This document shows, piece after piece, positions 1-64,000 of a stretch of DNA of 64,000 nt. Below the pieces are notes generated by a model. The model saw nothing but the letters and a program-made list of their open reading frames with translations, was not told where the DNA came from and did no database searches. Made by a program: the position numbers and the translations under genes. Each line of letters opens with the position of its first letter. Within the stretch, counting starts at the first letter, position 1. This DNA is from Chloroflexota bacterium (GTDB taxonomy: Bacteria; Chloroflexota; Dehalococcoidia; JACPEP01): NCBI GenBank assembly GCA_016183425.1, contig JACPEP010000017.1:1-64000 (forward strand), read 5' to 3'.

Positions 1-7
1 GTTACTG

Positions 8-1413
8 TCAAGGCTTAGTCGGTCTGAATCCAGGGACGGAACGGGTATGGGCCATGCGGCGCAAGGCAAGGGCCCAAGGGCGGTTGTGATGGGGGCCTTG
101 TAGAGCTGGCAGATTCACGTTCAGCCAGGCCCCCGGGTCATGTTGGTCATTAGTGGGCTTTGGGGAAGGCGCTGGCCCCTGGACCACAGCCGGCCGCCGC
201 GGCTGTGACGTGTCTCGCCAGGAAGGGATATCGCCTTCGTGCTGCATCTGGATCAGCCGGGCCATTCTCTGGGCGCCCCGGATGGTCCAGCTCATGCCTC
301 GCTTCTTCATCCGACTGGCCACCAACTTGTCCACATTGCCCTCAATGGCACCCATGCCTCGCAGACCGGCTATACCCAGCTTTACTCGGTAGTCCACGAG
401 ACCGCCAGCGTTCTCCAATATGTAGGCCCTCAGCTCAGCTATCCTTTGGGCCCGCTCTCCACTGGCCTGGGCTTGGTCTTGGAGGAGTAACCGGTCCACC
501 AGGGACACATCCCCCCTGACGCATGCCCGGTAGACCTCTTGGGCAAGACCCTGATCGGCCCCCAGGCCGCGCAACAAGGCCCGGCGCAGATGGAAGCGGT
601 CTAGTTGATACACCCCCCCTATCAACTCGGCGCCTTGCTTGACCCAGGGGGCGCCATCACCACCCACTACCACCTGCCCTACCTTGGCCAGGTCGTATTC
701 CTTTGCTAACCGCAGAGAAAAGCCTTCCCAGAACCCCTCGCCGCCCATGATCCCCATGTACACCGTCTTTTGCTTCAGGCGGTGGCGCTGGCCCACCGCC
801 TCCCACCCCTCATAGGCGATCCCCACCTTTACCTCTGCCCGTCTTGCCTTTTCTCTCTGCAAGGCCACACTGACCCCATCCCCCTCCACGAGCAGCAGGG
901 GCACCTCCCGTTTGCCAACCTCAGGCGCTTTCCCTTGCTCAAAGACCTCCTCCACCTCCTCTTCTTCTCTGGCCAGAGCAGGCCCCGTCACCCTGGCTAC
1001 CTGCCGGTGTATCGTGGTGTGCGACACGCCGTCAGGTATTAACTTGCGTAGCAGTTGCTCACACTTGCCAAAGGGCAGGTAGCTCCCTAATAGCGCGCTC
1101 AACTCCCGCACCTGGGGACTCAGCGGACTCCTCTTGTCCAGGCCAAGGGCCTCGTCCAACAGGAATCGCCTTTTACCTTCCTTGTCCCGATACAGCCGCC
1201 GCCTCACCACTACATCCCCAAACAGCGTAACCACCCGCCGCTGCCGGAACCCCTCCACCTCCATCCCGGCTCCCCGCCCCCCCATGAGATCGTCGTCTCC
1301 TTCTTCAACAGCGCCCGCGCCATCTCCCCCGCCTGCTGACGCACCCAGTCAAGAATCTCCTTCTCCCAGTCACCCCCCTTGAGGTCCATCGCCAGTTCCT
1401 CTATGCTTTCCAT
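8..1413 (-). mobile_element. ISLre2/UPF0236-family transposase in two frames: N-terminal part 1413 to ~1285, main part 1285..8
   Basis: Main ORF has ISLre2-like segments (VVTLFGDVVVRRRLYRD, VVVGGDGAPWVKQGAELIGGVYQLDRFHLRRAL). The N-terminal segment MESIEELAMDLKGGDWEKEILDWVRQQAGEMARALLKKETTIS lies in the -1-related frame and joins at a G7 run (C7 at 1277-1283 on +). GTTACTGT at position 1 recurs inverted near 1501-1515, suggesting IS ends. Confidence 0.8.
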
Positions 1414-1512
1414 GAGAGACCTCCTTTCTATCCGGTCCTGTCCTTGAACCTGGATTCTAAGGGGTCTCTCGTCTCTTTGCCACCCCCGACCGACGCAAAT
1501 GTTACAGTAACA

Positions 1513-1718
1513 GTTACACCCGAAAATAGCGGTAGGCCCCTGTAGGGCAGGTTTCCCAACCTGCCAGGCTGTGTAGGTCGGGTTAGGAAACCCGACCTCC
1601 TTGTCCAGTACCGAAGTTACACCCGAAAGTAGCGATAGGCTCCTGTAGGGCAGGTTTCCCAACCTGTCAGGCTGTGTAGGTCGGGTTAGGAAACCCGACC
1701 TATTTGTCCAGCACCGAA
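1513..1718. repeat. Two tandem 103-bp units, each able to form two hairpins
   Basis: GTTACACCCGAAAATAGCG... at 1513 and GTTACACCCGAAAGTAGCG... at 1616, with GTTACAC again at 1719 (period 103). Each contains GGCAGGTT-TCCC-AACCTG(C/T)C and AGGTCGGGTT-AGGA-AACCCGACCT. Confidence 0.9.
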
Positions 1719-1744
1719 GTTACACGGGCGCCCTACTATCTGCC

Positions 1745-3010
1745 TCAATCCATTTTCCAAAGCTGTGGCCCTTGTTTCCGGGCAATGCCGGTGAGGATGA
1801 TGCTGGTACCGCACATGAGGCTCAGGGCCAGGGGTGCCCCTATGCCTTGGGCCAGTAAGCCCGCGGACAGGTTGGCGAAAGGGCTGATACCTTGAACCAG
1901 TACGTAGGCCCCCATGACGCGGCCGTGGTACTCTTTGGGCGAGTGGGTGATAAGAAGAGTATTCAGTGTCGCCGTAAAAGAGGTCATGGCCATGCCGTGG
2001 CCGACCAGCATGGGCAGGGACAAAGCCAGCCACGGTGAACGTGAGAATATAGCCAGCAAAAGGCCACTAGCCAGAACGGCGAGCAGATTGATTTTCCCTT
2101 TGCCCTTAAAGTTCCTCAACGAGGCCAGGCCCAAGGCTCCCACCACGGCACCTATCCCTGGGGCTGAGGTAAGTATTCCCAGCCCCCAGGCCCCTACCTC
2201 TAGCACCTGGTCGGCGAAGATGGGAAGCAGAGTCATGTAGGGCCAGATGAAAGCCACCGGCACTAAACCGAAGACCAGCAAGGATAGAACGGGGCGGTTG
2301 TGGCCGATGTGTCGAAAGCCGTCCACTACGGAGAAGGCAATGGAGACGCGGCGGCCGGAGGTGGGGGGCAGCTTCATGAGGGCCGTGGTAGCTACCCCCA
2401 GGGCAAAAATAAGGCCTTCAATGGTAAACACGCCGCCGGTGCCGATGATGCCCACCAAGGCGCCCGCCAGGCCGGGCGCAAAGACGCGAGTGATGTTATT
2501 GGCCATCTGATTCAGAGACATGGCGTTTAAGGTCTGCCCTTCCTCAACTACGTAGGGCACCAGGCTGGTGCGGATGGGCTGCTGAAAGATCATTGCCGAA
2601 CCGGTGACAAAGGCAAAAAGGTAGACATGCCATGCCTGCACCTGGCCGGTGAGGATAAGGACCGCCAAAACTAAGGGAGCTAAAACGTTGGCCATCTGAC
2701 AGATGCCCAGGAGACGGCGCTTATCCAGGCGATCCAGAGCCACCCCTAGCGGAACGGCCCATAGCAGGATAGGGATTGCCCGAGCAAAACTCACCAGGCC
2801 CAACTGGGCAGGGGAATGGGTCAGCTCCCAAATAAGCCAGCTACGAGCAATCTGCTCCATCCAGTCGGCGGCCGATGTGCACACCTGCCCCAACAGCAGC
2901 CACTTGAAATCAGCGGCAGAAAGGGTATCCCAAAGGGCGAGCCTTCTCTGATAACTGACAACACTCGCAGATGATGGGTCTTCCGCCATAGCGGACTCGT
3001 CTTGTTTCAT
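1745..3010 (-). CDS. MFS transporter (MFS_3/EntS-like)
   Basis: Multi-TM protein with WLLLGQVCTSAADWMEQIARSWLIWELTHSPAQLGLVSF and LDRLDKRRLLGI. Likely start MKQDESAMAEDP at 3010 rather than the 784-aa ORF start. Confidence 0.85.
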   Translation of the reverse strand: MKQDESAMAEDPSSASVVSYQRRLALWDTLSAADFKWLLLGQVCTSAADWMEQIARSWLIWELTHSPAQLGLVSFARAIPILLWAVPLGVALDRLDKRRLLGICQMANVLAPLVLAVLILTGQVQAWHVYLFAFVTGSAMIFQQPIRTSLVPYVVEEGQTLNAMSLNQMANNITRVFAPGLAGALVGIIGTGGVFTIEGLIFALGVATTALMKLPPTSGRRVSIAFSVVDGFRHIGHNRPVLSLLVFGLVPVAFIWPYMTLLPIFADQVLEVGAWGLGILTSAPGIGAVVGALGLASLRNFKGKGKINLLAVLASGLLLAIFSRSPWLALSLPMLVGHGMAMTSFTATLNTLLITHSPKEYHGRVMGAYVLVQGISPFANLSAGLLAQGIGAPLALSLMCGTSIILTGIARKQGPQLWKMD

Positions 3011-3151
3011 CTTTCTCGCTGTAGACAGAAGCGGTCTTGCCCCCTTTATACCACATAATGCTCTCTTTGGCACTCTTATGGCCAAGCCGAAAGAGGAAGC
3101 AGTGCTGGCGGCATTGTATTGACAGTCCTTGGCCCAGGGGAGTACGGTATT

Positions 3152-4363
3152 ATGGGCTTCAAACAGGGGGGACTGGAGGTCAAAAGGAAGGGACGACAAA
3201 TGTACGGAGATCAGGAACGCATTCGCTGTGTTTTCATGAGGGGCGGCACCAGTCGGGGCGCCTTTCTTTTGGAAAACGACCTGCCCCGGGACCCCCTTAT
3301 TCGGGATCAGGTGATCCTGGCCATCTACGGCAGCCCTGATCCTCGTCAGATAAACGGCATCGGGGGGCGGGATTCCCTCACCAGCAAGGTGGCCATCGTT
3401 GGCCCTTCCTCCCGACCCGACGCCGATGTGGACTACACCTTCGGCCAGGTGCGAGTAAACGAGCCGGTCATCGACTACACCGGCGCTTGTGGTAACATGG
3501 CGGCGGGCATCGGCCCCTTCGCCATTGACGAGGGGTTGGTGCGTGCCGTGGAGCCGGTTACCCAGGTGCGTATCTATCATACCAACATCGATACCGTGAT
3601 CACCGCCCAGGTGCCGGTGAGGGACGGTCGGGCAGTGGTGATGGGGGATTGCGCCATCGACGGGGTTCCCGGGACGGGGGCCAGAATCATGCTGGACTTC
3701 GGCGATTGCAGCGGCTCGGTAACGGGGAAGCTCCTCCCCACTGGCCATCCCCGAGACCAGGTTCAGGTGGACGGCCTCTCCCTGACCGTATCCCTGGTGG
3801 ACGCCGCCAATCCCGCCATCTTCGTCAGAGCCCGGGATGTCGGTCTCAAAGGCACGGAGACGCCCGCTCAGATAAACAATAATCGTGAGATCCTGGATAT
3901 CCTGGAGAAGATAAGGAGCCTGGCGGCGGAGATGCTGGGCTTTGTGGCCGACCGGCGGGACGCCACCCGCCTCAGCCCGGCCATCCCCAAGATAGCCTTC
4001 GTCTCGCCGCCTCAGGACTACACCTCTACCGACGGCCGGGCCATATCCCGCCATCAGGTGAATCTGGTATCGCGCATCATGTCCATGCAAACAGCGCACA
4101 GCGCCTACGCCGTCACCGGCGGCATCTGCACCGCAGTGGCGGCTCGTCTTCCGGGCACCGTGGTCAACGACGTCTTCATCTCAGGAGAGCTGGAGAGCCT
4201 GGTATCCTTAGGGCACCCCGCCGGGTTCATCACTTTCGACATCTCCCTGGAGCCCGACGGGAAGGGCTACCAGCTTAAGCGGGCGGCCATCCAGAGAACG
4301 GCGCGGCGCATCATGGACGGCTTCGCCTACGTGCCTAAGGACCGGTTTCTGGCCTCTGTCTAA
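3152..4363 (+). CDS. PrpF-family protein (2-methylaconitate/4-oxalomesaconate isomerase-like)
   Basis: IRCVFMRGGTSRGAFL, GIGGRDSLTSKVAIV, YTGACGNMAAGIGPFAIDEG, RTARRIMDGFAYVP. Alternative ATG at 3200. Confidence 0.85.
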   Translation: MGFKQGGLEVKRKGRQMYGDQERIRCVFMRGGTSRGAFLLENDLPRDPLIRDQVILAIYGSPDPRQINGIGGRDSLTSKVAIVGPSSRPDADVDYTFGQVRVNEPVIDYTGACGNMAAGIGPFAIDEGLVRAVEPVTQVRIYHTNIDTVITAQVPVRDGRAVVMGDCAIDGVPGTGARIMLDFGDCSGSVTGKLLPTGHPRDQVQVDGLSLTVSLVDAANPAIFVRARDVGLKGTETPAQINNNREILDILEKIRSLAAEMLGFVADRRDATRLSPAIPKIAFVSPPQDYTSTDGRAISRHQVNLVSRIMSMQTAHSAYAVTGGICTAVAARLPGTVVNDVFISGELESLVSLGHPAGFITFDISLEPDGKGYQLKRAAIQRTARRIMDGFAYVPKDRFLASV

Positions 4364-4670
4364 CGGGATACCCTATGCTTAAGCCTGGCCATCTACTGAT
4401 GGCTTGAGCCACCCGGTATTGGAGACGTTTTTCAGAACTTCGTAAAGACGAATGCAATGTTCAAGACGTTCCTTGCCCGAGTTCGAAAGGCCTAAGTCGG
4501 TGGCTTCTGGAGGTCCTGCTGGAAATTCTTTCTGGTAAATGACTCAGCTTCTGACTTCCCGCCAGTAAGAACGGCAAGATCATAACTGTAGATAATACGT
4601 CCCTTAATCTGACCGATCCAACCGGCTGTATTCGCACCACTATTTTGTAGAGGCAACTCGCCTTTTTTAA

Positions 4671-5495
4671 TCATGACCACATCTCCTCTCCCGTTATCTT
4701 TTTCTTCTGGATCTCCGTAAAACCATCAGTTGGGGTTATAACGGCGACATCGATAGCGCCTCCTACCCCTCTTACGTCCATTACCCAGTGCTGCATGACT
4801 ATTGTTGTTCTAATGAGAAAAATTGCGAGATCTACGCAATCCTGAAGGGGAAGAAAGGCAAACGGTACACGAGCTTGGAGTTGGCTCTGCAAGCGCTGAC
4901 GCAGTTCATCTCGCTTTTGATCGTCAAGATTCAAGAAGTCTTTGACCAGTTCGGGCAGATTACCGTCAAATCCCGCAATAAGCCTATCTGCAAATTCTTT
5001 CTGGCCGCCCCAGACCAGGCCAAATTCCCCTGGCCCGGCATGCCATTCATTAGGAGTCGGTCGCGAGGGGATGAACACCTCGAATACCCTTCCGTAGGGT
5101 GCTCTGTCGTCATAGCCGCCCACCAGGAACACCATATCTTTGCCTGGCGCGGTTGGCATATTCTGTGCTTGCCACTTCAGGAGGAAGAATTGCGAGAGTC
5201 GATTGGCGAACTCTTGGACGCTGAGCCTGTCAACACCTTCTAGCTCTTTTTCCAACTCAGGCATGTAACTATGTGCCGTTCGCGGCTCAGTCAAGCCGAT
5301 GGCACCAGTCCCATAGGTCACGGCTCCGATATAATCTTGCCCCTTGACCCTGAGCAACTTTGTTGCATTATCGTACGTAGAGGGCAGAAGTAAGGGCGGC
5401 TGATTGGGCACCTGTAATTGCATAGTCAACGTTACCCTACTGTCCGCCGCCAGGACAATCCCCTCCGGTCCTTTGAAAGCAATACCCAAGGACAT
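4671..5495 (-). CDS. Proteasome-superfamily (20S beta/Anbu-like) Ntn hydrolase
   Basis: MSLGIAFKGPEGIVLAADSRVT ... NATKLLRV ... GGAIDVAVITPTDGF resembles proteasome beta subunits. Strong SD GGGAGGTG upstream of the ATG at 5495. Confidence 0.7.
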   Translation of the reverse strand: MSLGIAFKGPEGIVLAADSRVTLTMQLQVPNQPPLLLPSTYDNATKLLRVKGQDYIGAVTYGTGAIGLTEPRTAHSYMPELEKELEGVDRLSVQEFANRLSQFFLLKWQAQNMPTAPGKDMVFLVGGYDDRAPYGRVFEVFIPSRPTPNEWHAGPGEFGLVWGGQKEFADRLIAGFDGNLPELVKDFLNLDDQKRDELRQRLQSQLQARVPFAFLPLQDCVDLAIFLIRTTIVMQHWVMDVRGVGGAIDVAVITPTDGFTEIQKKKITGEEMWS

Positions 5496-5594
5496 TGAAC
5501 GCACCTCCCGCCTCTTTGTGGGGTTCTTTATTATAGCATCTAACAGGATACCATGCACTTCCTTCACGTACCCTGAAGGGATGCTTGCCAATTA

Positions 5595-6341
5595 TTATAA
5601 TAGCGGAAAGGCGGCCTGGGCCTTGCGGGCGTAGTAGGGCCAGCGCTTCTCCGCCCACCCCGGCTGATAGGCCCTCTGGTACATCCGTTGCATAACGGGT
5701 AGGGGGATGAGCCTCAGAGAGCCGCCCGGCTCCGCCAGGACCTGAAGCTTGATGGCCTTCTCCAGGTAGAGAGCGGTGAGACAGGCCTCCTCCACGCTCT
5801 CCCCCACCGCCAGCAGGCCGTGGTTGGTCATGAGGAGGGCTCGCTTGTCCCCCAGACACTGGGTCGTCGCCTGACCCATCTCCGGGGTGGTGATGACCTC
5901 CGCCGTGTCGTCGAAGCGGGGAACGCCGTGGAGGAAGAGGACGCCCTCCTGACAGAGGGGCACGAAGGCCTTGCTCTGGGTGCTGAGGATGGTGGTGTAA
6001 GGGGGGTGGAGGTGAACGATGCTGCGCACCTGGGGGCGGGTGCGGTAGACCTCCAAGTGCAGCGGCGCCTCCCCCGGCACAGTATAATGGCCCTCTTTCT
6101 TGACGCCGTCCAGGGTCACCCTCACCATGTCCTTCTCAGTCATCTCCTCGAAGCCTACCTCTGTGGGCTTGATGAGTACCTCTTGCCCCGAGGGAAGGAG
6201 ATAGCTGATGTGGCCCAGAGGGCCGTCAGCCAGGCTCTCAGTGGCGATGACGCGGCAGGCCAGAGTCAGCTTCTCTTTAAGCTCTGTTAGCTCTTTAGGC
6301 AAGGGAATCTCCTTTCTCCCCGCCGCGGCGGGGACGTGCAA
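5595..6341 (-). CDS. Class II aldolase/adducin family protein
   Basis: GHISYLLPSGQEVLIKPTEVGFEEMTEKDMV, SIVHLHPPYTTILS, LLMTNHGLLAVGESVEEA. Confidence 0.85.
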   Translation of the reverse strand: MHVPAAAGRKEIPLPKELTELKEKLTLACRVIATESLADGPLGHISYLLPSGQEVLIKPTEVGFEEMTEKDMVRVTLDGVKKEGHYTVPGEAPLHLEVYRTRPQVRSIVHLHPPYTTILSTQSKAFVPLCQEGVLFLHGVPRFDDTAEVITTPEMGQATTQCLGDKRALLMTNHGLLAVGESVEEACLTALYLEKAIKLQVLAEPGGSLRLIPLPVMQRMYQRAYQPGWAEKRWPYYARKAQAAFPLL

Positions 6342-6518
6342 CGACTCTCCTTTAACAGGTCTCTGTTATTATAACAGCGACGGTGGGCTTGCAGAGTTGA
6401 TAAATAGTCTTTCCCCCATTTTGTCCCTTAGCTGGGCTCCCCCAAAATTGCCGGGCGCCCTTTCCCCTGATTCTGAACCTGGTTATCGGGGAAATATACC
6501 TTTAGATATACAACCCTA

Positions 6519-6546
6519 TTGACATCCCCGGATTTGTGATTATAAT
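6519..6546 (+). promoter_or_regulatory. Consensus sigma70-type promoter TTGACA-N16-TATAAT
   Basis: TTGACA at 6519-6524, 16-nt spacer, TATAAT at 6541-6546; upstream of the cytochrome c gene. Confidence 0.7.
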
Positions 6547-6843
6547 AACTTGATAGCATTTTGTGATTTAAATAGCATAGTAGGAGAGCATCGGTATACT
6601 ACAAAGAGAGGAGGCTTGACCCCAGGTTATTTGTATATACCCAGCAGTTTTCAGGGGCCTTCTACCAATGGTGGGGTGTAGAAAACGGAAGGGGGAGGAT
6701 GTTCCAAAGAAAGTAGGGGGTGACCCGTTTACCGTTGTGGGGTCCTCCACGAGGGCCCATACCGACGGTGGAGGACATTCGGTCTCGTGGCAGCCTCAGC
6801 GTTTGACCGCCTGGTAATGGGATGGATAGCAAAGGAGAAATTG

Positions 6844-7857
6844 ATGAAAAGGATGTTAATCGCGGTCCCGATTTTGGGTGGGATGGCACTGGTGTTCCTC
6901 TTGTTTTTGATGGCCCCGTCGGTCAACAGCGCGCCAATCGGCACGGCTGCGGCGGGCAAGGCCTTCTGGGGCAAGTTCACGTCCTTGTGGTGCCTCAGTT
7001 GCCATGGGGTCAACGCTGAGGGGGCTTATGGGCCGGATCTGGCGGGGCGTGGCCTCAGCTTTGAACAGGCCTCGCGAGCGATTCGCAAGCCGTGGGGTGT
7101 GATGCCCGCCTATACGACGCAGCAAGTGAGCGACCAGGACATCGCCGACATGGTGGCGTACTTCAACAGCCTGCCTAAAGTAGCCGAGCCCGGCCCCTGG
7201 CGGACGACGGTTCCGGCGGGAGCGCCCCTGGGCCAGCGGCTTCTCATCGAGACCGCCGGCTGTGGGCAGTGCCACGGCGATGTGCTGGGTAGCCCGCGCC
7301 GAGCGGCCGGAGGGGAGGGAGCCGACTTCGCCTGGTTTGAGGAGCTGGTCTATGAGCACACCAGCGAGTTCCCCACCGGGCGCATGGGCAACTTCTCGAA
7401 AGCTCGTCTCACCGAGGAGACTTTGAGAGCCATCTGGAATTATATTAGCCAGGAGCTAGGTCTGCGAGTGCCTACGGCCACGACGTTGAAGGCCACGGCG
7501 GCTTCCGATGGCACGGTCACCTATGCCCTGACCCTTAAGAACAACGGAATAGCGGGGAAGGGGCTGGCAATGGGCAATATCTACATCTCTATGCTCGTTC
7601 CGGCCGACTCTTCCGTGGTCAGCGCCAGTACCTTCGGCTATCAGGGCGTTCAGCGTTTTGCGCCAACGGGCGCTGACATCGCTGTCTGGCTGGCGCCGCG
7701 TCTGGCTGCTCAAGAGACGCTTACCTATACCCTGACGGTCAAGGGCACCGGGGCGTCGGCGGGCTCCAACGCTTTCGTGCGCTGGCTGAGCCCTACCCGT
7801 TTTGTGACACCCGGGGTTGCTGGCGAGTTTATCGAGATAGCCCGTGTCCGGCCCTAA
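6844..7857 (+). CDS. Exported diheme c-type cytochrome with C-terminal beta-sandwich-like domain
   Basis: N-terminal signal/TM, heme motifs CLSCH and CGQCH. The C-terminal part (TLKNNGIAGKGLAMGNIYISMLVPADSSVVSAS) resembles DUF11-like adhesion domains. Confidence 0.8.
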   Translation: MKRMLIAVPILGGMALVFLLFLMAPSVNSAPIGTAAAGKAFWGKFTSLWCLSCHGVNAEGAYGPDLAGRGLSFEQASRAIRKPWGVMPAYTTQQVSDQDIADMVAYFNSLPKVAEPGPWRTTVPAGAPLGQRLLIETAGCGQCHGDVLGSPRRAAGGEGADFAWFEELVYEHTSEFPTGRMGNFSKARLTEETLRAIWNYISQELGLRVPTATTLKATAASDGTVTYALTLKNNGIAGKGLAMGNIYISMLVPADSSVVSASTFGYQGVQRFAPTGADIAVWLAPRLAAQETLTYTLTVKGTGASAGSNAFVRWLSPTRFVTPGVAGEFIEIARVRP

Positions 7858-7931
7858 GGGGGAGGGGATGTTTCGTTCCTTAGCCGAGGTAAAGGATAGG
7901 GCTATCGTTACCTCATAAAAAGATGGATGGC

Positions 7932-8007
7932 CTGGGACGGGTGGCTTTATTGGGCGTGAAGCTGGAGAATGACCTCCAGGGCATTCCCAAGACAGCACCC
8001 GTCCCAG
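7932..8007. repeat. 12-bp inverted repeat CTGGGACGGGTG...CACCCGTCCCAG with inner stem
   Basis: Perfect arms at 7932-7943 and 7996-8007; inner CTGGAG...CTCCAG. Confidence 0.8.
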
Positions 8008-8055
8008 TATTTTGTCCAGTACTTGCTTGCATAAATGCCTAATCGATAAGAAGAA

Positions 8056-8144
8056 TCACCTCTCCCTTGATGGGAGAGGTCCGGGTGAGGGTGAAATTGA
8101 AGCCCCCTCACCTTAATCCTCTCCCACAGAGGGGCGAGGAAATG
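8056..8144. repeat. Intergenic multi-hairpin palindromic repeat
   Basis: CCTCTCCC-TTGAT-GGGAGAGG (8059-8079), GGTGAGGG...CCCTCACC (8084-8112), then imperfect CCTCTCCC-ACAG-AGGGGCGAGG. Confidence 0.75.
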
Positions 8145-8281
8145 TTTAGACTTCTACGTACTAGTGAGGTTGGTCGGTAAAAGGCGATAACGTTGAGAAG
8201 ACATGGTAAAGCGATGGCGGCCTACTATCCAGGTGGCCTTGCCATACCTTAAGGGTTAAAGAACTTGAGGGTAGAAGAAGA

Positions 8282-8860
8282 ATGTATGAGAAATTAATTA
8301 GGAAAGCCACTTTGATAGCGGTCCCCCTTCTTCTGGGGATTCTGAGTTGTCAGCCGGCGGCCACGCCCACTGTCACACCCACCCGGCCTCCGGCCACACC
8401 TACTGCCCTGGTAGCGACAGCCACGCCCACCCGGCCTCCGGCCACCCCCACCACCCCACCACCGGCCGCCACACCCACATCACCCTTAGCAACACCCACC
8501 ATCCCGGCAGCCACCGCCACCCCCACCCGGCCTCCGGCCACCCCCACCACCCCACCACCGGCTGCCACGCCTACCCCACCACCGGCTGCCACGCCTACCC
8601 CACCACCGGCAACACCCTCTCCGGCGCCGGCGACCGACGATGCCACCAGTGGCAAAGCCCTCTTTACCAGCAAGGGGTGCAACGCCTGTCACCCGGATGG
8701 TAAACAAGGGGCGGGGCCATCCTTGATCGGAGTAACCGACCGTTTATCGGAGGATAAAATCAAGCAGCAGATCCGCGATGGCGGGGCGAGGATGCCCCCA
8801 TTCCCTATGAGTGACAAGGAGTTGGCCGACCTCATTGCGTTCCTGAAAACCCTAAAGTGA
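8282..8860 (+). CDS. Lipoprotein monoheme cytochrome c with long Ala/Thr/Pro-rich linker
   Basis: Lipobox-like GILSC, ~100-residue ATPT/PPAATPT linker, then CNACHPDGKQGAGPSLIGV...MPPFPMSDKELADLIAFLKTL. Confidence 0.8.
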   Translation: MYEKLIRKATLIAVPLLLGILSCQPAATPTVTPTRPPATPTALVATATPTRPPATPTTPPPAATPTSPLATPTIPAATATPTRPPATPTTPPPAATPTPPPAATPTPPPATPSPAPATDDATSGKALFTSKGCNACHPDGKQGAGPSLIGVTDRLSEDKIKQQIRDGGARMPPFPMSDKELADLIAFLKTLK

Positions 8861-9081
8861 GCCCACACCCTTTGTAGGGTGCGGTCTGGCGAAGGGGAGA
8901 CACGATGTAGGTTCAGTTGGCTCCTCTATCTCCTCATGCCCCTCCCTCAAGTCTTCCCCAAAACGCCTTATTGACCTAGAAGGGCTAAAATGGTTAAATA
9001 GATTGTGACCGATTTCCATTATTCGGTGGTGGTGAATCTCTCAGGAGGGAATCTGGTTCAAAAAGGCTGGGCTGAAGCCGA

Positions 9082-10269
9082 ATGATTGGCATCACTAAAC
9101 TACTTTGCGGTACCGCCTCAACGGGGGATGCCCTTCGTTACGAGCGGCAAACGTCTCGCTTGCCGTCACACCTTCTTCAGTTCTCATTGGACAAACGGCC
9201 GGTGGTGGTGTGGAACGTAACCCGTCGCTGCAACCTGCATTGCCGCCATTGTTACTTTGGATCCCAGGACAAGGAGTACCCCGAAGAGCTGACCACCCAG
9301 GAAGGGCTGGCCTTTATCGATTCCCTGGCCCAGTTCGGGGTGCCCGTTATCCTCTTCTCCGGTGGTGAGCCTCTGCTTCGGGAGGACCTCCCCATACTGG
9401 TGGGGCACGCCGCCCGGCGGGGGATCCGGGCCGTCATCTCCACCAACGGCACCCTCATCACCCCGTCTCTCGCGCGAGAGATGAGGGAAGTGGGGGTGTC
9501 CTATGTGGGAGTGAGCCTGGACGGCCTGGAAAGGGTTCATGACCGCTTTCGGGGGAAACAGGGCGCCTTTCAGGCCAGCCTTCAGGGCATCCGTTACTGC
9601 CGTGAGGCAGGGGTCAAGATGGGGCTCAGGTTCACCATCACCAGGGCAAACCAAGGGGAGTTGCCGGGGCTCTTTGACCTGGCGGTGGAAGAGGACATCC
9701 CACGTCTCTGCGTTTACCACCTGGCCTACGTAGGTCGGGGCAGCCATCTAATCGAAGAAGACCTAAGCCACGAAGAGACCCGACGGGGGATGGAGCTCAT
9801 CTGTCAACGTACCCGGGAGCTTCACCAGCAGGGACGGAGCAAAGAGGTGCTCACGGTAGATAATCATGCCGACGGCGTATACGTTTATCTCAAGGTGCTG
9901 GCAGAGGAGCCAGAGCGGGCGTCAGAGGTCTACCAGTTGCTGCGGTGGAACGGTGGCAACTCTTCTGGGGTAGGCATCGCCGCCGTGGACAACCTGGGCA
10001 ATGTCCATGCCGACCAGTTCTGGGGCCACTATTCCTTTGGCAATGTGAGGGAGAAGCCCTTTCCGGAGATATGGCAAGACACATCCGATCCTCTCATGAA
10101 TGGTTTGAAGAACAAGAAGGCCATGGTCAAGGGGCGTTGTGCTCGATGCCGTTACCTGGAGGTTTGCGGAGGCAACCTGCGGGTGCGGGCGGAGGCGGTT
10201 TACGGCGATGTATGGGCCGAGGATCCGGCTTGCTATCTGACGGAGGCAGAGATAGGCTTTGTTGCCTGA
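9082..10269 (+). CDS. ahbC: AhbC-like radical SAM/SPASM protein (12,18-didecarboxysiroheme deacetylase)
   Basis: MIGITKLLCGTAS..ALRYERQ..LPSHLLQFSLDKRPVVVWNVTRRCNLHCRHCY; SPASM-like C-terminal cysteines (CARCRYLEVCGG). Adjacent to ahbD/ahbA/ahbB. Confidence 0.87.
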   Translation: MIGITKLLCGTASTGDALRYERQTSRLPSHLLQFSLDKRPVVVWNVTRRCNLHCRHCYFGSQDKEYPEELTTQEGLAFIDSLAQFGVPVILFSGGEPLLREDLPILVGHAARRGIRAVISTNGTLITPSLAREMREVGVSYVGVSLDGLERVHDRFRGKQGAFQASLQGIRYCREAGVKMGLRFTITRANQGELPGLFDLAVEEDIPRLCVYHLAYVGRGSHLIEEDLSHEETRRGMELICQRTRELHQQGRSKEVLTVDNHADGVYVYLKVLAEEPERASEVYQLLRWNGGNSSGVGIAAVDNLGNVHADQFWGHYSFGNVREKPFPEIWQDTSDPLMNGLKNKKAMVKGRCARCRYLEVCGGNLRVRAEAVYGDVWAEDPACYLTEAEIGFVA

Positions 10270-10300
10270 GGCGCGGCCGTGGGGACACGGCCATCCGGGG

Positions 10301-11455
10301 ATGACTGGCCATGAAATCACTCCCCTGAGGGAGGGCGGGCGCCCTCCTTTTGCCCAGGTGGACTTTGACCAGACCCCTTTCATCGTCTTCTGGGAGGTAA
10401 CCAGGGCCTGTGCCCTGGCCTGCCTCCACTGTCGGGCCACCGCTCAGCCCCGCCGCCACCCGGAGGAGCTAACCACTCAAGAGGGCTTTAACCTTATCGA
10501 TCAGTTGGTTGACATAGGGCGTCCGCTGCTGGTGATAACGGGTGGCGACCCTATGATGCGGCCGGACCTTTACGCTCTCATAGCCTACGGCAACGGTAAG
10601 GGACTGCGGGTGTCCCTGGCCCCCAGCGCCACCAAGCTGGTGACGCGTCGGGCCTTGGAGAGGGTCAAGGAGGCCGGCGTGGCGCGCCTCTCCCTCTCTC
10701 TGGATGGCCCCGATGCCGAGGCGCACGATGCCTTTCGCCGCACCCCGGGCTCCTACCAGCGCAGCATGGAGATCCTACAAGATGCTCGGGAACTGGGTAT
10801 CTCTCTTCAGGTAAACAGCACCGTAAGCCGCTACAACGTGAAGGTGCTAGACGTCCTGATGGAGAGGGTCGCCGAGTTTCAACCGGCGGTGTGGAGCCTC
10901 TTCTTTCTGGTGCCTACGGGCCGGGGACAGAAGGAGGACATGATCTCTCCCCAGGAGCACGAGGCCGTTTTCCGCTGGCTTTACCATCTGTCGCATCGTG
11001 TGCCCTTCGATGTTAAGACCACGGCGGCGGAGCACTATCGTCGGGTGGTGATTCAGATGAGTCGGGGGGACGGGGCCTCTGAGGGCCCGCCGGGGCCGGA
11101 GCAGGTGCTGGTGGCTCCCGGCTTCAGCTTTCAGGACGGTATCGGGCGGTCGGCCAAAGGGGTCAACGATGGCAGAGGTTGCTGCTTCATCTCCCACGTA
11201 GGGGATGTTTGCCCTAGTGGCTTCCTGCCCCTGGTGGGCGGCAGCTTGAGGCGGCAATCCCTGGCTGAAATCTATCGCCACTCACCCCTTTTCCGAGACC
11301 TTAGAGATGTGGCCAAACTGAAGGGCAAGTGCGGCCGCTGTGAGTATAACCAGGTTTGTGGCGGCTCCCGGGCCCGGGCCTACGCCGTGACGGGGGACTA
11401 CCTGGCGGCGGAGCCTTACTGCGTCTACCAGCCTACAGAGACCAGGGTGGCGTGA
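10301..11455 (+). CDS. ahbD: AhbD-like radical SAM/SPASM heme synthase
   Basis: DQTPFIVFWEVTRACALACLHCRATAQPRRHPEELT..., C-terminal CGRCEYNQVCGGSRARAYAVTGDYLAAEPYC; operon context. Confidence 0.85.
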   Translation: MTGHEITPLREGGRPPFAQVDFDQTPFIVFWEVTRACALACLHCRATAQPRRHPEELTTQEGFNLIDQLVDIGRPLLVITGGDPMMRPDLYALIAYGNGKGLRVSLAPSATKLVTRRALERVKEAGVARLSLSLDGPDAEAHDAFRRTPGSYQRSMEILQDARELGISLQVNSTVSRYNVKVLDVLMERVAEFQPAVWSLFFLVPTGRGQKEDMISPQEHEAVFRWLYHLSHRVPFDVKTTAAEHYRRVVIQMSRGDGASEGPPGPEQVLVAPGFSFQDGIGRSAKGVNDGRGCCFISHVGDVCPSGFLPLVGGSLRRQSLAEIYRHSPLFRDLRDVAKLKGKCGRCEYNQVCGGSRARAYAVTGDYLAAEPYCVYQPTETRVA

Positions 11456-11457
11456 CG

Positions 11458-11934
11458 TTGACTCATAGGAATGGGTTGGACAATGGGGACCGGATTCTTT
11501 TGAACCACATTCAAAAGGGTTTTCCGGTGACCTCCCGTCCCTTTCAGGAGGTGGGAGGGTGGCTGAACATGACGGAAGAGGAGGTGCTAGAGCGCTTGCG
11601 CCGCCTTTCCCAGGAGGGGTATCTGAGCCGCTTCGGGCCGGTGCTCAATCCACGGCGTTTGGGGGGCAATAGCACCCTGGCGGCCATGATGGTGCCCCAG
11701 GAGAGGCTGGAGGTGGCCATTGCTGCTGTCAACGGCCACCCCCAGGTGTCCCATAACTACCTAAGGGAGCACCCCTTTAATCTGTGGTTCGTGGTGTCTG
11801 CGGAAAGCGAGGCTGTCATCCAGGGGGTGTTGGCGGAGATTGAGGAGGAGACAGGTTTGGCCGTCATCAACCTGCCTATGGAGGAGGAGTACTTTGTGGA
11901 GGTGAACTTCCAGTTTGAGGTGGACAATCCGTGA
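11458..11934 (+). CDS. ahbA: Siroheme decarboxylase subunit (AhbA-like, Lrp/AsnC fold)
   Basis: LLNHIQKGFPVTSRPFQEVGGWLNMTEEEVLERLRRLSQEGYLSRFGPVLNPRRLG; probable TTG start at 11458 just after ahbD. Confidence 0.82.
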   Translation: MTHRNGLDNGDRILLNHIQKGFPVTSRPFQEVGGWLNMTEEEVLERLRRLSQEGYLSRFGPVLNPRRLGGNSTLAAMMVPQERLEVAIAAVNGHPQVSHNYLREHPFNLWFVVSAESEAVIQGVLAEIEEETGLAVINLPMEEEYFVEVNFQFEVDNP

Positions 11935-12458
11935 TGGCTGTGGAGATAGAGAGGCGGCTGATCCTGGCCATCCAGGGAGGGTTGCCCTTGGTGCCGCAAC
12001 CATATTTGGCGGTGGCCCGGGAGCTGGGCATTACCGAGGAAGAGGTAATCATCCTGATCGATGGGATGCTGGCCGATGGACGAATCAAGCGAATTGGAGC
12101 GGTGCCGAACCACTATGCCCTGGGCATCATCGCCAACGGGATGTCGGTGTGGAATGTGCCTGATCATCAAGTGGCGGAGGTGGGGCGGCGCATGGGGCAG
12201 CTTCCGGTGGTGACCCACTGTTACCGTCGGCCCCGCCGTCCTCCCCACTGGCCCTACAACCTCTTCGCTATGGTTCATGGTTACTCCCGAGAGGATGTCC
12301 TGGTCACTGTAGATGGTATAGCCAGGGAGTTGGAGCTGGAAGGGCTGCCGCGGGAGGTCATCTTTAGCACCCAACTTCTGAAGAAGACGGGAGTTCGCTT
12401 TCAGGAGGGCTGGGCATCCCTGGGCAGAGCGGGCCTAGCGGCGTCTTCGGGTGACTGA
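11931..12458 (+). CDS. ahbB: Siroheme decarboxylase subunit (AhbB-like, Lrp/AsnC fold)
   Basis: ILAIQGGLPLVPQPYLAVARELGITEEEVI..GRIKRIGAVPNHYALGI, HCYRRPRRPPHWPYNLFAMVHG; overlaps ahbA by 4 bp. Confidence 0.85.
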   Translation: MMAVEIERRLILAIQGGLPLVPQPYLAVARELGITEEEVIILIDGMLADGRIKRIGAVPNHYALGIIANGMSVWNVPDHQVAEVGRRMGQLPVVTHCYRRPRRPPHWPYNLFAMVHGYSREDVLVTVDGIARELELEGLPREVIFSTQLLKKTGVRFQEGWASLGRAGLAASSGD

Positions 12459-13101
12459 AATGGCTTACTATCCCTTGTTTGTTCGGTTAGAGGGCAAAGA
12501 GTGTCTGGTGGTGGGGGGAGGGGAGGTGGCGGAGCGAAAGGTTGCCTCCCTTCTGGATTACGGGGCTCGGGTACGGGTGGTCAGCCCCTCTCTTTCTCCG
12601 GGCCTGAAGGGGTTGGTGGAGGCGGGGAGGGTGAGTTGGGTATCCCGTTCTTATGAGTCTGGCGATTCAAAGGGGGCTTTTCTGGCCTTTGCGGCCACCG
12701 ACGATAATGAGGTGAACCAGAGGGTGGCTCAGGAGGTGGAAGAGGCGGGGGGGCTGGTAAACGTGGTAGATAGTCCTCGGCGGTGCCGTTTCATTGTTCC
12801 GGCGGTGGTGCGGCGGGGGGAGCTGGTGATGGCCGTTTCCACCGGAGGCCACAGTCCGGCCCTGGCCAAGCGGGTACGGCGGGAGCTGGAGGAGCGTTTC
12901 CCTCCCGAGTATGCCCTCCTCGTCCGCTTGGTATCTCAGGTGCGTAAACAACTGAAGGCAGAGGGAAGACGAGTGGCGCCCCAGGCGTGGCAGGAGGCTT
13001 TGGACCAAGGGCTACGGGAGCTTCTGCGTCAAGGAAAAGTGGAGGAGGCGAAGGAGTGGCTGCTCCAGAGCCTTCAGGGCCGAAGGGGAAACCCGTGGTA
13101 A
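12451..13101 (+). CDS. Precorrin-2 dehydrogenase / sirohydrochlorin ferrochelatase-like (Met8/CysG-N type)
   Basis: YPLFVRLEGKECLVVGGGEVAERKVASLLDYGARVRVVSPSL...RRCRFIVPAVVRRGELVMAVSTGGHSPALAKRVRRELE. Confidence 0.88.
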   Translation: MTEMAYYPLFVRLEGKECLVVGGGEVAERKVASLLDYGARVRVVSPSLSPGLKGLVEAGRVSWVSRSYESGDSKGAFLAFAATDDNEVNQRVAQEVEEAGGLVNVVDSPRRCRFIVPAVVRRGELVMAVSTGGHSPALAKRVRRELEERFPPEYALLVRLVSQVRKQLKAEGRRVAPQAWQEALDQGLRELLRQGKVEEAKEWLLQSLQGRRGNPW

Positions 13102-14354
13102 TTCTTGCCGTAGGTATGAACCACAAGACGGCACCTCTTGAGGTACGGGAGAAGGTGGCCCTGGGCAGCGGGCAACTGGAGGAAGCCCTGGGCATCCTGC
13201 CCCGATTTCTCCCCCAGGGGGTTATTCTTTCTACCTGCAACCGAACGGAGGTGTACACCATTTCTGATGGCCGGGGAGAGGGCCGCCGACAGATACAACG
13301 CTTCCTTTCTCGCTACCATCAGGCGTCCCAGAGGGAGTTGGCACCCTTCCTCTTCTGCTACCAGGAAGAGGAGGCGATAAGGCACTTGTTCCAGGTGGCC
13401 TGCGGCATGGACTCCATGGTTTTTGGGGAGGCCCAGATACTGGGGCAGGTGCGTCAGGCCCTGGCGGCGGCGGCGGCGGCGGATGCCTGCGGGCCCCATT
13501 TGTCGAGGTTGTTCCAGGCGGCGCTACGGGCGGGACGGCTGGCTCGGGCCCAGACCGGCATTGGGCACAACTCCGTGTCCGTCAGCTCTATAGGGGTGGC
13601 TTTGGCACGGCAAACTTTAGGCGGCCTGGATGGTTGCACGGCTCTGGTCATCAGCGCTGGCGAGACGGGCACCCTTACTGCCAAAAATCTGGTGGATGGT
13701 GGTGTAAGCCAAGTGCTGGTGACCAGTCGCACCTATGAGCGGGCCTGCCAGCTTGCCCACCGTTGGGAGGGACGGGCCGTTCCTTTCGAGGATCTGGAGG
13801 AAGCCCTGGAGGCGGCCGACATCGTCATAACCTCCACGGGGGCCAAGGGCCACATTCTAGGGCCACAGGAGGTGGGGACGGCAATGCGCAATCGGCGAAC
13901 GCGTCCCCTCTTTGTGCTGGACATCGCCGTGCCCCGGGACGTTGATCCCCTGGTGGCGACCATTGATAACGTCTTTCTTTATGACATCGATGACCTCCAG
14001 GCCATCTCCGAAACCAATCTGAAGGTGAGGCAGCGGGAGGCGGAGAAGGCGCAGCCCATCCTGGAGAGGGAGGTGGCTCGCTTTATGCGGTGGTGGAACT
14101 CTCGAGGAGCGGTGCCTACCATCGTGACTCTGCGCCGTTGGGCGGAGACGGTGCGAAGCTCGGAGGTGGAAAAGACTCTAAGTCGCCTCGACCGTCTCTC
14201 CCCTCAGGAACAAGAGCGAATCGCGGCCATGAGCCGCTCCCTGGTTAACAAGCTGTTGCACACCCCCACTCGCCGTCTCAAAGAGGGTCGGGGAAAGACG
14301 CTTCCCATCGCCAGGGAGCTTTTCGCTCTGGAGGAAGACTCCCCCTTAGGGTGA
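13095..14354 (+). CDS. hemA: Glutamyl-tRNA reductase
   Basis: VVILAVGMNHKTAPLEVREKVAL, ILSTCNRTEVYTI, CGMDSMVFGEAQILGQVRQAL, SVSSIGVALA. Probable GTG start overlapping the Met8-like gene. Confidence 0.93.
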   Translation: MVILAVGMNHKTAPLEVREKVALGSGQLEEALGILPRFLPQGVILSTCNRTEVYTISDGRGEGRRQIQRFLSRYHQASQRELAPFLFCYQEEEAIRHLFQVACGMDSMVFGEAQILGQVRQALAAAAAADACGPHLSRLFQAALRAGRLARAQTGIGHNSVSVSSIGVALARQTLGGLDGCTALVISAGETGTLTAKNLVDGGVSQVLVTSRTYERACQLAHRWEGRAVPFEDLEEALEAADIVITSTGAKGHILGPQEVGTAMRNRRTRPLFVLDIAVPRDVDPLVATIDNVFLYDIDDLQAISETNLKVRQREAEKAQPILEREVARFMRWWNSRGAVPTIVTLRRWAETVRSSEVEKTLSRLDRLSPQEQERIAAMSRSLVNKLLHTPTRRLKEGRGKTLPIARELFALEEDSPLG

Positions 14355-14402
14355 AGGCCTTCGCCGCTGGTATTGACATAATCATCATTTCTTCTTCGTG
14401 AT

Positions 14403-15326
14403 ATGGCTGTGGCAGGTAGGATAGTGGTCGGCTCCCGAGGGAGCCTTCTGGCGATGAGGCAGGCAGAACAGGTGCTGAAAAGCCTGCGGCGAGCCCACCC
14501 AAAGATAGAGTTTGTCCTCCAGGTGGTGAAGACCCAAGGGGACGTGGCCGCAGAGGTGCCCATCTCGCACCTGGGGGTGGGCGCTTTCGTCAGAGAGCTA
14601 GAGGCGGCCTTGCTGCGGGGTGATATTCAAATCGCCGTCCACAGTCTGAAAGACTTGCCCAGTCAGGAATCCCCCGGCCTTCTCCTGGCGGCGGTGCCCC
14701 CCCGGGAGGACCCTCGGGACGTGCTGGTCAGTCGCTGGGGGTGTTCTCTGGAGCAGCTTCCCCAGGGCGCTCGGGTGGGGACGGGGAGCCTCCGTCGCGC
14801 CGCCCAAATGCGGGCCATCCGCCCCGACCTTTCGGTGGAGCCGATACGAGGGAACATTGACACTCGCCTGCGCAAGGCGGCCTCCCTGGAGTGGGACGGG
14901 GTGATCCTAGCCGCGGCGGGGCTCCACCGCCTGGGATGGCAAGACCGTATCGCTGAGTACCTTCCCCTGGAGGTTTGCCTGCCAGCGGTGGGCCAGGCCG
15001 CCCTGGCGGTGCAGGTTCGTGCCCAGGATATGGAGACCAGGGAGCTGGTGGCCGTGGTGGACGATGAGGCGACCCACGTGGCGGTGGCGGCGGAGCGAAG
15101 CTTTCTCGACTTCTTGGGGGGAGGTTGTGCCGTGCCTATCGCCGCCTATGGAGAAGTACAGGGCGACCACCTGGCCCTTCGGGGCATGGTGGCCTCCAGC
15201 GACGGGACGAGGCTGCTTCGGGGTACGGTGAGGGGGTCTAAGAGCGCCCCGGAGGATGTGGGCCGGGCCCTGGCCCGGGAGCTCCTTTCCCAGGGGGCAG
15301 GGGATATTCTGGCGAGGGAGTCATGA
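14403..15326 (+). CDS. hemC: Porphobilinogen deaminase (hydroxymethylbilane synthase)
   Basis: IVVGSRGSLLAMRQAEQV, IAVHSLKDLPSQ, RVGTGSLRRAAQ, IRGNIDTRLRK, FLGGGCAVPIAAY. Confidence 0.95.
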   Translation: MAVAGRIVVGSRGSLLAMRQAEQVLKSLRRAHPKIEFVLQVVKTQGDVAAEVPISHLGVGAFVRELEAALLRGDIQIAVHSLKDLPSQESPGLLLAAVPPREDPRDVLVSRWGCSLEQLPQGARVGTGSLRRAAQMRAIRPDLSVEPIRGNIDTRLRKAASLEWDGVILAAAGLHRLGWQDRIAEYLPLEVCLPAVGQAALAVQVRAQDMETRELVAVVDDEATHVAVAAERSFLDFLGGGCAVPIAAYGEVQGDHLALRGMVASSDGTRLLRGTVRGSKSAPEDVGRALARELLSQGAGDILARES

Positions 15327-16837
15327 CGGGGCTGGTATTCCTGGTGGGGGCGGGGCCGGGCGACCCGGGATTGATAACCGTCAAAGGACTGCGCTGCCTG
15401 GAGGAGGCGGAGGTGGTGGTCTACGACCGCCTGGCCAGCCCGGAGCTCTTATCCCATACGAAAGAGGGGGCCGAGCTCATATCAGCGGGAAAATCGCCCC
15501 AGGGCCACATCCTGACCCAGGAGGAGACAAACGCCCTTTTGGTGGCCAAGGCCCGGGAGGGAAAGTGGGTGGTGCGCCTCAAGGGTGGCGACCCCTTTGT
15601 CATGGGGCGGGGAGGGGAGGAGGCCGAGGCCCTGGCCGCCGCCGGAGTGCCCTTCCAGGTAGTGCCGGGGGTCACCTCTGCCGTGGCCGTTCCCGCCTAT
15701 GCCGGAATCCCAGTTACCCATCGTCGCCTGGCTTCCTCCTTCGCCGTGGTCACCGGCCACGAAGACCCTGCCAAGGGTCAGTCCGCCATCGCATGGGATA
15801 AGATCGCTCAGGGAGTCGACACCCTGGTGCTCCTCATGGCCATAGGCAACCTGTCTCAAATCGTGGCCGAACTGGTGAGGCACGGTCGCCCCGCCACCAC
15901 CCCCGTGGCCCTCATCCGCTGGGGGACGACCTCGAGACAGGAGACGGTAACGGGCACTCTGGAGGATATCGCCCTTCGGGCCACAGAGGAGAACCTAGCC
16001 CCTCCGGTGGTCATAGTGGTGGGTGAGGTGGTTCAGTTTCGTGAGCGGCTTCGCTGGTACGATACTAGCCCCCTCTTTGGCAAACGGGTGCTGGTCACCC
16101 GCTCCCGCAAGCAGGCCAGCGACCTCTCCCGTCTTCTGGCCGCTTGTGGTGTCCAGGTCATGGAGCTTCCCACCATCGACATCCAGCCCCTCACGGACTA
16201 CCGTCCTCTGGATAGCGCCATCGCCCGTTTGGAGAGCTACCACTGGCTGGTGTTCACCAGCGTCAATGGCGTGGCGGCTTTCTTCCAGCGTTTGGAGGCT
16301 CAGGGGCGGGACGCCCGATGGCTGAAGGGGCTGGAGGTGGCGGCCATCGGCTCGGCCACCGCCGCCTCTCTCCAGGGGCACGGGGTGCGGCCGGATCTGG
16401 TGCCTCAAGAATACCGCGCCCAGGGTTTGGTGGCCAGCTTTGGAGAGCGAGGGGTGAAAGGAAAACATATCCTACTTCCCCGGGCTCAGGAGGCGCCCCC
16501 GGAGCTGGTGATTGGGCTGCAAGGGCTGGGGGCGCAGGTGGACGAAGTGCCCGCCTATCGAACGGTGGCACCTGAGGATTCCCGACGCCGCGCCAATGAG
16601 CTTCTGGCCTCTGGAAAGTTGGACATCGTTACCCTCACCAGCTCCTCCACGGTGCAAAACCTCATGGCCCTGGTGGATGGGCCTCAGGCATTGGAGGGAG
16701 TGACGGTGGCCTGCATCGGCCCCACCACCGCCGCCACCGCCCGCGCCCTGGGGCTGAAGGTGCACGTGGAGGCCCAGGAACACACGATACCGGGACTGGT
16801 GAAAGCGCTGATGGAGAAATATGGAGGAGGAGATTAA
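15323..16837 (+). CDS. cobA-hemD: Fused uroporphyrinogen-III C-methyltransferase / uroporphyrinogen-III synthase
   Basis: N-terminal SUMT motifs [30 protein letters not shown] and [23 protein letters not shown]-terminal HemD-like [32 protein letters not shown]. Confidence 0.93.
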
Positions 16838-17810
16838 CGTGGGCTTTCCCCAAGAGCGCCTGCGCCGTTTGCGACTCAATCCCGCCCTGAGAGGGCTGGT
16901 TCAGGAGACCAGGCTCTCAGTGTCTCACCTCATCTATCCCCTTTTCGTCGTTCCCGGGCGGGGAGTGAAAGATGAGATCGCCTCCATGCCCGGCTGCTAT
17001 CACCTCTCCGTGGACCAGGCGGTGGTGGAGGGGGAGGCGGTGGCCGTCCTGGGCATTCCGGGCGTGCTCCTCTTCGGCATCCCCCCCTCCAAGGACCCCC
17101 TGGCTACTCAAGCTTACCATCCCCAGGGCATCGTCCAGGAGGCGATCCGAACCTTGAAGAAGGAGATACCTCAACTTCTGGTAATCACCGACGTCTGTCT
17201 CTGCGAGTACACCAGCCACGGCCACTGCGGGGTGCTGGTGGACGGGGAGGTGGACAACGACAAGTCTTTGGAGCTTATCGCCCAGGCCGCCCTGTCCCAC
17301 GCCCAGGCGGGAGCGGATATGGTGGCTCCTTCGGCCATGATGGACGGCCAGGTGGCCGCCATCCGACGCCTCCTGGATGAAAGGGGCCTTGTCTCTCTGC
17401 CCATCATGTCCTACGCCGCCAAGTACGCCTCCGCCTTCTACGGCCCCTTTCGGGAGGCGGCGGAGTCCGCCCCCCAGCAAGGCGACCGGAGGGGCTATCA
17501 GATGGACCCCCCCAACGTCCGGGAGGCCCTGCGGGAGATCGCCCTGGACATAGAGGAGGGGGCCGACATCGTCATGGTCAAGCCGGCCCTGGCCTATCTG
17601 GACGTCATCGCCCGGGCGCGGCAGGCTTTTCACCACCCCCTGGCCGCCTACAACGTCAGCGGGGAGTATGCCATGCTCAAGGCCGCCGTGGAAAGGGGCT
17701 GGCTGGAGGAGAGGGCCATCATGGAGGTCCTCACCGCCATCAAGCGGGCCGGGGCGGACATCATTATCACCTATCACGCCAAAGAGGTGGCCTCCCTCTT
17801 GGGGCGCTGA
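16821..17810 (+). CDS. hemB: Delta-aminolevulinic acid dehydratase
   Basis: [64 protein letters not shown]. Confidence 0.96.
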
Positions 17811-17893
17811 ACAGCGAAGGCCGTCTTGGTTGCCGCAGTTTTTCACTGCTGGGCGTGCTCGCAGCAGTTCTCAGCCATTAGGTGAGGAAGATG

Positions 17894-18535
17894 TCACTTT
17901 GTCCCGACCCCGATGACGAAATGCCGGATAGCAGTGACCCTTATATTTTCAAGTCCCACATCAAGAAATAGCTTGCGGAGCTCCTGTTGGCCAAAAGGCC
18001 CGTGATCTTCGCTGCGATGGGCAGAGGCGATGCGACGCCCCAGCCACGTATCACGAAAGTCGGTCACGATGACGCGTCCGCCCGGCCGAACGACCCTGAC
18101 CATCTCTTGCAGGACCAGCTGTGGCCGTACCAACTCGTGTAACACTCCATTGGAAATAGCCACGTCCATGCACCCGGCGTCGAGCCGTATCTGGTAGGCG
18201 CTACCCTCCAGTAACTCGATCCTATCGGATAGGTGCTTCTTCTGAGCCGTTCGCCGCAAGTGGCCCAACATCTCCCGAGACAGGTCGAGGCAAATGACTC
18301 TACCTCTTTCCAGCTTTGAGGCTATGGCGAGGCTAAAGTAGCCTGCTCCTGCCCCCACATCGAGGACAGCACCTTCACCTTTCAGGGCTTCCGTTACCTC
18401 AATCAAGACGCGAGAACGGATGTTTCCAAACACAAGAACCTCCGAAAGTCGCCGGAGGTAACTGCCTAAATACCAACCCATGATTCGTCCCCGCAGGCCA
18501 GTCCATTCGCTGCCGAAGGTAGTGTCAGCCGTCAT
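17894..18535 (-). CDS. Class I SAM-dependent methyltransferase
   Basis: VLDVGAGAGYFSLAIASKLERGRVICLDLSREML; MVRVVRPGGRVIVTDF. Confidence 0.85.
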   Translation of the reverse strand: MTADTTFGSEWTGLRGRIMGWYLGSYLRRLSEVLVFGNIRSRVLIEVTEALKGEGAVLDVGAGAGYFSLAIASKLERGRVICLDLSREMLGHLRRTAQKKHLSDRIELLEGSAYQIRLDAGCMDVAISNGVLHELVRPQLVLQEMVRVVRPGGRVIVTDFRDTWLGRRIASAHRSEDHGPFGQQELRKLFLDVGLENIRVTAIRHFVIGVGTK

Positions 18536-18987
18536 CCCTTGTCACTCCTTTCTGTCTTCTGGTGGGTCTCTCGCAGTTGCTCAGTTATGCCTTCCAGCAC
18601 TTTAAGCAGGGCTTGGGCCTCGGCATTAGAAAGGCCGTCGAAGGTAGGAAGAAGGAAGAGCGCTTTGCTTGCGAAGATCTCCTCAATGAGACTGCGACCG
18701 GCTTCCGTAAGGCAGATGTGCCACACGCGACGATCCTGCCTGTCCTGCTGCCTTTGTACCAAGACTTTGCGCTCTAAAGCGTCTGCCACAAAGGTTACGG
18801 TGCTCTTGGGCAATGCCAACCGCTGGCCGATTTCTTTTAGCGATGAATTTCGCGCGAAGCTGAGAACCTGAAGCACGTAGTATTCAAGTAGGCTTAGGCC
18901 AAACTGGCGCATTATCCGAAGCTCGCGCTCGTAAATCAGCCCCATCATCTCGGCGAAAAGCTTTTGTATCTGTTTTGATAGCATCAT
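18532..18987 (-). CDS. MarR-family transcriptional regulator
   Basis: wHTH region SLKEIGQRLALPKSTVTFVADALERKVLVQRQQDRQDRRVWHICLTEAG; overlaps the methyltransferase by 4 bp. Confidence 0.85.
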   Translation of the reverse strand: MMLSKQIQKLFAEMMGLIYERELRIMRQFGLSLLEYYVLQVLSFARNSSLKEIGQRLALPKSTVTFVADALERKVLVQRQQDRQDRRVWHICLTEAGRSLIEEIFASKALFLLPTFDGLSNAEAQALLKVLEGITEQLRETHQKTERSDKG

Positions 18988-19146
18988 CCAATTTCTAAAT
19001 GGTATGGTATTTGTATTATACAGATATTAAACTATTTGTCAAGAGTTGCCCTGATCAAGCGCACAGGCTTGTCCCCCCTAAGAAAAAGGCTTACAATGGC
19101 ACCAAGCCCGACTAGGGCAAGCTTTAGCGGGAAGGAAGGATTAAAA

Positions 19147-19362
19147 ATGGAAAAGGGCACCCCAATAGTGACCTGGCGCTTCATGGCTCGACTGGCCCTG
19201 GTAGGGGCGTTGGTGGTTGTCCTTCTGTCTTTCCTGACGGGGGTCATGGGCCTCCGTTGGACGGGGGCCCGCTCCACCACATTGCTCCTGACGGCCGCCG
19301 GGGCTTTTCTTTTTGGCACCTGGATCTATCTGGAGGAGATGAGGCGGCGCTGGCATCGCTAG
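19147..19362 (+). CDS. Small two-TM hypothetical protein
   Basis: 71 aa, two hydrophobic segments; directly upstream of hemL. Confidence 0.5.
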
Positions 19363-19396
19363 AGGGTCGTCTGTTGTTCCAGGAGTACGGTGGGCC

Positions 19397-20686
19397 ATGA
19401 AGACGGACAATTCCCATGGTCTCTATGAGCAGGCTCTGAGGTATTTTCCGGGCGGCGTGAACAGTCCGGTGCGGGCTTTTCGTGCCGTGGGGAGGGAACC
19501 CCTTTTTATTACCAGGGGGCGCGGCTCTCGCATCTGGGACGCCGATGACAATGAATCCATCGATTATGTTTGCTCCTGGGGCCCTCTTATTTTGGGCCAT
19601 GCCCATCCCCAGGTGGTGGCGGCCATAGAGGAGGCCGCGGAGAAGGGGACCAGCTTCGGCGCACCCACGGAGAGGGAAACGGCCCTGGCCAGGGAGATCA
19701 GCGGTGCGCTACCCTCTATGGAGAGGCTGCGCTTCGTCAACTCGGGCACTGAGGCCACCATGAGCGCCCTGCGGGTAGCCAGGGCATACACGGGCCGTAA
19801 CCAGGTCCTCAAGTTCGAGGGCTGCTACCACGGCCACGCCGACAGCTTTCTGGTGCGGGCCGGCTCCGGCGCCGCTACTTTGGGCCTGCCCGACAGCCCC
19901 GGGGTGCCTGCCTCCTGTGCCCAGGACACTCTTCTCGCCCCCTACAACGACATCCACGCTGTGGAGCGCCTGTTCGGCACCCAGGGAAGGGAGATCGCCG
20001 CCGTAATCGTGGAGCCGGTGGCCGCCAACATGGGGGTGGTTCTCCCGGCTCCCCAGTTCTTAGAGGCCCTGCGCCAGATCACCCAGGCCTTCGGCGCCCT
20101 CCTTATCTTCGACGAGGTTATCACCGGCTTTCGCGTCGCCTACGGCGGCGCCCAGACCCTCTATAACGTCATTCCTGATTTGACCTGCCTGGGGAAGATC
20201 ATCGGCGGCGGGCTGCCGGTGGGGGCCTACGGCGGCAAGAGAGAGATAATGGAGATGGTCGCTCCCTCCGGGCCGGTGTACCAGGCGGGCACCCTCTCCG
20301 GCAATCCTCTGGCCATGGCCGCCGGCCTGGCTACCCTCTGGGAGCTGGGCCAGGGCCAGGTCTACACCATTCTTGAGGAGAAGGGAAGGCATCTGGCCCG
20401 GGGGCTGCGGGAGGCCGCCGCTAGAACAGGCCGCCCCTTTCAGGTGGCGCAGATGGGCTCCCTGCTGACACCGTTTTTCGCCTCTGAGGAGGTAGTAGAC
20501 TACGTCTCCGCCCGGGCGGCCGATACCCAGGCCTACGCTCGCTTTTTCTGGGGAATGCTGCAACGGGGCGTCTCCCTTCCCCCCTCCCAGTTCGAGGCTG
20601 CCTTTATCTCCCTGGCCCATACCCAGGCCGACGTGGACGCCACCATCGCCGCCGCCCAGGAGGTGCTCCGGGAGATGGCGTCATAG
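19397..20686 (+). CDS. hemL: Glutamate-1-semialdehyde 2,1-aminomutase
   Basis: [96 protein letters not shown]. Confidence 0.96.
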
Positions 20687-20700
20687 CAACGTCAGACCAC

Positions 20701-21525
20701 ATGGCTGAGGTAAACATGCTCACCATACACCCCCTTCTCTCAAGTTCGGGGTTTCAGCGGGGTCAGTATGGCCCCAATGTTTACCTGGTGGTGGGGCAGG
20801 GGAAGGCGGCCCTCATCGATACCGGCTACGCCGAGGACGTAGAGCGCCGCCTGGAGCAGATGAAAGACCACTTCTACCTGTCCTACATTGTTATCACCCA
20901 CTGTCACGTGGATCACGTGGGGGGCGTTGCCCGATTCCAGGAGGCTCTGGGGGGAGAGGTGGTGGTGCATCGGGCAGAGAGGGATTCTCCCTTGCTGCCG
21001 GACCGGGTGGACGGATGGCTGGAGGACGGGGCGGTCCTGGACCTGGGTGGGGGGCAATTGCAGGTGCTCCACACCCCGGGCCATAGCCCGGGACATATCT
21101 GTCTTTACCTGCCTCAGGAGAAAGCCCTCTTCTCCGGGGATCACGTTCTGGGGATGGGGACCACAGCCATTTCTCCGCCTCGGGGCGACATGGCTCAGTA
21201 CCTTCAGTCCCTCCGCCGCCTCCTGGAATATCCTGTGGAGTGCCTTTACCCCGGCCATGGACCAGTGGTCACCCAACCCAGGAGGAAGGTAGAGGAACTT
21301 ATTGAACACCGCCTGGCGCGGGAGAACCAGATACTGAAATTGTTATCTCAGGGCAGAGGTCGTGTGGAGGAGCTCTTTCAGGACATTTACTCTGAGCTGG
21401 AGCCCCGCTTGGAGGTATGGGCCAGAGGGCAGATATTGGCCCATCTGATAAAGCTGGAGGCAGAGGGTCGCGTCTCTCATGGTAGCAAAGACGGCGTTCC
21501 GGTGTACAAAGTGGTTCAGGGATAA
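20701..21525 (+). CDS. MBL-fold metallo-hydrolase
   Basis: VITHCHVDHVGG, HTPGHSPGHICLY, LFSGDHVLG, LYPGHGP. Confidence 0.9.
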   Translation: MAEVNMLTIHPLLSSSGFQRGQYGPNVYLVVGQGKAALIDTGYAEDVERRLEQMKDHFYLSYIVITHCHVDHVGGVARFQEALGGEVVVHRAERDSPLLPDRVDGWLEDGAVLDLGGGQLQVLHTPGHSPGHICLYLPQEKALFSGDHVLGMGTTAISPPRGDMAQYLQSLRRLLEYPVECLYPGHGPVVTQPRRKVEELIEHRLARENQILKLLSQGRGRVEELFQDIYSELEPRLEVWARGQILAHLIKLEAEGRVSHGSKDGVPVYKVVQG

Positions 21526-21527
21526 CC

Positions 21528-23378
21528 ATGTCTATCCAGGCTGTGGATTCGGGCTCGGTGGCGGGGGGCGACGCGGTACCGCAGAAAAAAGGCCGCCGAT
21601 GGCTTGTCACCTTCGGTCTGGGACTCTTCTTCATAATATCCCTTATTTCGGTGTACCAATTGGCCTATCGAGAGCGGATTTTTCTGGGGGTCCGCCTCTT
21701 GGACATTGATTTGGGGGCGCTGAACAGGGAGCAGGCCCAAAGACTTCTAAAGAGCAAGTACCAGGGATACCTGGACGGTACTCTTCTTCTTCGCTATCAG
21801 GATCAGGAGTGGCCGGTTACCCCCCGAAAGCTGGGGGTATCCTTCACCCCAGAGTCCACTGTGGCGGAGGCCTTTGGGGTAGGCCGGCAGGACGGGTTTC
21901 TGAACCGTCTGAAGATACAGGCGGAGGCAGTCGTCTGGGGGTGGCCGCTGCCCATGGCTGTCACCATGGATAAGGCCAAGCAAGACGATACCCTCGCCCC
22001 CATCGCCCGGCGTATACAAGTGAATCCGGTTGGCGCTGGACTGGTGGTGGAGAACCGGCAGGTAAAGGTCATCCCGGTTACCCAGGGCGTAGCCCTGGAT
22101 GGGGACGCCTTGAGCCGCCTTCTGGAGGAGCGCTTCCGGAGTCTTTCCCTGGAGCCGGTGGAGCTACCTTTGGCCGCCCTCCCACCCCACCTCTTGCCTC
22201 AGGATGTGGAGGAAGCGCGCCTCAAGGCCCAGCGCTTTATCTCCAGTCCTCTGACGCTCACCTTTCAGGACGTCCAGTGGCAGTGGCGGGATGGCCCGGT
22301 GACCCAGGTAGTGCATCGGAAATGGACGGTGGATGAGGCGACCCTGGCTAATAGCCTGCGTTTTCAGGAGATGACCACCGTCGATGGAAAAACTACCCTG
22401 GGGGTGGAGCTAGACGGTGCCAAGCTGACTCCTTTTGTTCGTCGCATTGCCCAGGAGGTGAATGCCGAGCCTAGGGATGCCCGGTTCCAGTGGCAGAAGG
22501 GCCAACTGACTCCTGCGGTGCTCAGTCGTTGGGGGCAACGTCTGGATGAGGCGGCTTTGGTGCAGCGGCTCCAGACCGCCGCCGGCTCTGCAGAGCGAAC
22601 CGTGGAGATACCGGTGGCCAAAACGCCCCCCACCGTGGCCATGGAAAACGTGGTCCGAATGGGCATTAAAGAGAAGATAGAGGAGCGGAGCACCTACTAC
22701 GGCGGCTCTATCCCAGAGCGGGCGGTCAACGTGGAACTGGGGGCGCAGCGCCTCAACGGGGTGGTGGTGGCGCCCGGGCAGGTGTTCAGCTTCAACCAGG
22801 CGGTGGGGGAGGTGTCCGCCGAGGCTGGCTATCAGGTAGGCTTCTCCATCGTAGAGAAGGAGACGGTGCCTGATGTGGGAGGCGGTATCTGTCAGGTGTC
22901 CACTACCCTCTTCCAGGCTATCTTCTGGGCCGGCTATCCCATCGAGGAGCGCTACCCCCATGCCTACCGTATGACTCGCTACGAGGAGCCCTATCAGGGC
23001 CTGGATGCCACCGTTTACGACCCTTATCTGGACCTCAAATTCAGAAACAATACCCAGAACTATCTCCTGATACAGACCAGGACGGAGAACCAGCGCCTCT
23101 ACGTCACCTTATACGGTACAAAGCCTTCCTGGCAGGTGAGCTTGGAACCGCCCCGGCTGGAGAACGTTAAGCCGGCGGAGAAGGAGATCGTCCGAGAGTA
23201 CAGCTCGGCGCTGGCCAAGGGACGGGAGGTGTGGGTGGAGAAGGCCGAGGACGGGGTGGACGTTACCGTGGTGCGTATCATCCAGGACGGGGGACGGGAG
23301 GTGCGGCGCGACCGCTTCTTCAGCCGTTACCGGCCGCAGCGAAACGTTCTGGTCATTGGCACCGGCCCGCAGGCCTGA
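21528..23378 (+). CDS. VanW-family protein with N-terminal TM and peptidoglycan-binding-like repeats
   Basis: FSFNQAVGEVSAEAGYQVGFSIVEKETVPDVGGGICQVSTTLFQAIFWAGYPIEERYPHAYRMTRYEEP. Confidence 0.88.
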   Translation: MSIQAVDSGSVAGGDAVPQKKGRRWLVTFGLGLFFIISLISVYQLAYRERIFLGVRLLDIDLGALNREQAQRLLKSKYQGYLDGTLLLRYQDQEWPVTPRKLGVSFTPESTVAEAFGVGRQDGFLNRLKIQAEAVVWGWPLPMAVTMDKAKQDDTLAPIARRIQVNPVGAGLVVENRQVKVIPVTQGVALDGDALSRLLEERFRSLSLEPVELPLAALPPHLLPQDVEEARLKAQRFISSPLTLTFQDVQWQWRDGPVTQVVHRKWTVDEATLANSLRFQEMTTVDGKTTLGVELDGAKLTPFVRRIAQEVNAEPRDARFQWQKGQLTPAVLSRWGQRLDEAALVQRLQTAAGSAERTVEIPVAKTPPTVAMENVVRMGIKEKIEERSTYYGGSIPERAVNVELGAQRLNGVVVAPGQVFSFNQAVGEVSAEAGYQVGFSIVEKETVPDVGGGICQVSTTLFQAIFWAGYPIEERYPHAYRMTRYEEPYQGLDATVYDPYLDLKFRNNTQNYLLIQTRTENQRLYVTLYGTKPSWQVSLEPPRLENVKPAEKEIVREYSSALAKGREVWVEKAEDGVDVTVVRIIQDGGREVRRDRFFSRYRPQRNVLVIGTGPQA

Positions 23379-23380
23379 CT

Positions 23381-23737
23381 TCAAGGGCAGAAGATGACTG
23401 TGCTTCTGTCATCGCTATGATAGCGATACTCCTGGCCCTGGTAGCTGAGAATGATGCGGAAGCCCGGCGTTATTACCGCAGCGTAGGACATACCGGGCTG
23501 GGGGCAGCCCAAGCTGGTATTGCTCCAGTTCACTGACGTCACCTGGGCGACCGCTATCTTGTCCTTAGGGATGGACAACCGACGCGCCAGGTCATCTCTG
23601 GCCATCTCCACTATGCCCTGAGCACCTAAGGGCGGCGGCGTCGGGGTAACCTCCGCCCCTCCGCCTCCCCTGAGAAAGCAGGCCTGACCCAAGGCGACCA
23701 CGGCGATGACTGCCATGGCCCCCCAAGACCTCCTCAA
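23381..23737 (-). CDS. Putative small lipoprotein
   Basis: Signal/lipobox VVALGQAC; NTSLGCPQPGMSYAAVITPGFRIILSYQGQEYRYHSD. Confidence 0.6.
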   Translation of the reverse strand: MRRSWGAMAVIAVVALGQACFLRGGGGAEVTPTPPPLGAQGIVEMARDDLARRLSIPKDKIAVAQVTSVNWSNTSLGCPQPGMSYAAVITPGFRIILSYQGQEYRYHSDDRSTVIFCP

Positions 23738-24426
23738 CTGCTCTCCCTCACCATGCTCTCCTCCGTATGGCGGCGCAGGTTGCCTGGCCAGCGCTTAAAA
23801 TGGGCTTCCTTCAGGTGCTGAAACTGCTGCTGATAGACGGCAGAGGTGATCCGTTCTGTGGACATGATGATGGCGTCTTCGTGATTATCGGTGTAGTAGC
23901 CAGGCCGAATACCGTTTCGGACGAAGCCAAACTTTTGGTATAGGGCCTGGCCGATGGCGTTGGTCGCCCGAACCTCCAGGGTCACAAATTGAGCCTGTTT
24001 CTGCATGGCCAGATCAATGAGGGCGATGAGAAGAAGCTCCCCCAATCCCTGATGACGAAGGCTCTCCCGTACAGCGATGGTGGTAACATGGGCCTCGTCC
24101 ATGACCACCCATAGCCCCGCGAAGCCAGCGATATAAAAGGCGGGGGCAGTACCATCGTTGGTGTTTAAGACACGTTTCATACCCGAGACCAGGCGTTGGA
24201 GGGTTGAAACAGAGGGTGAGATGTTTTCCGGTGACGGTGGGATGACCCCAGACTCCTCCTCTTGCCTTCGGCTCACATCATAGACCACCAGATAGCTAGC
24301 GAGTTTATTATCTTGTAGCTCTCGTTTGAAGGCGGTGGGCGGCCACAGGGTAGAGAAGGCTTCTCTCTCGATCTCTGCCACCTGGGGTATATCCTCTAAT
24401 CGCATATGCCTTATTGCATAGGGCAT
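23734..24426 (-). CDS. GNAT acetyltransferase (RimI-like)
   Basis: AIRHMRLEDIPQVAEIEREAFSTLWPP, VTTIAVRESLRHQGLGELLLIALIDLAM, LEVRATNAIGQALYQKFGFVRNGIRPGYYTDNHEDAIIM; ~45-aa insert relative to RimI. Confidence 0.8.
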   Translation of the reverse strand: MPYAIRHMRLEDIPQVAEIEREAFSTLWPPTAFKRELQDNKLASYLVVYDVSRRQEEESGVIPPSPENISPSVSTLQRLVSGMKRVLNTNDGTAPAFYIAGFAGLWVVMDEAHVTTIAVRESLRHQGLGELLLIALIDLAMQKQAQFVTLEVRATNAIGQALYQKFGFVRNGIRPGYYTDNHEDAIIMSTERITSAVYQQQFQHLKEAHFKRWPGNLRRHTEESMVRESS

Positions 24427-24577
24427 ATCCTTCACCCTCAATTCCCTAATCTATTCCTTAACGCCATTGTATCATAACTTCTTTTTGCCCATCACTATCC
24501 TTAAGACCCCAAAATCGTTTAATATATGGGCGAGGAGATAGGTTTCTATCTTTTAGCCCAAAACCTGGGGAGGCGCT

Positions 24578-25138
24578 GTGCCTGATGAGGCGGAAATTGT
24601 TAATCGAGCCAAGAAGGGGGATGAGACAGCTCTAGCTGAGCTCTATGAGACCTATTTTGAACCGGTGTATCGCTATGTGGCGCTGCGGGTGAACAGCACT
24701 GCCGATGCTGAGGATATAACGGAGCAGGTATTCCTACGTATGCTGGAGGCCATCGGCTCTTATCAGTGGCGCAATACCCCTTTTTCCGCCTGGCTTTTTC
24801 GCATCGCCCACAATCAGGTGGTGGACCATTGGCGGCGCTCCGCCCGAGAGAGGAAGCTGGCAGTGGAGATGATGGCAACGTCAGAGGTCTGGCGACCCGT
24901 CAGTGCCGAGACGGCCCTGGAGGTCAGGCTGCGGTTGGAGGAGTTGGTCCAGGCCCTGAAACAGCTTACTGGGGCCCAGCAAAGGGTGGTGGCTTTACGC
25001 TTTGGTGCGGAGCTCTCCCTGGCGGAGACGGCCCGAATCATGGGCAAGAGTGAGGGGGCGGTAAAGGCCCTTCAGCACAGTGCGCTGGCTGCTATGCGGC
25101 GAATATTGAGAAAAGAGGAGGACGAGGGGACCCTTTAA
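24578..25138 (+). CDS. ECF-type RNA polymerase sigma factor
   Basis: ALAELYETYFEPVYRYVALRVNSTADAEDITEQVFLRMLEAI, PFSAWLFRIAHNQVVDHWRR, VALRFGAELSLAETARIMGKSEGAVKALQHSALAAMRR; GTG start. Confidence 0.9.
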   Translation: MPDEAEIVNRAKKGDETALAELYETYFEPVYRYVALRVNSTADAEDITEQVFLRMLEAIGSYQWRNTPFSAWLFRIAHNQVVDHWRRSARERKLAVEMMATSEVWRPVSAETALEVRLRLEELVQALKQLTGAQQRVVALRFGAELSLAETARIMGKSEGAVKALQHSALAAMRRILRKEEDEGTL

Positions 25139-25148
25139 GGGGTGACTC

Positions 25149-26201
25149 TTGGATGTTGCCATGTTGAGGCGGTCTTTGGATGATGTCTTAGAAGAGTGCT
25201 TGCGGCGTATGGCCCGGGGGGAGGGGATAGAGGAGTGCTTTCAGGACTATCCCCGGGAGGCCGAGGAGCTCAGGCCCCTTCTGGAGGTCGCGTGGGAGGT
25301 TATTTATGCTTCTCGCCAGGTGCCCCGGGCCTCCTTTCGGCGAGAGGCGGAGGGCCGCTTTCGCGCTGCCGTGGCGGCCCGGGGGATGGCGCGCCTCTCT
25401 TTCTGGCGCCGGCTTTCTTGGGCGGCGGCGGTAGCGATACTGATCCTGGCGGGAGGTGGCGGCGTGGTGGCCGCCTCCGGCGGCAGCCTGCCCGGAGAAC
25501 CTCTTTACCCGGTGAAAACATCCACCGAAGAGATGCGTATGTTTCTAGCGCCGGGAGCTTTGGACAAGGCTCGTCTTCAGGCTTATTTCGCTGAGGCGCG
25601 GGCAGCGGAGATGGCTCGTATGGCGGAGAGGGGGCGGGATGAAGAGGTAGCCCCTCTCTTGCTTCGTCTCGCCTGGCATTGGTATCAGCAAGAAAGGTTC
25701 GTCCGGCTGACGGATTGGCAGGTCAAGGAGATGAAGGACCTGGTAGCCCTGGAAGGCAACCTGGCGGCAAGCGAGGCGCGCCAGGAAGCCGTTCTAAAGG
25801 GAATTCTGGAGAGGTCGCCTCTTCGGGCACGGGTGGCTCTGGAGCACGCCATCCGCGTCTCCCGAAGGGGCCAGCTCAGCTCTCTGGCTGTCCTGGAGGG
25901 AGTGCGGAAGGTAAGGGGCTTCCCTCCCTCTATTTCTTTTCCCCCTTCACCAGAGGAGCCCGTGGCGGGGGGCAGGGGCGACGAGCCTGGGTTGAGACTG
26001 GAATGGCGAGGGATTCTCCAGGAGAAAGACCCCCAGGGGCGCCTCGTCATCAGCGGCCTGGCTTTGGATGTAGAGGGGGCACAGATAGAGCCGGGCCTTA
26101 CCCTGGGCCATCTGGTTCAAGCCCAGGTTGTCTTTCGTCGCGGCGAAGTGGTGGCCGTGAGCATCAAAGGGCTGGACCAGAGAAGTGAAAGCGGACGATA
26201 A
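25149..26201 (+). CDS. Membrane protein with DUF5667-like region (putative anti-sigma partner) and C-terminal DUF5666-like segment
   Basis: One TM (AAAVAILILAGGGGVVAASGGSLPGEPLYPVKTSTEEMRMFL); directly downstream of the ECF sigma gene. Confidence 0.7.
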   Translation: MDVAMLRRSLDDVLEECLRRMARGEGIEECFQDYPREAEELRPLLEVAWEVIYASRQVPRASFRREAEGRFRAAVAARGMARLSFWRRLSWAAAVAILILAGGGGVVAASGGSLPGEPLYPVKTSTEEMRMFLAPGALDKARLQAYFAEARAAEMARMAERGRDEEVAPLLLRLAWHWYQQERFVRLTDWQVKEMKDLVALEGNLAASEARQEAVLKGILERSPLRARVALEHAIRVSRRGQLSSLAVLEGVRKVRGFPPSISFPPSPEEPVAGGRGDEPGLRLEWRGILQEKDPQGRLVISGLALDVEGAQIEPGLTLGHLVQAQVVFRRGEVVAVSIKGLDQRSESGR

Positions 26202-26332
26202 GCCGCTCCCCTTCGCGCCCATACCTTCTCTTACGCCTAAGGCGTACCAGATTCCGAGGCTATGGCTATTCTCCAGAATACGTTCTCCATCTGGCCTGCC
26301 TGGTAGAGCGCCCGCAAGGTTCTCCTCGAACT

Positions 26333-26596
26333 GTGATCCAGGTTGTAAACAATATTGTCTGTGGGCAGTGCCCCTTTTTGGGCGATGGAGGATGCCAGGA
26401 GGGGAACGCTTGCGTGGAGAAGCGGGTGGGGGAACGGGATGTGAGAGTGATGGCCGCCTTGGCTTTGGCTCCGGGGCAAAATATTGCCTGGGAAAGGGCA
26501 AAAAGGAGGCTTGATCGCCTCACTGTAGACGACCAGCGACGACTGTGTTACGGTTGTCTATGGCAGGGCTATTGCTATCAAGATGAGGGGGTATGA
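26333..26596 (+). CDS. Small Cys-rich protein (possible Zn/Fe-S site)
   Basis: 87 aa with seven cysteines: CGQC-x6-C-x5-C and CYGC-x4-C; ATGA overlap with the ABC ATPase. Confidence 0.55.
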   Translation: MIQVVNNIVCGQCPFLGDGGCQEGNACVEKRVGERDVRVMAALALAPGQNIAWERAKRRLDRLTVDDQRRLCYGCLWQGYCYQDEGV

Positions 26597-27357
26597 AGGC
26601 ATCCCGTACCGTCGCTACTGAAAAGAAGGAGGGGGACGCCACGCCCGTGGTGGAAGTGGTGGCGGTGGAGTTCAACTACGGGAAGCCCCGGGTTCTGGAT
26701 GGACTCTCTCTGGCGGTGGCCGAGGGGATGAGTTTTGGTCTGCTGGGACCCAACGGTGCGGGCAAAACCACCCTTATTCGTATGCTGGTGGGACTGCTGC
26801 GTCCCCTTAAGGGCACCGTCCGAGTGTTGGGAGAGGTTCCCTCCCCCAGGGTCACCGGACGTATCGGGTATATGCCCCAGTTTCCGGCCCTTTATGGCGA
26901 GCTTACCGTGGCCCACAATGTGGATTTTTTTGCCCGTATGTACGGGATGGGGGATGGGCGGCGGCAGCGGGTGGAGGAAGCTTTGCGCTTGGTGGGACTA
27001 TGGGAGCGCCGTGGCGACGCCGTCCTTCACCTCAGCGGCGGTATGCGGCAACGGTTGAGCCTGGCCTGCGCTTTGGTTCACCGGCCGCCCCTTTTGATCC
27101 TGGATGAGCCCACCGTGGGGCTGGATCCGGAATTGCGGGCCACTTTTTGGGACTACTTCCATCAATTGACCGCTCAGGGTAATACCATAGTCATCTCCAG
27201 CCATACTATGGATGACGCCGCCCACTGCGATGAGCTGGCCTTTCTGCGGGCGGGCCGGGTCATTGCCCAGGGAAGCCCGACCCAACTGAGGCAAGCCACC
27301 GGTCGTGAAGCCGCCACCTTGGAAGAGGCCTTTCTCCATTTCGTACGGAGGGGCTGA
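26593..27357 (+). CDS. ABC transporter ATP-binding protein (ABC-2 type)
   Basis: LLGPNGAGKTTLIRMLVGLLRP, HLSGGMRQRLSLACALVHRPPLLILDEPTVGLDPELR. Confidence 0.93.
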   Translation: MKASRTVATEKKEGDATPVVEVVAVEFNYGKPRVLDGLSLAVAEGMSFGLLGPNGAGKTTLIRMLVGLLRPLKGTVRVLGEVPSPRVTGRIGYMPQFPALYGELTVAHNVDFFARMYGMGDGRRQRVEEALRLVGLWERRGDAVLHLSGGMRQRLSLACALVHRPPLLILDEPTVGLDPELRATFWDYFHQLTAQGNTIVISSHTMDDAAHCDELAFLRAGRVIAQGSPTQLRQATGREAATLEEAFLHFVRRG

Positions 27358-27358
27358 T

Positions 27359-28090
27359 ATGTCCGTCGAGAGGACACTGGCCATCGCCCAGCGCATAATC
27401 ACTCAGATCCTGCGGGACCATCGCACCATGGCCCTTATCTTGATTGTGCCCACCATGGTGATGACGTTGGTGGGGCTGAGCTTCTACGAGCAAAAGGCGG
27501 TGCTTAACTTTGCTGCCCCCGCCATACTGGGGGCTTTTGTTATGTTTTTCGTTTTTATCCTTACCGGGGTGAGCTTTCTCAGGGAACGGATGCAGGGCAC
27601 TTTGGAGCGGCTGCTGGCCACTCCGGTGAGTCGCGGGGATGTCCTGGTGGGCTATCTGGCGGGATTTCTCCTCTTCGCTGCGGTGCAGTCCCTCCTGGTA
27701 GTGCTCTTCCTACTTCTGGTGCTCCAAATCTCTTATCAGGGGGCGCTGTGGCATATCCTTTTGTTCGTGATGGTGATGGCCATGGCTTCGGTCAACATGG
27801 GCATCTTCTTTTCCACCTTCGCCAATAACGAATTCCAAGTGATGCAGTTCATCCCCATGGTGATGGGGCCACAGCTTTTCTTGGCCGGCGTGCTGCTGCC
27901 GGTGGAGCAGATGCCGGAGTATTTGCAGATCATATCACGGTTTTTGCCCCTGACTTACGCCATCAGGGGACTGAGGAAGATCATGTTGGAGGGGCAGGGT
28001 TTGGGAGGAGTTGCCACTGAGCTCAGTATACTGGCTGGGTTCGCGGTCTTGATGTTGGCCCTGGCGGCCATGGCCGTGAGGCGCTCTTAG
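27359..28090 (+). CDS. ABC-2 type transporter permease
   Basis: Multi-TM; SFLRERMQGTLERLLATPVSRGDVLVGYLAGF; RFLPLTYAIRGLRKIMLEG. Confidence 0.88.
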   Translation: MSVERTLAIAQRIITQILRDHRTMALILIVPTMVMTLVGLSFYEQKAVLNFAAPAILGAFVMFFVFILTGVSFLRERMQGTLERLLATPVSRGDVLVGYLAGFLLFAAVQSLLVVLFLLLVLQISYQGALWHILLFVMVMAMASVNMGIFFSTFANNEFQVMQFIPMVMGPQLFLAGVLLPVEQMPEYLQIISRFLPLTYAIRGLRKIMLEGQGLGGVATELSILAGFAVLMLALAAMAVRRS

Positions 28091-28121
28091 TTTTTTCGGC
28101 GGGTGGGGGTCTGGGGACTTT

Positions 28122-30128
28122 TTACGGTGGCGTAAGGACAAGCTGGAAGCTCTGGTCAGTGGTGAGAGCGCCCTGGAATTCAATTTTGCCTTCCGCCAGC
28201 CTTGTCGGCGCCGGCCGAGCCCGAACCACCGTCCATCCTCGGGGAAGGGTTACGGTGACCCTAAGGGGTATGCTCAGGGTTCCGGGCTGTTTCTGGACGT
28301 CCAGGAGGTAGGTGGGGCGCTGGCGGGAGAGGAAGGCCTCCTTGGGCAACTGATATTCAAAGGCGATCTCCTTTTCCTCCCCCGGTTGGAGGGTAAAGAA
28401 GTTTCCAAACATCTCCTTGTCCTTTTCCCCGGGCCCAACGGTGACTTCGTTTAAGGCGTCGCCCCCTCCTTTGGCGCTCAAGAGGCTACCCGCGGGGAGG
28501 GGGATATAGGTTGCCCTCACCAGTTGGGAGCCTTGGGGCACGTAAAGCCTCGCGTAATCCCAGTAGCACCCCTCCAGTTTCTCCTCGTATTGTGTCGGCC
28601 GCTCTCTTACTTGAACACAGCGAATAACTTCCTGGGTGCTGGTGTTGCGGTAGGTAATCGCAACCCGGCCCCGGGCACCCCCCCGTTCATCCAACGCAAC
28701 GCTATAGTCGATGGCCTGCTGGATGTTAGGGTTTATCTTGCTATAGCCTACATTGGAATCCACTACCAGGAAATAGTCCCCTCGGCTGGGGCGTAGCCCC
28801 CCGTCCCAGGAGTTGTCTTGCAGCAACCCCTTCAGCTCTTCATTGTGCGTACTGATGAGGAGGTGTTTCTCGGTGAAGGAGCGCTCCAGGGTTTGGAGCA
28901 ACTCGACCTCCTCTTTGATGGTCAAATCCTTCCCCAATCGATAGAGGATTCCCTCTCCCAGGGCTTTCATAAGAAGCTTATGAGGTGGTATAGGCCGCCC
29001 TGAAGGTGGGGGCTCCGGCGGGGAGGTAGAAAAAGACTGCAAGAGGCGATCTATGAAGTTCTCGGCGCTCACCTCTCCGTATCCTGAGAGATAGATAGGG
29101 CCCAGGACCTTCAGTATATCTAGCAGGGCCTCTTGATCCACTGCCAAAACGCCGTCTACCTTCACTCCCTGCCCCTGGTAGTAGAGGTTTTCGGCTACTT
29201 GGGCCGCGGTGGGGAAATCGGGTGACCAGTTGGCATCTCGAAAGATCCACTGTCCAGCGTACATATACTTAAAGAGGGCTTCGGGGGGTGGGGAGTTGGC
29301 GCGGTAGGGGTCGTCCACCGTGGCGCTGTCCTGAAAGTCCATTTGGATGATCTTGCCCCGGTCCACCGTTACTAACCACACCCCAGCGATAAACCCGCCG
29401 GTGGCCCGTAGCTCCCAGCTATTTTGGGCCAGAACCAGGTACTTTCGTTGCTGAGATAGCCCGAGAAGCTCGTCGGCCAGGCGGGGGGCGAGGCGGGCGG
29501 TGGCCGTCGCTTTTTGGAGGCGGGGAAGAAACTGCTCCAGGAGAGACCGGGAGGGAGCTAAAAATGGGGAGAGGGGGACTGCTTCCACTTGCTGGTAGCT
29601 GGCGATGCCTCGGTCTAGGCGCCCTTTTGCCTCGCGAAAAGCGGCGTCCCTCTGCTGTAAAGCGGCCACTATCTCTTTTGGGAATTCCTCATCCTGGAAG
29701 AGGCGTAGGGGCTTTTGAGCCAGCAACAAGGCCGCTGGCGTTAACCCCGCTACTGTCAGTCGGGCAGCGGCCACCCCTTCCAGAGCGGCTTGTAAGAGGT
29801 GAGGTGCTCCTTGCATATCGGGGCCGATGACGGGAAGCAGGGACATGATGGCTATGGCGGGTCGGAAGGGTCCCGTTTCTTCTTCTACGCGCCGCAGGTG
29901 CGTCTCGCCCTGCTCTAGCTCCCGCTCCAGGGTGCCCAGAAACTCTCTTTCCCGAAAGCGTTCTAGCAGATAAGGAGTCAACTGGGCCACGTTTTTCAGG
30001 TGGCTCTGAGCCAGGGTGAGGTGGCTTCTGAGGGTCACGTACTTGGCGTAGCCAATATACGCCATAGCGCCCAGGGCAATGAGTAAAAACAAGTATAGAA
30101 GGGGAGTGACAATCCGGCGTTTCGGCAT
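28122..30128 (-). CDS. DUF4012 domain-containing protein
   Basis: 668 aa, one N-terminal TM; KYLVLAQNSWELRATGGFIAGVWLVTVDRGKI, YLSGYGEVSAENFID, WDGGLRPSRGDYFLVVDSNVGYSKINPNIQQAIDYSVALDE. Confidence 0.8.
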   Translation of the reverse strand: MPKRRIVTPLLYLFLLIALGAMAYIGYAKYVTLRSHLTLAQSHLKNVAQLTPYLLERFREREFLGTLERELEQGETHLRRVEEETGPFRPAIAIMSLLPVIGPDMQGAPHLLQAALEGVAAARLTVAGLTPAALLLAQKPLRLFQDEEFPKEIVAALQQRDAAFREAKGRLDRGIASYQQVEAVPLSPFLAPSRSLLEQFLPRLQKATATARLAPRLADELLGLSQQRKYLVLAQNSWELRATGGFIAGVWLVTVDRGKIIQMDFQDSATVDDPYRANSPPPEALFKYMYAGQWIFRDANWSPDFPTAAQVAENLYYQGQGVKVDGVLAVDQEALLDILKVLGPIYLSGYGEVSAENFIDRLLQSFSTSPPEPPPSGRPIPPHKLLMKALGEGILYRLGKDLTIKEEVELLQTLERSFTEKHLLISTHNEELKGLLQDNSWDGGLRPSRGDYFLVVDSNVGYSKINPNIQQAIDYSVALDERGGARGRVAITYRNTSTQEVIRCVQVRERPTQYEEKLEGCYWDYARLYVPQGSQLVRATYIPLPAGSLLSAKGGGDALNEVTVGPGEKDKEMFGNFFTLQPGEEKEIAFEYQLPKEAFLSRQRPTYLLDVQKQPGTLSIPLRVTVTLPRGWTVVRARPAPTRLAEGKIEFQGALTTDQSFQLVLTPP

Positions 30129-30166
30129 AGCGTCCTAGTTCATCGGTTCCTTCGATTATGAAGGAG

Positions 30167-31501
30167 CTAGGGGATGCGGATGACCTGGCCTTCCCTCAAG
30201 CCGGAGAGAACCTCCGTTTGGTTGCCGTCGGTGACGCCGGCCTTAACCTGTATTCGGTCTATCTTGCCTCCCGCCACTGCCTCCACGTACTGTTGTTGGC
30301 CGGAGGCCAGTATCGCTCGGCTGGGCACCAAAAGGACATCCCTTTTGATTTTGAGGTTAAAAAGGACATCGCCGCCCATTCGGACGGCCGCCGGCGCTTT
30401 ATCCTTCTCGGTGAAATCCATGGTTACCTTATATACGCTCTGTCCCTGGAAGGTGGTGGGTTTGGCCGCGATCTGGCTCACCTTGGTGGGCAGAGGCTTT
30501 TGGGGGTAAGCATCCAGGGTTACCACCGCCGCAAGCCCCACATAAACCCGTTCTATATCCTCCTGGGCAACGTTGACCTCTACTCTCAGGAGGGAGGGAT
30601 CGGCGATAACAGCCACGGGCTCGAAAGGCTGAACTGGGGAGCCTGGCGTGCTATCCACTGCGATAATGGTTCCGGAGAAGGGGGCCTGAAGGCGTGTTTT
30701 TTGTATTCGGGCACTAATTCTGTCTACCTTCAACTGGGCCTGTTTGACGGTGTCCTTTTTCATTTTGGCGCTTACCATGTTTACCTTCAGCTGGGCCCGA
30801 TTGACCTTTTGCTCCTTGACAGACTTGCCCAGCAGGGTCCTTTTCTTCTCTATCTCCAGGGTCTGCTGCGACAGCGTGGCGGAGCGCAAGGCGCTTTCGG
30901 CATCCTCCAGCATAATGGCCCGGCGAAGGACCTCCGGGTCCTTGACCAGATAAGCGATCTCCTGATAGTTATCATAGGCCCGATCTCTGAGGGTCTTTCT
31001 CCTGGCGATGTTGACCTTGGCGTTTTCTATCTCGGCATCCAGGGCCTCCAGTTCAGTGTTGACGATGGAAACGTCCAGTTTGGCCAGTTCCAGCTCATAC
31101 TGGGCATCCTCCAGGTCAAGGGACAGCTCGGCTTTGGCTAGCTTGGCCAGCTCCAACTCGTTTCTGGCGTCTTCCAAGTCAAACTCAATTTCTGGCTTCT
31201 CCAACTCGGCAACCAAAGCTCCCCTGTTCACCTGCTCCCCTACCGCCACCTTAAGGGATTTAAGCCACCCGCTATCCTCGAAGTATAGGGACGCTTCTTG
31301 ACTGGCGATTACCCGTCCCCGGGCCTTGAGGGTCTCCGCGATGCTGCCTTTGGCCACCGTGTACAGAGCGCCCGGCTCGGGGGTTGGGGTACCGGGGATG
31401 ACGAAGACAGGGGTAGGCTCCGACTGGGGGATATACTCACAACCCGCCGCAGCAAACACGGCCAAAAAGATTAATAGCCCTCGCACTCTCGTCAACGACA
31501 T
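30167..31501 (-). CDS. HlyD/MacA-like efflux periplasmic adaptor subunit
   Basis: Lipobox-like AAGCEY, biotinyl-lipoyl-like flanks around a long coiled coil; LQAPFSGTIIAVDSTPGSPVQPFEPVAVIAD; C-terminal GVTDGNQTEVLSGLREGQVI. Confidence 0.85.
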   Translation of the reverse strand: MSLTRVRGLLIFLAVFAAAGCEYIPQSEPTPVFVIPGTPTPEPGALYTVAKGSIAETLKARGRVIASQEASLYFEDSGWLKSLKVAVGEQVNRGALVAELEKPEIEFDLEDARNELELAKLAKAELSLDLEDAQYELELAKLDVSIVNTELEALDAEIENAKVNIARRKTLRDRAYDNYQEIAYLVKDPEVLRRAIMLEDAESALRSATLSQQTLEIEKKRTLLGKSVKEQKVNRAQLKVNMVSAKMKKDTVKQAQLKVDRISARIQKTRLQAPFSGTIIAVDSTPGSPVQPFEPVAVIADPSLLRVEVNVAQEDIERVYVGLAAVVTLDAYPQKPLPTKVSQIAAKPTTFQGQSVYKVTMDFTEKDKAPAAVRMGGDVLFNLKIKRDVLLVPSRAILASGQQQYVEAVAGGKIDRIQVKAGVTDGNQTEVLSGLREGQVIRIP

Positions 31502-31514
31502 AAATCTCCTTACA

Positions 31515-32927
31515 TCACGTCCCTTTAAAGGTAAGCATCACGCCCAGGGTTTTGAAAAGGATGAAAAGGTCCAGATAGGGGGATTGGTGCTTTATATAGT
31601 ACAGATCGTACTGTAGCTTGACCAAGGCGTCTTCCACGGAGTTACCATAGGAGTAATTAATCTGGGCCCAGCCAGTGATGCCGGGGCGCACGAAGAGACG
31701 AGCTCTGTAGAAGGGTATCTGCGTCTCCAGTTGGGCCACGAAGTGGGGCCGCTCCGGCCGGGGACCCACCAGGCTCATCTCTCCTTTAATGACATTTACT
31801 AGCTGGGGCAACTCATCCAAGCGGGTGTGACGCAGGAAGCGTCCCAGCCGCGTCACCCGGGGATCGTTGTAGGAGGCCCAGCGGGGCCGGCCGTCCTTCT
31901 CTGCCTCTTGAATCATGGTGCGGAACTTGATGAGGGGGAAAACCCGTCCCGTTTTGCCCATCCTTTCTTGAGTGTAGAATATGGGGCCGGGGCTGTCCAG
32001 GCGCACTGCCAGGGCGGTGGTTAGCAAGATGGGGGAACCGATGAGGAGTCCTATCGTTGAGACAACGATGTCTCCCAGCCTCTTTAGCCCGCTGTATACG
32101 AAAGTGCCGGATTCAGGGTTGTCAGGCAGGGTTACGAACCAGTGGTCCCCCATGTGCTCCACGGGCACCCGGCCCGTGGCCAGCTCGTAGAGGAGGGGCA
32201 TGGGTGTTATTTGTATCCCTTTTTGATAGCAGTCTAAGATGGTCTTCATCAGCTCACCGTGCATGTTGTGAGTGATGGCGACGATGATCTCCGAGGCTCC
32301 CGTCTCCTGCACTATTCGGGGAAACTCTTGCCGGGTGCCCAGGACGGGCATCCCCTCTATCACCTGCCCTGTTTTTGTCGGATCGTCGTCGATGAAGCCG
32401 ACGAAAGAGTAGCCGCCATCCAGGTGTTCTGCGGCGGCTTTAGCGATGGTTTGTCCCGCCCACCCCGCGCCCACTACCAGGGCCCGCCGTCGAAAGGAAG
32501 GCCCTACTAGCATCCTCAGATAGAAGGCCCGCCACATAGCGATTAAGGTAAGGCTTATAGCTATGAAGAGAAAGGGAACATGGCGGGGTAACATGGTTGG
32601 GGGGAAGAAAAAGTAAACTACCGTGTATCCCAGAAGCATCTGAAGGCTGGTCTTAAGGAGCATGATCAGGGTATCGCGGTGCCTTGCTGACACCTTCGAG
32701 TCATAGCCGTCGTTGGCGTGGGCAAGGAAGAGGTAAACGACACTGCCCAGGAAGAACCAGTGAATTCGGCCAATGAGGAAATCCGGGTCGAACTCCCATA
32801 AAGAGCGCCACGCTCCTATCCACAGGGCGAGCGCCATACCCAGGTTGACCAGCAGCAGATCCACCGTGGCCAGCAAAAGTTTCCTTTCCGAGAGGCGAAG
32901 GGACCACTGCTGCGACGTCATCCCCAA
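31515..32927 (-). CDS. Polyprenyl-phosphate sugar phosphotransferase (WcaJ/CpsE-like)
   Basis: N-terminal TMs, CoA-binding-like domain, catalytic C-terminus KRLGDIVVSTIGLLIGSPIL...GPIFYTQERMGKTGRVFPLIKFRTM...RLGRFLRHTRLDELPQLVNVIKGEMSLVGPRPERP. Confidence 0.93.
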   Translation of the reverse strand: MGMTSQQWSLRLSERKLLLATVDLLLVNLGMALALWIGAWRSLWEFDPDFLIGRIHWFFLGSVVYLFLAHANDGYDSKVSARHRDTLIMLLKTSLQMLLGYTVVYFFFPPTMLPRHVPFLFIAISLTLIAMWRAFYLRMLVGPSFRRRALVVGAGWAGQTIAKAAAEHLDGGYSFVGFIDDDPTKTGQVIEGMPVLGTRQEFPRIVQETGASEIIVAITHNMHGELMKTILDCYQKGIQITPMPLLYELATGRVPVEHMGDHWFVTLPDNPESGTFVYSGLKRLGDIVVSTIGLLIGSPILLTTALAVRLDSPGPIFYTQERMGKTGRVFPLIKFRTMIQEAEKDGRPRWASYNDPRVTRLGRFLRHTRLDELPQLVNVIKGEMSLVGPRPERPHFVAQLETQIPFYRARLFVRPGITGWAQINYSYGNSVEDALVKLQYDLYYIKHQSPYLDLFILFKTLGVMLTFKGT

Positions 32928-33715
32928 GTCTCCCTGATGGCGCTGGGGGGGTGACCTTTCTCCACCTGGATGACGCTCACCCAGCAGTACCTCCCCATAG
33001 GGGGAGCGTGATGGAGAAGGAAATCGTCCAGACGCGTCAAGATGTCCATTATTTTGGGAGAACCAGGCACCGTCGGAAGCGCCAGCCAGAAGGCCACGAC
33101 CAAAAGAGCGGTAAAGTAAAACTCCCGGTGGCTCACCCTGGGGAAGAATGCTTTTAGGCTATGGATGTCTTTCATGTTCAGGGGCTGCTCGGTGGCCGTT
33201 CTCCTTTTGGGTGTCAAACGCCGATAGAGGCCGATGATGGGGTTTTGCCCCAGAGGCTCCACAAACACCCCGCGACCGCCGGGCTTCAGGACGCGGGAGA
33301 TCTCTTTTGATGCCAACGCCAGGTCCAGGTGATGGAGCACGCTGTGGCCAAAGGCGAGGTCGAAAGATTGAGAGATATAGACCATATCTTCGGCGCTCAT
33401 TACATCCACGGTAACCCGGTGCTCCAGGTGGCGACTTAGAACGCGGCGTCGTGTCTCGGCCACCCGGGCTGGGGAGATGTCGAAGGCCGCCACCTCCGCC
33501 CCAGCCCCCGCGAAACGAAGGGTGTAAAAGCCATTCCCACATCCAATTTCCAGGATGCGCTTTCCTCTAACGTTATCCAAAAGCCCTATGGCATAGTTGT
33601 CGGCGTGGCGAAGCACGTGGGGAGCATACTTAAAGTCCAGGAAGCCTCCCCCTTTGTTGCCCCCGTCGTGGAACTCTTCTTCCACCAAGTGCCGCTGAGT
33701 CAAAGGAACCGACAT
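32918..33715 (-). CDS. Class I SAM-dependent methyltransferase
   Basis: GKRILEIGCGNGFYTLRFAGAGAEVAAFDISPARVAETRRR; ISRVLKPGGRGVFVEPLG. Confidence 0.87.
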   Translation of the reverse strand: MSVPLTQRHLVEEEFHDGGNKGGGFLDFKYAPHVLRHADNYAIGLLDNVRGKRILEIGCGNGFYTLRFAGAGAEVAAFDISPARVAETRRRVLSRHLEHRVTVDVMSAEDMVYISQSFDLAFGHSVLHHLDLALASKEISRVLKPGGRGVFVEPLGQNPIIGLYRRLTPKRRTATEQPLNMKDIHSLKAFFPRVSHREFYFTALLVVAFWLALPTVPGSPKIMDILTRLDDFLLHHAPPMGRYCWVSVIQVEKGHPPSAIRETWG

Positions 33716-33716
33716 G

Positions 33717-36215
33717 CTATCTCCGCTCCGGAAAACCTTCTGCCAGGCCTCGCCAGAACCCCAGTCCCCAGGCCATGTGTATTATCATGAAGACCAGAGG
33801 TAGGATAGGCAGGTAGCGCCACCCTCCCTTTGCCGCCAGGGGCGCCGAGAAGCTCACCGCCGCCAAAAGATAGATAAGCAGAACGGCAGCGAAAAGCCAG
33901 GCGACAATGGGTGTCGTCCAGAAGAGCAGGCCGCTGGCTGCCAGAATCAATATCAAGCCGGGAGCCGCCATCTGCCGCGGCAAGAGGGAGTGGTGCTTTC
34001 GCATCAGGTGAGTTCGCCACATGCCATACTGGAAATACTGCTTGGCCAGTCCCGGTAGCGAGTCCCGGCAGTAGTAATAGGTCTTTATGGCCGGGGTGAA
34101 GAACACCCTTCCTCCCGCCTGGCGTATGCGGTGGTTGAAGTCGTAGTCCTGCCCTCGCACCATGGTCTCGTCAAAAAGCCCCACTCGGTCGAAAACCTCC
34201 TTGGGGAAGGCCCCGGCATAGACGGTGTCGGCAAACTGCTCCCGGCTGGAATAGCGGTAGCGCGCATCCCCCACACCGAACCGGGAGCCGATGACTAAGG
34301 CGACGGCACTACCGATATAGTTGCGCCCTATCCCCACCATCAGGCCTCCCACGTTCCAGGCCCCCGTTTTCCTCAAATAGTAAATGCACTTCTTGAGATG
34401 ATCGGTCTCCAAGACGGAATGGGCGCTCACCCAAACTACCTTTTCCCCTTTGGCATTTTGAACGCCCACATTGAAAGCGCACGGAGTTATTTTTCTGGGA
34501 TTGTCCACCAGCCTTACACCAGGGTGCTCTTCCGCCAAGCGAAGCACCTCCTCCCGGGAGCCGTCGGTGGACATGCCATCCATCACCAGCACCTCCATAC
34601 GGTCTGAGGGATAGTCCTGGCTGAACACCGAGTTCAGGCAGTGGGCGATGTACTTCTTCTCGTTGCGCATGGGGATGACTACGGAGATAAAGGGTAGGGA
34701 ATCCTCCATCGCCCAGGGTGTGCGCTGGCTCTCTGCCGGGCTTTTCCCCCAACCCAGCCAGTTGGTGAGCTTTCCGACATCCCCCACCAGCTCTCTAGGA
34801 GAGGCCAGGTAGAGACGGGATCGGGATAGCGCCTTCTTCAGCAGAAGACGGGGCTGGCGGTTGTATCTATCGAACTCTCGGGCCGCCAACTCCGCCATCT
34901 GGGCCATGTCTTTGGCGCTCAGGTTAGCGGTGAATCGGTTGTGTGGGCTCTGGTGTCCGTACTGGCTCCAGTCCATGGTCTCGGGAATCAGCCCCATGTC
35001 CCGGGAGATCTGGTACAGCTTGGTGCCCGGGTAGGGGGTGAAGATGGAGTAGGTGCTCCAGTGGGGTTTGATCTCCTTCATGAGCTTCAGGGTCTCCTGA
35101 ATGTCCTCCTTGGTCTCGTTGGGGAGGCCGATCATGAAGAAGGCAGACCAGTAAATATCGTGTTTGTTCAATATCCGCGCCGCCTCCCGAATCTTTTCCA
35201 GGGTCAGGCCTTTATCTATAAACTGGAGCACCTGGGCGCTGCCGCTCTCCACCCCCAGCTCAATGTTGTTACAGCCCGCCGCCTTCATCTCCCGCACCAT
35301 CTCCTCGTCGATGAGGTCGAAGCGGGTATTGCAGCTCCAGTAGATGTCTCGACCCTCCTGGCGGAGGGCACGGCAGAGATCATGCACCCGCTCCCGGTTA
35401 ACGGTGAAAGAATCGTCCCAGAAGGTAATCTGCTTGGTGCCATAGGTGTCGCGAACGTGCTTTATCTCCGCCATCACGTTGTCGATGGAGCGATAGCGAA
35501 CGCGGCGCGTCCAAATCAAGTGAGCAGAGCAGTAGGCGCAGGAGAAGGGGCAGCCCCGGCTGGTGAAGATGTTCCCCATGGCCTCCGGGTCGTAGGCTTC
35601 CCGGTCTACCAGGGCCTCTCGAGCAGGGAAGGGAAGGGCATCCAGGTTGGAAATGAGCTCCCGGGGCGGGTTATGCGCCATCTCACCGTTTCTACAGTAG
35701 GAAAGGCCGTCGATTTCTTCCCCACCCCTCCCTTTTTCCAGGGCCTCCACCAATTGGACTAAGGTCTCCTCTCCCTCCCCCCGGGCCACGAAGTCCACAT
35801 CCGGGTTCTTGAGCACCTCCTCCGTCTGAATGGTGGGGTGCTGACCCCCTAGGATGACCGGTATGTGGGGATCATGCTCCTTGCACAGGCGGGCGATGCG
35901 GCAGGCGGAGGCGAACTTCACTGTACGGGAGGTGATGCCCACCACATCCGGCCTATATGTGCGGATGGTCTCCGCCGCCTCCCGCCACACGGGATGGCCT
36001 TCATCTTTCAGGGCTTCAGTATAAAGGTCGAAGGTTTTCAGCAGTCGGGAGGAGCTGAGGTACTGGGGCTGACGGTGAAACTCGGCGTTGTAGATTCTTA
36101 CCTCGTGCCCCCGCTGGAGGAGGGCTCCCCCCAGATAGCCCAAGCCCAGGGGATACCAATCGCATTTAAACCCCATGAACCTTTGAAAAGGTGGCTCTAC
36201 CAGGAGGACGCGCAT
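33717..36215 (-). CDS. Fusion: B12-binding radical SAM (BchE-like) + GT2 glycosyltransferase with C-terminal TMs
   Basis: Single 832-aa ORF: DVVGITSRTVKF...VILGGQHPTIQTEEVL, SRGCPFSCAYCSAHL, then FISVVIPMRNEKKYIAHCLNSVFSQDYPSDRMEVLVMDGMSTDGSREEV...FDETMVRGQDYDFNHRIRQAGG and TM segments. Confidence 0.88.
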   Translation of the reverse strand: MRVLLVEPPFQRFMGFKCDWYPLGLGYLGGALLQRGHEVRIYNAEFHRQPQYLSSSRLLKTFDLYTEALKDEGHPVWREAAETIRTYRPDVVGITSRTVKFASACRIARLCKEHDPHIPVILGGQHPTIQTEEVLKNPDVDFVARGEGEETLVQLVEALEKGRGGEEIDGLSYCRNGEMAHNPPRELISNLDALPFPAREALVDREAYDPEAMGNIFTSRGCPFSCAYCSAHLIWTRRVRYRSIDNVMAEIKHVRDTYGTKQITFWDDSFTVNRERVHDLCRALRQEGRDIYWSCNTRFDLIDEEMVREMKAAGCNNIELGVESGSAQVLQFIDKGLTLEKIREAARILNKHDIYWSAFFMIGLPNETKEDIQETLKLMKEIKPHWSTYSIFTPYPGTKLYQISRDMGLIPETMDWSQYGHQSPHNRFTANLSAKDMAQMAELAAREFDRYNRQPRLLLKKALSRSRLYLASPRELVGDVGKLTNWLGWGKSPAESQRTPWAMEDSLPFISVVIPMRNEKKYIAHCLNSVFSQDYPSDRMEVLVMDGMSTDGSREEVLRLAEEHPGVRLVDNPRKITPCAFNVGVQNAKGEKVVWVSAHSVLETDHLKKCIYYLRKTGAWNVGGLMVGIGRNYIGSAVALVIGSRFGVGDARYRYSSREQFADTVYAGAFPKEVFDRVGLFDETMVRGQDYDFNHRIRQAGGRVFFTPAIKTYYYCRDSLPGLAKQYFQYGMWRTHLMRKHHSLLPRQMAAPGLILILAASGLLFWTTPIVAWLFAAVLLIYLLAAVSFSAPLAAKGGWRYLPILPLVFMIIHMAWGLGFWRGLAEGFPERR

Positions 36216-36228
36216 ACCAAAACCATCT

Positions 36229-37347
36229 CTATGGGCTGGCCAAAGGCTGCCGGATCTGGGCCCGGACCTCTGCCGCCACCCGCTGGATATATTCTTCCGT
36301 CATCTCCGGATACATGGGCAGGGACACCACCTCCTCCGCGGCCCCCTCCGCCTGGGGGAAGCTTCCCTTTTCGTGGTTCAGGTGCCGGTAGGCGGGCTGA
36401 AGGTGAAGGGGGATGGGGTAGTGGACGCCCGTCTCTATGCCTCTGGCCCTGAGCCGTCCCTGCAACCCCTCTCGATCCTTGACTCGGATTACGTACAGGT
36501 GATAGACGGAGCGAGCGTAATCGGGCTCATGGGGAGTGGCCACCCCAGAGCCCGGAAAGAGCTGGTTGTATCGCTGGGCGATGGCACGGCGGCGCTGGTT
36601 CCACTGGAATAGTCGCCTCAGCTTCACCCGAAGCACCGCCGCCTGGAGGTTGTCCAGCCGATGGCCGAAGCCCTCCACCAGGTGCTCGTACTTGGACACC
36701 CGGCCGTGGTTGCGTAAAAGGCGAACCTGGTGTGCCACCTCTGGGTCGTTGGTGGTCACCATGCCGGCGTCGCCAAAGGCGCCCAGGTTCTTGGCGGGAT
36801 AGAAGCTGAAACAGCCGGCATCTCCCAGACCCCCCACCCGGCGTCCTTTGTATTCGGCGCCGTGGGCCTGGGCGGCATCCTCGATCACCCGCAGGCCCCG
36901 CCGCCGGGCGATATGGAGAATGGGGTCCATATCCGCTGGCTGGCCATAGAGGTGAACGGGCAAAATAGCCCTGGTACGAGAAGTTATGGCTTCCTCAAGA
37001 CGCCTGGGGTCTATATTGTAGGTCAGGGGGTCTATATCCACGAAGACGGGACGGGCTCCGCAGTGGGTCACGGCCTCGGCGGTGGCGATGAAGGTGTGGG
37101 GCGTGGTCACCACCTCGTCCCCGGGGCCGACCCCGCAGGCCAGGAGGGCCAGATGGAGGGCAGCCGTCCCCGAGCCGACGCCGATGGCGTGCCGGACGGA
37201 GCAAAAAGAGGCAAATTCCTCCTCCAGGTGGTCCAACTCCGGGCCCATGATGAAGTCCCCCTCCTGGATGACCCGCTGCATGGCCTCATCCACCTCATCC
37301 TTTATGGACTGATACTGGGCCCTCAAGTCTACCAGAGGGATGAGCAT
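36229..37347 (-). CDS. DegT/DnrJ/EryC1/StrS sugar aminotransferase (WbpE-like)
   Basis: [86 protein letters not shown]. Confidence 0.93.
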
Positions 37348-37348
37348 T

Positions 37349-38002
37349 CTAACCTCCTTGGTCCCCGTAGGGATGCTCGATCAGACCATAGGGGCAGTTA
37401 AGCTCGCTGATGTGCTTCACCATTTGAGCCGGATTGCCGACGACCACGGCACCGGGAGCCACGTCGCCCACCACTACCGCCCCGGCTCCCACCAGGGCAT
37501 TTTCCCCAATGACAATGTCAGGCAACAGTGTGGCGTTGGCGCCGATCTTGGCCCCTCGTCCTACCCTCGGCCCCCGAGCGCATTCCTTGGCTTTAGGACA
37601 ATAGGGATGGAGAGTATTCGCAAGGACAACCTGGGGCCCGATACGGCAGCCCTGCTCTAGTGTGGAGTGCTCGGGTATAAAGCTCTGGCTGTGAATGCGG
37701 ACGTCGTCCTCGATGGCCACGTGATGCTCGATCACGGTATGGGTGCCGACGCTTACTCGGTTGCCGATGCGCGTGAACTCCCGAATCATGGCGGCATGGC
37801 CGGTGGCAAAGTCGTCGCCAATGACGGCGCCAGCATAGATCACGGTGTGGGAACGGATGATAGCGTTGCAACCGATAACCAGAGGGATCTCTCCCGGCAG
37901 AGCCCCCCCAGGAGGAACGCCGAGAACAACGAAGTCGCCGAGTTCAGCGTTCTCCCCCAGAGTAACGTTAGGATAGATGCGAGAGGTAGCCTGTGCTTTC
38001 AC
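37349..38002 (-). CDS. Left-handed beta-helix (hexapeptide) N-acyltransferase, WbpD-like
   Basis: Hexapeptide repeats: [20 protein letters not shown]...[51 protein letters not shown]; probable GTG start at 38002 overlapping the upstream gene by 4 bp. Confidence 0.85.
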
Positions 38003-39600
38003 TCCGCCCCCCTCCTCTCGAAGAAGCGTTCTTCCTCCATATGCCCCTGGCCGTAGCGCCATAAAAGGGGGGAAAAGCGAATGCCCCGTTTCCAGCAAAA
38101 CTCTCGCACCTCGTCGGCGAGGCGGTCCTGGACGCCGATGACCCTTTTCTGGGTCAGGTCGAAATAAGTGGCCTCCACGCTGGGCAGCGACAAGGGCATC
38201 ATCTCCAATCCCAGAAAAACCACACGACGATGCTCCGCCACCCTCTCCGCCACGTCCTGGTCTATGACTTTCCCGTAAACGATGGCCCCCGAAACCCCTC
38301 CCGTTGCCTCTAGGATAATGACGCCGCCCTCCTCTCGCCGGGTCACCCGCCAGCCCTTGTCTTCCATAAGGCCCATAATCTCCGGCAGGCGGGCGCGAAA
38401 TATGAGGTCCTTCTGCTCCAGAGTCAGGTCCCGCCCGGCGGCTTTAATCACCGTGGCTGGCACACCTCCCACCAGAGTTCGGGGAGGCACGTCGGCGGTG
38501 ACGTACGAGTTCACCATGACCGCGGCGCCATCGCCGATAGTCACGCCAGGAAAGACGAAGCAGTTTACCCCCAGGAAGACGTGGTTGCCGATGGCCACCG
38601 GGCCCCAACGGGCGGGGTAGCCCTCCAGTATGGACTGCCAATGGCTGTGGGTAAAAATGATTGCCTTGGGGGCCAGACATACCTCATTGCCCAGGGTGAT
38701 AGGGTGGCAGGGGTTGATATAGGAGGCGGTGCCGAAGAAGCACATGTCGCCCACCTTTAGCTTCGCCCCCGGGTCCTTGTGGCCGCCGCCGCCGATGACC
38801 ACGTCCTCCTTGGTGTAAAGGAGGTCGCCGATGTCTATCTCCCGACAACTGGCCTGCACCCTGGTGCCAAAGCTTACCATGCGCCCCAGGCGCAGGCGGT
38901 CGCAGTCGATAATGGTGCCCTCGCCGATGACGGTGCCCGGGCCGATAACTATCTTTTGGGCCACGATAACGGAGCCTGCCTCTAGCCTTACATCCTGGCC
39001 GATGACAGCACCGTGTATACGGTACAGGTGTACCTTCATCTCAGAAGACAGTTTGGAAAAGCCCTCCCTGTCCCGGGAGAGGAGACTGAAGAAATGAGGG
39101 TCCAGCGCTCCGCCGCCCCCAGATATGGATACCCCGCCCCCTCCTTCCCAAGAGGTAGCTACATCCCGGATCGTGACCTCCCCTCGGGGTCCCGTTCCCG
39201 TCACGTCTTTAAGCTCTACTCCCTTCTCTCGGGCCAGCCGCCGAGCGGCGGGCGACGCCGGCACCCTTCCCTGAGATAGAAGGTTGATGGGGTATTCAGT
39301 ATTCCCGTCGGAGGAGGCTACCGCCGCGATGGGAGCCACCTTGTCAAGTCGAACCTCCTCCCACTCCTCATCTCCCATCAAGGCGATAACACTCAAAACG
39401 GCGACGGTTTCCCCCTCCCGGGTCAGGATGCGTTTCAACTCTCCTGACTCCTCCGCCTCCAGCTCTACCACCGCTTTGTCCGTTTCGATGGACGCCAGCA
39501 CCTCCCCCTTCTCCACCCAGTCGCCCTCCTTCTTGTGCCATTGGGCGATTAGGGCTTCGGTCATATTGGCGCCTATTTGGGGTAGGATCACTCTGGTCAT
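37999..39600 (-). CDS. Lipoyl domain + peripheral-subunit-binding domain + left-handed beta-helix acyltransferase fusion (non-canonical E2-like protein)
   Basis: Lipoyl: MTRVILPQIGANMTEALIAQWHKKEGDWVEKGEVLASIETDKAVVELEAEESGEL. PSBD: VPASPAARRLAREKGVELKDVTGTGPRGEVTIRDV. LbH: VIGPGTVIGEGTIIDCDRLRLGRMVSFG...HSHWQSI...VAIGNHVFLGVNCFVFPGVTIGDGAAVMVNSYVTADVPPRTLVGGVPATVIK. No E2 CAT domain is apparent. Confidence 0.88.
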   Translation of the reverse strand: MTRVILPQIGANMTEALIAQWHKKEGDWVEKGEVLASIETDKAVVELEAEESGELKRILTREGETVAVLSVIALMGDEEWEEVRLDKVAPIAAVASSDGNTEYPINLLSQGRVPASPAARRLAREKGVELKDVTGTGPRGEVTIRDVATSWEGGGGVSISGGGGALDPHFFSLLSRDREGFSKLSSEMKVHLYRIHGAVIGQDVRLEAGSVIVAQKIVIGPGTVIGEGTIIDCDRLRLGRMVSFGTRVQASCREIDIGDLLYTKEDVVIGGGGHKDPGAKLKVGDMCFFGTASYINPCHPITLGNEVCLAPKAIIFTHSHWQSILEGYPARWGPVAIGNHVFLGVNCFVFPGVTIGDGAAVMVNSYVTADVPPRTLVGGVPATVIKAAGRDLTLEQKDLIFRARLPEIMGLMEDKGWRVTRREEGGVIILEATGGVSGAIVYGKVIDQDVAERVAEHRRVVFLGLEMMPLSLPSVEATYFDLTQKRVIGVQDRLADEVREFCWKRGIRFSPLLWRYGQGHMEEERFFERRGAE

Positions 39601-40577
39601 ATCTGTGCCATCACCTGGGTCACTGCCCGATAGATATCCTCCTTGCTGGGCAAGATGTGCTTCTCTAACTGGTAGCTGAAGGGTATGGGCACGTCTTTAG
39701 CCGCCACCCTTTGGATAGGAGCGTCCAGGTATTCATAGGCGCGCTCCTGGATCTGCATCCCCACCTCCGCGCCTACACCGCCCGTCTTGTGGCCCTCCTC
39801 CGCGATGACCACCCGCCCCGTTTTCTTCACCGATGCCACCACCTGGTTTATATCCAGGGGAGACAGGCTGCGGAGGTCGATGACCTCGACGCCGATGTTC
39901 TCTTTCTCCAGCTCTTGGGCCACCTCCAGGGCCATCAAAGTCAGGTAGGAGTAGGTTACCAGGGTTACATCCCGGCCCGCTCTCTTAATGTGGGCCTGCC
40001 CCAGGGGAACGGTGTACTCCTCCTGGGGAACGGGGCCCTTGGTGGCATACAACAGCTTGTGCTCCACAAAAAGGACCGGGTTATCGTCCCGAATGGCTGT
40101 CTTAAGAAGGCCCTTGGCATCGTAAGGGGTGGCCGGTGCCACCACCTTTAGCCCTGGGGTGTGGAGGAACCAGGCCTCCCAGCTTTGGGAGTGGCTGGGG
40201 CCGTAGGAGCGCCATCCTCCGGCGGGGGTTCTCACCACCAGTGGCACCTGCGCCTGGTCGCCGAAAATATAGTGCATTTTGGCGGCGTGATTCACCAATT
40301 GGTCCATGGCCAGGGTGATGAAATCCATGAACATGATCTCCACTACCGGTCTCATGCCAGTGACGGCCGCTCCCAGGGCCACGCCCACTATAGCCGCCTC
40401 GGAGACGGGGGTGTTCCTCACCCGCTCCGAACCGAAGCGCTCTAACATGCCTCGGGTGACCCCGAAGGCGCCGCCGTAGACGCCGATATCTTCCCCCAGG
40501 AGGAACACCATCTCGTCCCGGGCCATCTCCTCCGTCAGGGCCTCTTGAACACCCTGCCAGTAGGTCAGCTCCCTCAT
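39597..40577 (-). CDS. 2-oxoacid/acetoin dehydrogenase E1 component, beta subunit
   Basis: LTYWQGVQEALTEEMARDEMVFLLGEDIGVYGGAFGVTRGMLERFG...NTPVSEAAIVGVALGAA...VIDLRSLSPLDINQVVASVKKTGRVVIAEEGHKTGG. Confidence 0.94.
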   Translation of the reverse strand: MRELTYWQGVQEALTEEMARDEMVFLLGEDIGVYGGAFGVTRGMLERFGSERVRNTPVSEAAIVGVALGAAVTGMRPVVEIMFMDFITLAMDQLVNHAAKMHYIFGDQAQVPLVVRTPAGGWRSYGPSHSQSWEAWFLHTPGLKVVAPATPYDAKGLLKTAIRDDNPVLFVEHKLLYATKGPVPQEEYTVPLGQAHIKRAGRDVTLVTYSYLTLMALEVAQELEKENIGVEVIDLRSLSPLDINQVVASVKKTGRVVIAEEGHKTGGVGAEVGMQIQERAYEYLDAPIQRVAAKDVPIPFSYQLEKHILPSKEDIYRAVTQVMAQI

Positions 40578-41545
40578 GCCAGCACCCCTCGCCCCTCCGG
40601 CACGTAAAGGCCCTCCATGCCCGCCTCCGGGGACGGCAGCGGGCTGCTATGAGCAAACTCTACTGCCCCCTCTACCTCCCTCATCGCCTCGTCCTCCAAG
40701 GCGGACAGGCCTTCCGGAGACAGAAGGCCTGTCTCCAGCAGTGTTCCTTGAAGCCTCAGGATGGGGTCTTTGGCCTGCCACTGGGCCTCCTCCTCTCGGC
40801 TGCGGTACAGGCGCTGGTCGCTTCGAGAGTGGCCGAAGAAGCGGTAGGTCTTGGCCTCGACGAAGAAGGGACCGTGGCCGGCCCGGGCTCGGTCCACCGC
40901 TTCTCCCACTACCTCCCTCACTGCCACAACATCGTTGCCATCTACAGTGGCGTGGGGCATGTTGTAGGCGGCCGCCCGCAGAGCCAGGTCCCTGAGGGGC
41001 ACGGCCTCCCACACCGGGGTGGACATGGCATACAGGTTATTCTCGCACAGATAGACAATGGGCAGTTGCCAGAGGGCGGCCATGTTCAGGGATTCATGAA
41101 AAACCCCCTGGTTGACAGCGCCGTCCCCGAAGAAGCAGACCACCACCTGGTGGGTATGGCGCATCTTGATAGACAGAGCGGCGCCCGTGGCCAGGGGGAT
41201 GCCTCCGCCGGTTATGCCGTTGGAGCCCAGGTGGCCGATGCTGAAGTCGGCCATGTGCTGGGTGCCCCCTTTGCCCTGGCAGTAGCCGTCTATCTTGCCG
41301 AAGAGCTCGGCCATGATGCGCTTGACGTCTCCCCCTTTGGCGATGAAGTGGCCGTGGCCCCGGTGGGTGCTGGTGATGTAGTCCTCTCTGCTCAGCACGG
41401 AGCAGGTGCCAGTGGCCACCGCCTCCTGGCCAGCGTAGAGGTGGGAGGTGCCCTTGATGAAGCCCTGGGCTACCAGCTTGTCCACCCGCTCCTCAAAACG
41501 GCGAATGAGAAGCATGGTGCGCAGGTAATCCACTAGCTCTGGCAC
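40574..41545 (-). CDS. 2-oxoacid/acetoin dehydrogenase E1 component, alpha subunit
   Basis: LLIRRFEERVDKLVAQGFIKGTSHLYAGQEAVATG, YCQGKGGTQHMADF, TPP motif FFGDGAVNQGVFHESLNMAALWQLPIVYLCENN. Confidence 0.94.
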   Translation of the reverse strand: MPELVDYLRTMLLIRRFEERVDKLVAQGFIKGTSHLYAGQEAVATGTCSVLSREDYITSTHRGHGHFIAKGGDVKRIMAELFGKIDGYCQGKGGTQHMADFSIGHLGSNGITGGGIPLATGAALSIKMRHTHQVVVCFFGDGAVNQGVFHESLNMAALWQLPIVYLCENNLYAMSTPVWEAVPLRDLALRAAAYNMPHATVDGNDVVAVREVVGEAVDRARAGHGPFFVEAKTYRFFGHSRSDQRLYRSREEEAQWQAKDPILRLQGTLLETGLLSPEGLSALEDEAMREVEGAVEFAHSSPLPSPEAGMEGLYVPEGRGVLA

Positions 41546-41546
41546 G

Positions 41547-42548
41547 TTAGACCCTCTCTGTTTTACCCTGATGGTTCAGGGAGCGCTGGGCAGCCTCCAG
41601 GACCCGCACCACTCTAAGGCCGTTGTGGCCATCTGTCTGAGGCGTTTTGCCTTCCTCGATGCAGCTCAGGAAATGGCTACATTCATTGCGTAGGGGCTCG
41701 GTGAGGTCGATCTGGGGGATGGAGATGTCCCCAGAGTGAAGGCGGTATTGAAACTCGCCGTAGATCTCCCCTCTTATGTGTACCCCTTTGTCATAGACCT
41801 TCACCTTCGCCTCGTTGTCCACGTCATCGTAAACCACCATTTTCTGGCTTCCCACGATGGTCACTCTTCTCATCTTGCTGGGGTCCAGCCAGCTGGCATG
41901 GACGTGGGCCGCTATCCCCTCCGGAAACATCAGATGGATAAATACTACGTCCTCCACCTGGCTGTTCAGGTAGCTGGCGCCCCGGACGCTCACCTCCAGG
42001 GGCATCGCCTCCAGAAGGTAGAGGAGGATGGAAAGGTCATGGGGAGCGATGCTCCACAGGGCGTTCAGATCCCTCTGCACCTGGCCCAGGTTGACCCGAG
42101 TGGAGTATATGTAGTAGATGCGGCCGATGTTCCCCTGGCTTATCAGCTCCTTGATTTTGATCACCGCCGGGTTGTACTCGAAAATGTGTCCCACCATGAG
42201 GATACGATGGTACTTTTGGGCTGTGGCGACCAGCTCCTCTCCTTCTTTGGATGTCATGGTCATAGGTTTTTCTACCAGGATGTGTTTGCCTGCCTCCAGG
42301 GCCTCCTTTGCCAACTGCAGATGGGTCTGGGCGGGGGTGGCGATGACTACGCCATGAATGTCTTTATCTTCCAGGAGCTCTCGGTAGTCGCTGGTGGTCT
42401 TGGCGGCGGGATAAAGTCTCTGAGCTTGAGACAGACGTTTCCCATCCCTATCGCAGATGGTGGTCAGAGCACCCAACTGATGGAAGTTGCGGGCCAGGTT
42501 AGGGCCCCAGTATCCGTAGCCGACAAGCCCAACCCTAATGGTCAACAA
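41547..42548 (-). CDS. Gfo/Idh/MocA-family oxidoreductase (WbpB-like sugar dehydrogenase)
   Basis: IRVGLVGYGYWGPNLARNFHQLGALTTICDRD, GVVIATPAQTHLQLAKEALEAGKHILVEKPM; likely TTG start preceded by GAGGGG. Confidence 0.88.
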   Translation of the reverse strand: MLTIRVGLVGYGYWGPNLARNFHQLGALTTICDRDGKRLSQAQRLYPAAKTTSDYRELLEDKDIHGVVIATPAQTHLQLAKEALEAGKHILVEKPMTMTSKEGEELVATAQKYHRILMVGHIFEYNPAVIKIKELISQGNIGRIYYIYSTRVNLGQVQRDLNALWSIAPHDLSILLYLLEAMPLEVSVRGASYLNSQVEDVVFIHLMFPEGIAAHVHASWLDPSKMRRVTIVGSQKMVVYDDVDNEAKVKVYDKGVHIRGEIYGEFQYRLHSGDISIPQIDLTEPLRNECSHFLSCIEEGKTPQTDGHNGLRVVRVLEAAQRSLNHQGKTERV

Positions 42549-42576
42549 TCACCCCTCATAGAAACCCACGCTTTAA

Positions 42577-42605
42577 AAAATACCCTCTTGGGGGAGGGCT
42601 GTCAA
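42577..42605 (-). promoter_or_regulatory. Candidate sigma70-type promoter TTGACA-N17-TATTTT
   Basis: On the minus strand, TTGACA (42605-42600), 17-nt spacer, TATTTT (42582-42577); upstream of the Gfo/Idh-E1-lipoyl operon. Confidence 0.55.
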
Positions 42606-42709
42606 GTTAGATTGCTAAAATATTTCATCAAGATTGGGAAGAATTTTTCAAAGCACTCTCCCTAGGGCAGGGGCTCTGAAAATCCGGGAAGATGATGACA
42701 CTGCTCTCT

Positions 42710-43693
42710 TCATGTCTCTTGAAGCTCCTCCAGCACCGCCAGAAGCTCTCGTTTCCTTTTCTCCAGAGGGAAAAGCTCTTTAATACGTTCTCTAGCCAGG
42801 GGACCCAGGTTTGAGGAAAGGGCCTCTCCTATTCTTTCCGCCACCTCCCCAGGCTCCAGGCTATCGACGTAAAAGCCACAGTCCCCCACCACCTCCGGGA
42901 GAGCGCCCCGCCGGGATACCACCGGTACACACTCACAGAGCATGGCCTCGGCCAGGGCGCAGCCGAAGCTCTCCTGACGGGAGACCTGGAAGAAGACCTT
43001 GCTCCGGCTATAGGCGTTTATCAGCTCTTGCCCATAAAGCCCGCCGGCAAAGGTCACGTTGGGGGTCGCCATGTCCTTTAGACGGTGAACGCTCTCATCC
43101 AGCCATGGTCCCACCAGACGGAAAGGGAGGTGAGGCATCAGGCGGGCGGCGGCCATGAAGATGTCCAGACCGGTGATGGGGATAGAAATGTTTGAGATTC
43201 CCCGTACTGCCAGGACCATGTCCGCCCGGACGGCCTCTGGTACTGGCGCGAAGGTTGCCGCGTCGAAACCATGGTATATCGTTCTCATCCTCGCTTCGGG
43301 CGCTCCGGCATTGGCTATGGCCTGCTGACGAGTGAAGTGGGAGACGGCCAGCGTCAGGTGGGCGCGGCGAAAGACGTAGCGGGGGCACCACCCTTTCCAC
43401 CGTCGGGATAAGAGGCCGTAACTGGGTAGCTCCGGCATTCTAACCACGTCGTAGCCCCCCGCCACCACCAGGCTCTTCTTCCCCAGGAACCGGGAGAAGA
43501 GGACCGTCCAGAAGGCGTGAAGGGCGCCGAACCAGGAGAAGGTGGCGTCGCACCACATGACACCTCGGGCCAGGGCGGGAAGGCTCCCCAGGCCAGTATA
43601 GTGAAGCTCCCGTACCTGGTGGGCCTCCTGAAGAAGACGCAGGTCTTTTTCCACAAAAGAAGACCGGGTGGGGTAGACGAAAAGAATCTTCAT
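42710..43693 (-). CDS. GT4-family glycosyltransferase
   Basis: TIYHGFDAATFAPVPEA, NVTFAGGLYGQELINAYSRSKVFFQVSRQESFGCALAEAMLCECVPVVSRRGALPEVVG. Confidence 0.88.
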   Translation of the reverse strand: MKILFVYPTRSSFVEKDLRLLQEAHQVRELHYTGLGSLPALARGVMWCDATFSWFGALHAFWTVLFSRFLGKKSLVVAGGYDVVRMPELPSYGLLSRRWKGWCPRYVFRRAHLTLAVSHFTRQQAIANAGAPEARMRTIYHGFDAATFAPVPEAVRADMVLAVRGISNISIPITGLDIFMAAARLMPHLPFRLVGPWLDESVHRLKDMATPNVTFAGGLYGQELINAYSRSKVFFQVSRQESFGCALAEAMLCECVPVVSRRGALPEVVGDCGFYVDSLEPGEVAERIGEALSSNLGPLARERIKELFPLEKRKRELLAVLEELQET

Positions 43694-43705
43694 CGTTTCC
43701 CTTAA

Positions 43706-45178
43706 TTACTCTTTGGGCTTCCACAGCCAGTAGTTGGCCGTTGTGTCAGAGACGTAGTAGTAGTCCTCCATGTTCATCCCCAGTTGCCAGAAGCCGCCCC
43801 GCCGGGAGATGATGAGGCCATATTCTTTGTTTCGAATCTTTCCCTGGAGAGGCTCCGGGTCCCAGTAACCCCTGCTCACCAGGTAGATAAAGTTGTTGTC
43901 CGGCCCGAACTCCACCTCTTTATCGGCGTCGCCCTCGGTAAAGTGACCATCCAGGGACAACACTGGTCTCTGAGCGGCGTTGATAGAGCTGAGAACTCGT
44001 TCCCTCTCCTGAGCCCTCTGGCTGTACGGGGAGGGGGGGGTATAGAGGTAGAAGAAATACTGCTCCTGGATTCGGGAGGGGAGGTTGGGGGCGTGGAACA
44101 GGGATAGCGCCTGAAAAAGAAGGAGCGACGGCACAAGGAGGGAAAGAATGGCATGCTGGGGGGTTCGGAGCGTCAGTTGCCACAGGTGGTGGAAGGAGAG
44201 GCCAAAAAGGATGCATAGCAGGGCCATAAGCTCGATGAAATGATTGGGGCCCACCGCCAGCACCGCCGTCGTCCTCAAAGTGACCACCAGGTTGGGAATG
44301 AGCCAGAAGCTGAAGATGGCCGCCTCTTTTCTCCAGTCCTGCCTTATGAAGTAGGCCAGTGCCAGGGCCAGGAGCACGGGGTGGACTATTATCAGGCGGT
44401 ACAATTCCTTAAATAACCGCTCTACATCGGTGGGAAAGGTCAGGGGCACCGTGATGTTATGGAAGAAAAATTCGCCCTGGGTAAGATAGTTGAGGCCGAA
44501 AAAGATGGTCAGGACGAGGAAGGCAAAGGTGAAGCCAAATTGTAGTCCAGACGTCTTTTTCTTAAGGAAAATGTAAATAAAAGCAGCCACCGGCGCCGCG
44601 ATCTCAGGCCCTTTGGTGAAAAGGGCGAAGGTGAGCAGAAGGGAAGAGAGAAAAATCGTGGTTGAGTTCAGCTTTCGGTACAGCAGATACATCCCGCCAA
44701 AGGCCAGGGCGACGCCCAGGAAGTCCACCCGATAATCGGGGGAGAAGCTATAGACAACGTAGGTGGAGAAGAAGAGAAAGGTAGCCGTGGTGGAGGTGAG
44801 GATGCTTTTTGTCTCTCTCCGCAGCACCAGAAATGTCACCAGCCCGATAAAAAGGGCCGAGGCGAAGGAAATAACCCTGCCCACCGCATAGAAGGTCCCG
44901 AACAGGCGACTCAGTGTCGCTACCAGCCATAGATACCCCGGTCCATAAAAGGGGAGGATGTAGGGTGGGGAGTTGGGGTCGCGATACAGGTCTTCGCCGG
45001 CGACAATGAGCTTGACCAGCCCCAAAAGGTAGGGCTCGTGATAATCGATAGAGTAGGGGAAAAAGGTCTCGTGGAAAGAGCGATAGAGAAAGAAGAGGAA
45101 ATAGAGGGTGAGGAACAGCAAGCTGAGGCCCAACAATATCTGCTGGGGGAGGTTTTTAACGGCCTTGGCTTGGCTCAT
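43706..45178 (-). CDS. Polytopic membrane protein, ArnT/GT39- or GT87-like
   Basis: Many TM segments; PYSIDYHEPYLLGLVKLIVAGEDLYRDPNSPPYILPFYGPGYLWLVA. Confidence 0.7.
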   Translation of the reverse strand: MSQAKAVKNLPQQILLGLSLLFLTLYFLFFLYRSFHETFFPYSIDYHEPYLLGLVKLIVAGEDLYRDPNSPPYILPFYGPGYLWLVATLSRLFGTFYAVGRVISFASALFIGLVTFLVLRRETKSILTSTTATFLFFSTYVVYSFSPDYRVDFLGVALAFGGMYLLYRKLNSTTIFLSSLLLTFALFTKGPEIAAPVAAFIYIFLKKKTSGLQFGFTFAFLVLTIFFGLNYLTQGEFFFHNITVPLTFPTDVERLFKELYRLIIVHPVLLALALAYFIRQDWRKEAAIFSFWLIPNLVVTLRTTAVLAVGPNHFIELMALLCILFGLSFHHLWQLTLRTPQHAILSLLVPSLLLFQALSLFHAPNLPSRIQEQYFFYLYTPPSPYSQRAQERERVLSSINAAQRPVLSLDGHFTEGDADKEVEFGPDNNFIYLVSRGYWDPEPLQGKIRNKEYGLIISRRGGFWQLGMNMEDYYYVSDTTANYWLWKPKE

Positions 45179-45286
45179 GAGAGGCTTGACTTAGGGTTGG
45201 AACAACAAATGAGCGGTCTCTCTCCCAGGTTTTGGTGTCCCAAACTAAAGAGGTTTTCCTCGTTAGTTGGTCTAACCAGACTTGGA

Positions 45287-46720
45287 CTAATTTCCCCGTG
45301 AGACGAACAGGCCCTTCAGAACAGCGATACTTGTCTTCACTACCCATCTGAGTTCCTCCAAGGACTTGATGGATAAAACAAATTGCATAATCTTTTTGGG
45401 GCGAAAGTAGAATTCTCGGTATGCCTTCTTATAATAGAAAATAACCTCTTCCTTTTTAAGACCGTCCATTTCGTAGGCTGGCACAGGCACATTGAACCCT
45501 GTGCTCAAACCATAACGAGCATCTACCAGCAATCGGCCATTTCCCTTGACAAAATCGTAGAGTTCCGTTGCCGGAAGGGGCAAGGTGATAAAGAACTCGG
45601 CATTGTTAAGAGGCAGCTCTTTGGCCAGACGGATGGTGGCCTGCATCGTCTGCTCAGTATCTCCCGGCAGTCCCAACATGAAAAAACCATCCACGATGAA
45701 CCCAGCTTTCTGGGCTAAGGTGCAGGCACGACGGATGGTTGCCACATCCGTCCCTTTCTTGATGCCTCGGAGTATCGCCTCGTCCCCGGATTCAATACCA
45801 AAGGCGATTCGGAAAACAGAGGCTTTTTTCATCAAGTCGATTAATTCATCATCAATAGAATCGGCTCGGATGCCATTTTGAAAATTTATGGCTAGCGGAT
45901 ATGACCGTTGGCTCAAAAGTGTCAAAATCTCCAATGCCCGTTGTCTTTTGGTAGCAAAAGCATCATCTAAGACGTCCAGTTGCTTAATGTGATACTTCTC
46001 CACAGCGTAATCAATTTCCTGGATTACATTTTGGGTTGACCGAAAGGTCACTCTTCGTCCAAAGGTGCTCTTGCTACAAAATGTGCACCCATAGGGGCAG
46101 CCTCGGCTGGTCATTATAGGCATCGCCGGAGTTCTTCTCACCCGATGGGAATAGCGGGTCAAGTTGGGAAGGAGGTCGAAGGCGGGGAAGGGTAACTGAT
46201 CCAGGTTCCTTATGCGCTCTCGTGGCGGGTTGATGACCACCTCTTCTCCGCGCCAAAAGGCGACGCCACGAACATCATCGAACAAAGGTTTCTGACTGCG
46301 CCTTCGCTCCATTATTTCTAATACTGTTTCTTCTCCTTCACCAAAAATAGCTGCGTCAGCGGCACTGTTCCTTAGGCTCTCTCCAACCAGTGCTGAAACT
46401 TGAGGGCCCCCCATTATGACGGTTCTCGTTGCTGTCTCTTGTTTCAAGAGTTTTGATAGACGAACTGCCGCCTGGTAGGAGATTACATTGACCGAAATTC
46501 CCACCACACCAGGGTCGAGCCTCTGTATCTCCACCAAAATGTCGGATTCAGACATTTGGAGCACATGGGCATCAACAATGGCACAACTAAACCCATGCTC
46601 CCTCAGATAGCTGGCTATGTATGCTGGGCCCAAAGGCGGCACAAAGGTTGTCTCATTTATACCACGAGCATAGTCGGGAAAGGGATTGACCAACACTATG
46701 TCCATTCCCGGGGACTCCAT
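45287..46720 (-). CDS. B12-binding domain radical SAM protein
   Basis: MDIVLVNPFPDYARG..., VIMGGPQVSALVGE, TSRGCPYGCTFCSKSTFGRRVTFRS. Confidence 0.9.
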   Translation of the reverse strand: MESPGMDIVLVNPFPDYARGINETTFVPPLGPAYIASYLREHGFSCAIVDAHVLQMSESDILVEIQRLDPGVVGISVNVISYQAAVRLSKLLKQETATRTVIMGGPQVSALVGESLRNSAADAAIFGEGEETVLEIMERRRSQKPLFDDVRGVAFWRGEEVVINPPRERIRNLDQLPFPAFDLLPNLTRYSHRVRRTPAMPIMTSRGCPYGCTFCSKSTFGRRVTFRSTQNVIQEIDYAVEKYHIKQLDVLDDAFATKRQRALEILTLLSQRSYPLAINFQNGIRADSIDDELIDLMKKASVFRIAFGIESGDEAILRGIKKGTDVATIRRACTLAQKAGFIVDGFFMLGLPGDTEQTMQATIRLAKELPLNNAEFFITLPLPATELYDFVKGNGRLLVDARYGLSTGFNVPVPAYEMDGLKKEEVIFYYKKAYREFYFRPKKIMQFVLSIKSLEELRWVVKTSIAVLKGLFVSRGN

Positions 46721-46770
46721 CTATGTTTCACAACTATGTTTCACAACCTTCTCCTGAAGAGGCCCTGGGC

Positions 46771-48171
46771 TCATAACCCTATTTTGGCCCATTTCAGTTT
46801 TCTAAACCCGTAGAGGGCCATTCTCAAAAGTTGAAGGCCATGGCGGAATGTTTTCATCTTGGATTCACCAGCAACCCTTGCTTTATAATGCACTGGCATC
46901 TCCCCGATCTTAAGACCCAGCTTGGCGGCGCCAATAAGCAGATCGAAGTCACCCCAAGGACAGTGTCCCATCTCAATGTGGCGATAGTCTTCCCTGCGTA
47001 AAGCTTTAGTGCCGCAGAGGGTATCTGTGACTCGGCTGGCTAGCAACCAGGTGAAAATAAGGCTGAAGATTCGGTTACCCAGACGATGAAGGTGCCTCAT
47101 AGCTTGCTTTTCTTGGGGGTATATCATTCTGGTGCCATTGGCAAAATCGGCCATGCCTTTATCGATCACTTCAAAAAAGCGGGGGAGTTCCTCTGGCGGA
47201 ACCGCCATGTCTGCGTCCAGGACCATGATGACATCACCCAGGGCAGCATCGAAGCCAGCCTTTACGGCCCCACCTTTGCCCCGATTTGGCCAGTAGGAGA
47301 TCAACTTCAGGTTTTCATATTCTCCTATTAGTTGAGAGACAACCGTTGCTGTCCCATCGGTGGAACCATCGTCAACGACGATAACTTCGGTATCACGTCC
47401 CATATTTGGAAGGCGACGGATGCACTTCTCAATATTTTCCTCTTCGTTGAAGCAGGGAATAATTACTGAGCAAGAAAAATTTCTTGATGTCAAAACCTGG
47501 GGGACCGCTTTGGCCACCAGATATTGCACTACACACAATTTCTTCAGCCCCGGGACAAGGGGGGCTACTTTGTTGAGAAGGTCCGATATGAAAGGAATGC
47601 ATATGGGAAGTAAAACCCTATATCCTGTCTCCTGGATCTCAAAACCAGCCAACCTAAAAAGGGCCACCACATCATCTAGTTGCATCCAGTTGTGGGGACC
47701 TTCAGGCATTTTCATTCGTAGCATTTCGCCAACCCGTAGGATCGGCTCCCATATTGGGTTGACGAAGGATACCACCACCATTGTTGTTGGTTTGCCCACT
47801 GCGTGAAGCTCGTTGATGGTTGCCCAAATGTCAGTAAGGTGCTCCAATACGTCCTGTATGATTATGTAGTCGTATTTTTGTCCTCCGTCTAGCTGTTCGA
47901 CGCCGCCGTATTTGAAGGATAGCTCGGGGTATTCTTCCTGAGCTCTCCTTACCATCTCCCGGCTAAGGCCGATGCAAGTTCCCTTCTGGGGTCTTAAGGA
48001 CGATAAAACACCCGCTGAGCCGGTCCCTATTTCCAGAACATCACTGCCCGGTGGAACAAACGTTGCAAAGAGTTCCCTTATGCGGGTGAAATAATAATCG
48101 GCTTTCTTCACCCACTTTTGATAGTCCTCGGCAATATTGTCTAGATGTTGGGCAACATCTACTTTGTTCAT
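46771..48171 (-). CDS. Fused SAM methyltransferase + GT2 glycosyltransferase
   Basis: N-terminal DVLEIGTGSAGVLSSLRPQKGTCIGLS, C-terminal SVIIPCFNEEENIEKCIRRLPNMGRDTEVIVVDDGSTDGTATVV...VIMVLDADMAVPPEELPRF. Confidence 0.87.
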   Translation of the reverse strand: MNKVDVAQHLDNIAEDYQKWVKKADYYFTRIRELFATFVPPGSDVLEIGTGSAGVLSSLRPQKGTCIGLSREMVRRAQEEYPELSFKYGGVEQLDGGQKYDYIIIQDVLEHLTDIWATINELHAVGKPTTMVVVSFVNPIWEPILRVGEMLRMKMPEGPHNWMQLDDVVALFRLAGFEIQETGYRVLLPICIPFISDLLNKVAPLVPGLKKLCVVQYLVAKAVPQVLTSRNFSCSVIIPCFNEEENIEKCIRRLPNMGRDTEVIVVDDGSTDGTATVVSQLIGEYENLKLISYWPNRGKGGAVKAGFDAALGDVIMVLDADMAVPPEELPRFFEVIDKGMADFANGTRMIYPQEKQAMRHLHRLGNRIFSLIFTWLLASRVTDTLCGTKALRREDYRHIEMGHCPWGDFDLLIGAAKLGLKIGEMPVHYKARVAGESKMKTFRHGLQLLRMALYGFRKLKWAKIGL

Positions 48172-48237
48172 GGGCTACCTCCGGTTAAGCATGCCCCCGA
48201 ACTGAGTTGCTTTCCCAAGCCATATTTCAAATGTCCC

Positions 48238-49266
48238 TCACAGATATAGAGTCCGCAGCATCCCTTCGTTGTCCCGCACCCATTTGATGATTTCCTCGTA
48301 TCCATCCTCGATGCCAACGCGGGGCTTCCAGCCGAGCACCTTTTCTGCCTTGGAGATGTCGCTTATGTAGATGACATGATCTGCTTTGCGCGGCTCTGGG
48401 ATATAGCTGTTTCTTAGCCGCTTTTCAAACTTTCTTTCCATCAACTGGGTGGCCTCCACTAAAGATAGTGTGTGTTCTGGCCCACCCCCGATGTTGAATA
48501 CCTCTCCCTTAATCCGGTCCAGGTTATTCATCTCCATCTCCACCAGACGGCATAGGTCGGAGGCAAAGAGCACATCCCGAACCTGTTTCCCTTGCCATCC
48601 GAAGTAGGTAAGGGGTAGGTCGAAGTGGGCGGCGATGGCCCACCAAGCCACCCATCCCTGGGCTACCTTTCCCCACTGCCAGGGGCCGGCGAGACAGGAG
48701 CAGCGATTGATCACCGTCCTCAGGCCGAAAGCGTCGTGCCATTCCTGACATATCAGGTCGGCACAGACCTTGGACAGACCGTAGATGGAGTGGTCGGGGC
48801 CGTCAATGGGAAAATCCTCTCCGATCCCTGGGCAGTCATCCCACACAAAACGGGTCTCCTCTTCGTGGCGAGGGATGGCGTTCACCTTGGAGCCGCAGTA
48901 GACCTTGTTGGTCGACCAGAAAATCACCGCCGCGCCGCTCCTTCGAGCGAACTCAAGGACATGAAGCAAACCGAAGGTGTTGTTGGTGAGGTCAAAAACG
49001 GGGTTGCGGTAGCCATCGATGGCCGATGGCTGGGCGGCCGTTTCCAGAATGACGTCGTAGTCTGTATCCAGTTGCAGAAAGTCCTCAACTTGTCGGATGT
49101 CGCCATGTATGAAAGGGATGTCCAGGGTTCTAAATTGCTCCAGGTTGTATTCAGCTCCTCGCCGAACAAGGTTGTCCATCACCACCACCTGGTGGTCCCG
49201 GGCCTTCAGATAAAAGGCCAAATTGGCGCCCACGAAACCAGCGCCGCCGGTAATAAGAACCTTCAT
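48238..49266 (-). CDS. NAD-dependent sugar epimerase/dehydratase (CDP-paratose 2-epimerase-like)
   Basis: KVLITGGAGFVGANLAFYLKARDHQVVVMDNLVRRGAEYNLEQF, VIFWSTNKVYCGSKVNAIPR, VFNIGGGPEHTLSLVE. Confidence 0.88.
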   Translation of the reverse strand: MKVLITGGAGFVGANLAFYLKARDHQVVVMDNLVRRGAEYNLEQFRTLDIPFIHGDIRQVEDFLQLDTDYDVILETAAQPSAIDGYRNPVFDLTNNTFGLLHVLEFARRSGAAVIFWSTNKVYCGSKVNAIPRHEEETRFVWDDCPGIGEDFPIDGPDHSIYGLSKVCADLICQEWHDAFGLRTVINRCSCLAGPWQWGKVAQGWVAWWAIAAHFDLPLTYFGWQGKQVRDVLFASDLCRLVEMEMNNLDRIKGEVFNIGGGPEHTLSLVEATQLMERKFEKRLRNSYIPEPRKADHVIYISDISKAEKVLGWKPRVGIEDGYEEIIKWVRDNEGMLRTLYL

Positions 49267-49323
49267 TGGCTCCTCCTTAGAACACCCGAGAACACAAGAA
49301 AAGACATCTTCCGGAGAGCCTCC

Positions 49324-50841
49324 CTACCATATGTGGGCCCTTTCCGCATACCAGGTCCACATATTCCACTCCCAGGGGAAGGCGAAGAACTTCCATTGCC
49401 AACGGACCCGAGCCGAAAATTGCATCAGTCGGTAGGCCAGGCGCTTTGCGTGTCGGGGAAGAGTGTCAAGGAAAGGGGCGTCACCCTCAAGGGCTAAGAG
49501 GGGTGGATAGCTGAGCCCGTTTTGTTGGTAGAAGGGGAAGCGAGATAGCCGATAAATGGTGTTTAAGAGGCTTCGCCTCTCTCTGGGGATCCACGGCAGG
49601 TTGGCGATGTTGGCGAACTGGAAGTGGCTCCACTCCTCAAGGGTAACGGGAACCCTCAGGTTGTTGGCTACGGCATCGTGGAACAGAGGAGTGCCAGGAT
49701 AAGGGGTATAGATGAAGATGCCGTTGATTTGGGCTTGCTCGTTAGCTCCCAGGATACCATCGATGGCATTGAAGGTCTGCTGTATATCCTCCTCCGTCTC
49801 AAAGGGGAATCCAACCATGAAGCTGAAGATGGGTACGATGTCCACGGTTTTGCATCGTCGGGCAGTTTCGATCATCTGGTCTACGGAGGTTCCTTTGCTT
49901 ATCCTGGCGAGAAGCTCTGGAGAGCCCGATTCGCCCCCCAGGGTGAGCCTGCGGCAGCCGCTCTGCCGCATCAGCTCTAGAAAGGCGGGCTCATAATGGC
50001 TTGCATAGTCTACCCGGCACGTGGACTGCCACGGCAGGGTCAGGCCCCGGGAGATCATCCCCTGGCAAACCTCCCGAACCCTTTGCTTGCTGACGAAAAA
50101 GTCATCTTCATAGAAGATAAAGGCTTGAGGGTGAAATTGATGAAAGATGGCTTCCAACTGCTCTAACACCAGCTCCGCCTTCTGAAATCGCCATCTTCTT
50201 TTGTTAAAGGCCAGATTGTAGCAGAAAGCACAGGTGTGAGGACAGCCTCGGCTGGTGTTGAGGGTGAAGTCATCATCCTTATATTCAGGCATGGGCAGCA
50301 GGTGATAAGGCAGGGGGCCCAGGGTGTTCAGATCCATGAACCCTCGTCTCCCGTTATTTATTATTTTGCCATCCTCTTTGTACACTACCCCCGCCACCCC
50401 CTCCGGGCCGGCGCCCTCCTCCAGGTGGGACAAAAGCTCCACCAGGGTCACCTCCCCTTCTCCCTGAACGACGATGTCCACCAGCTCGTGCTGGATGGTC
50501 TGTTCTGGGAGGAGGGTGGGGTGGATACCGCCCCAGATGATGGGCAGATCCCCTCTCTCGTGACGGATGTGTTGGGCAATGTCCAGGGCGTTCAGGAGCT
50601 GGACGCCACTCATGCTGCTAATGCCAACGCATAAGGCGTCCTTTAAGTCCACCTTACGATAATCCTGAATCCTAGCATCGACAATGATGGGATTGTACCC
50701 TCTTTGTTGCAATACATGGGCCAGGGGCAAGAGGGAGAGGGGCAGGCTCACGGTGTAGGCCGTTCCCGTCTGATGGGGAAAGTTCCCCGGCCGCCGTCCC
50801 TCAGGATAAAAGAGGATGACATCCTTTTTTGCCGTTGCCAT
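49324..50841 (-). CDS. B12-binding domain radical SAM protein
   Basis: IIWGGIHPTLLPEQTI, NTSRGCPHTCAFCYNLAFNKRRWRFQ, TLGGESGSPELLARISKGTSVDQM. Confidence 0.9.
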   Translation of the reverse strand: MATAKKDVILFYPEGRRPGNFPHQTGTAYTVSLPLSLLPLAHVLQQRGYNPIIVDARIQDYRKVDLKDALCVGISSMSGVQLLNALDIAQHIRHERGDLPIIWGGIHPTLLPEQTIQHELVDIVVQGEGEVTLVELLSHLEEGAGPEGVAGVVYKEDGKIINNGRRGFMDLNTLGPLPYHLLPMPEYKDDDFTLNTSRGCPHTCAFCYNLAFNKRRWRFQKAELVLEQLEAIFHQFHPQAFIFYEDDFFVSKQRVREVCQGMISRGLTLPWQSTCRVDYASHYEPAFLELMRQSGCRRLTLGGESGSPELLARISKGTSVDQMIETARRCKTVDIVPIFSFMVGFPFETEEDIQQTFNAIDGILGANEQAQINGIFIYTPYPGTPLFHDAVANNLRVPVTLEEWSHFQFANIANLPWIPRERRSLLNTIYRLSRFPFYQQNGLSYPPLLALEGDAPFLDTLPRHAKRLAYRLMQFSARVRWQWKFFAFPWEWNMWTWYAERAHIW

Positions 50842-50853
50842 GTTGCTCCTTTC

Positions 50854-52176
50854 TCAGACCACCTTACCCCTGGCAAAAGAGGACAATGGGCGTTTTTGTC
50901 CCTGGTTTCCGTCCAGGTTTCGCCAGGTGCCATGACCGTCCCCCCTTCTCTCTGAAAGGGCGGCGGTGATGAAAGCCAGGGCATCCTCTATCCTCTTCTC
51001 CCAGGTATGGTTTCTTGACACTGTGGCCAGCTCCTCGCCGCTGGCCGGGGGATGGCCAGAGAGGGAATCGCCTATCAGCTCCACAAAGTGGTCGTAGTTT
51101 TTGGCGATGGCCACCACATGGGCAAACTGGTGGGCCACGGGCAGGTCGGTGGTAACCACGGGTTTGCCTGAGGCCATATACTCGAAGAGCTTCAGGGGAC
51201 AACTGGACATGTTGAAATCATTGAGCTGGTAGGGGACGATGGCCACATCAAAGCTTTTTAGGTATTGGGGCAGGGTTTGGTATGGCCTGGCTCCTATAAA
51301 ATGGACATTATCTCTTTCCTTCAACCCCTGCACTACCGGTGAGCTGAGAAAATTTCGGCCACGAGCTGGGGCATAGAAAGGCCCGACTAGAACTAGAGAC
51401 CACTCCGGTTTGGCACAGGCGATGTGATGCAATAGATGGTAATCCACCCTTTCCGACAAGGTGCCCAGGTAGCCAATTCTGGGGCCTTTGATAGCCTCCA
51501 AGTCTTTGGGGACTGGGGTCTGGGGGTGGCGAGCCAGGGAAAAAAGGCTGTGGTCGACGCCATTGGGCAGAAGATGTATTTTAGAGCTAAAGGCTTCTTT
51601 CAAGGTTTTCACTCCAGGGCTGGCAACGAAAACCAGGTCCGCCTGTTGGAGTAGCCTCTGTTCTTGCTCCTGTCTGCGTCGCAGCCCCAGCCGGCTGTCC
51701 AAGGAAAAGGGGGTTAGATAGTCGTCACAGCAGTGGTAAATCAAAAGTTGTCTCGGAATAACCTGGGCGTAGTCCACCTGCCACGGGTAGAAGAGCCAGA
51801 GGACGGGGGCCTCTACCTGGAGCTTTTTAAACGTAGCTCTCAATTGCAAAGAGAGCAGCCACTGATTCAGTTGAACCGGAAAACGAAGCCTTTCTGTAAG
51901 ATGGGGATGGAAGACGAAGAAAGGGGGAAATATCAGGGGATTTTGGCTCCCTACCTTTAGACTATTGTTTTTGAAAACTTGGCCGAGAACCCTCTTTATC
52001 CGGGCGCCATGTTTGGTGGTGCTGATGAGGCTGATAGGCTGTTCCAGACAGATGAGGCGAGAACGCCCCTGGAGCTGGCGGGCTAGCTCCGAAACTACAA
52101 AACGTTGTGTGTGTTCATAGCCCTCTCCCTGCCACGGCAAGGTCATGAAGATGACAAAGTCCGGGTACGTTGTCAT
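50854..52176 (-). CDS. Glycosyltransferase (TuaH/GT4-like)
   Basis: RIGYLGTLSERVDYHLLHHIACAKPEWSLVLVGP...NVHFIGARPYQTLPQYLKSFDVAIVPYQLNDFNMSSCPLKLFEYMASGKPVVTTDLP. Confidence 0.88.
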   Translation of the reverse strand: MTTYPDFVIFMTLPWQGEGYEHTQRFVVSELARQLQGRSRLICLEQPISLISTTKHGARIKRVLGQVFKNNSLKVGSQNPLIFPPFFVFHPHLTERLRFPVQLNQWLLSLQLRATFKKLQVEAPVLWLFYPWQVDYAQVIPRQLLIYHCCDDYLTPFSLDSRLGLRRRQEQEQRLLQQADLVFVASPGVKTLKEAFSSKIHLLPNGVDHSLFSLARHPQTPVPKDLEAIKGPRIGYLGTLSERVDYHLLHHIACAKPEWSLVLVGPFYAPARGRNFLSSPVVQGLKERDNVHFIGARPYQTLPQYLKSFDVAIVPYQLNDFNMSSCPLKLFEYMASGKPVVTTDLPVAHQFAHVVAIAKNYDHFVELIGDSLSGHPPASGEELATVSRNHTWEKRIEDALAFITAALSERRGDGHGTWRNLDGNQGQKRPLSSFARGKVV

Positions 52177-53372
52177 GGCTCTTCTCGCCCGTTGGAAAGG
52201 AACTCCGCCATAATTTGTTCTATCTGGGATGCCCTCTTCTCCCAGGAGTTTTCCTGAGCTAACTTAACCCGCTGCATGACCTGTTTGGGTGAGTCTTGGG
52301 CAAGGCAATGGGCGGTGGCCTCAATAAATTCGGCAATCTCTCCCGCCACCGCTATCACCCCATCAAAGGCCAGTAGGGAAGGAATGGGCGTGGCTACCAC
52401 TGGTTTGCCTGCTGCCAAATACTCGTGTAGCTTGATAGGATACATGGCGGCAGTGGCTTTGTCAACATGCCAGGGAATAAGGCAGACATCCATGGCCTTG
52501 AGGTGGCAAGGAAGCTCCGGGTAGGGTTTTTTGCCCAAAAAATGGACGTTGGGCTGAGCCAGTAATCTATGCCAGGCTGGTCCCAAGTTCCGTGCCTCTC
52601 CGACGATGACTATGTTCCATTGGGGCCGCTCCTGGGCCACTCCCAGCAATAGCTCCAGGTCCATCCGAAAGTCCACGGTTCCCATGTAGCCCAGAATGGG
52701 GTGGGAGAGGCATCCCATGTCCGACGGGATGGCCGTTGTTTCCTCTCTGGCCTGGCTGAAGTGGTGGAAATCGGCGCCGTTGGGCACGTAGTGGGTGTTG
52801 GGGTTCCACGCTCGCCGCGCGCCATAAAGGGCCTGGGAGACGGCGAGGACCAGGTCTACCTTCTCCACTATCTGACGCTCCTCGTCTTTGATCAAAGGGG
52901 CGATCCTCTGGTTTTGAGGGAAGGCGGCTATCTGGTCGTAGCAGTGGTACAGGGTGAGGTGCCACGGCGCCGTCCCCAGCAATCCCCGGGATAGGGGATC
53001 CATGAGCCACAGGATAGGCCGGGCCGGCCGCCCATCGTGGACGATATGTCTCACCAGGCGGCAGAAAAGGGCATCGTTTACGCGGCGGATGACCGGCGCC
53101 ACCAGGGGCACCGCCCTCTGGGGAAGGAGGTGGGTGGCGTAGGGCACGGGGGCGACGAAGGTGTGAACGACCAAGTTCCTTTCACCCCAGTACGGCTTCC
53201 ATCCCTTGAATAGGGTGGGGCGGCCCAAAAGGCGGCGCAACGGCCCTCCGGTCTGTAGCCGCTGAATATAGGCGACCTGGTGTCTCTTGGCCAGCTCCAC
53301 CATGATATGGTAGGCCGGCCCCTCCCAGGAGCCCCAGGGCATGGTGGTGACGCAACATAGGTTATAGGACAC
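52173..53372 (-). CDS. Glycosyltransferase (TuaH/GT4-like)
   Basis: HYVPNGADFHHFSQ, ILGYMGTVDFRMDLELLLGVAQERPQWNIVIVGE, AMYPIKLHEYLAAGKPVVATPIP. Confidence 0.88.
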   Translation of the reverse strand: MSYNLCCVTTMPWGSWEGPAYHIMVELAKRHQVAYIQRLQTGGPLRRLLGRPTLFKGWKPYWGERNLVVHTFVAPVPYATHLLPQRAVPLVAPVIRRVNDALFCRLVRHIVHDGRPARPILWLMDPLSRGLLGTAPWHLTLYHCYDQIAAFPQNQRIAPLIKDEERQIVEKVDLVLAVSQALYGARRAWNPNTHYVPNGADFHHFSQAREETTAIPSDMGCLSHPILGYMGTVDFRMDLELLLGVAQERPQWNIVIVGEARNLGPAWHRLLAQPNVHFLGKKPYPELPCHLKAMDVCLIPWHVDKATAAMYPIKLHEYLAAGKPVVATPIPSLLAFDGVIAVAGEIAEFIEATAHCLAQDSPKQVMQRVKLAQENSWEKRASQIEQIMAEFLSNGREEP

Positions 53373-54588
53373 GCTTCCTCGCTCCAGCGGCCCCTCCTTT
53401 GGCTCCGCTTAAGGCGGACTGGATGGCGGCTGACATCTGCTCCGCCCGATTGTCCCAGTCGTGCTCCGCTACCGCCGCCTGGCGTCGCCGCACCATCTCC
53501 TGGCCCGTTTCCGCTTCGCCTAAGGCGGACTGGATGGCGGCTACGAAACCCGGGCCATCTTGGGCCACGTACACCAAGCCGTCGTATTGGCTGATATTCT
53601 CCAGGGGTACGCTGACCGCCGGCCGCCCCGCCGCCAGGCACTCCCAGAGACGGTTGGGAACCATGGTATAGTGCACCTCTTCGTAGTCTTGTCTAAAGGG
53701 AACCAGGGCTACATCAATGCCCCCCAGGTAGAAGGGCAAGAGGCGGAAATCCTTGCTGCCCAGGAAGTGAACGTTGGGTAGTGACCTCAGAGCGGCGATG
53801 AGCCTCCTGTCTGCCTCTGGCTCTACTGGCCCTATTATCACCAGGGACCATTGAGGGCAGCTTATGGCGATGTGGTGAAGGAGTGCCAGGTCTATCTTTT
53901 GCCCGATGCTCCCCGCCACCCCCACTACCGGCCTCTTGATGTTCCGCAAGTCCTCCGGCAGCGGCGCATTCGGCCCCGTGGCCTGGCGGAAGAGGGCCAC
54001 ATCCACTCCGTTGGGCACCAGCAGGGGAAACCCTGACGGCTGCATCTCCTCCAGGTAGTGGCAGAGGCTGGGGGCGGTGGCAAAAATGACCTGGGCCTGC
54101 TGCACCACCTCCTTCTCCCAGTCCTGGATGGCCTGGTGGCCGCCGCCGGAGGGGTCCACAAAACCGGTGTATTTGTCGAAGCAGTCGTAGCACACCAGCT
54201 TTTCCCCCACCTGACCGATGAAATGCTCCAGGGCCCAGTTAAAATGGACCCACAGTATGGGGTCCCGAAAGTCTAACCTTTCCATTGCCTCCCGTAACCG
54301 TCTCAGGCGGAAGGCCCTGTTCAGCCTCCTCACCGCCCCAAAGCGGGATAGAGGAAGGGGATTGATGGTGGCAAGGGTAAACAGATTGGACTGGGGTTGT
54401 CTTGTCCCCCGCCGCCAAAGATTGCTCCATTCCGGGGGCTTGCGCAGGGGCGTCAGGAGGGATAGGGGAGGCTCAACCCATAGCACTCGGTTCCGGCGGG
54501 CAAGGCGGGACATAATCTGATGGCGCCTCCGCCACAAGCTTCGCCACGGGTGAGTGGCGATATAAACAATATCTTCTCCATCAAGCAC
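53362..54588 (-). CDS. Glycosyltransferase (TuaH/GT4-like)
   Basis: NRVLWVEPPLSLLTPL, LVPNGVDVALFRQ, VVGVAGSIGQKIDLALLHHIAISCPQWSLVIIGPV, MVPNRLWECLAAGRPAVSVPLENI. Confidence 0.88.
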   Translation of the reverse strand: MLDGEDIVYIATHPWRSLWRRRHQIMSRLARRNRVLWVEPPLSLLTPLRKPPEWSNLWRRGTRQPQSNLFTLATINPLPLSRFGAVRRLNRAFRLRRLREAMERLDFRDPILWVHFNWALEHFIGQVGEKLVCYDCFDKYTGFVDPSGGGHQAIQDWEKEVVQQAQVIFATAPSLCHYLEEMQPSGFPLLVPNGVDVALFRQATGPNAPLPEDLRNIKRPVVGVAGSIGQKIDLALLHHIAISCPQWSLVIIGPVEPEADRRLIAALRSLPNVHFLGSKDFRLLPFYLGGIDVALVPFRQDYEEVHYTMVPNRLWECLAAGRPAVSVPLENISQYDGLVYVAQDGPGFVAAIQSALGEAETGQEMVRRRQAAVAEHDWDNRAEQMSAAIQSALSGAKGGAAGARKRVL

Positions 54589-54657
54589 AGCTTTAATCTT
54601 TAACTCGAAGGGGGCATTATCAAAGGTCGCTGCGGTAATGATTCATCTGCCGTCCCA

Positions 54658-55404
54658 CTATCTCTTCACAGCCATGCAGACTACCGAGGAGCCAAAGGGA
54701 AGCTCAAGCCACCGGGAGCTTACCAGGGGGGCCTCCAGGCTGTAGAGGGCGGCGAGGAGATGGTTGAGAAAGGGAGGCAAGGGTTTGACGTCAGATTGGG
54801 GGTGGTCGTGAGAGGAAAAAAAGCGCCGCCACAGCCGAACTATGGCTACCCCTGGGAAGAGAAGGCTGTTGGAGTAGGACACCTTTTCCACCTCAAAGCC
54901 AGCCGCCGCTACCCTGCCACGGAGCTGGGTGGCGGTGTACCGTCTACCAGAGTGCTCGGCTACGTCATGCTCGCTCCACAGGAAATGATAGGCGGGCTCG
55001 CTGACCAAGAGGTGCCCTCCAGAGGAAAGGATCCGATAGCACTCCCGTAGCACCTGGAGATCATCCTCCACCCCCCGATGGTACAGGACACCTAAAACGG
55101 TGACTAGGGAAAAGGTGCCGCTGACGAAGGGAAGTTGGGCAGCAGAGGTCTGAACTAGGCGAGGCAGGCCTCGTTGCTGGCAAAAGGTAAGCGCCAGGCT
55201 GGAGTAGTCAGCGCCATACACCTGGCCATATCGAGAAAGGAAATGGGTGGTGCCGCCGGTGCCACAACCCACATCCAGAATGGTCTGGTTAGAGTCCAAA
55301 CCAGCGTATTTCTCAATCAAACCGGCAACGATGTTCCGCTGGCCCAAAAACCACCAGTGTTCATCCTCTAAGCGAAATAGCTCTTCGTAGACCTCCGGCT
55401 CCAC
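54658..55404 (-). CDS. Class I SAM-dependent methyltransferase
   Basis: YEELFRLEDEHWWFLGQRNIVAGLIEKYAGLDSNQTILDVGCGTGGTTHFLSRYGQVYGADYS. Confidence 0.88.
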   Translation of the reverse strand: MEPEVYEELFRLEDEHWWFLGQRNIVAGLIEKYAGLDSNQTILDVGCGTGGTTHFLSRYGQVYGADYSSLALTFCQQRGLPRLVQTSAAQLPFVSGTFSLVTVLGVLYHRGVEDDLQVLRECYRILSSGGHLLVSEPAYHFLWSEHDVAEHSGRRYTATQLRGRVAAAGFEVEKVSYSNSLLFPGVAIVRLWRRFFSSHDHPQSDVKPLPPFLNHLLAALYSLEAPLVSSRWLELPFGSSVVCMAVKR

Positions 55405-55500
55405 TCGTTCCCTCCTGATATTAGAGCGACCCGACCCCAGGCTTTGAGCAACAAAGGGTCCTGGTGGTACCCACGCGGTCTCCTCTATAGTTGAGTCGTT

Positions 55501-56916
55501 TCATAGCCGCCAGATAGCGAAGAAACCTCTTATTTGTCCCATGAGCTCGTCCCAAGACCTAGTCCTTACCAGCCTCCTCAGAATGTGAGACGGCCTGAGA
55601 TAGAATTCCCGATTGGCCTGGTCTAAGAAGGTCTGGAACTCTTCTTTGGTCATCCCCTCAGGCACATATAATATGGCCGAGTGGTCTAGGATGCTAGGCA
55701 TCTCATTGACATCAAAGTCATAGCCTTCTCCAACAAGCCTCTCGTAGAGCGCTGTCCCGGGAAAGGGGACAAACTTGTTGAAATGGGCGTAGTCCAACTT
55801 CAAACTCTTGGTGAAATTCAGGGTTCGTTGCATACTTTCCCGGGTCTCGCCGGGGGTACCGATGATAAAGTCACCCCTAACGCTAAGACCCACCTCCTGG
55901 GCCAAGCGCACTGCCCGTTCATTCTTCTCCACAGTAGAGCCCTTGTTCAGCAGTTTCAGCATCCTGTCATCGCCCGATTCCAGCCCAAAGAGGACTTGCC
56001 AGCATCCTGCTTCCTTCATATGCCTCAGCAGCTCGATGGAGACCGCGTCTACTCGGGTGAGGCAAGTCCAAGGGATTTTGAATTTTCCCTTGATGAGCCT
56101 GTCGCAGATCTCGAAGGCCCGTTTCTGGTTCAGGGTGAAGGTGTCGTCGAAAAACCTAATTTCCCGAGCCCCGAGTTTCTCTACCAGGAGCTCAATTTCA
56201 CCTAGGACATTGTCGGCACTGCGGGCTCGCCAACGGCGGCCGAAGATGGCTCGATCGCAAAAAGTGCATCCGCTGGGACAGCCCCGAGAGGTCATCACCA
56301 CCCCTACCGGCAGCTTTCGGTAGGAGGCTGGGGTTGGCTTATATTGAGAGAGGGGAGGCAGCAAATGTCTCGCCGGAAAAGGCAGGCTATCCAGGTCGGT
56401 AATAAAGGGCCGCGGGGGGGTGAGGGTAACCCGGCCATTCTCTCTATAAGCTATCCCCTTTATGGTCGCGAGGTCAGAGAGACCACCCTTTTCCATTTGC
56501 TGCACCAACTCAAGGGCAGTGATCTCTCCTTCCCCGATAACACCGACATCAAAACAGTGGGAGGCCATAGTCTGGACAGGAGCCGCTGTCACATGGGGCC
56601 CACCGATGAGGATAACGGTCTTTGGCAGAACCTCCTTCAGTCTCGTTGCCACTGCTTTGGAGGTAGGAAAAGCGGGAGTGGTGCTGGAGATGCCCACTAC
56701 CTCGGGCTGTTCCCTTCTCAGTAGGTCTAACAATTCCGGGGCAGACGTGCCCAAGCTGCAATCATATAACTTTACCTCGTACCCCTCCCTCTCCAGAACA
56801 GCGGCAATGTAGGCTATACCCAAGGGCTGAACCACATTGATTACCGCCTTCATGCTGGCCGTCTTGCCTGCTAGGTCTTCTGGAGAAACGGGAGGGTATA
56901 CTAAGGCAATTTTCAT
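55501..56916 (-). CDS. B12-binding domain radical SAM protein
   Basis: VILIGGPHVTAAPVQTM, TSRGCPSGCTFCDRAIFGRRWRARS, GLESGDDRMLKLLNKGSTVEKNERAVRLAQEVGLSVRGDFIIGTPGET. Confidence 0.92.
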   Translation of the reverse strand: MKIALVYPPVSPEDLAGKTASMKAVINVVQPLGIAYIAAVLEREGYEVKLYDCSLGTSAPELLDLLRREQPEVVGISSTTPAFPTSKAVATRLKEVLPKTVILIGGPHVTAAPVQTMASHCFDVGVIGEGEITALELVQQMEKGGLSDLATIKGIAYRENGRVTLTPPRPFITDLDSLPFPARHLLPPLSQYKPTPASYRKLPVGVVMTSRGCPSGCTFCDRAIFGRRWRARSADNVLGEIELLVEKLGAREIRFFDDTFTLNQKRAFEICDRLIKGKFKIPWTCLTRVDAVSIELLRHMKEAGCWQVLFGLESGDDRMLKLLNKGSTVEKNERAVRLAQEVGLSVRGDFIIGTPGETRESMQRTLNFTKSLKLDYAHFNKFVPFPGTALYERLVGEGYDFDVNEMPSILDHSAILYVPEGMTKEEFQTFLDQANREFYLRPSHILRRLVRTRSWDELMGQIRGFFAIWRL

Positions 56917-56963
56917 TGAATTCTATTTCTTCTTCCTTTGGCGTACCGCGGAGGGACCGTCAT

Positions 56964-56989
56964 CTCCCTGGCTACTTTCAGCCAGGGAG
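56964..56989. other. Perfect 10-bp stem-loop in the gap between two minus-strand genes
   Basis: CTCCCTGGCT-ACTTTC-AGCCAGGGAG; no U-tract on the minus strand. Confidence 0.6.
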
Positions 56990-57062
56990 GGAACCTTTTC
57001 CTTAACTCCTATTCTTTCCTGATTCGTACCGAAGTCGATAACGCCACAAAGCGAGGCGCCTC

Positions 57063-58304
57063 CTAAACCCACCTAGCAGCAGCGCACTCCCGGACGCACT
57101 CCACCACAAAGTGAATGTCTTCCTCCTTCAGGCTGGAGGCAGAGGGGAGATACATCCCCCGGCGACACAGCTCCTCAGCTACGGGGTAGCTCTCTTCTCC
57201 GTGCTGACTGAAGTAGATGGGTTGAAGGTGGATGGGGATGAAAAAGGTGCGGGTCTCGATACCCTTGGCGGCTAGCTTACGACGCAGCTCGTCCCGGGAT
57301 ATGCCAAACTCATCCTCCACCAGAATACCGTACATCCAGAAGACGTTCTTCGCCCATGGTTTTTCAGGGGGCAAACGGAGGCCGGGCACATCCCGCAGGA
57401 GAGAGTTATAGAGCAAGGCATGGTTCCGCCTCAGGGCCACAAAGTCGTCGAAGTGCTCTGTCTGGGCGAGGCCGATGGCCGCCTGGACGTTGGTCATCCG
57501 GTAGTTGAAGCCCACATATTTGTGCCAGAAGTGTCTCTCCGTGGAGAAGGCGTGGTCTCGTAGGTTGCGAGTGATGGCCGCGATCTCCGGGTTATTGGTG
57601 GTGAGCATCCCTCCTTCGCCGGTGGTGATGATCTTGTTAGCGTAGAAGCTGAAACAGGCTACATCGCTCAGGCTGCCGGCTCGTCTTCCCTTGTACTCTG
57701 CTCCGTGGGCTTCGGCAGCGTCCTCCACCAGGTACAGACCATGTCTTTGGGCGATATCCTGGAGGGCGTCCATGTCCGCCGGATGGCCGTAGGTGTGGAT
57801 GGGCATGATGGCCTTGGTGCGAGGGGTTATCCTCGTCTCCACCAGAGCCGGATCCATGTTCCATGTCTCCATCTCCGAGTCCACCAGCACCGGCTTGGCA
57901 CCGGTATAGGTGACCGCATTGGCAGTGGCGATCATAGTAAAGGTAGGGACGATCACCTCGTCCTCCGGCCCCACCCCCAGGGCGGCCATGGCCAGGTGCA
58001 AAGCGGTGGTGCCGCTGGTGCAGGCCACGCCGTAGCTGGTGTGGCAGCAGCGGCTGAACTTTTCTTCAAAGAGGGGAATGTACTTCCCCGCCGAGGATAT
58101 CCAGTTGGTCTGCAGACAGTCCAAGACGTATTTCGCCTCGTTGCCCATGAGCATGGGTTCACAGACAGGGACGATTCCCCGCTCCACGTCCAACTCGGAC
58201 ACTGGTATCCGTCTAACGGAGACCTTCAACTCCGGCTCCTGCCCCGGTATGATGTGGGCACGGCGGCCCATCTCCTCGAGACTCAGCTCCGTCTTTTTAA
58301 GCAC
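57063..58304 (-). CDS. DegT/DnrJ/EryC1/StrS aminotransferase (perosamine synthetase-like)
   Basis: [100 protein letters not shown]. Confidence 0.93.
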   Translation of the reverse strand: MLKKTELSLEEMGRRAHIIPGQEPELKVSVRRIPVSELDVERGIVPVCEPMLMGNEAKYVLDCLQTNWISSAGKYIPLFEEKFSRCCHTSYGVACTSGTTALHLAMAALGVGPEDEVIVPTFTMIATANAVTYTGAKPVLVDSEMETWNMDPALVETRITPRTKAIMPIHTYGHPADMDALQDIAQRHGLYLVEDAAEAHGAEYKGRRAGSLSDVACFSFYANKIITTGEGGMLTTNNPEIAAITRNLRDHAFSTERHFWHKYVGFNYRMTNVQAAIGLAQTEHFDDFVALRRNHALLYNSLLRDVPGLRLPPEKPWAKNVFWMYGILVEDEFGISRDELRRKLAAKGIETRTFFIPIHLQPIYFSQHGEESYPVAEELCRRGMYLPSASSLKEEDIHFVVECVRECAAARWV

Positions 58305-59082
58305 AAGACTCCTCCCCGGGCCCCCTCATTGCTGTCGGGACCGCGTTCTCTTTTTTTGAGCGACGAAAGGACGCTATTTTCAGCTCCGTCACCTTAGCCA
58401 GATACATCAGCCCCCGCCTCACGAACTGGCCGAGGTGGGGGGCGGTTTTAGATTGACCCACCAGGCGAGATACGTTTCGGTAGGGCACCTCAGCTACTAT
58501 GAAGCCCCTTCTTATCGTCCGATAGAGGAGGTCGATGCAGTACTCACCGTAGTCGCCACGAAGGTCTATCTCTTGGAAAATCTCCTTCTTGGCGGCCACG
58601 TAGCCGCTGGTGTAGTCCGTTATGCGTCGATCTAGGATAAGGCGGGCCAGGCTGTTGATGAGCCGGCTGGAAGCTACCAACCAGAAGGACCCCCGATCAT
58701 CGGCGGCCCCCGGCCGGTAGCGAGAGGCCACCGCCATGTGGGCTCCTCCCTGGAGGACGGCCAGCAACTCGGGAATCTTAGCCGGGGGATGGGAAAAATC
58801 GCAATCCATCCAGAGCACCATATCCCCCCGAGCCAGTGAGATGCCCTCAGCTATGGCGCTGGTCAAGCCCCGTCTCCCCACCCGTCGCAGAAGGCGCACC
58901 CTATCGTCCCTTTGTGCCATCTCCTCCACAATGCGCCACGTGCTATCGGGGGAATCGTCGTCTACCACGATGACCTCGGTGGCCGGGGGCGAGTGCTCCA
59001 GGATAGAGACAATCAAGCCCCCGATGTTGCCCCTTTCGTTATAGGTGGGCAGCACCGCTGAGACCCGGGGCATGAATGTCAT
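58297..59082 (-). CDS. GT2 glycosyltransferase (polyprenol monophosphomannose synthase-like)
   Basis: VSAVLPTYNERGNIGGLIVSILEHSPPATEVIVVDDDSPDSTWRIVEEMA, MVLWMDCDFSHPPAKIPELL. Confidence 0.9.
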   Translation of the reverse strand: MTFMPRVSAVLPTYNERGNIGGLIVSILEHSPPATEVIVVDDDSPDSTWRIVEEMAQRDDRVRLLRRVGRRGLTSAIAEGISLARGDMVLWMDCDFSHPPAKIPELLAVLQGGAHMAVASRYRPGAADDRGSFWLVASSRLINSLARLILDRRITDYTSGYVAAKKEIFQEIDLRGDYGEYCIDLLYRTIRRGFIVAEVPYRNVSRLVGQSKTAPHLGQFVRRGLMYLAKVTELKIASFRRSKKENAVPTAMRGPGEESCA

Positions 59083-59098
59083 GCCCGCCGATGCCCTT

Positions 59099-60799
59099 TC
59101 ACTTCGTCTCCCTCAATACCTTGAGCACCTTTATGGTGGGCCCGCTGGTAGCCGAGTCGGGCCGGAACTCCGCCACTAGCGCTAAGCCCCTATTACCAGG
59201 GTCCAAAAGCTCCTTAAAGTAGACGCCTTCCCGCTCGAAGATGGGTCGGGCGGGGCTGTCAACCCTCGGCGGCGTCTCAAAGTACCGACTGTAATAATAG
59301 CTGGAAAGGATGATATATTCAACTCCCTCCTGGTGTAGCTCATCTGGAGTTTTGGGGTAGAGGGAGCGCAGCTGGTAGGTGGTCTGGGTGGAGAGGAATC
59401 CCTCCAGTCTCTCCCGAAGGCCGGCCTGAGCACCGTAGGCCTGGGACTGAAGGGAGATTTGGGTGCCGGGGTAGCGGATATAGTTCTCTCCCGTGCCTAC
59501 CAGGGGTGGTGAGTAGTGATACCAGTCAAAGGCGAGGGCCGTCTCTTTGGGAATGTTTGTTTCGATCCACTCCTTGGCCACCACCCGGGTGTCTCTTTGA
59601 CCTAGAGCCAGATTGCTTCTCACGATGGAGGCCAGGGGGAGACTAAGAAGGACGACGGCCGCCGCGGCCCAGACCCAGCTTCGCCCCCTGGCCAGGGGTG
59701 TCAGTAGCTCCACCACCATCCTCGCCCCCAGCACCGCCATGATGGGCCAGATGGGGAGCAAATACTCCAGGTTCCTCATTGACCAAGCGCCAATGAAGAG
59801 AATGAGGGCCAGAGTGGGGAGGGCCAGGAGCCAGTCCTGCCCCTTGTGCCGCCATAGGGCATAAAAAACGCCCAAAAGGAACACTGCTCCCATGGTCTGG
59901 TTGATGTCCCAGTGTTGGCGCAGAACCCATAGCCAAGGCAGCTCCCCCTCTCCCGTGGCGTGGCCCACCGTCACCCCTACCATGACCTCCGAGGCCTCAC
60001 CCAGGTAGGCGGCAAGAAAGGCGGGGAGGCGCAGGAGCCAGTAGGGAGAGCCCAGGAAGAAGCCCCCCAGGAGGAAGAGGCCGGCCAGGAGCAAGCTTCT
60101 GTTCCAGACCAGACTCCGCCAGGGTCGTCGCGTTTTCCCCGGCGAATCTTCGGTCTCGCGCCAACGAAGGAAATGGGCCAGGTACAATGGAAAGACCATG
60201 AAGGCTCCGTTGTACATGGTAGAGGTGGCCAGCCCGGCGGTGAATCCAGCGGCCGCGTAGTATCGCCGTTGGCCGTGGGCATATATGAGGTAGCAGAAGA
60301 GGTAGGCTACGGTGGCCAGCAGGGTGGCGGTGACATCAGGCAAGGCCCATTGGCTCTCCCCGACGTGGGAGGGAAAGAAGGCCAGGAAGGCCGCCGCCAC
60401 GAGGCCCACGGGAAGGCTGAAGGCCCTCTTGCCCAGGAGGTAGACGACCCCTATGGTGGCCGTTCCGGCGGCTGCCGTCGCCCAGCGTCCCAGGAGGTAG
60501 AAGACCGATGGGTCGGTGGCGAAGGTGAAGGCGAAATCGGTGACGTTTCGGAACAGCCCCATCAGGCTTCCCAGGGCGAAGTAGCTGGCATAAAGGCCGA
60601 AGAGCTCGTAAAGAAAAAGGGTGGGGTAGGCGAGAAAGCGTGGCTCCAGGGTATGCAGAATGCCGAAACGGGCGGCGTTATCCACTACCAGGGATTCATC
60701 GAAAGCGAAGGCATAGGGGAGTCCCCAGCGGCTGCCCCAGAGGCGGAGGCCCAGGCCGGTCAGGAGGGTAACAACCAGGAAGACAGAAGCCCGCCTCAT
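59099..60799 (-). CDS. GT39/ArnT-like membrane glycosyltransferase
   Basis: Many TM helices; LGLRLWGSRWGLPYAFAFDESLVVDNAARFG; C-terminal soluble domain. Confidence 0.78.
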   Translation of the reverse strand: MRRASVFLVVTLLTGLGLRLWGSRWGLPYAFAFDESLVVDNAARFGILHTLEPRFLAYPTLFLYELFGLYASYFALGSLMGLFRNVTDFAFTFATDPSVFYLLGRWATAAAGTATIGVVYLLGKRAFSLPVGLVAAAFLAFFPSHVGESQWALPDVTATLLATVAYLFCYLIYAHGQRRYYAAAGFTAGLATSTMYNGAFMVFPLYLAHFLRWRETEDSPGKTRRPWRSLVWNRSLLLAGLFLLGGFFLGSPYWLLRLPAFLAAYLGEASEVMVGVTVGHATGEGELPWLWVLRQHWDINQTMGAVFLLGVFYALWRHKGQDWLLALPTLALILFIGAWSMRNLEYLLPIWPIMAVLGARMVVELLTPLARGRSWVWAAAAVVLLSLPLASIVRSNLALGQRDTRVVAKEWIETNIPKETALAFDWYHYSPPLVGTGENYIRYPGTQISLQSQAYGAQAGLRERLEGFLSTQTTYQLRSLYPKTPDELHQEGVEYIILSSYYYSRYFETPPRVDSPARPIFEREGVYFKELLDPGNRGLALVAEFRPDSATSGPTIKVLKVLRETK

Positions 60800-62112
60800 G
60801 GCGTCGTAGTGGCCACTTCAGTATATTTTACCCGGGGGTCCCACAGCATCCACCCGGAGGCTCCCGCATCCTGGGCGGCCCGCTGCTGGGCCATTACATC
60901 TTGAGCCGTGTATGCCCGGCCGTCGAAAGCATAATCGGGAAAATCCTGAATCCAGGGTCGAACCGCAGTGTCTGTGCCTCGTAGCCTTCCTACGGCCGCG
61001 GCGGTGCTCTGATACACTATCTCATAAGGATAGGCCACCGCATATCGGTAGCCGGGGATGCCCTCTCGGAAAGTAGAGGGGTAAAGCATGGGAGAGATGA
61101 CATCCACATAGAGGGCTATATCTTCTAGACGCTGCCCGATGCCCATTTCGTTATCCCACCACACGGTGTAGCCGAAGACGTCCACGGCCAGCTTGACCCC
61201 CCAAGGCCGTAGCTCTTTCTGAGCCTGGGCGAGGAAACCCAGTATGGTTCGGCTCCTGTTCTCGGCATTGTTCTCCTCAGCGAAAAGGGCGGTGGAGATA
61301 GCGCCGTCGGTGGGAAAGCGCACGTAATCAAACTGTATCTCGTCGAACCCCAGGCGGGCCGCCTCCACGGCGATGGCGATGTTGTAGCTCCACACCTCGC
61401 GGCGGAAAGGGTCCGTCCAGGCGAGACCTTCGGAGTCTATCCATGGCCCGCCGGTGAGACTATCTTTGATTGCCAGGGACGGCCTAGCCCGAGCCAGGGG
61501 GTCGTCCTTGAAGACTACGATACGGGCTATAGTATAGATGTTTTGCTCCCGGAGGTCCCGGAGCACCTGGGCCACGTCGGGCATGGGATAGTAATCCCGA
61601 CTCAGGCCGGGGAGGTTCTGGGTAGAGCTGGGATAGGCAAGCCACCCCCGGTCCCCCTTGACGTCCATGACTACCGCGTTCAGGGGCGTGGTGTCCAGGA
61701 GGCGAAAGATGTGCTCTCGATAAGAGGGGCTTCCCAGAGAGAAGTAGGTCATATAGAGGCCCCTGATCTGTTTCTGGTAGGGCACGTTAACCACCGGGGT
61801 GGGGACGGACACTGCCGGCGGCCGGGCTTCTGGCTGTGTCTTGGCGGGGGAACCCCCGGATGGGATGACTAGCGCCTGTCCCACCCATATCAGGTCGGGG
61901 TTAGCGACGCCATTGGCTTGCGCGAGGGCGGCCACAGTGGTGTTGAACTTCAGGGCGAGCTGGGAAAGAGTGTCTCCCGGCTGAACGACGTAACTGGGAG
62001 ACTCGGCGGCCAGAACCGTTCCGCTGCTCAGAGAGGCCAGCCAGAGGCTGGCGGCAAGGAGGAACCCGCTAACCCATAATCTCCCGATGCTTTCCATCTC
62101 GCCTTCCTCCAC
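60796..62112 (-). CDS. LysM domain + DUF4015 putative glycoside hydrolase
   Basis: LysM YVVQPGDTLSQLALKFNTTVAALAQANGVANPDLIWVGQALVIP; GLYMTYFSLGSPSYREHIFRLLDTTPLNAVVMDVKGDRGWLAYPS; FDEIQFDYVRFPTDG. Confidence 0.9.
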   Translation of the reverse strand: MEEGEMESIGRLWVSGFLLAASLWLASLSSGTVLAAESPSYVVQPGDTLSQLALKFNTTVAALAQANGVANPDLIWVGQALVIPSGGSPAKTQPEARPPAVSVPTPVVNVPYQKQIRGLYMTYFSLGSPSYREHIFRLLDTTPLNAVVMDVKGDRGWLAYPSSTQNLPGLSRDYYPMPDVAQVLRDLREQNIYTIARIVVFKDDPLARARPSLAIKDSLTGGPWIDSEGLAWTDPFRREVWSYNIAIAVEAARLGFDEIQFDYVRFPTDGAISTALFAEENNAENRSRTILGFLAQAQKELRPWGVKLAVDVFGYTVWWDNEMGIGQRLEDIALYVDVISPMLYPSTFREGIPGYRYAVAYPYEIVYQSTAAAVGRLRGTDTAVRPWIQDFPDYAFDGRAYTAQDVMAQQRAAQDAGASGWMLWDPRVKYTEVATTTP

Positions 62113-62153
62113 TTTAAGCCATTTGGGAGACGGCTGTCAACGACACAAAGCCT

Positions 62154-62295
62154 GAGACTGTTTAATATCACCCCCAAACCCCCTAGAGGGGGTTCAAGGA
62201 ACCCCTTCGGGGTTAATTTTATTCGGGGGCACATCCCCCGATCCCCTTGCCAAAGGGGCTTCGCCCCTTTGTAACCCCCGTTGTTAAACAGTCTC
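62154..62295. mobile_element. 142-bp MITE-like element with 12-bp TIRs and 8-bp target duplication
   Basis: TIRs GAGACTGTTTAA (62154-62165) and TTAAACAGTCTC (62284-62295), flanked by direct repeats CAAAGCCT at 62146-62153 and 62296-62303; internal GC hairpins. Confidence 0.85.
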
Positions 62296-62395
62296 CAAAG
62301 CCTCAGGTTAACGCAATCAAGGGACGAGGCAACATGGGAGAATTTACCTTTGGTGACTGGCCTATGCTATACTCTGATGCAATGCACCGGCCCGG

Positions 62396-63652
62396 TTGTC
62401 GCCATGGTGGAGAACTGAAGTGAAAGTTACCTGGGTACTGGGGAGGGTTCCGACCTTTCGGGCCTTCCGCTATCGGAGCTTTCGCCTCCTCTGGTTCAGC
62501 GCCTTCCTCTGGTCTACCGGCACCTGGATGCAGCAACTGGCCATGGGCTGGCTAATGCTGAAGCTGACCTCGGGATCGGCCTCCTATACCGCCGCCACTT
62601 TCGCCGTTCGTTCTTTGCCTTACCTTCTTTTGGGGGTCTTTGCCGGTGCGGTAGCCGATAGAATGAGCCGCAAGGGCCTCCTTATCCTGGTGCATCTGGC
62701 CTCGGCCCTGGTCAGCTTTCTCACCGCCGCTCTGGTAGCCCAGGGTCTCATAGACCCCTGGCTCATCTTGACCATTTCCTTTATCTATGGTGCTCTCCAA
62801 ACCATCAGTATGCCCCCGCGGCAAGCCTTGGTATACGATATAGTGGACAAAGAAGATACCATGAACGCCCTGGCCTTGAACACCATGGGCATGAGATTCA
62901 TGAGCGTGGTGGGGGCGCTGGTGGCGGGGCTCACTATGGAGACCATAGGCATAGCCAGCTCATTCCTGATCATGGGGGTCACTTACCTGCCGGGCATAGT
63001 CGCCCTTTATCTCATCCCATCTTTGGAGCGGGGTAGCCTTCGGGACCCGGAGTCTGTTTTCCGAAAGACAGTAGCGGGGCTGAGATATATCGTCACCAAC
63101 CAGATCACGGCCACCCTTCTCATCTTGGCCATTGCTGTGGAGACATTCGCTTTTTCCTATCGGGTGGTGGTGCCTATCTTCGCCGATACGTTGCTGAAGG
63201 TGGCGGCCAGCGGCTATGGGTATCTCACCGCTGCGTCAGGGGTGGGTGCTCTTTTGGGCACCCTGTTGCTGGCCTCTTTGGGGAACTTCCACTACAAGGG
63301 CTGGCTCATTATGGGCATTTCCCTATTCTTCGGCCTTTTTCTATTGGGCTTTTCTGCCTCTTCGTGGTTCTGGCTTTCCCTCCTCCTTGTGATGGGGGTG
63401 GGGATGACATCGGCCTCTTTCGATGCCATGCAACATATTCTCTTGCAGCAGAACGTCCCGGATCAGATGCGAGGTACGGTGCTGGGGGCATGGCTGGTAA
63501 GCGTTGGGGTGGGGCCGGTGGGCATGATGTACCTGGGCCTGGCGGCGGACTGGATGGGAGCACCCCTGGCTTTGGCTATCAACGGAGCTGTAGTGGTTGT
63601 CATCTCCTTGGCGGTTATCCTGGCCCTTCCCCGTCTCCGCGCCTTGCGGTAG
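62396..63652 (+). CDS. MFS transporter (MFS_3/EntS-like)
   Basis: FRYRSFRLLWFSAFLWSTGTWMQQLAMGWLMLKLTSGSASYTAATFAVRSLPYLLLGVFAGAVADRMSRKGLLI. Alternative GTG start at 62420. Confidence 0.88.
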   Translation: MSPWWRTEVKVTWVLGRVPTFRAFRYRSFRLLWFSAFLWSTGTWMQQLAMGWLMLKLTSGSASYTAATFAVRSLPYLLLGVFAGAVADRMSRKGLLILVHLASALVSFLTAALVAQGLIDPWLILTISFIYGALQTISMPPRQALVYDIVDKEDTMNALALNTMGMRFMSVVGALVAGLTMETIGIASSFLIMGVTYLPGIVALYLIPSLERGSLRDPESVFRKTVAGLRYIVTNQITATLLILAIAVETFAFSYRVVVPIFADTLLKVAASGYGYLTAASGVGALLGTLLLASLGNFHYKGWLIMGISLFFGLFLLGFSASSWFWLSLLLVMGVGMTSASFDAMQHILLQQNVPDQMRGTVLGAWLVSVGVGPVGMMYLGLAADWMGAPLALAINGAVVVVISLAVILALPRLRALR

Positions 63653-63760
63653 CGCCCAGGTGTCATGCCTCGCCCGTGCCCTTGCGAAAAGGATAACCTG
63701 ATAGTACAATAGGGGCGAGAGAGGCTATTTTTCATACGTTCGGTGCTCAGGGAGGCCAGG

Positions 63761-64000
63761 ATGGAAACGGGAACATGGCGCGTTAAGACAGGGCTGGCCC
63801 AGATGCTCAAGGGCGGGGTTATTATGGACGTGGTCACCGCGGAGCAGGCCCACATCGCTGAAGAGGCGGGTGCCTGTGCCGTTATGGCCCTGGAGCGGGT
63901 GCCGGCGGATATTCGGGCTGCCGGGGGCGTGGCCCGTATGGCCGATCCGGTCCGTATTCAAGAGATTATGAAGACGGTGACTATCCCCGTCATGGCCAAA
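63761..64000 (+). CDS. pdxS: Pyridoxal 5'-phosphate synthase lyase subunit PdxS (truncated by window end)
   Basis: Translation from ATG 63761: [80 protein letters not shown]. Confidence 0.95.

Follow-up and report, generated by a model that had tools for sequence, protein, structure and literature searches.

A lipoyl-bearing left-handed beta-helix acyltransferase in a Chloroflexota surface-glycan cluster: a candidate 2-oxoacid dehydrogenase-like complex for glycan acylation

Introduction

Only five lipoate-dependent multienzyme complexes had been characterised according to a 2018 paper (PMC6067878). A six-gene block in a draft genome of a Dehalococcoidia bacterium (Chloroflexota; assembly GCA_016183425.1, contig JACPEP010000017.1) raises the question of whether the acyl group carried by such a complex may be delivered to a sugar instead of to CoA. 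We analysed the first 64,000 nucleotides of this contig, hereafter the window, starting from a first-pass annotation made from the sequence alone. That annotation had proposed an E1 coupled to amino-sugar biosynthesis through an E2-like protein with an unusual acyltransferase domain, and knew of no described system with this architecture; in agreement, we found no matching paper in the literature.

Results

The six genes lie on the minus strand between 36229 and 42548, tightly packed with 1-nt gaps or 4-nt overlaps, and all six open reading frames were confirmed at the coordinates first assigned to them. The interval originally drawn extended to 42605, which is 57 nt past the start of the first gene at 42548; this end coincides with a promoter-like motif match ahead of the block (TTGACA-N17-TATTTT, 42577..42605, minus strand), a weak indication, as one such site was found in the sequence against 2.0 expected in shuffles and the motif is thus not enriched. 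By gene content, the surroundings (28122..62112, minus strand) form a surface-glycan cluster with glycosyltransferases, a Bac_transf sugar transferase, a second DegT, an NDP-sugar epimerase, B12-radical-SAM enzymes and methyltransferases. No E3 gene was found in this cluster, and no deacetylase among its scanned proteins, the PIG-L genes of the genome being located only on contigs C17 and C47.

The central gene (37999..39600, minus strand) encodes a 533-aa fusion in the order lipoyl domain, linker, E1/E3-binding domain, linker, left-handed beta-helix (LbH) acyltransferase and C-terminal domain. As first claimed, the lipoyl motif is canonical and an E1/E3-binding domain is present. The lipoyl domain (residues 4-73, 39382..39591) matches PF00364 at E 1.2e-17 (64 bits, cut-off 22.1), with the motif ETDKAVVEL intact at residues 39-47 and the predicted lipoylated Lys42 at 39475-39477. 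The peripheral subunit-binding domain (PSBD; residues 113-147, 39160..39264) matches PF02817 at E 7e-15 (55.3 bits, cut-off 23.7), but Glu141 replaces the Arg of the GR motif present in 12 of 12 aligned canonical E2s, a change that might weaken E1 or E3 binding. Where a CAT domain would be expected, Pfam gave no match to PF00198 (HxxxDG) in the reading frame at E<=1; hexapeptide repeats are found instead at residues ~197-390 (Hexapep_2, E 1.4e-11; Hexapep, E 1e-6), and together with an AF2 model they delimit an LbH domain at about residues 190-390 (38431..39033). Its Thr317-His318 pair is invariant in 14 of 14 aligned relatives, and His318 (38647-38649) is the candidate catalytic residue. Going by name, the PDB enzymes closest to this domain are CoA-dependent acetyltransferases. 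A further alpha/beta domain of ~140 aa (about residues 395-533, 38002..38418), absent from the first-pass annotation, was delimited by alignments and AF2 secondary structure; the alignments show that it is common to free-standing LbH enzymes, and a PDB fold search returned no known structural relative. All these domains are encoded on the minus strand.

Upstream of the fusion are the two subunits of a TPP-dependent 2-oxoacid dehydrogenase, and the dedicated E1 pair first described was recovered by matches to E1_dh, Transket_pyr and Transketolase_C. E1 alpha (40574..41545, minus strand; PF00676, E 1e-84) scores 366.9 bits with TIGR03182, just below the cut-off of 393.9, and aligns with human PDH E1 alpha over the TPP motif GDGAVNQ...ENN. 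E1 beta (39597..40577, minus strand; PF02779/PF02780) exceeds the cut-off of NF006667 (407 bits vs 321), its closest PDB entries being beta subunits of PDH and 2-oxoacid dehydrogenases. An ordinary E1-E1-E2(CAT) operon is encoded elsewhere in the genome (C16), as is an E3 above its curated cut-off (C38); the six-gene set is thus distinct from the housekeeping complex and has an E3 at its disposal.

The remaining three genes form the set of a WbpB/E/D or QdtB/C-type 3-acylamino-sugar pathway, in line with the 3-amino-sugar logic initially recognised. The Gfo/Idh/MocA sugar-nucleotide dehydrogenase that opens the block (41547..42548, minus strand; PF01408, E 1.4e-27) is a candidate 3-dehydrogenase, its best NCBIfam match being UDP-GlcNAc 3-dehydrogenase (NF040723, E 3.9e-57), below the cut-off at 194 bits vs 450 required. 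The C3-type DegT/DnrJ/EryC1/StrS sugar aminotransferase (36229..37347, minus strand; PF01041, E 4e-132) is closest in the PDB to sugar C3 aminotransferases, e.g. QdtB, 2oga (DesV-type) and WbpE. The second LbH acyltransferase (37349..38002, minus strand, with a GTG start at 38002; six stretches matching PF00132) has QdtC (3fs8) as its best PDB match, at E 3.4e-37, and could be a CoA-dependent 3-N-acetyltransferase. Since this enzyme possibly takes the 3-amino position, the target of the fused LbH may be a different one. A similar trio is carried by a Devosia contig, with Gfo and DegT proteins 44% and 54% identical, respectively.

We found no other lipoyl-PSBD-LbH fusion in 393 genomes of the same class or in 400 of the same phylum, nor any lipoyl/PSBD fusion among ~35 free-standing relatives of the LbH and C-terminal half, so that the fusion is so far unique to one genome. 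Its two halves do occur elsewhere as separate genes, which had been named as a sign of chimeric assembly, yet a true gene fusion predicts the same. The LbH and C-terminal half shares 21-34% identity, invariant columns and an FD...GIRF-type C-terminal domain with the other 13 aligned sequences, and a profile of this clade, built with the fusion itself included, matches it at E 2.5e-112. Of 20 loci in Chloroflexia, 19 carry a gene for a VimE-like deacetylase immediately upstream of the free-standing gene (the 20th is cut by a contig end), and PIG-L deacetylases adjoin relatives in another Chloroflexota class, on Streptomyces plasmids and on IMG/VR contigs. Four Chloroflexia loci have the order ACP-like protein, SDR, acyl-AMP ligase, deacetylase, LbH with C-terminal domain; the small ACP-like protein of Chloroflexia loci has an invariant LDSL phosphopantetheine-type motif, with a borderline PF00550 match in one case. 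On one IMG/VR contig the LbH gene adjoins a FabH-like KAS III and an SDR. Because relatives adjoin deacetylases and, in some Chloroflexia, share operons with genes for an acyl-AMP ligase, an SDR and an ACP-like protein, the clade looks like carrier-fed amino-sugar N-acyltransferases. The single ACP detected in the genome under study lies on another contig (C15), and the fused lipoyl domain is therefore the only carrier seen in the surface-glycan cluster.

Discussion

The best explanation for this locus, at about even odds, is a 2-oxoacid dehydrogenase-like complex rewired to acylate glycans. In the most far-reaching form of this reading, to which we give a probability of roughly 0.45, a new lipoate-dependent complex would pass the acyl group of a 2-oxoacid through the lipoyl arm and the LbH domain to an amino-sugar nucleotide, bypassing acyl-CoA and acyl-ACP, and the acyl group, possibly other than acetyl, would be set by E1. 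The core of the explanation, to which the even odds apply, is that lipoyl-Lys42 would receive its acyl group from E1 and that the LbH domain would move this group to an amino-sugar nucleotide with no free acyl-CoA. The cycle would begin with decarboxylation of a pyruvate-like 2-oxoacid on TPP by E1 alpha/beta, a step well supported by homology. The intact motifs suggest that the PSBD docks E1 and that the lipoyl group on Lys42 is reductively acylated. The arm would then bring the acyl thioester to an LbH domain in the same trimer, where His318 would assist transfer to a nucleotide-activated amino sugar, more probably at an amine than at a hydroxyl. Two enzymes of the operon, the Gfo/Idh dehydrogenase and the DegT aminotransferase, would produce the amine, and dihydrolipoyl would be reoxidised by the E3 of the genome. 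The LbH and C-terminal domains derive from a clade whose members are probably N-acyltransferases; at other loci these are apparently fed by a separate ACP and encoded beside N-deacetylases. We counted against this reading the single genome, the QdtC-like LbH already in the operon, Glu141, the lack of an E3 or a deacetylase in the cluster and the CoA dependence that the names of the nearest LbH enzymes in the PDB imply. The architecture, the missing CAT domain, the E1 pair and the amino-sugar logic of the original interpretation stand, while the proposed role of the fused LbH is weakened by the QdtC-like neighbour.

Pyruvate, acetoin and other 2-oxoacid dehydrogenase complexes share with this system the E1 alpha/beta pair, the ETDKA lipoyl motif, the PSBD, the order E1a-E1b-'E2' and an E3 in the genome; here, however, CAT is replaced by LbH and a new C-terminal domain, the setting is a glycan cluster and no E3 is adjacent. 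The WbpB/WbpE/WbpD, GnnA/GnnB (with LpxA) and QdtB/QdtC pathways likewise combine Gfo/Idh oxidation, DegT transamination at C3 and N-acylation by LbH enzymes, but in the present operon they are joined by a pair of E1 genes and by a lipoyl carrier, to which one of the two LbH enzymes is fused. LpxA uses acyl-ACP as its acyl donor. GnnA and GnnB oxidise the 3-OH of UDP-GlcNAc and then transaminate it to give UDP-GlcNAc3N (PMC7663294). The free-standing enzymes of the VimE-like/PIG-L cassettes have a homologous LbH and C-terminal domain, the invariant T-H pair and a glycan context, whereas they lack lipoyl, PSBD and E1, several being accompanied by an ACP-like protein, an acyl-AMP ligase, KAS III or SDR; the deacetylase of those cassettes has no equivalent in the window. 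A precedent is given by PosA/Pls, in which tandem LbH-like domains at the end of an NRPS share one polypeptide with an NRPS module that holds the acyl group as a thioester (PMC10522769). The fused LbH has a weak TIGR02353 match. Unlike it, PosA/Pls are membrane-bound, use a phosphopantetheine carrier and an adenylation domain, make an amino acid polymer and have no lipoyl domain or E1.

The fused LbH may instead be an ordinary acyl-CoA-dependent sugar acyltransferase, with E1 and the lipoyl-PSBD arm making acyl-CoA locally, the lipoyl-to-CoA step being catalysed by the LbH or by the E2 of the housekeeping complex, and the fusion serving only for channelling. Similar LbH enzymes in the PDB are acetyl-CoA acetyltransferases, the neighbouring QdtC-like enzyme would use up acetyl-CoA and the genome does encode a canonical E2 with its CAT domain. 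We nevertheless consider it unlikely, at about one chance in four, as the operon has no CAT domain, every cell has free acetyl-CoA, which would make a dedicated E1 and lipoyl arm redundant for simple acetylation, and the genes of several relatives in the clade are accompanied by those for carrier proteins or for enzymes that depend on a carrier. An intact lipoyl motif with Lys42, in a gene overlapping E1 beta by 4 nt, also makes it improbable that E1 acts on a keto sugar as a C2-branching ketolase while the lipoyl-PSBD part only scaffolds it near the LbH; a ketolase needs no lipoyl domain. This idea draws on EvdU5/EvdS3 of everninomicin, a PDH-like heterodimer within a sugar pathway that is hypothesised to place an acetyl branch on an NDP-keto-sugar by C-acetylation, with no lipoyl arm described (PMC10338323), and here the keto sugar would come from the Gfo/Idh enzyme.

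That only one example was found, and that the conserved PSBD Arg has become Glu, would also fit a recent non-adaptive fusion in which the lipoyl-PSBD part is the remnant of an E2 deprived of its CAT and the LbH acts alone with acyl-CoA. We rate this as a long shot: both E1 genes are retained, intact and overlapping, the lipoyl and PSBD scores are far over the Pfam cut-offs, the coding pattern is continuous, and the arm has not decayed, because the first 150 residues of the fusion reach 51% identity with E2s from other families of the class. An assembly or binning artefact joining the start of an E2 to an LbH gene is suggested by a draft genome of 52 contigs and an architecture unique in the searches made, and is very improbable indeed. 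The block lies on a single 80.3-kb contig and the operon is coherent on either side of the junction; a false join is unlikely because the 533-codon frame is unbroken across it, the codon-position GC is homogeneous and of coding type throughout, and the gene overlaps both neighbours by 4 nt. In this sense, no sign of chimeric assembly was seen.

Independently of the fusion, the cassettes of a deacetylase and an LbH with the C-terminal domain, some of them extended by genes for an acyl-AMP ligase and an ACP-like protein, constitute a recurrent module, which from its gene content looks built for N-acyl exchange on amino sugars. If the reading of a rewired complex is true, the block would provide a further lipoate-dependent complex, one that acylates sugars rather than CoA, implying that the catalytic domain of E2 can be swapped. 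Swinging-arm carriers would then be able to feed left-handed beta-helix acyltransferases, and bacterial glycans would have a route to non-acetyl N-acyl groups that may be predicted from sequence.

Results

The six minus-strand ORFs described in the first-pass annotation were found where it had placed them: Gfo/Idh (41547-42548), E1 alpha (40574-41545), E1 beta (39597-40577), the lipoyl-PSBD-LbH fusion (37999-39600), a second LbH protein (37349-38002) and DegT (36229-37347), the intergenic spacing from Gfo/Idh to DegT being 1, -4, -4, -4 and 1 nt. A gap of 161 nt separates this block from the upstream neighbour gene and contains a TTGACA-N17-TATTTT match, although shuffled sequences give such matches at no lower frequency. 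The block is embedded in a glycan cluster of about 34 kb, on an 80.3-kb contig of a draft genome of 2.70 Mb (95.3% complete), that encodes glycosyltransferases, a Bac_transf sugar transferase, a second DegT and an NDP-sugar epimerase, together with four B12-radical-SAM proteins and several methyltransferases. Adjoining the DegT gene of the block, a single 832-aa protein (33717-36215) combines B12-binding, radical SAM and GT2 domains, and another protein (46771-48171) unites a methyltransferase with a family 2 glycosyltransferase. A search with a defence-system library gave no match. Adjacent Gfo/Idh, DegT and LbH proteins were also observed on a Devosia contig (L049, 240-3053), with no E1 seen; identity to the window was 44% for Gfo and 54% for DegT.

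In the 533-aa fusion, Pfam recognises Biotin_lipoyl (residues 4-73), E3_binding (113-147) and hexapeptide repeats (about 197-390); Lys42 lies within ETDKAVVEL, and the Thr-His at residues 317-318 is invariant. The claim that this E2-like protein lacks a CAT domain held when a hidden one was sought with Pfam, PF00198 being absent. By sequence search of the PDB, the N-terminal part matches E2 proteins and residues 248-395 match maltose, galactoside and streptogramin acetyltransferases. We also found about 140 further residues, absent from the first-pass annotation and with no Pfam match, that constitute a C-terminal domain (CTD). Two AF2 models of LbH + CTD, built from window and genome loci only, reached mean pLDDT values of 65 and 75, and neither had a significant match in PDB fold searches; in the CTD a helix (234-254) is predicted, with beta strands and one more helix after it (counted from residue 161; mean pLDDT 75). 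Residue 141 of the PSBD (window 39178-39180) is Glu, whereas Arg occupies this position in all 12 aligned canonical E2s; the corresponding Arg of the Geobacillus E2 contacts E1 and E3, and docking to the window's PSBD may be affected. Since codon-position GC is homogeneous across the fusion junction, we take the fusion to be a genuine gene.

No second lipoyl-PSBD-LbH fusion was seen among 60 relatives or found in 393 same-class genomes (single-sequence and profile searches), in 400 genomes of the phylum, in the classes of two compared genomes (G602 and G487), or in genome contigs (searched twice), plasmids and IMG/VR. The fusion is a single case across everything searched. The longest open frame among the genome matches was at most 448 aa, compared with 565 for the window. 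Literature searches on lipoyl with hexapeptide, and on E1 with O-antigen clusters, found nothing relevant.

The searches of genomes, plasmids and IMG/VR yielded many LbH relatives. LbH + CTD proteins devoid of lipoyl and PSBD domains are encoded by a same-class genome (L036), by 30 of 158 Chloroflexia genomes (26 full length) and by 5 of 177 genomes of another Chloroflexota class, and are also present on Streptomyces plasmids and IMG/VR contigs. In each of 20 Chloroflexia loci WecB lies on the same side, and a deacetylase is found upstream in 19, the remaining locus being cut by the contig end. This enzyme is distantly related to the UDP-2,3-diacetamido-glucuronate deacetylase VimE, with matches (E 1e-13 to 1e-16) that stay under the curated threshold. 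Upstream of it, four Chloroflexia loci encode an acyl-AMP ligase, an SDR and a protein of 107-116 aa carrying an invariant LDSL motif. The latter reached 20.3 bits against PF00550 in one of the four cases (cut-off 20.8) and gave no match in the other three, so we call it ACP-like. The resulting cassette, ACP-like protein, SDR, acyl-AMP ligase, VimE-like deacetylase, LbH + CTD and WecB, has the same order in L130 (1211-8282), L133 (8290-15265), L134 (662-8368) and L137 (1601-8579), and recurs in L053 (5771-11477) with the ACP-like ORF not called. In the other Chloroflexota class, two Streptomyces plasmids and IMG/VR contigs, a PIG-L de-N-acetylase adjoins the LbH relatives. The two are directly next to each other in the IMG/VR loci L148 (5007-6487; PIG-L match below the Pfam cut-off), L149 (8-2657; PIG-L assigned by similarity to another compared locus, L051), L154 (4998-6520), L157 (4956-6418) and L158 (4950-6498), and in L149 the LbH gene is followed by a FabH-like KAS III and an SDR.

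The E1 pair of the window is PDH-type, and its subunits share 50% (E1 alpha) and 45% (E1 beta) identity with the second pair that the genome encodes. Contig C16 carries a conventional operon of E1 alpha, E1 beta and an E2 with lipoyl and CAT (HRVTDG), and contig C38 an E3 above the curated cut-off; therefore, the complex of the cluster is an extra one and a single E3 can serve both. The only PP-binding (ACP) match of the genome is on contig C15, away from the glycan cluster. Around the 29 closest E1 beta loci of the class, E2 genes with lipoyl and CAT adjoin most. Four E1 pairs with no obvious adjacent E2 (L064, L072, L074 and L081) were considered as glycan-cluster systems and discarded, their wider contexts looking ordinary and metabolic, with no sign of a glycan cluster. 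If E1 alpha, E1 beta and the lipoyl-PSBD arm had been recruited as one block, shared nearest operons would be expected; no significant correlation was obtained, and the position of the window differed between the E1 trees, with weak support, so that we do not claim such a block. On plasmids from Nitratireductor, Priestia and Terrarubrum (L141, L142 and L143), E1 alpha/beta-E2 operons adjoin glucitol/sorbitol PTS genes, a recurring linkage.

Discussion

Gene and domain content, intact motifs and the neighbourhoods of the clade were observed directly, and the fusion architecture is a new variant of 2-oxoacid dehydrogenase E2. The conserved Chloroflexia cassette appears to be a module for exchanging N-acyl groups on amino sugars. 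The simplest reading is that the LbH + CTD clade puts an unusual carrier-borne acyl group on an amine, which in loci other than the window would be freed by the deacetylase. The window has no deacetylase, and there the amine would be made by the DegT enzyme instead.

LpxA, which acts after GnnA/GnnB, uses acyl-ACP. GnnA/GnnB convert UDP-GlcNAc into UDP-GlcNAc3N by 3-oxidation and transamination (PMC7663294), and PosA/Pls, in which LbH domains share a polypeptide with an NRPS module, provide a precedent (PMC10522769). We infer for the window that the fusion is lipoylated and docks E1, and that the lipoyl domain, fused in cis, and E1 would replace an ACP and its ligase: E1 would load the lipoyl group, the LbH would transfer the acyl group directly to a sugar, both acceptor and acyl group being putative, and the E3 encoded elsewhere in the genome would reoxidise the lipoyl. 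The second LbH is QdtC-like, so the 3-amine may already be N-acetylated by this protein and the fused LbH may act at another position of the sugar. The direct lipoyl-to-sugar transfer, bypassing acyl-CoA, that the first-pass annotation had proposed is plausible but unproven; if true, it would constitute a new kind of lipoate-dependent complex.
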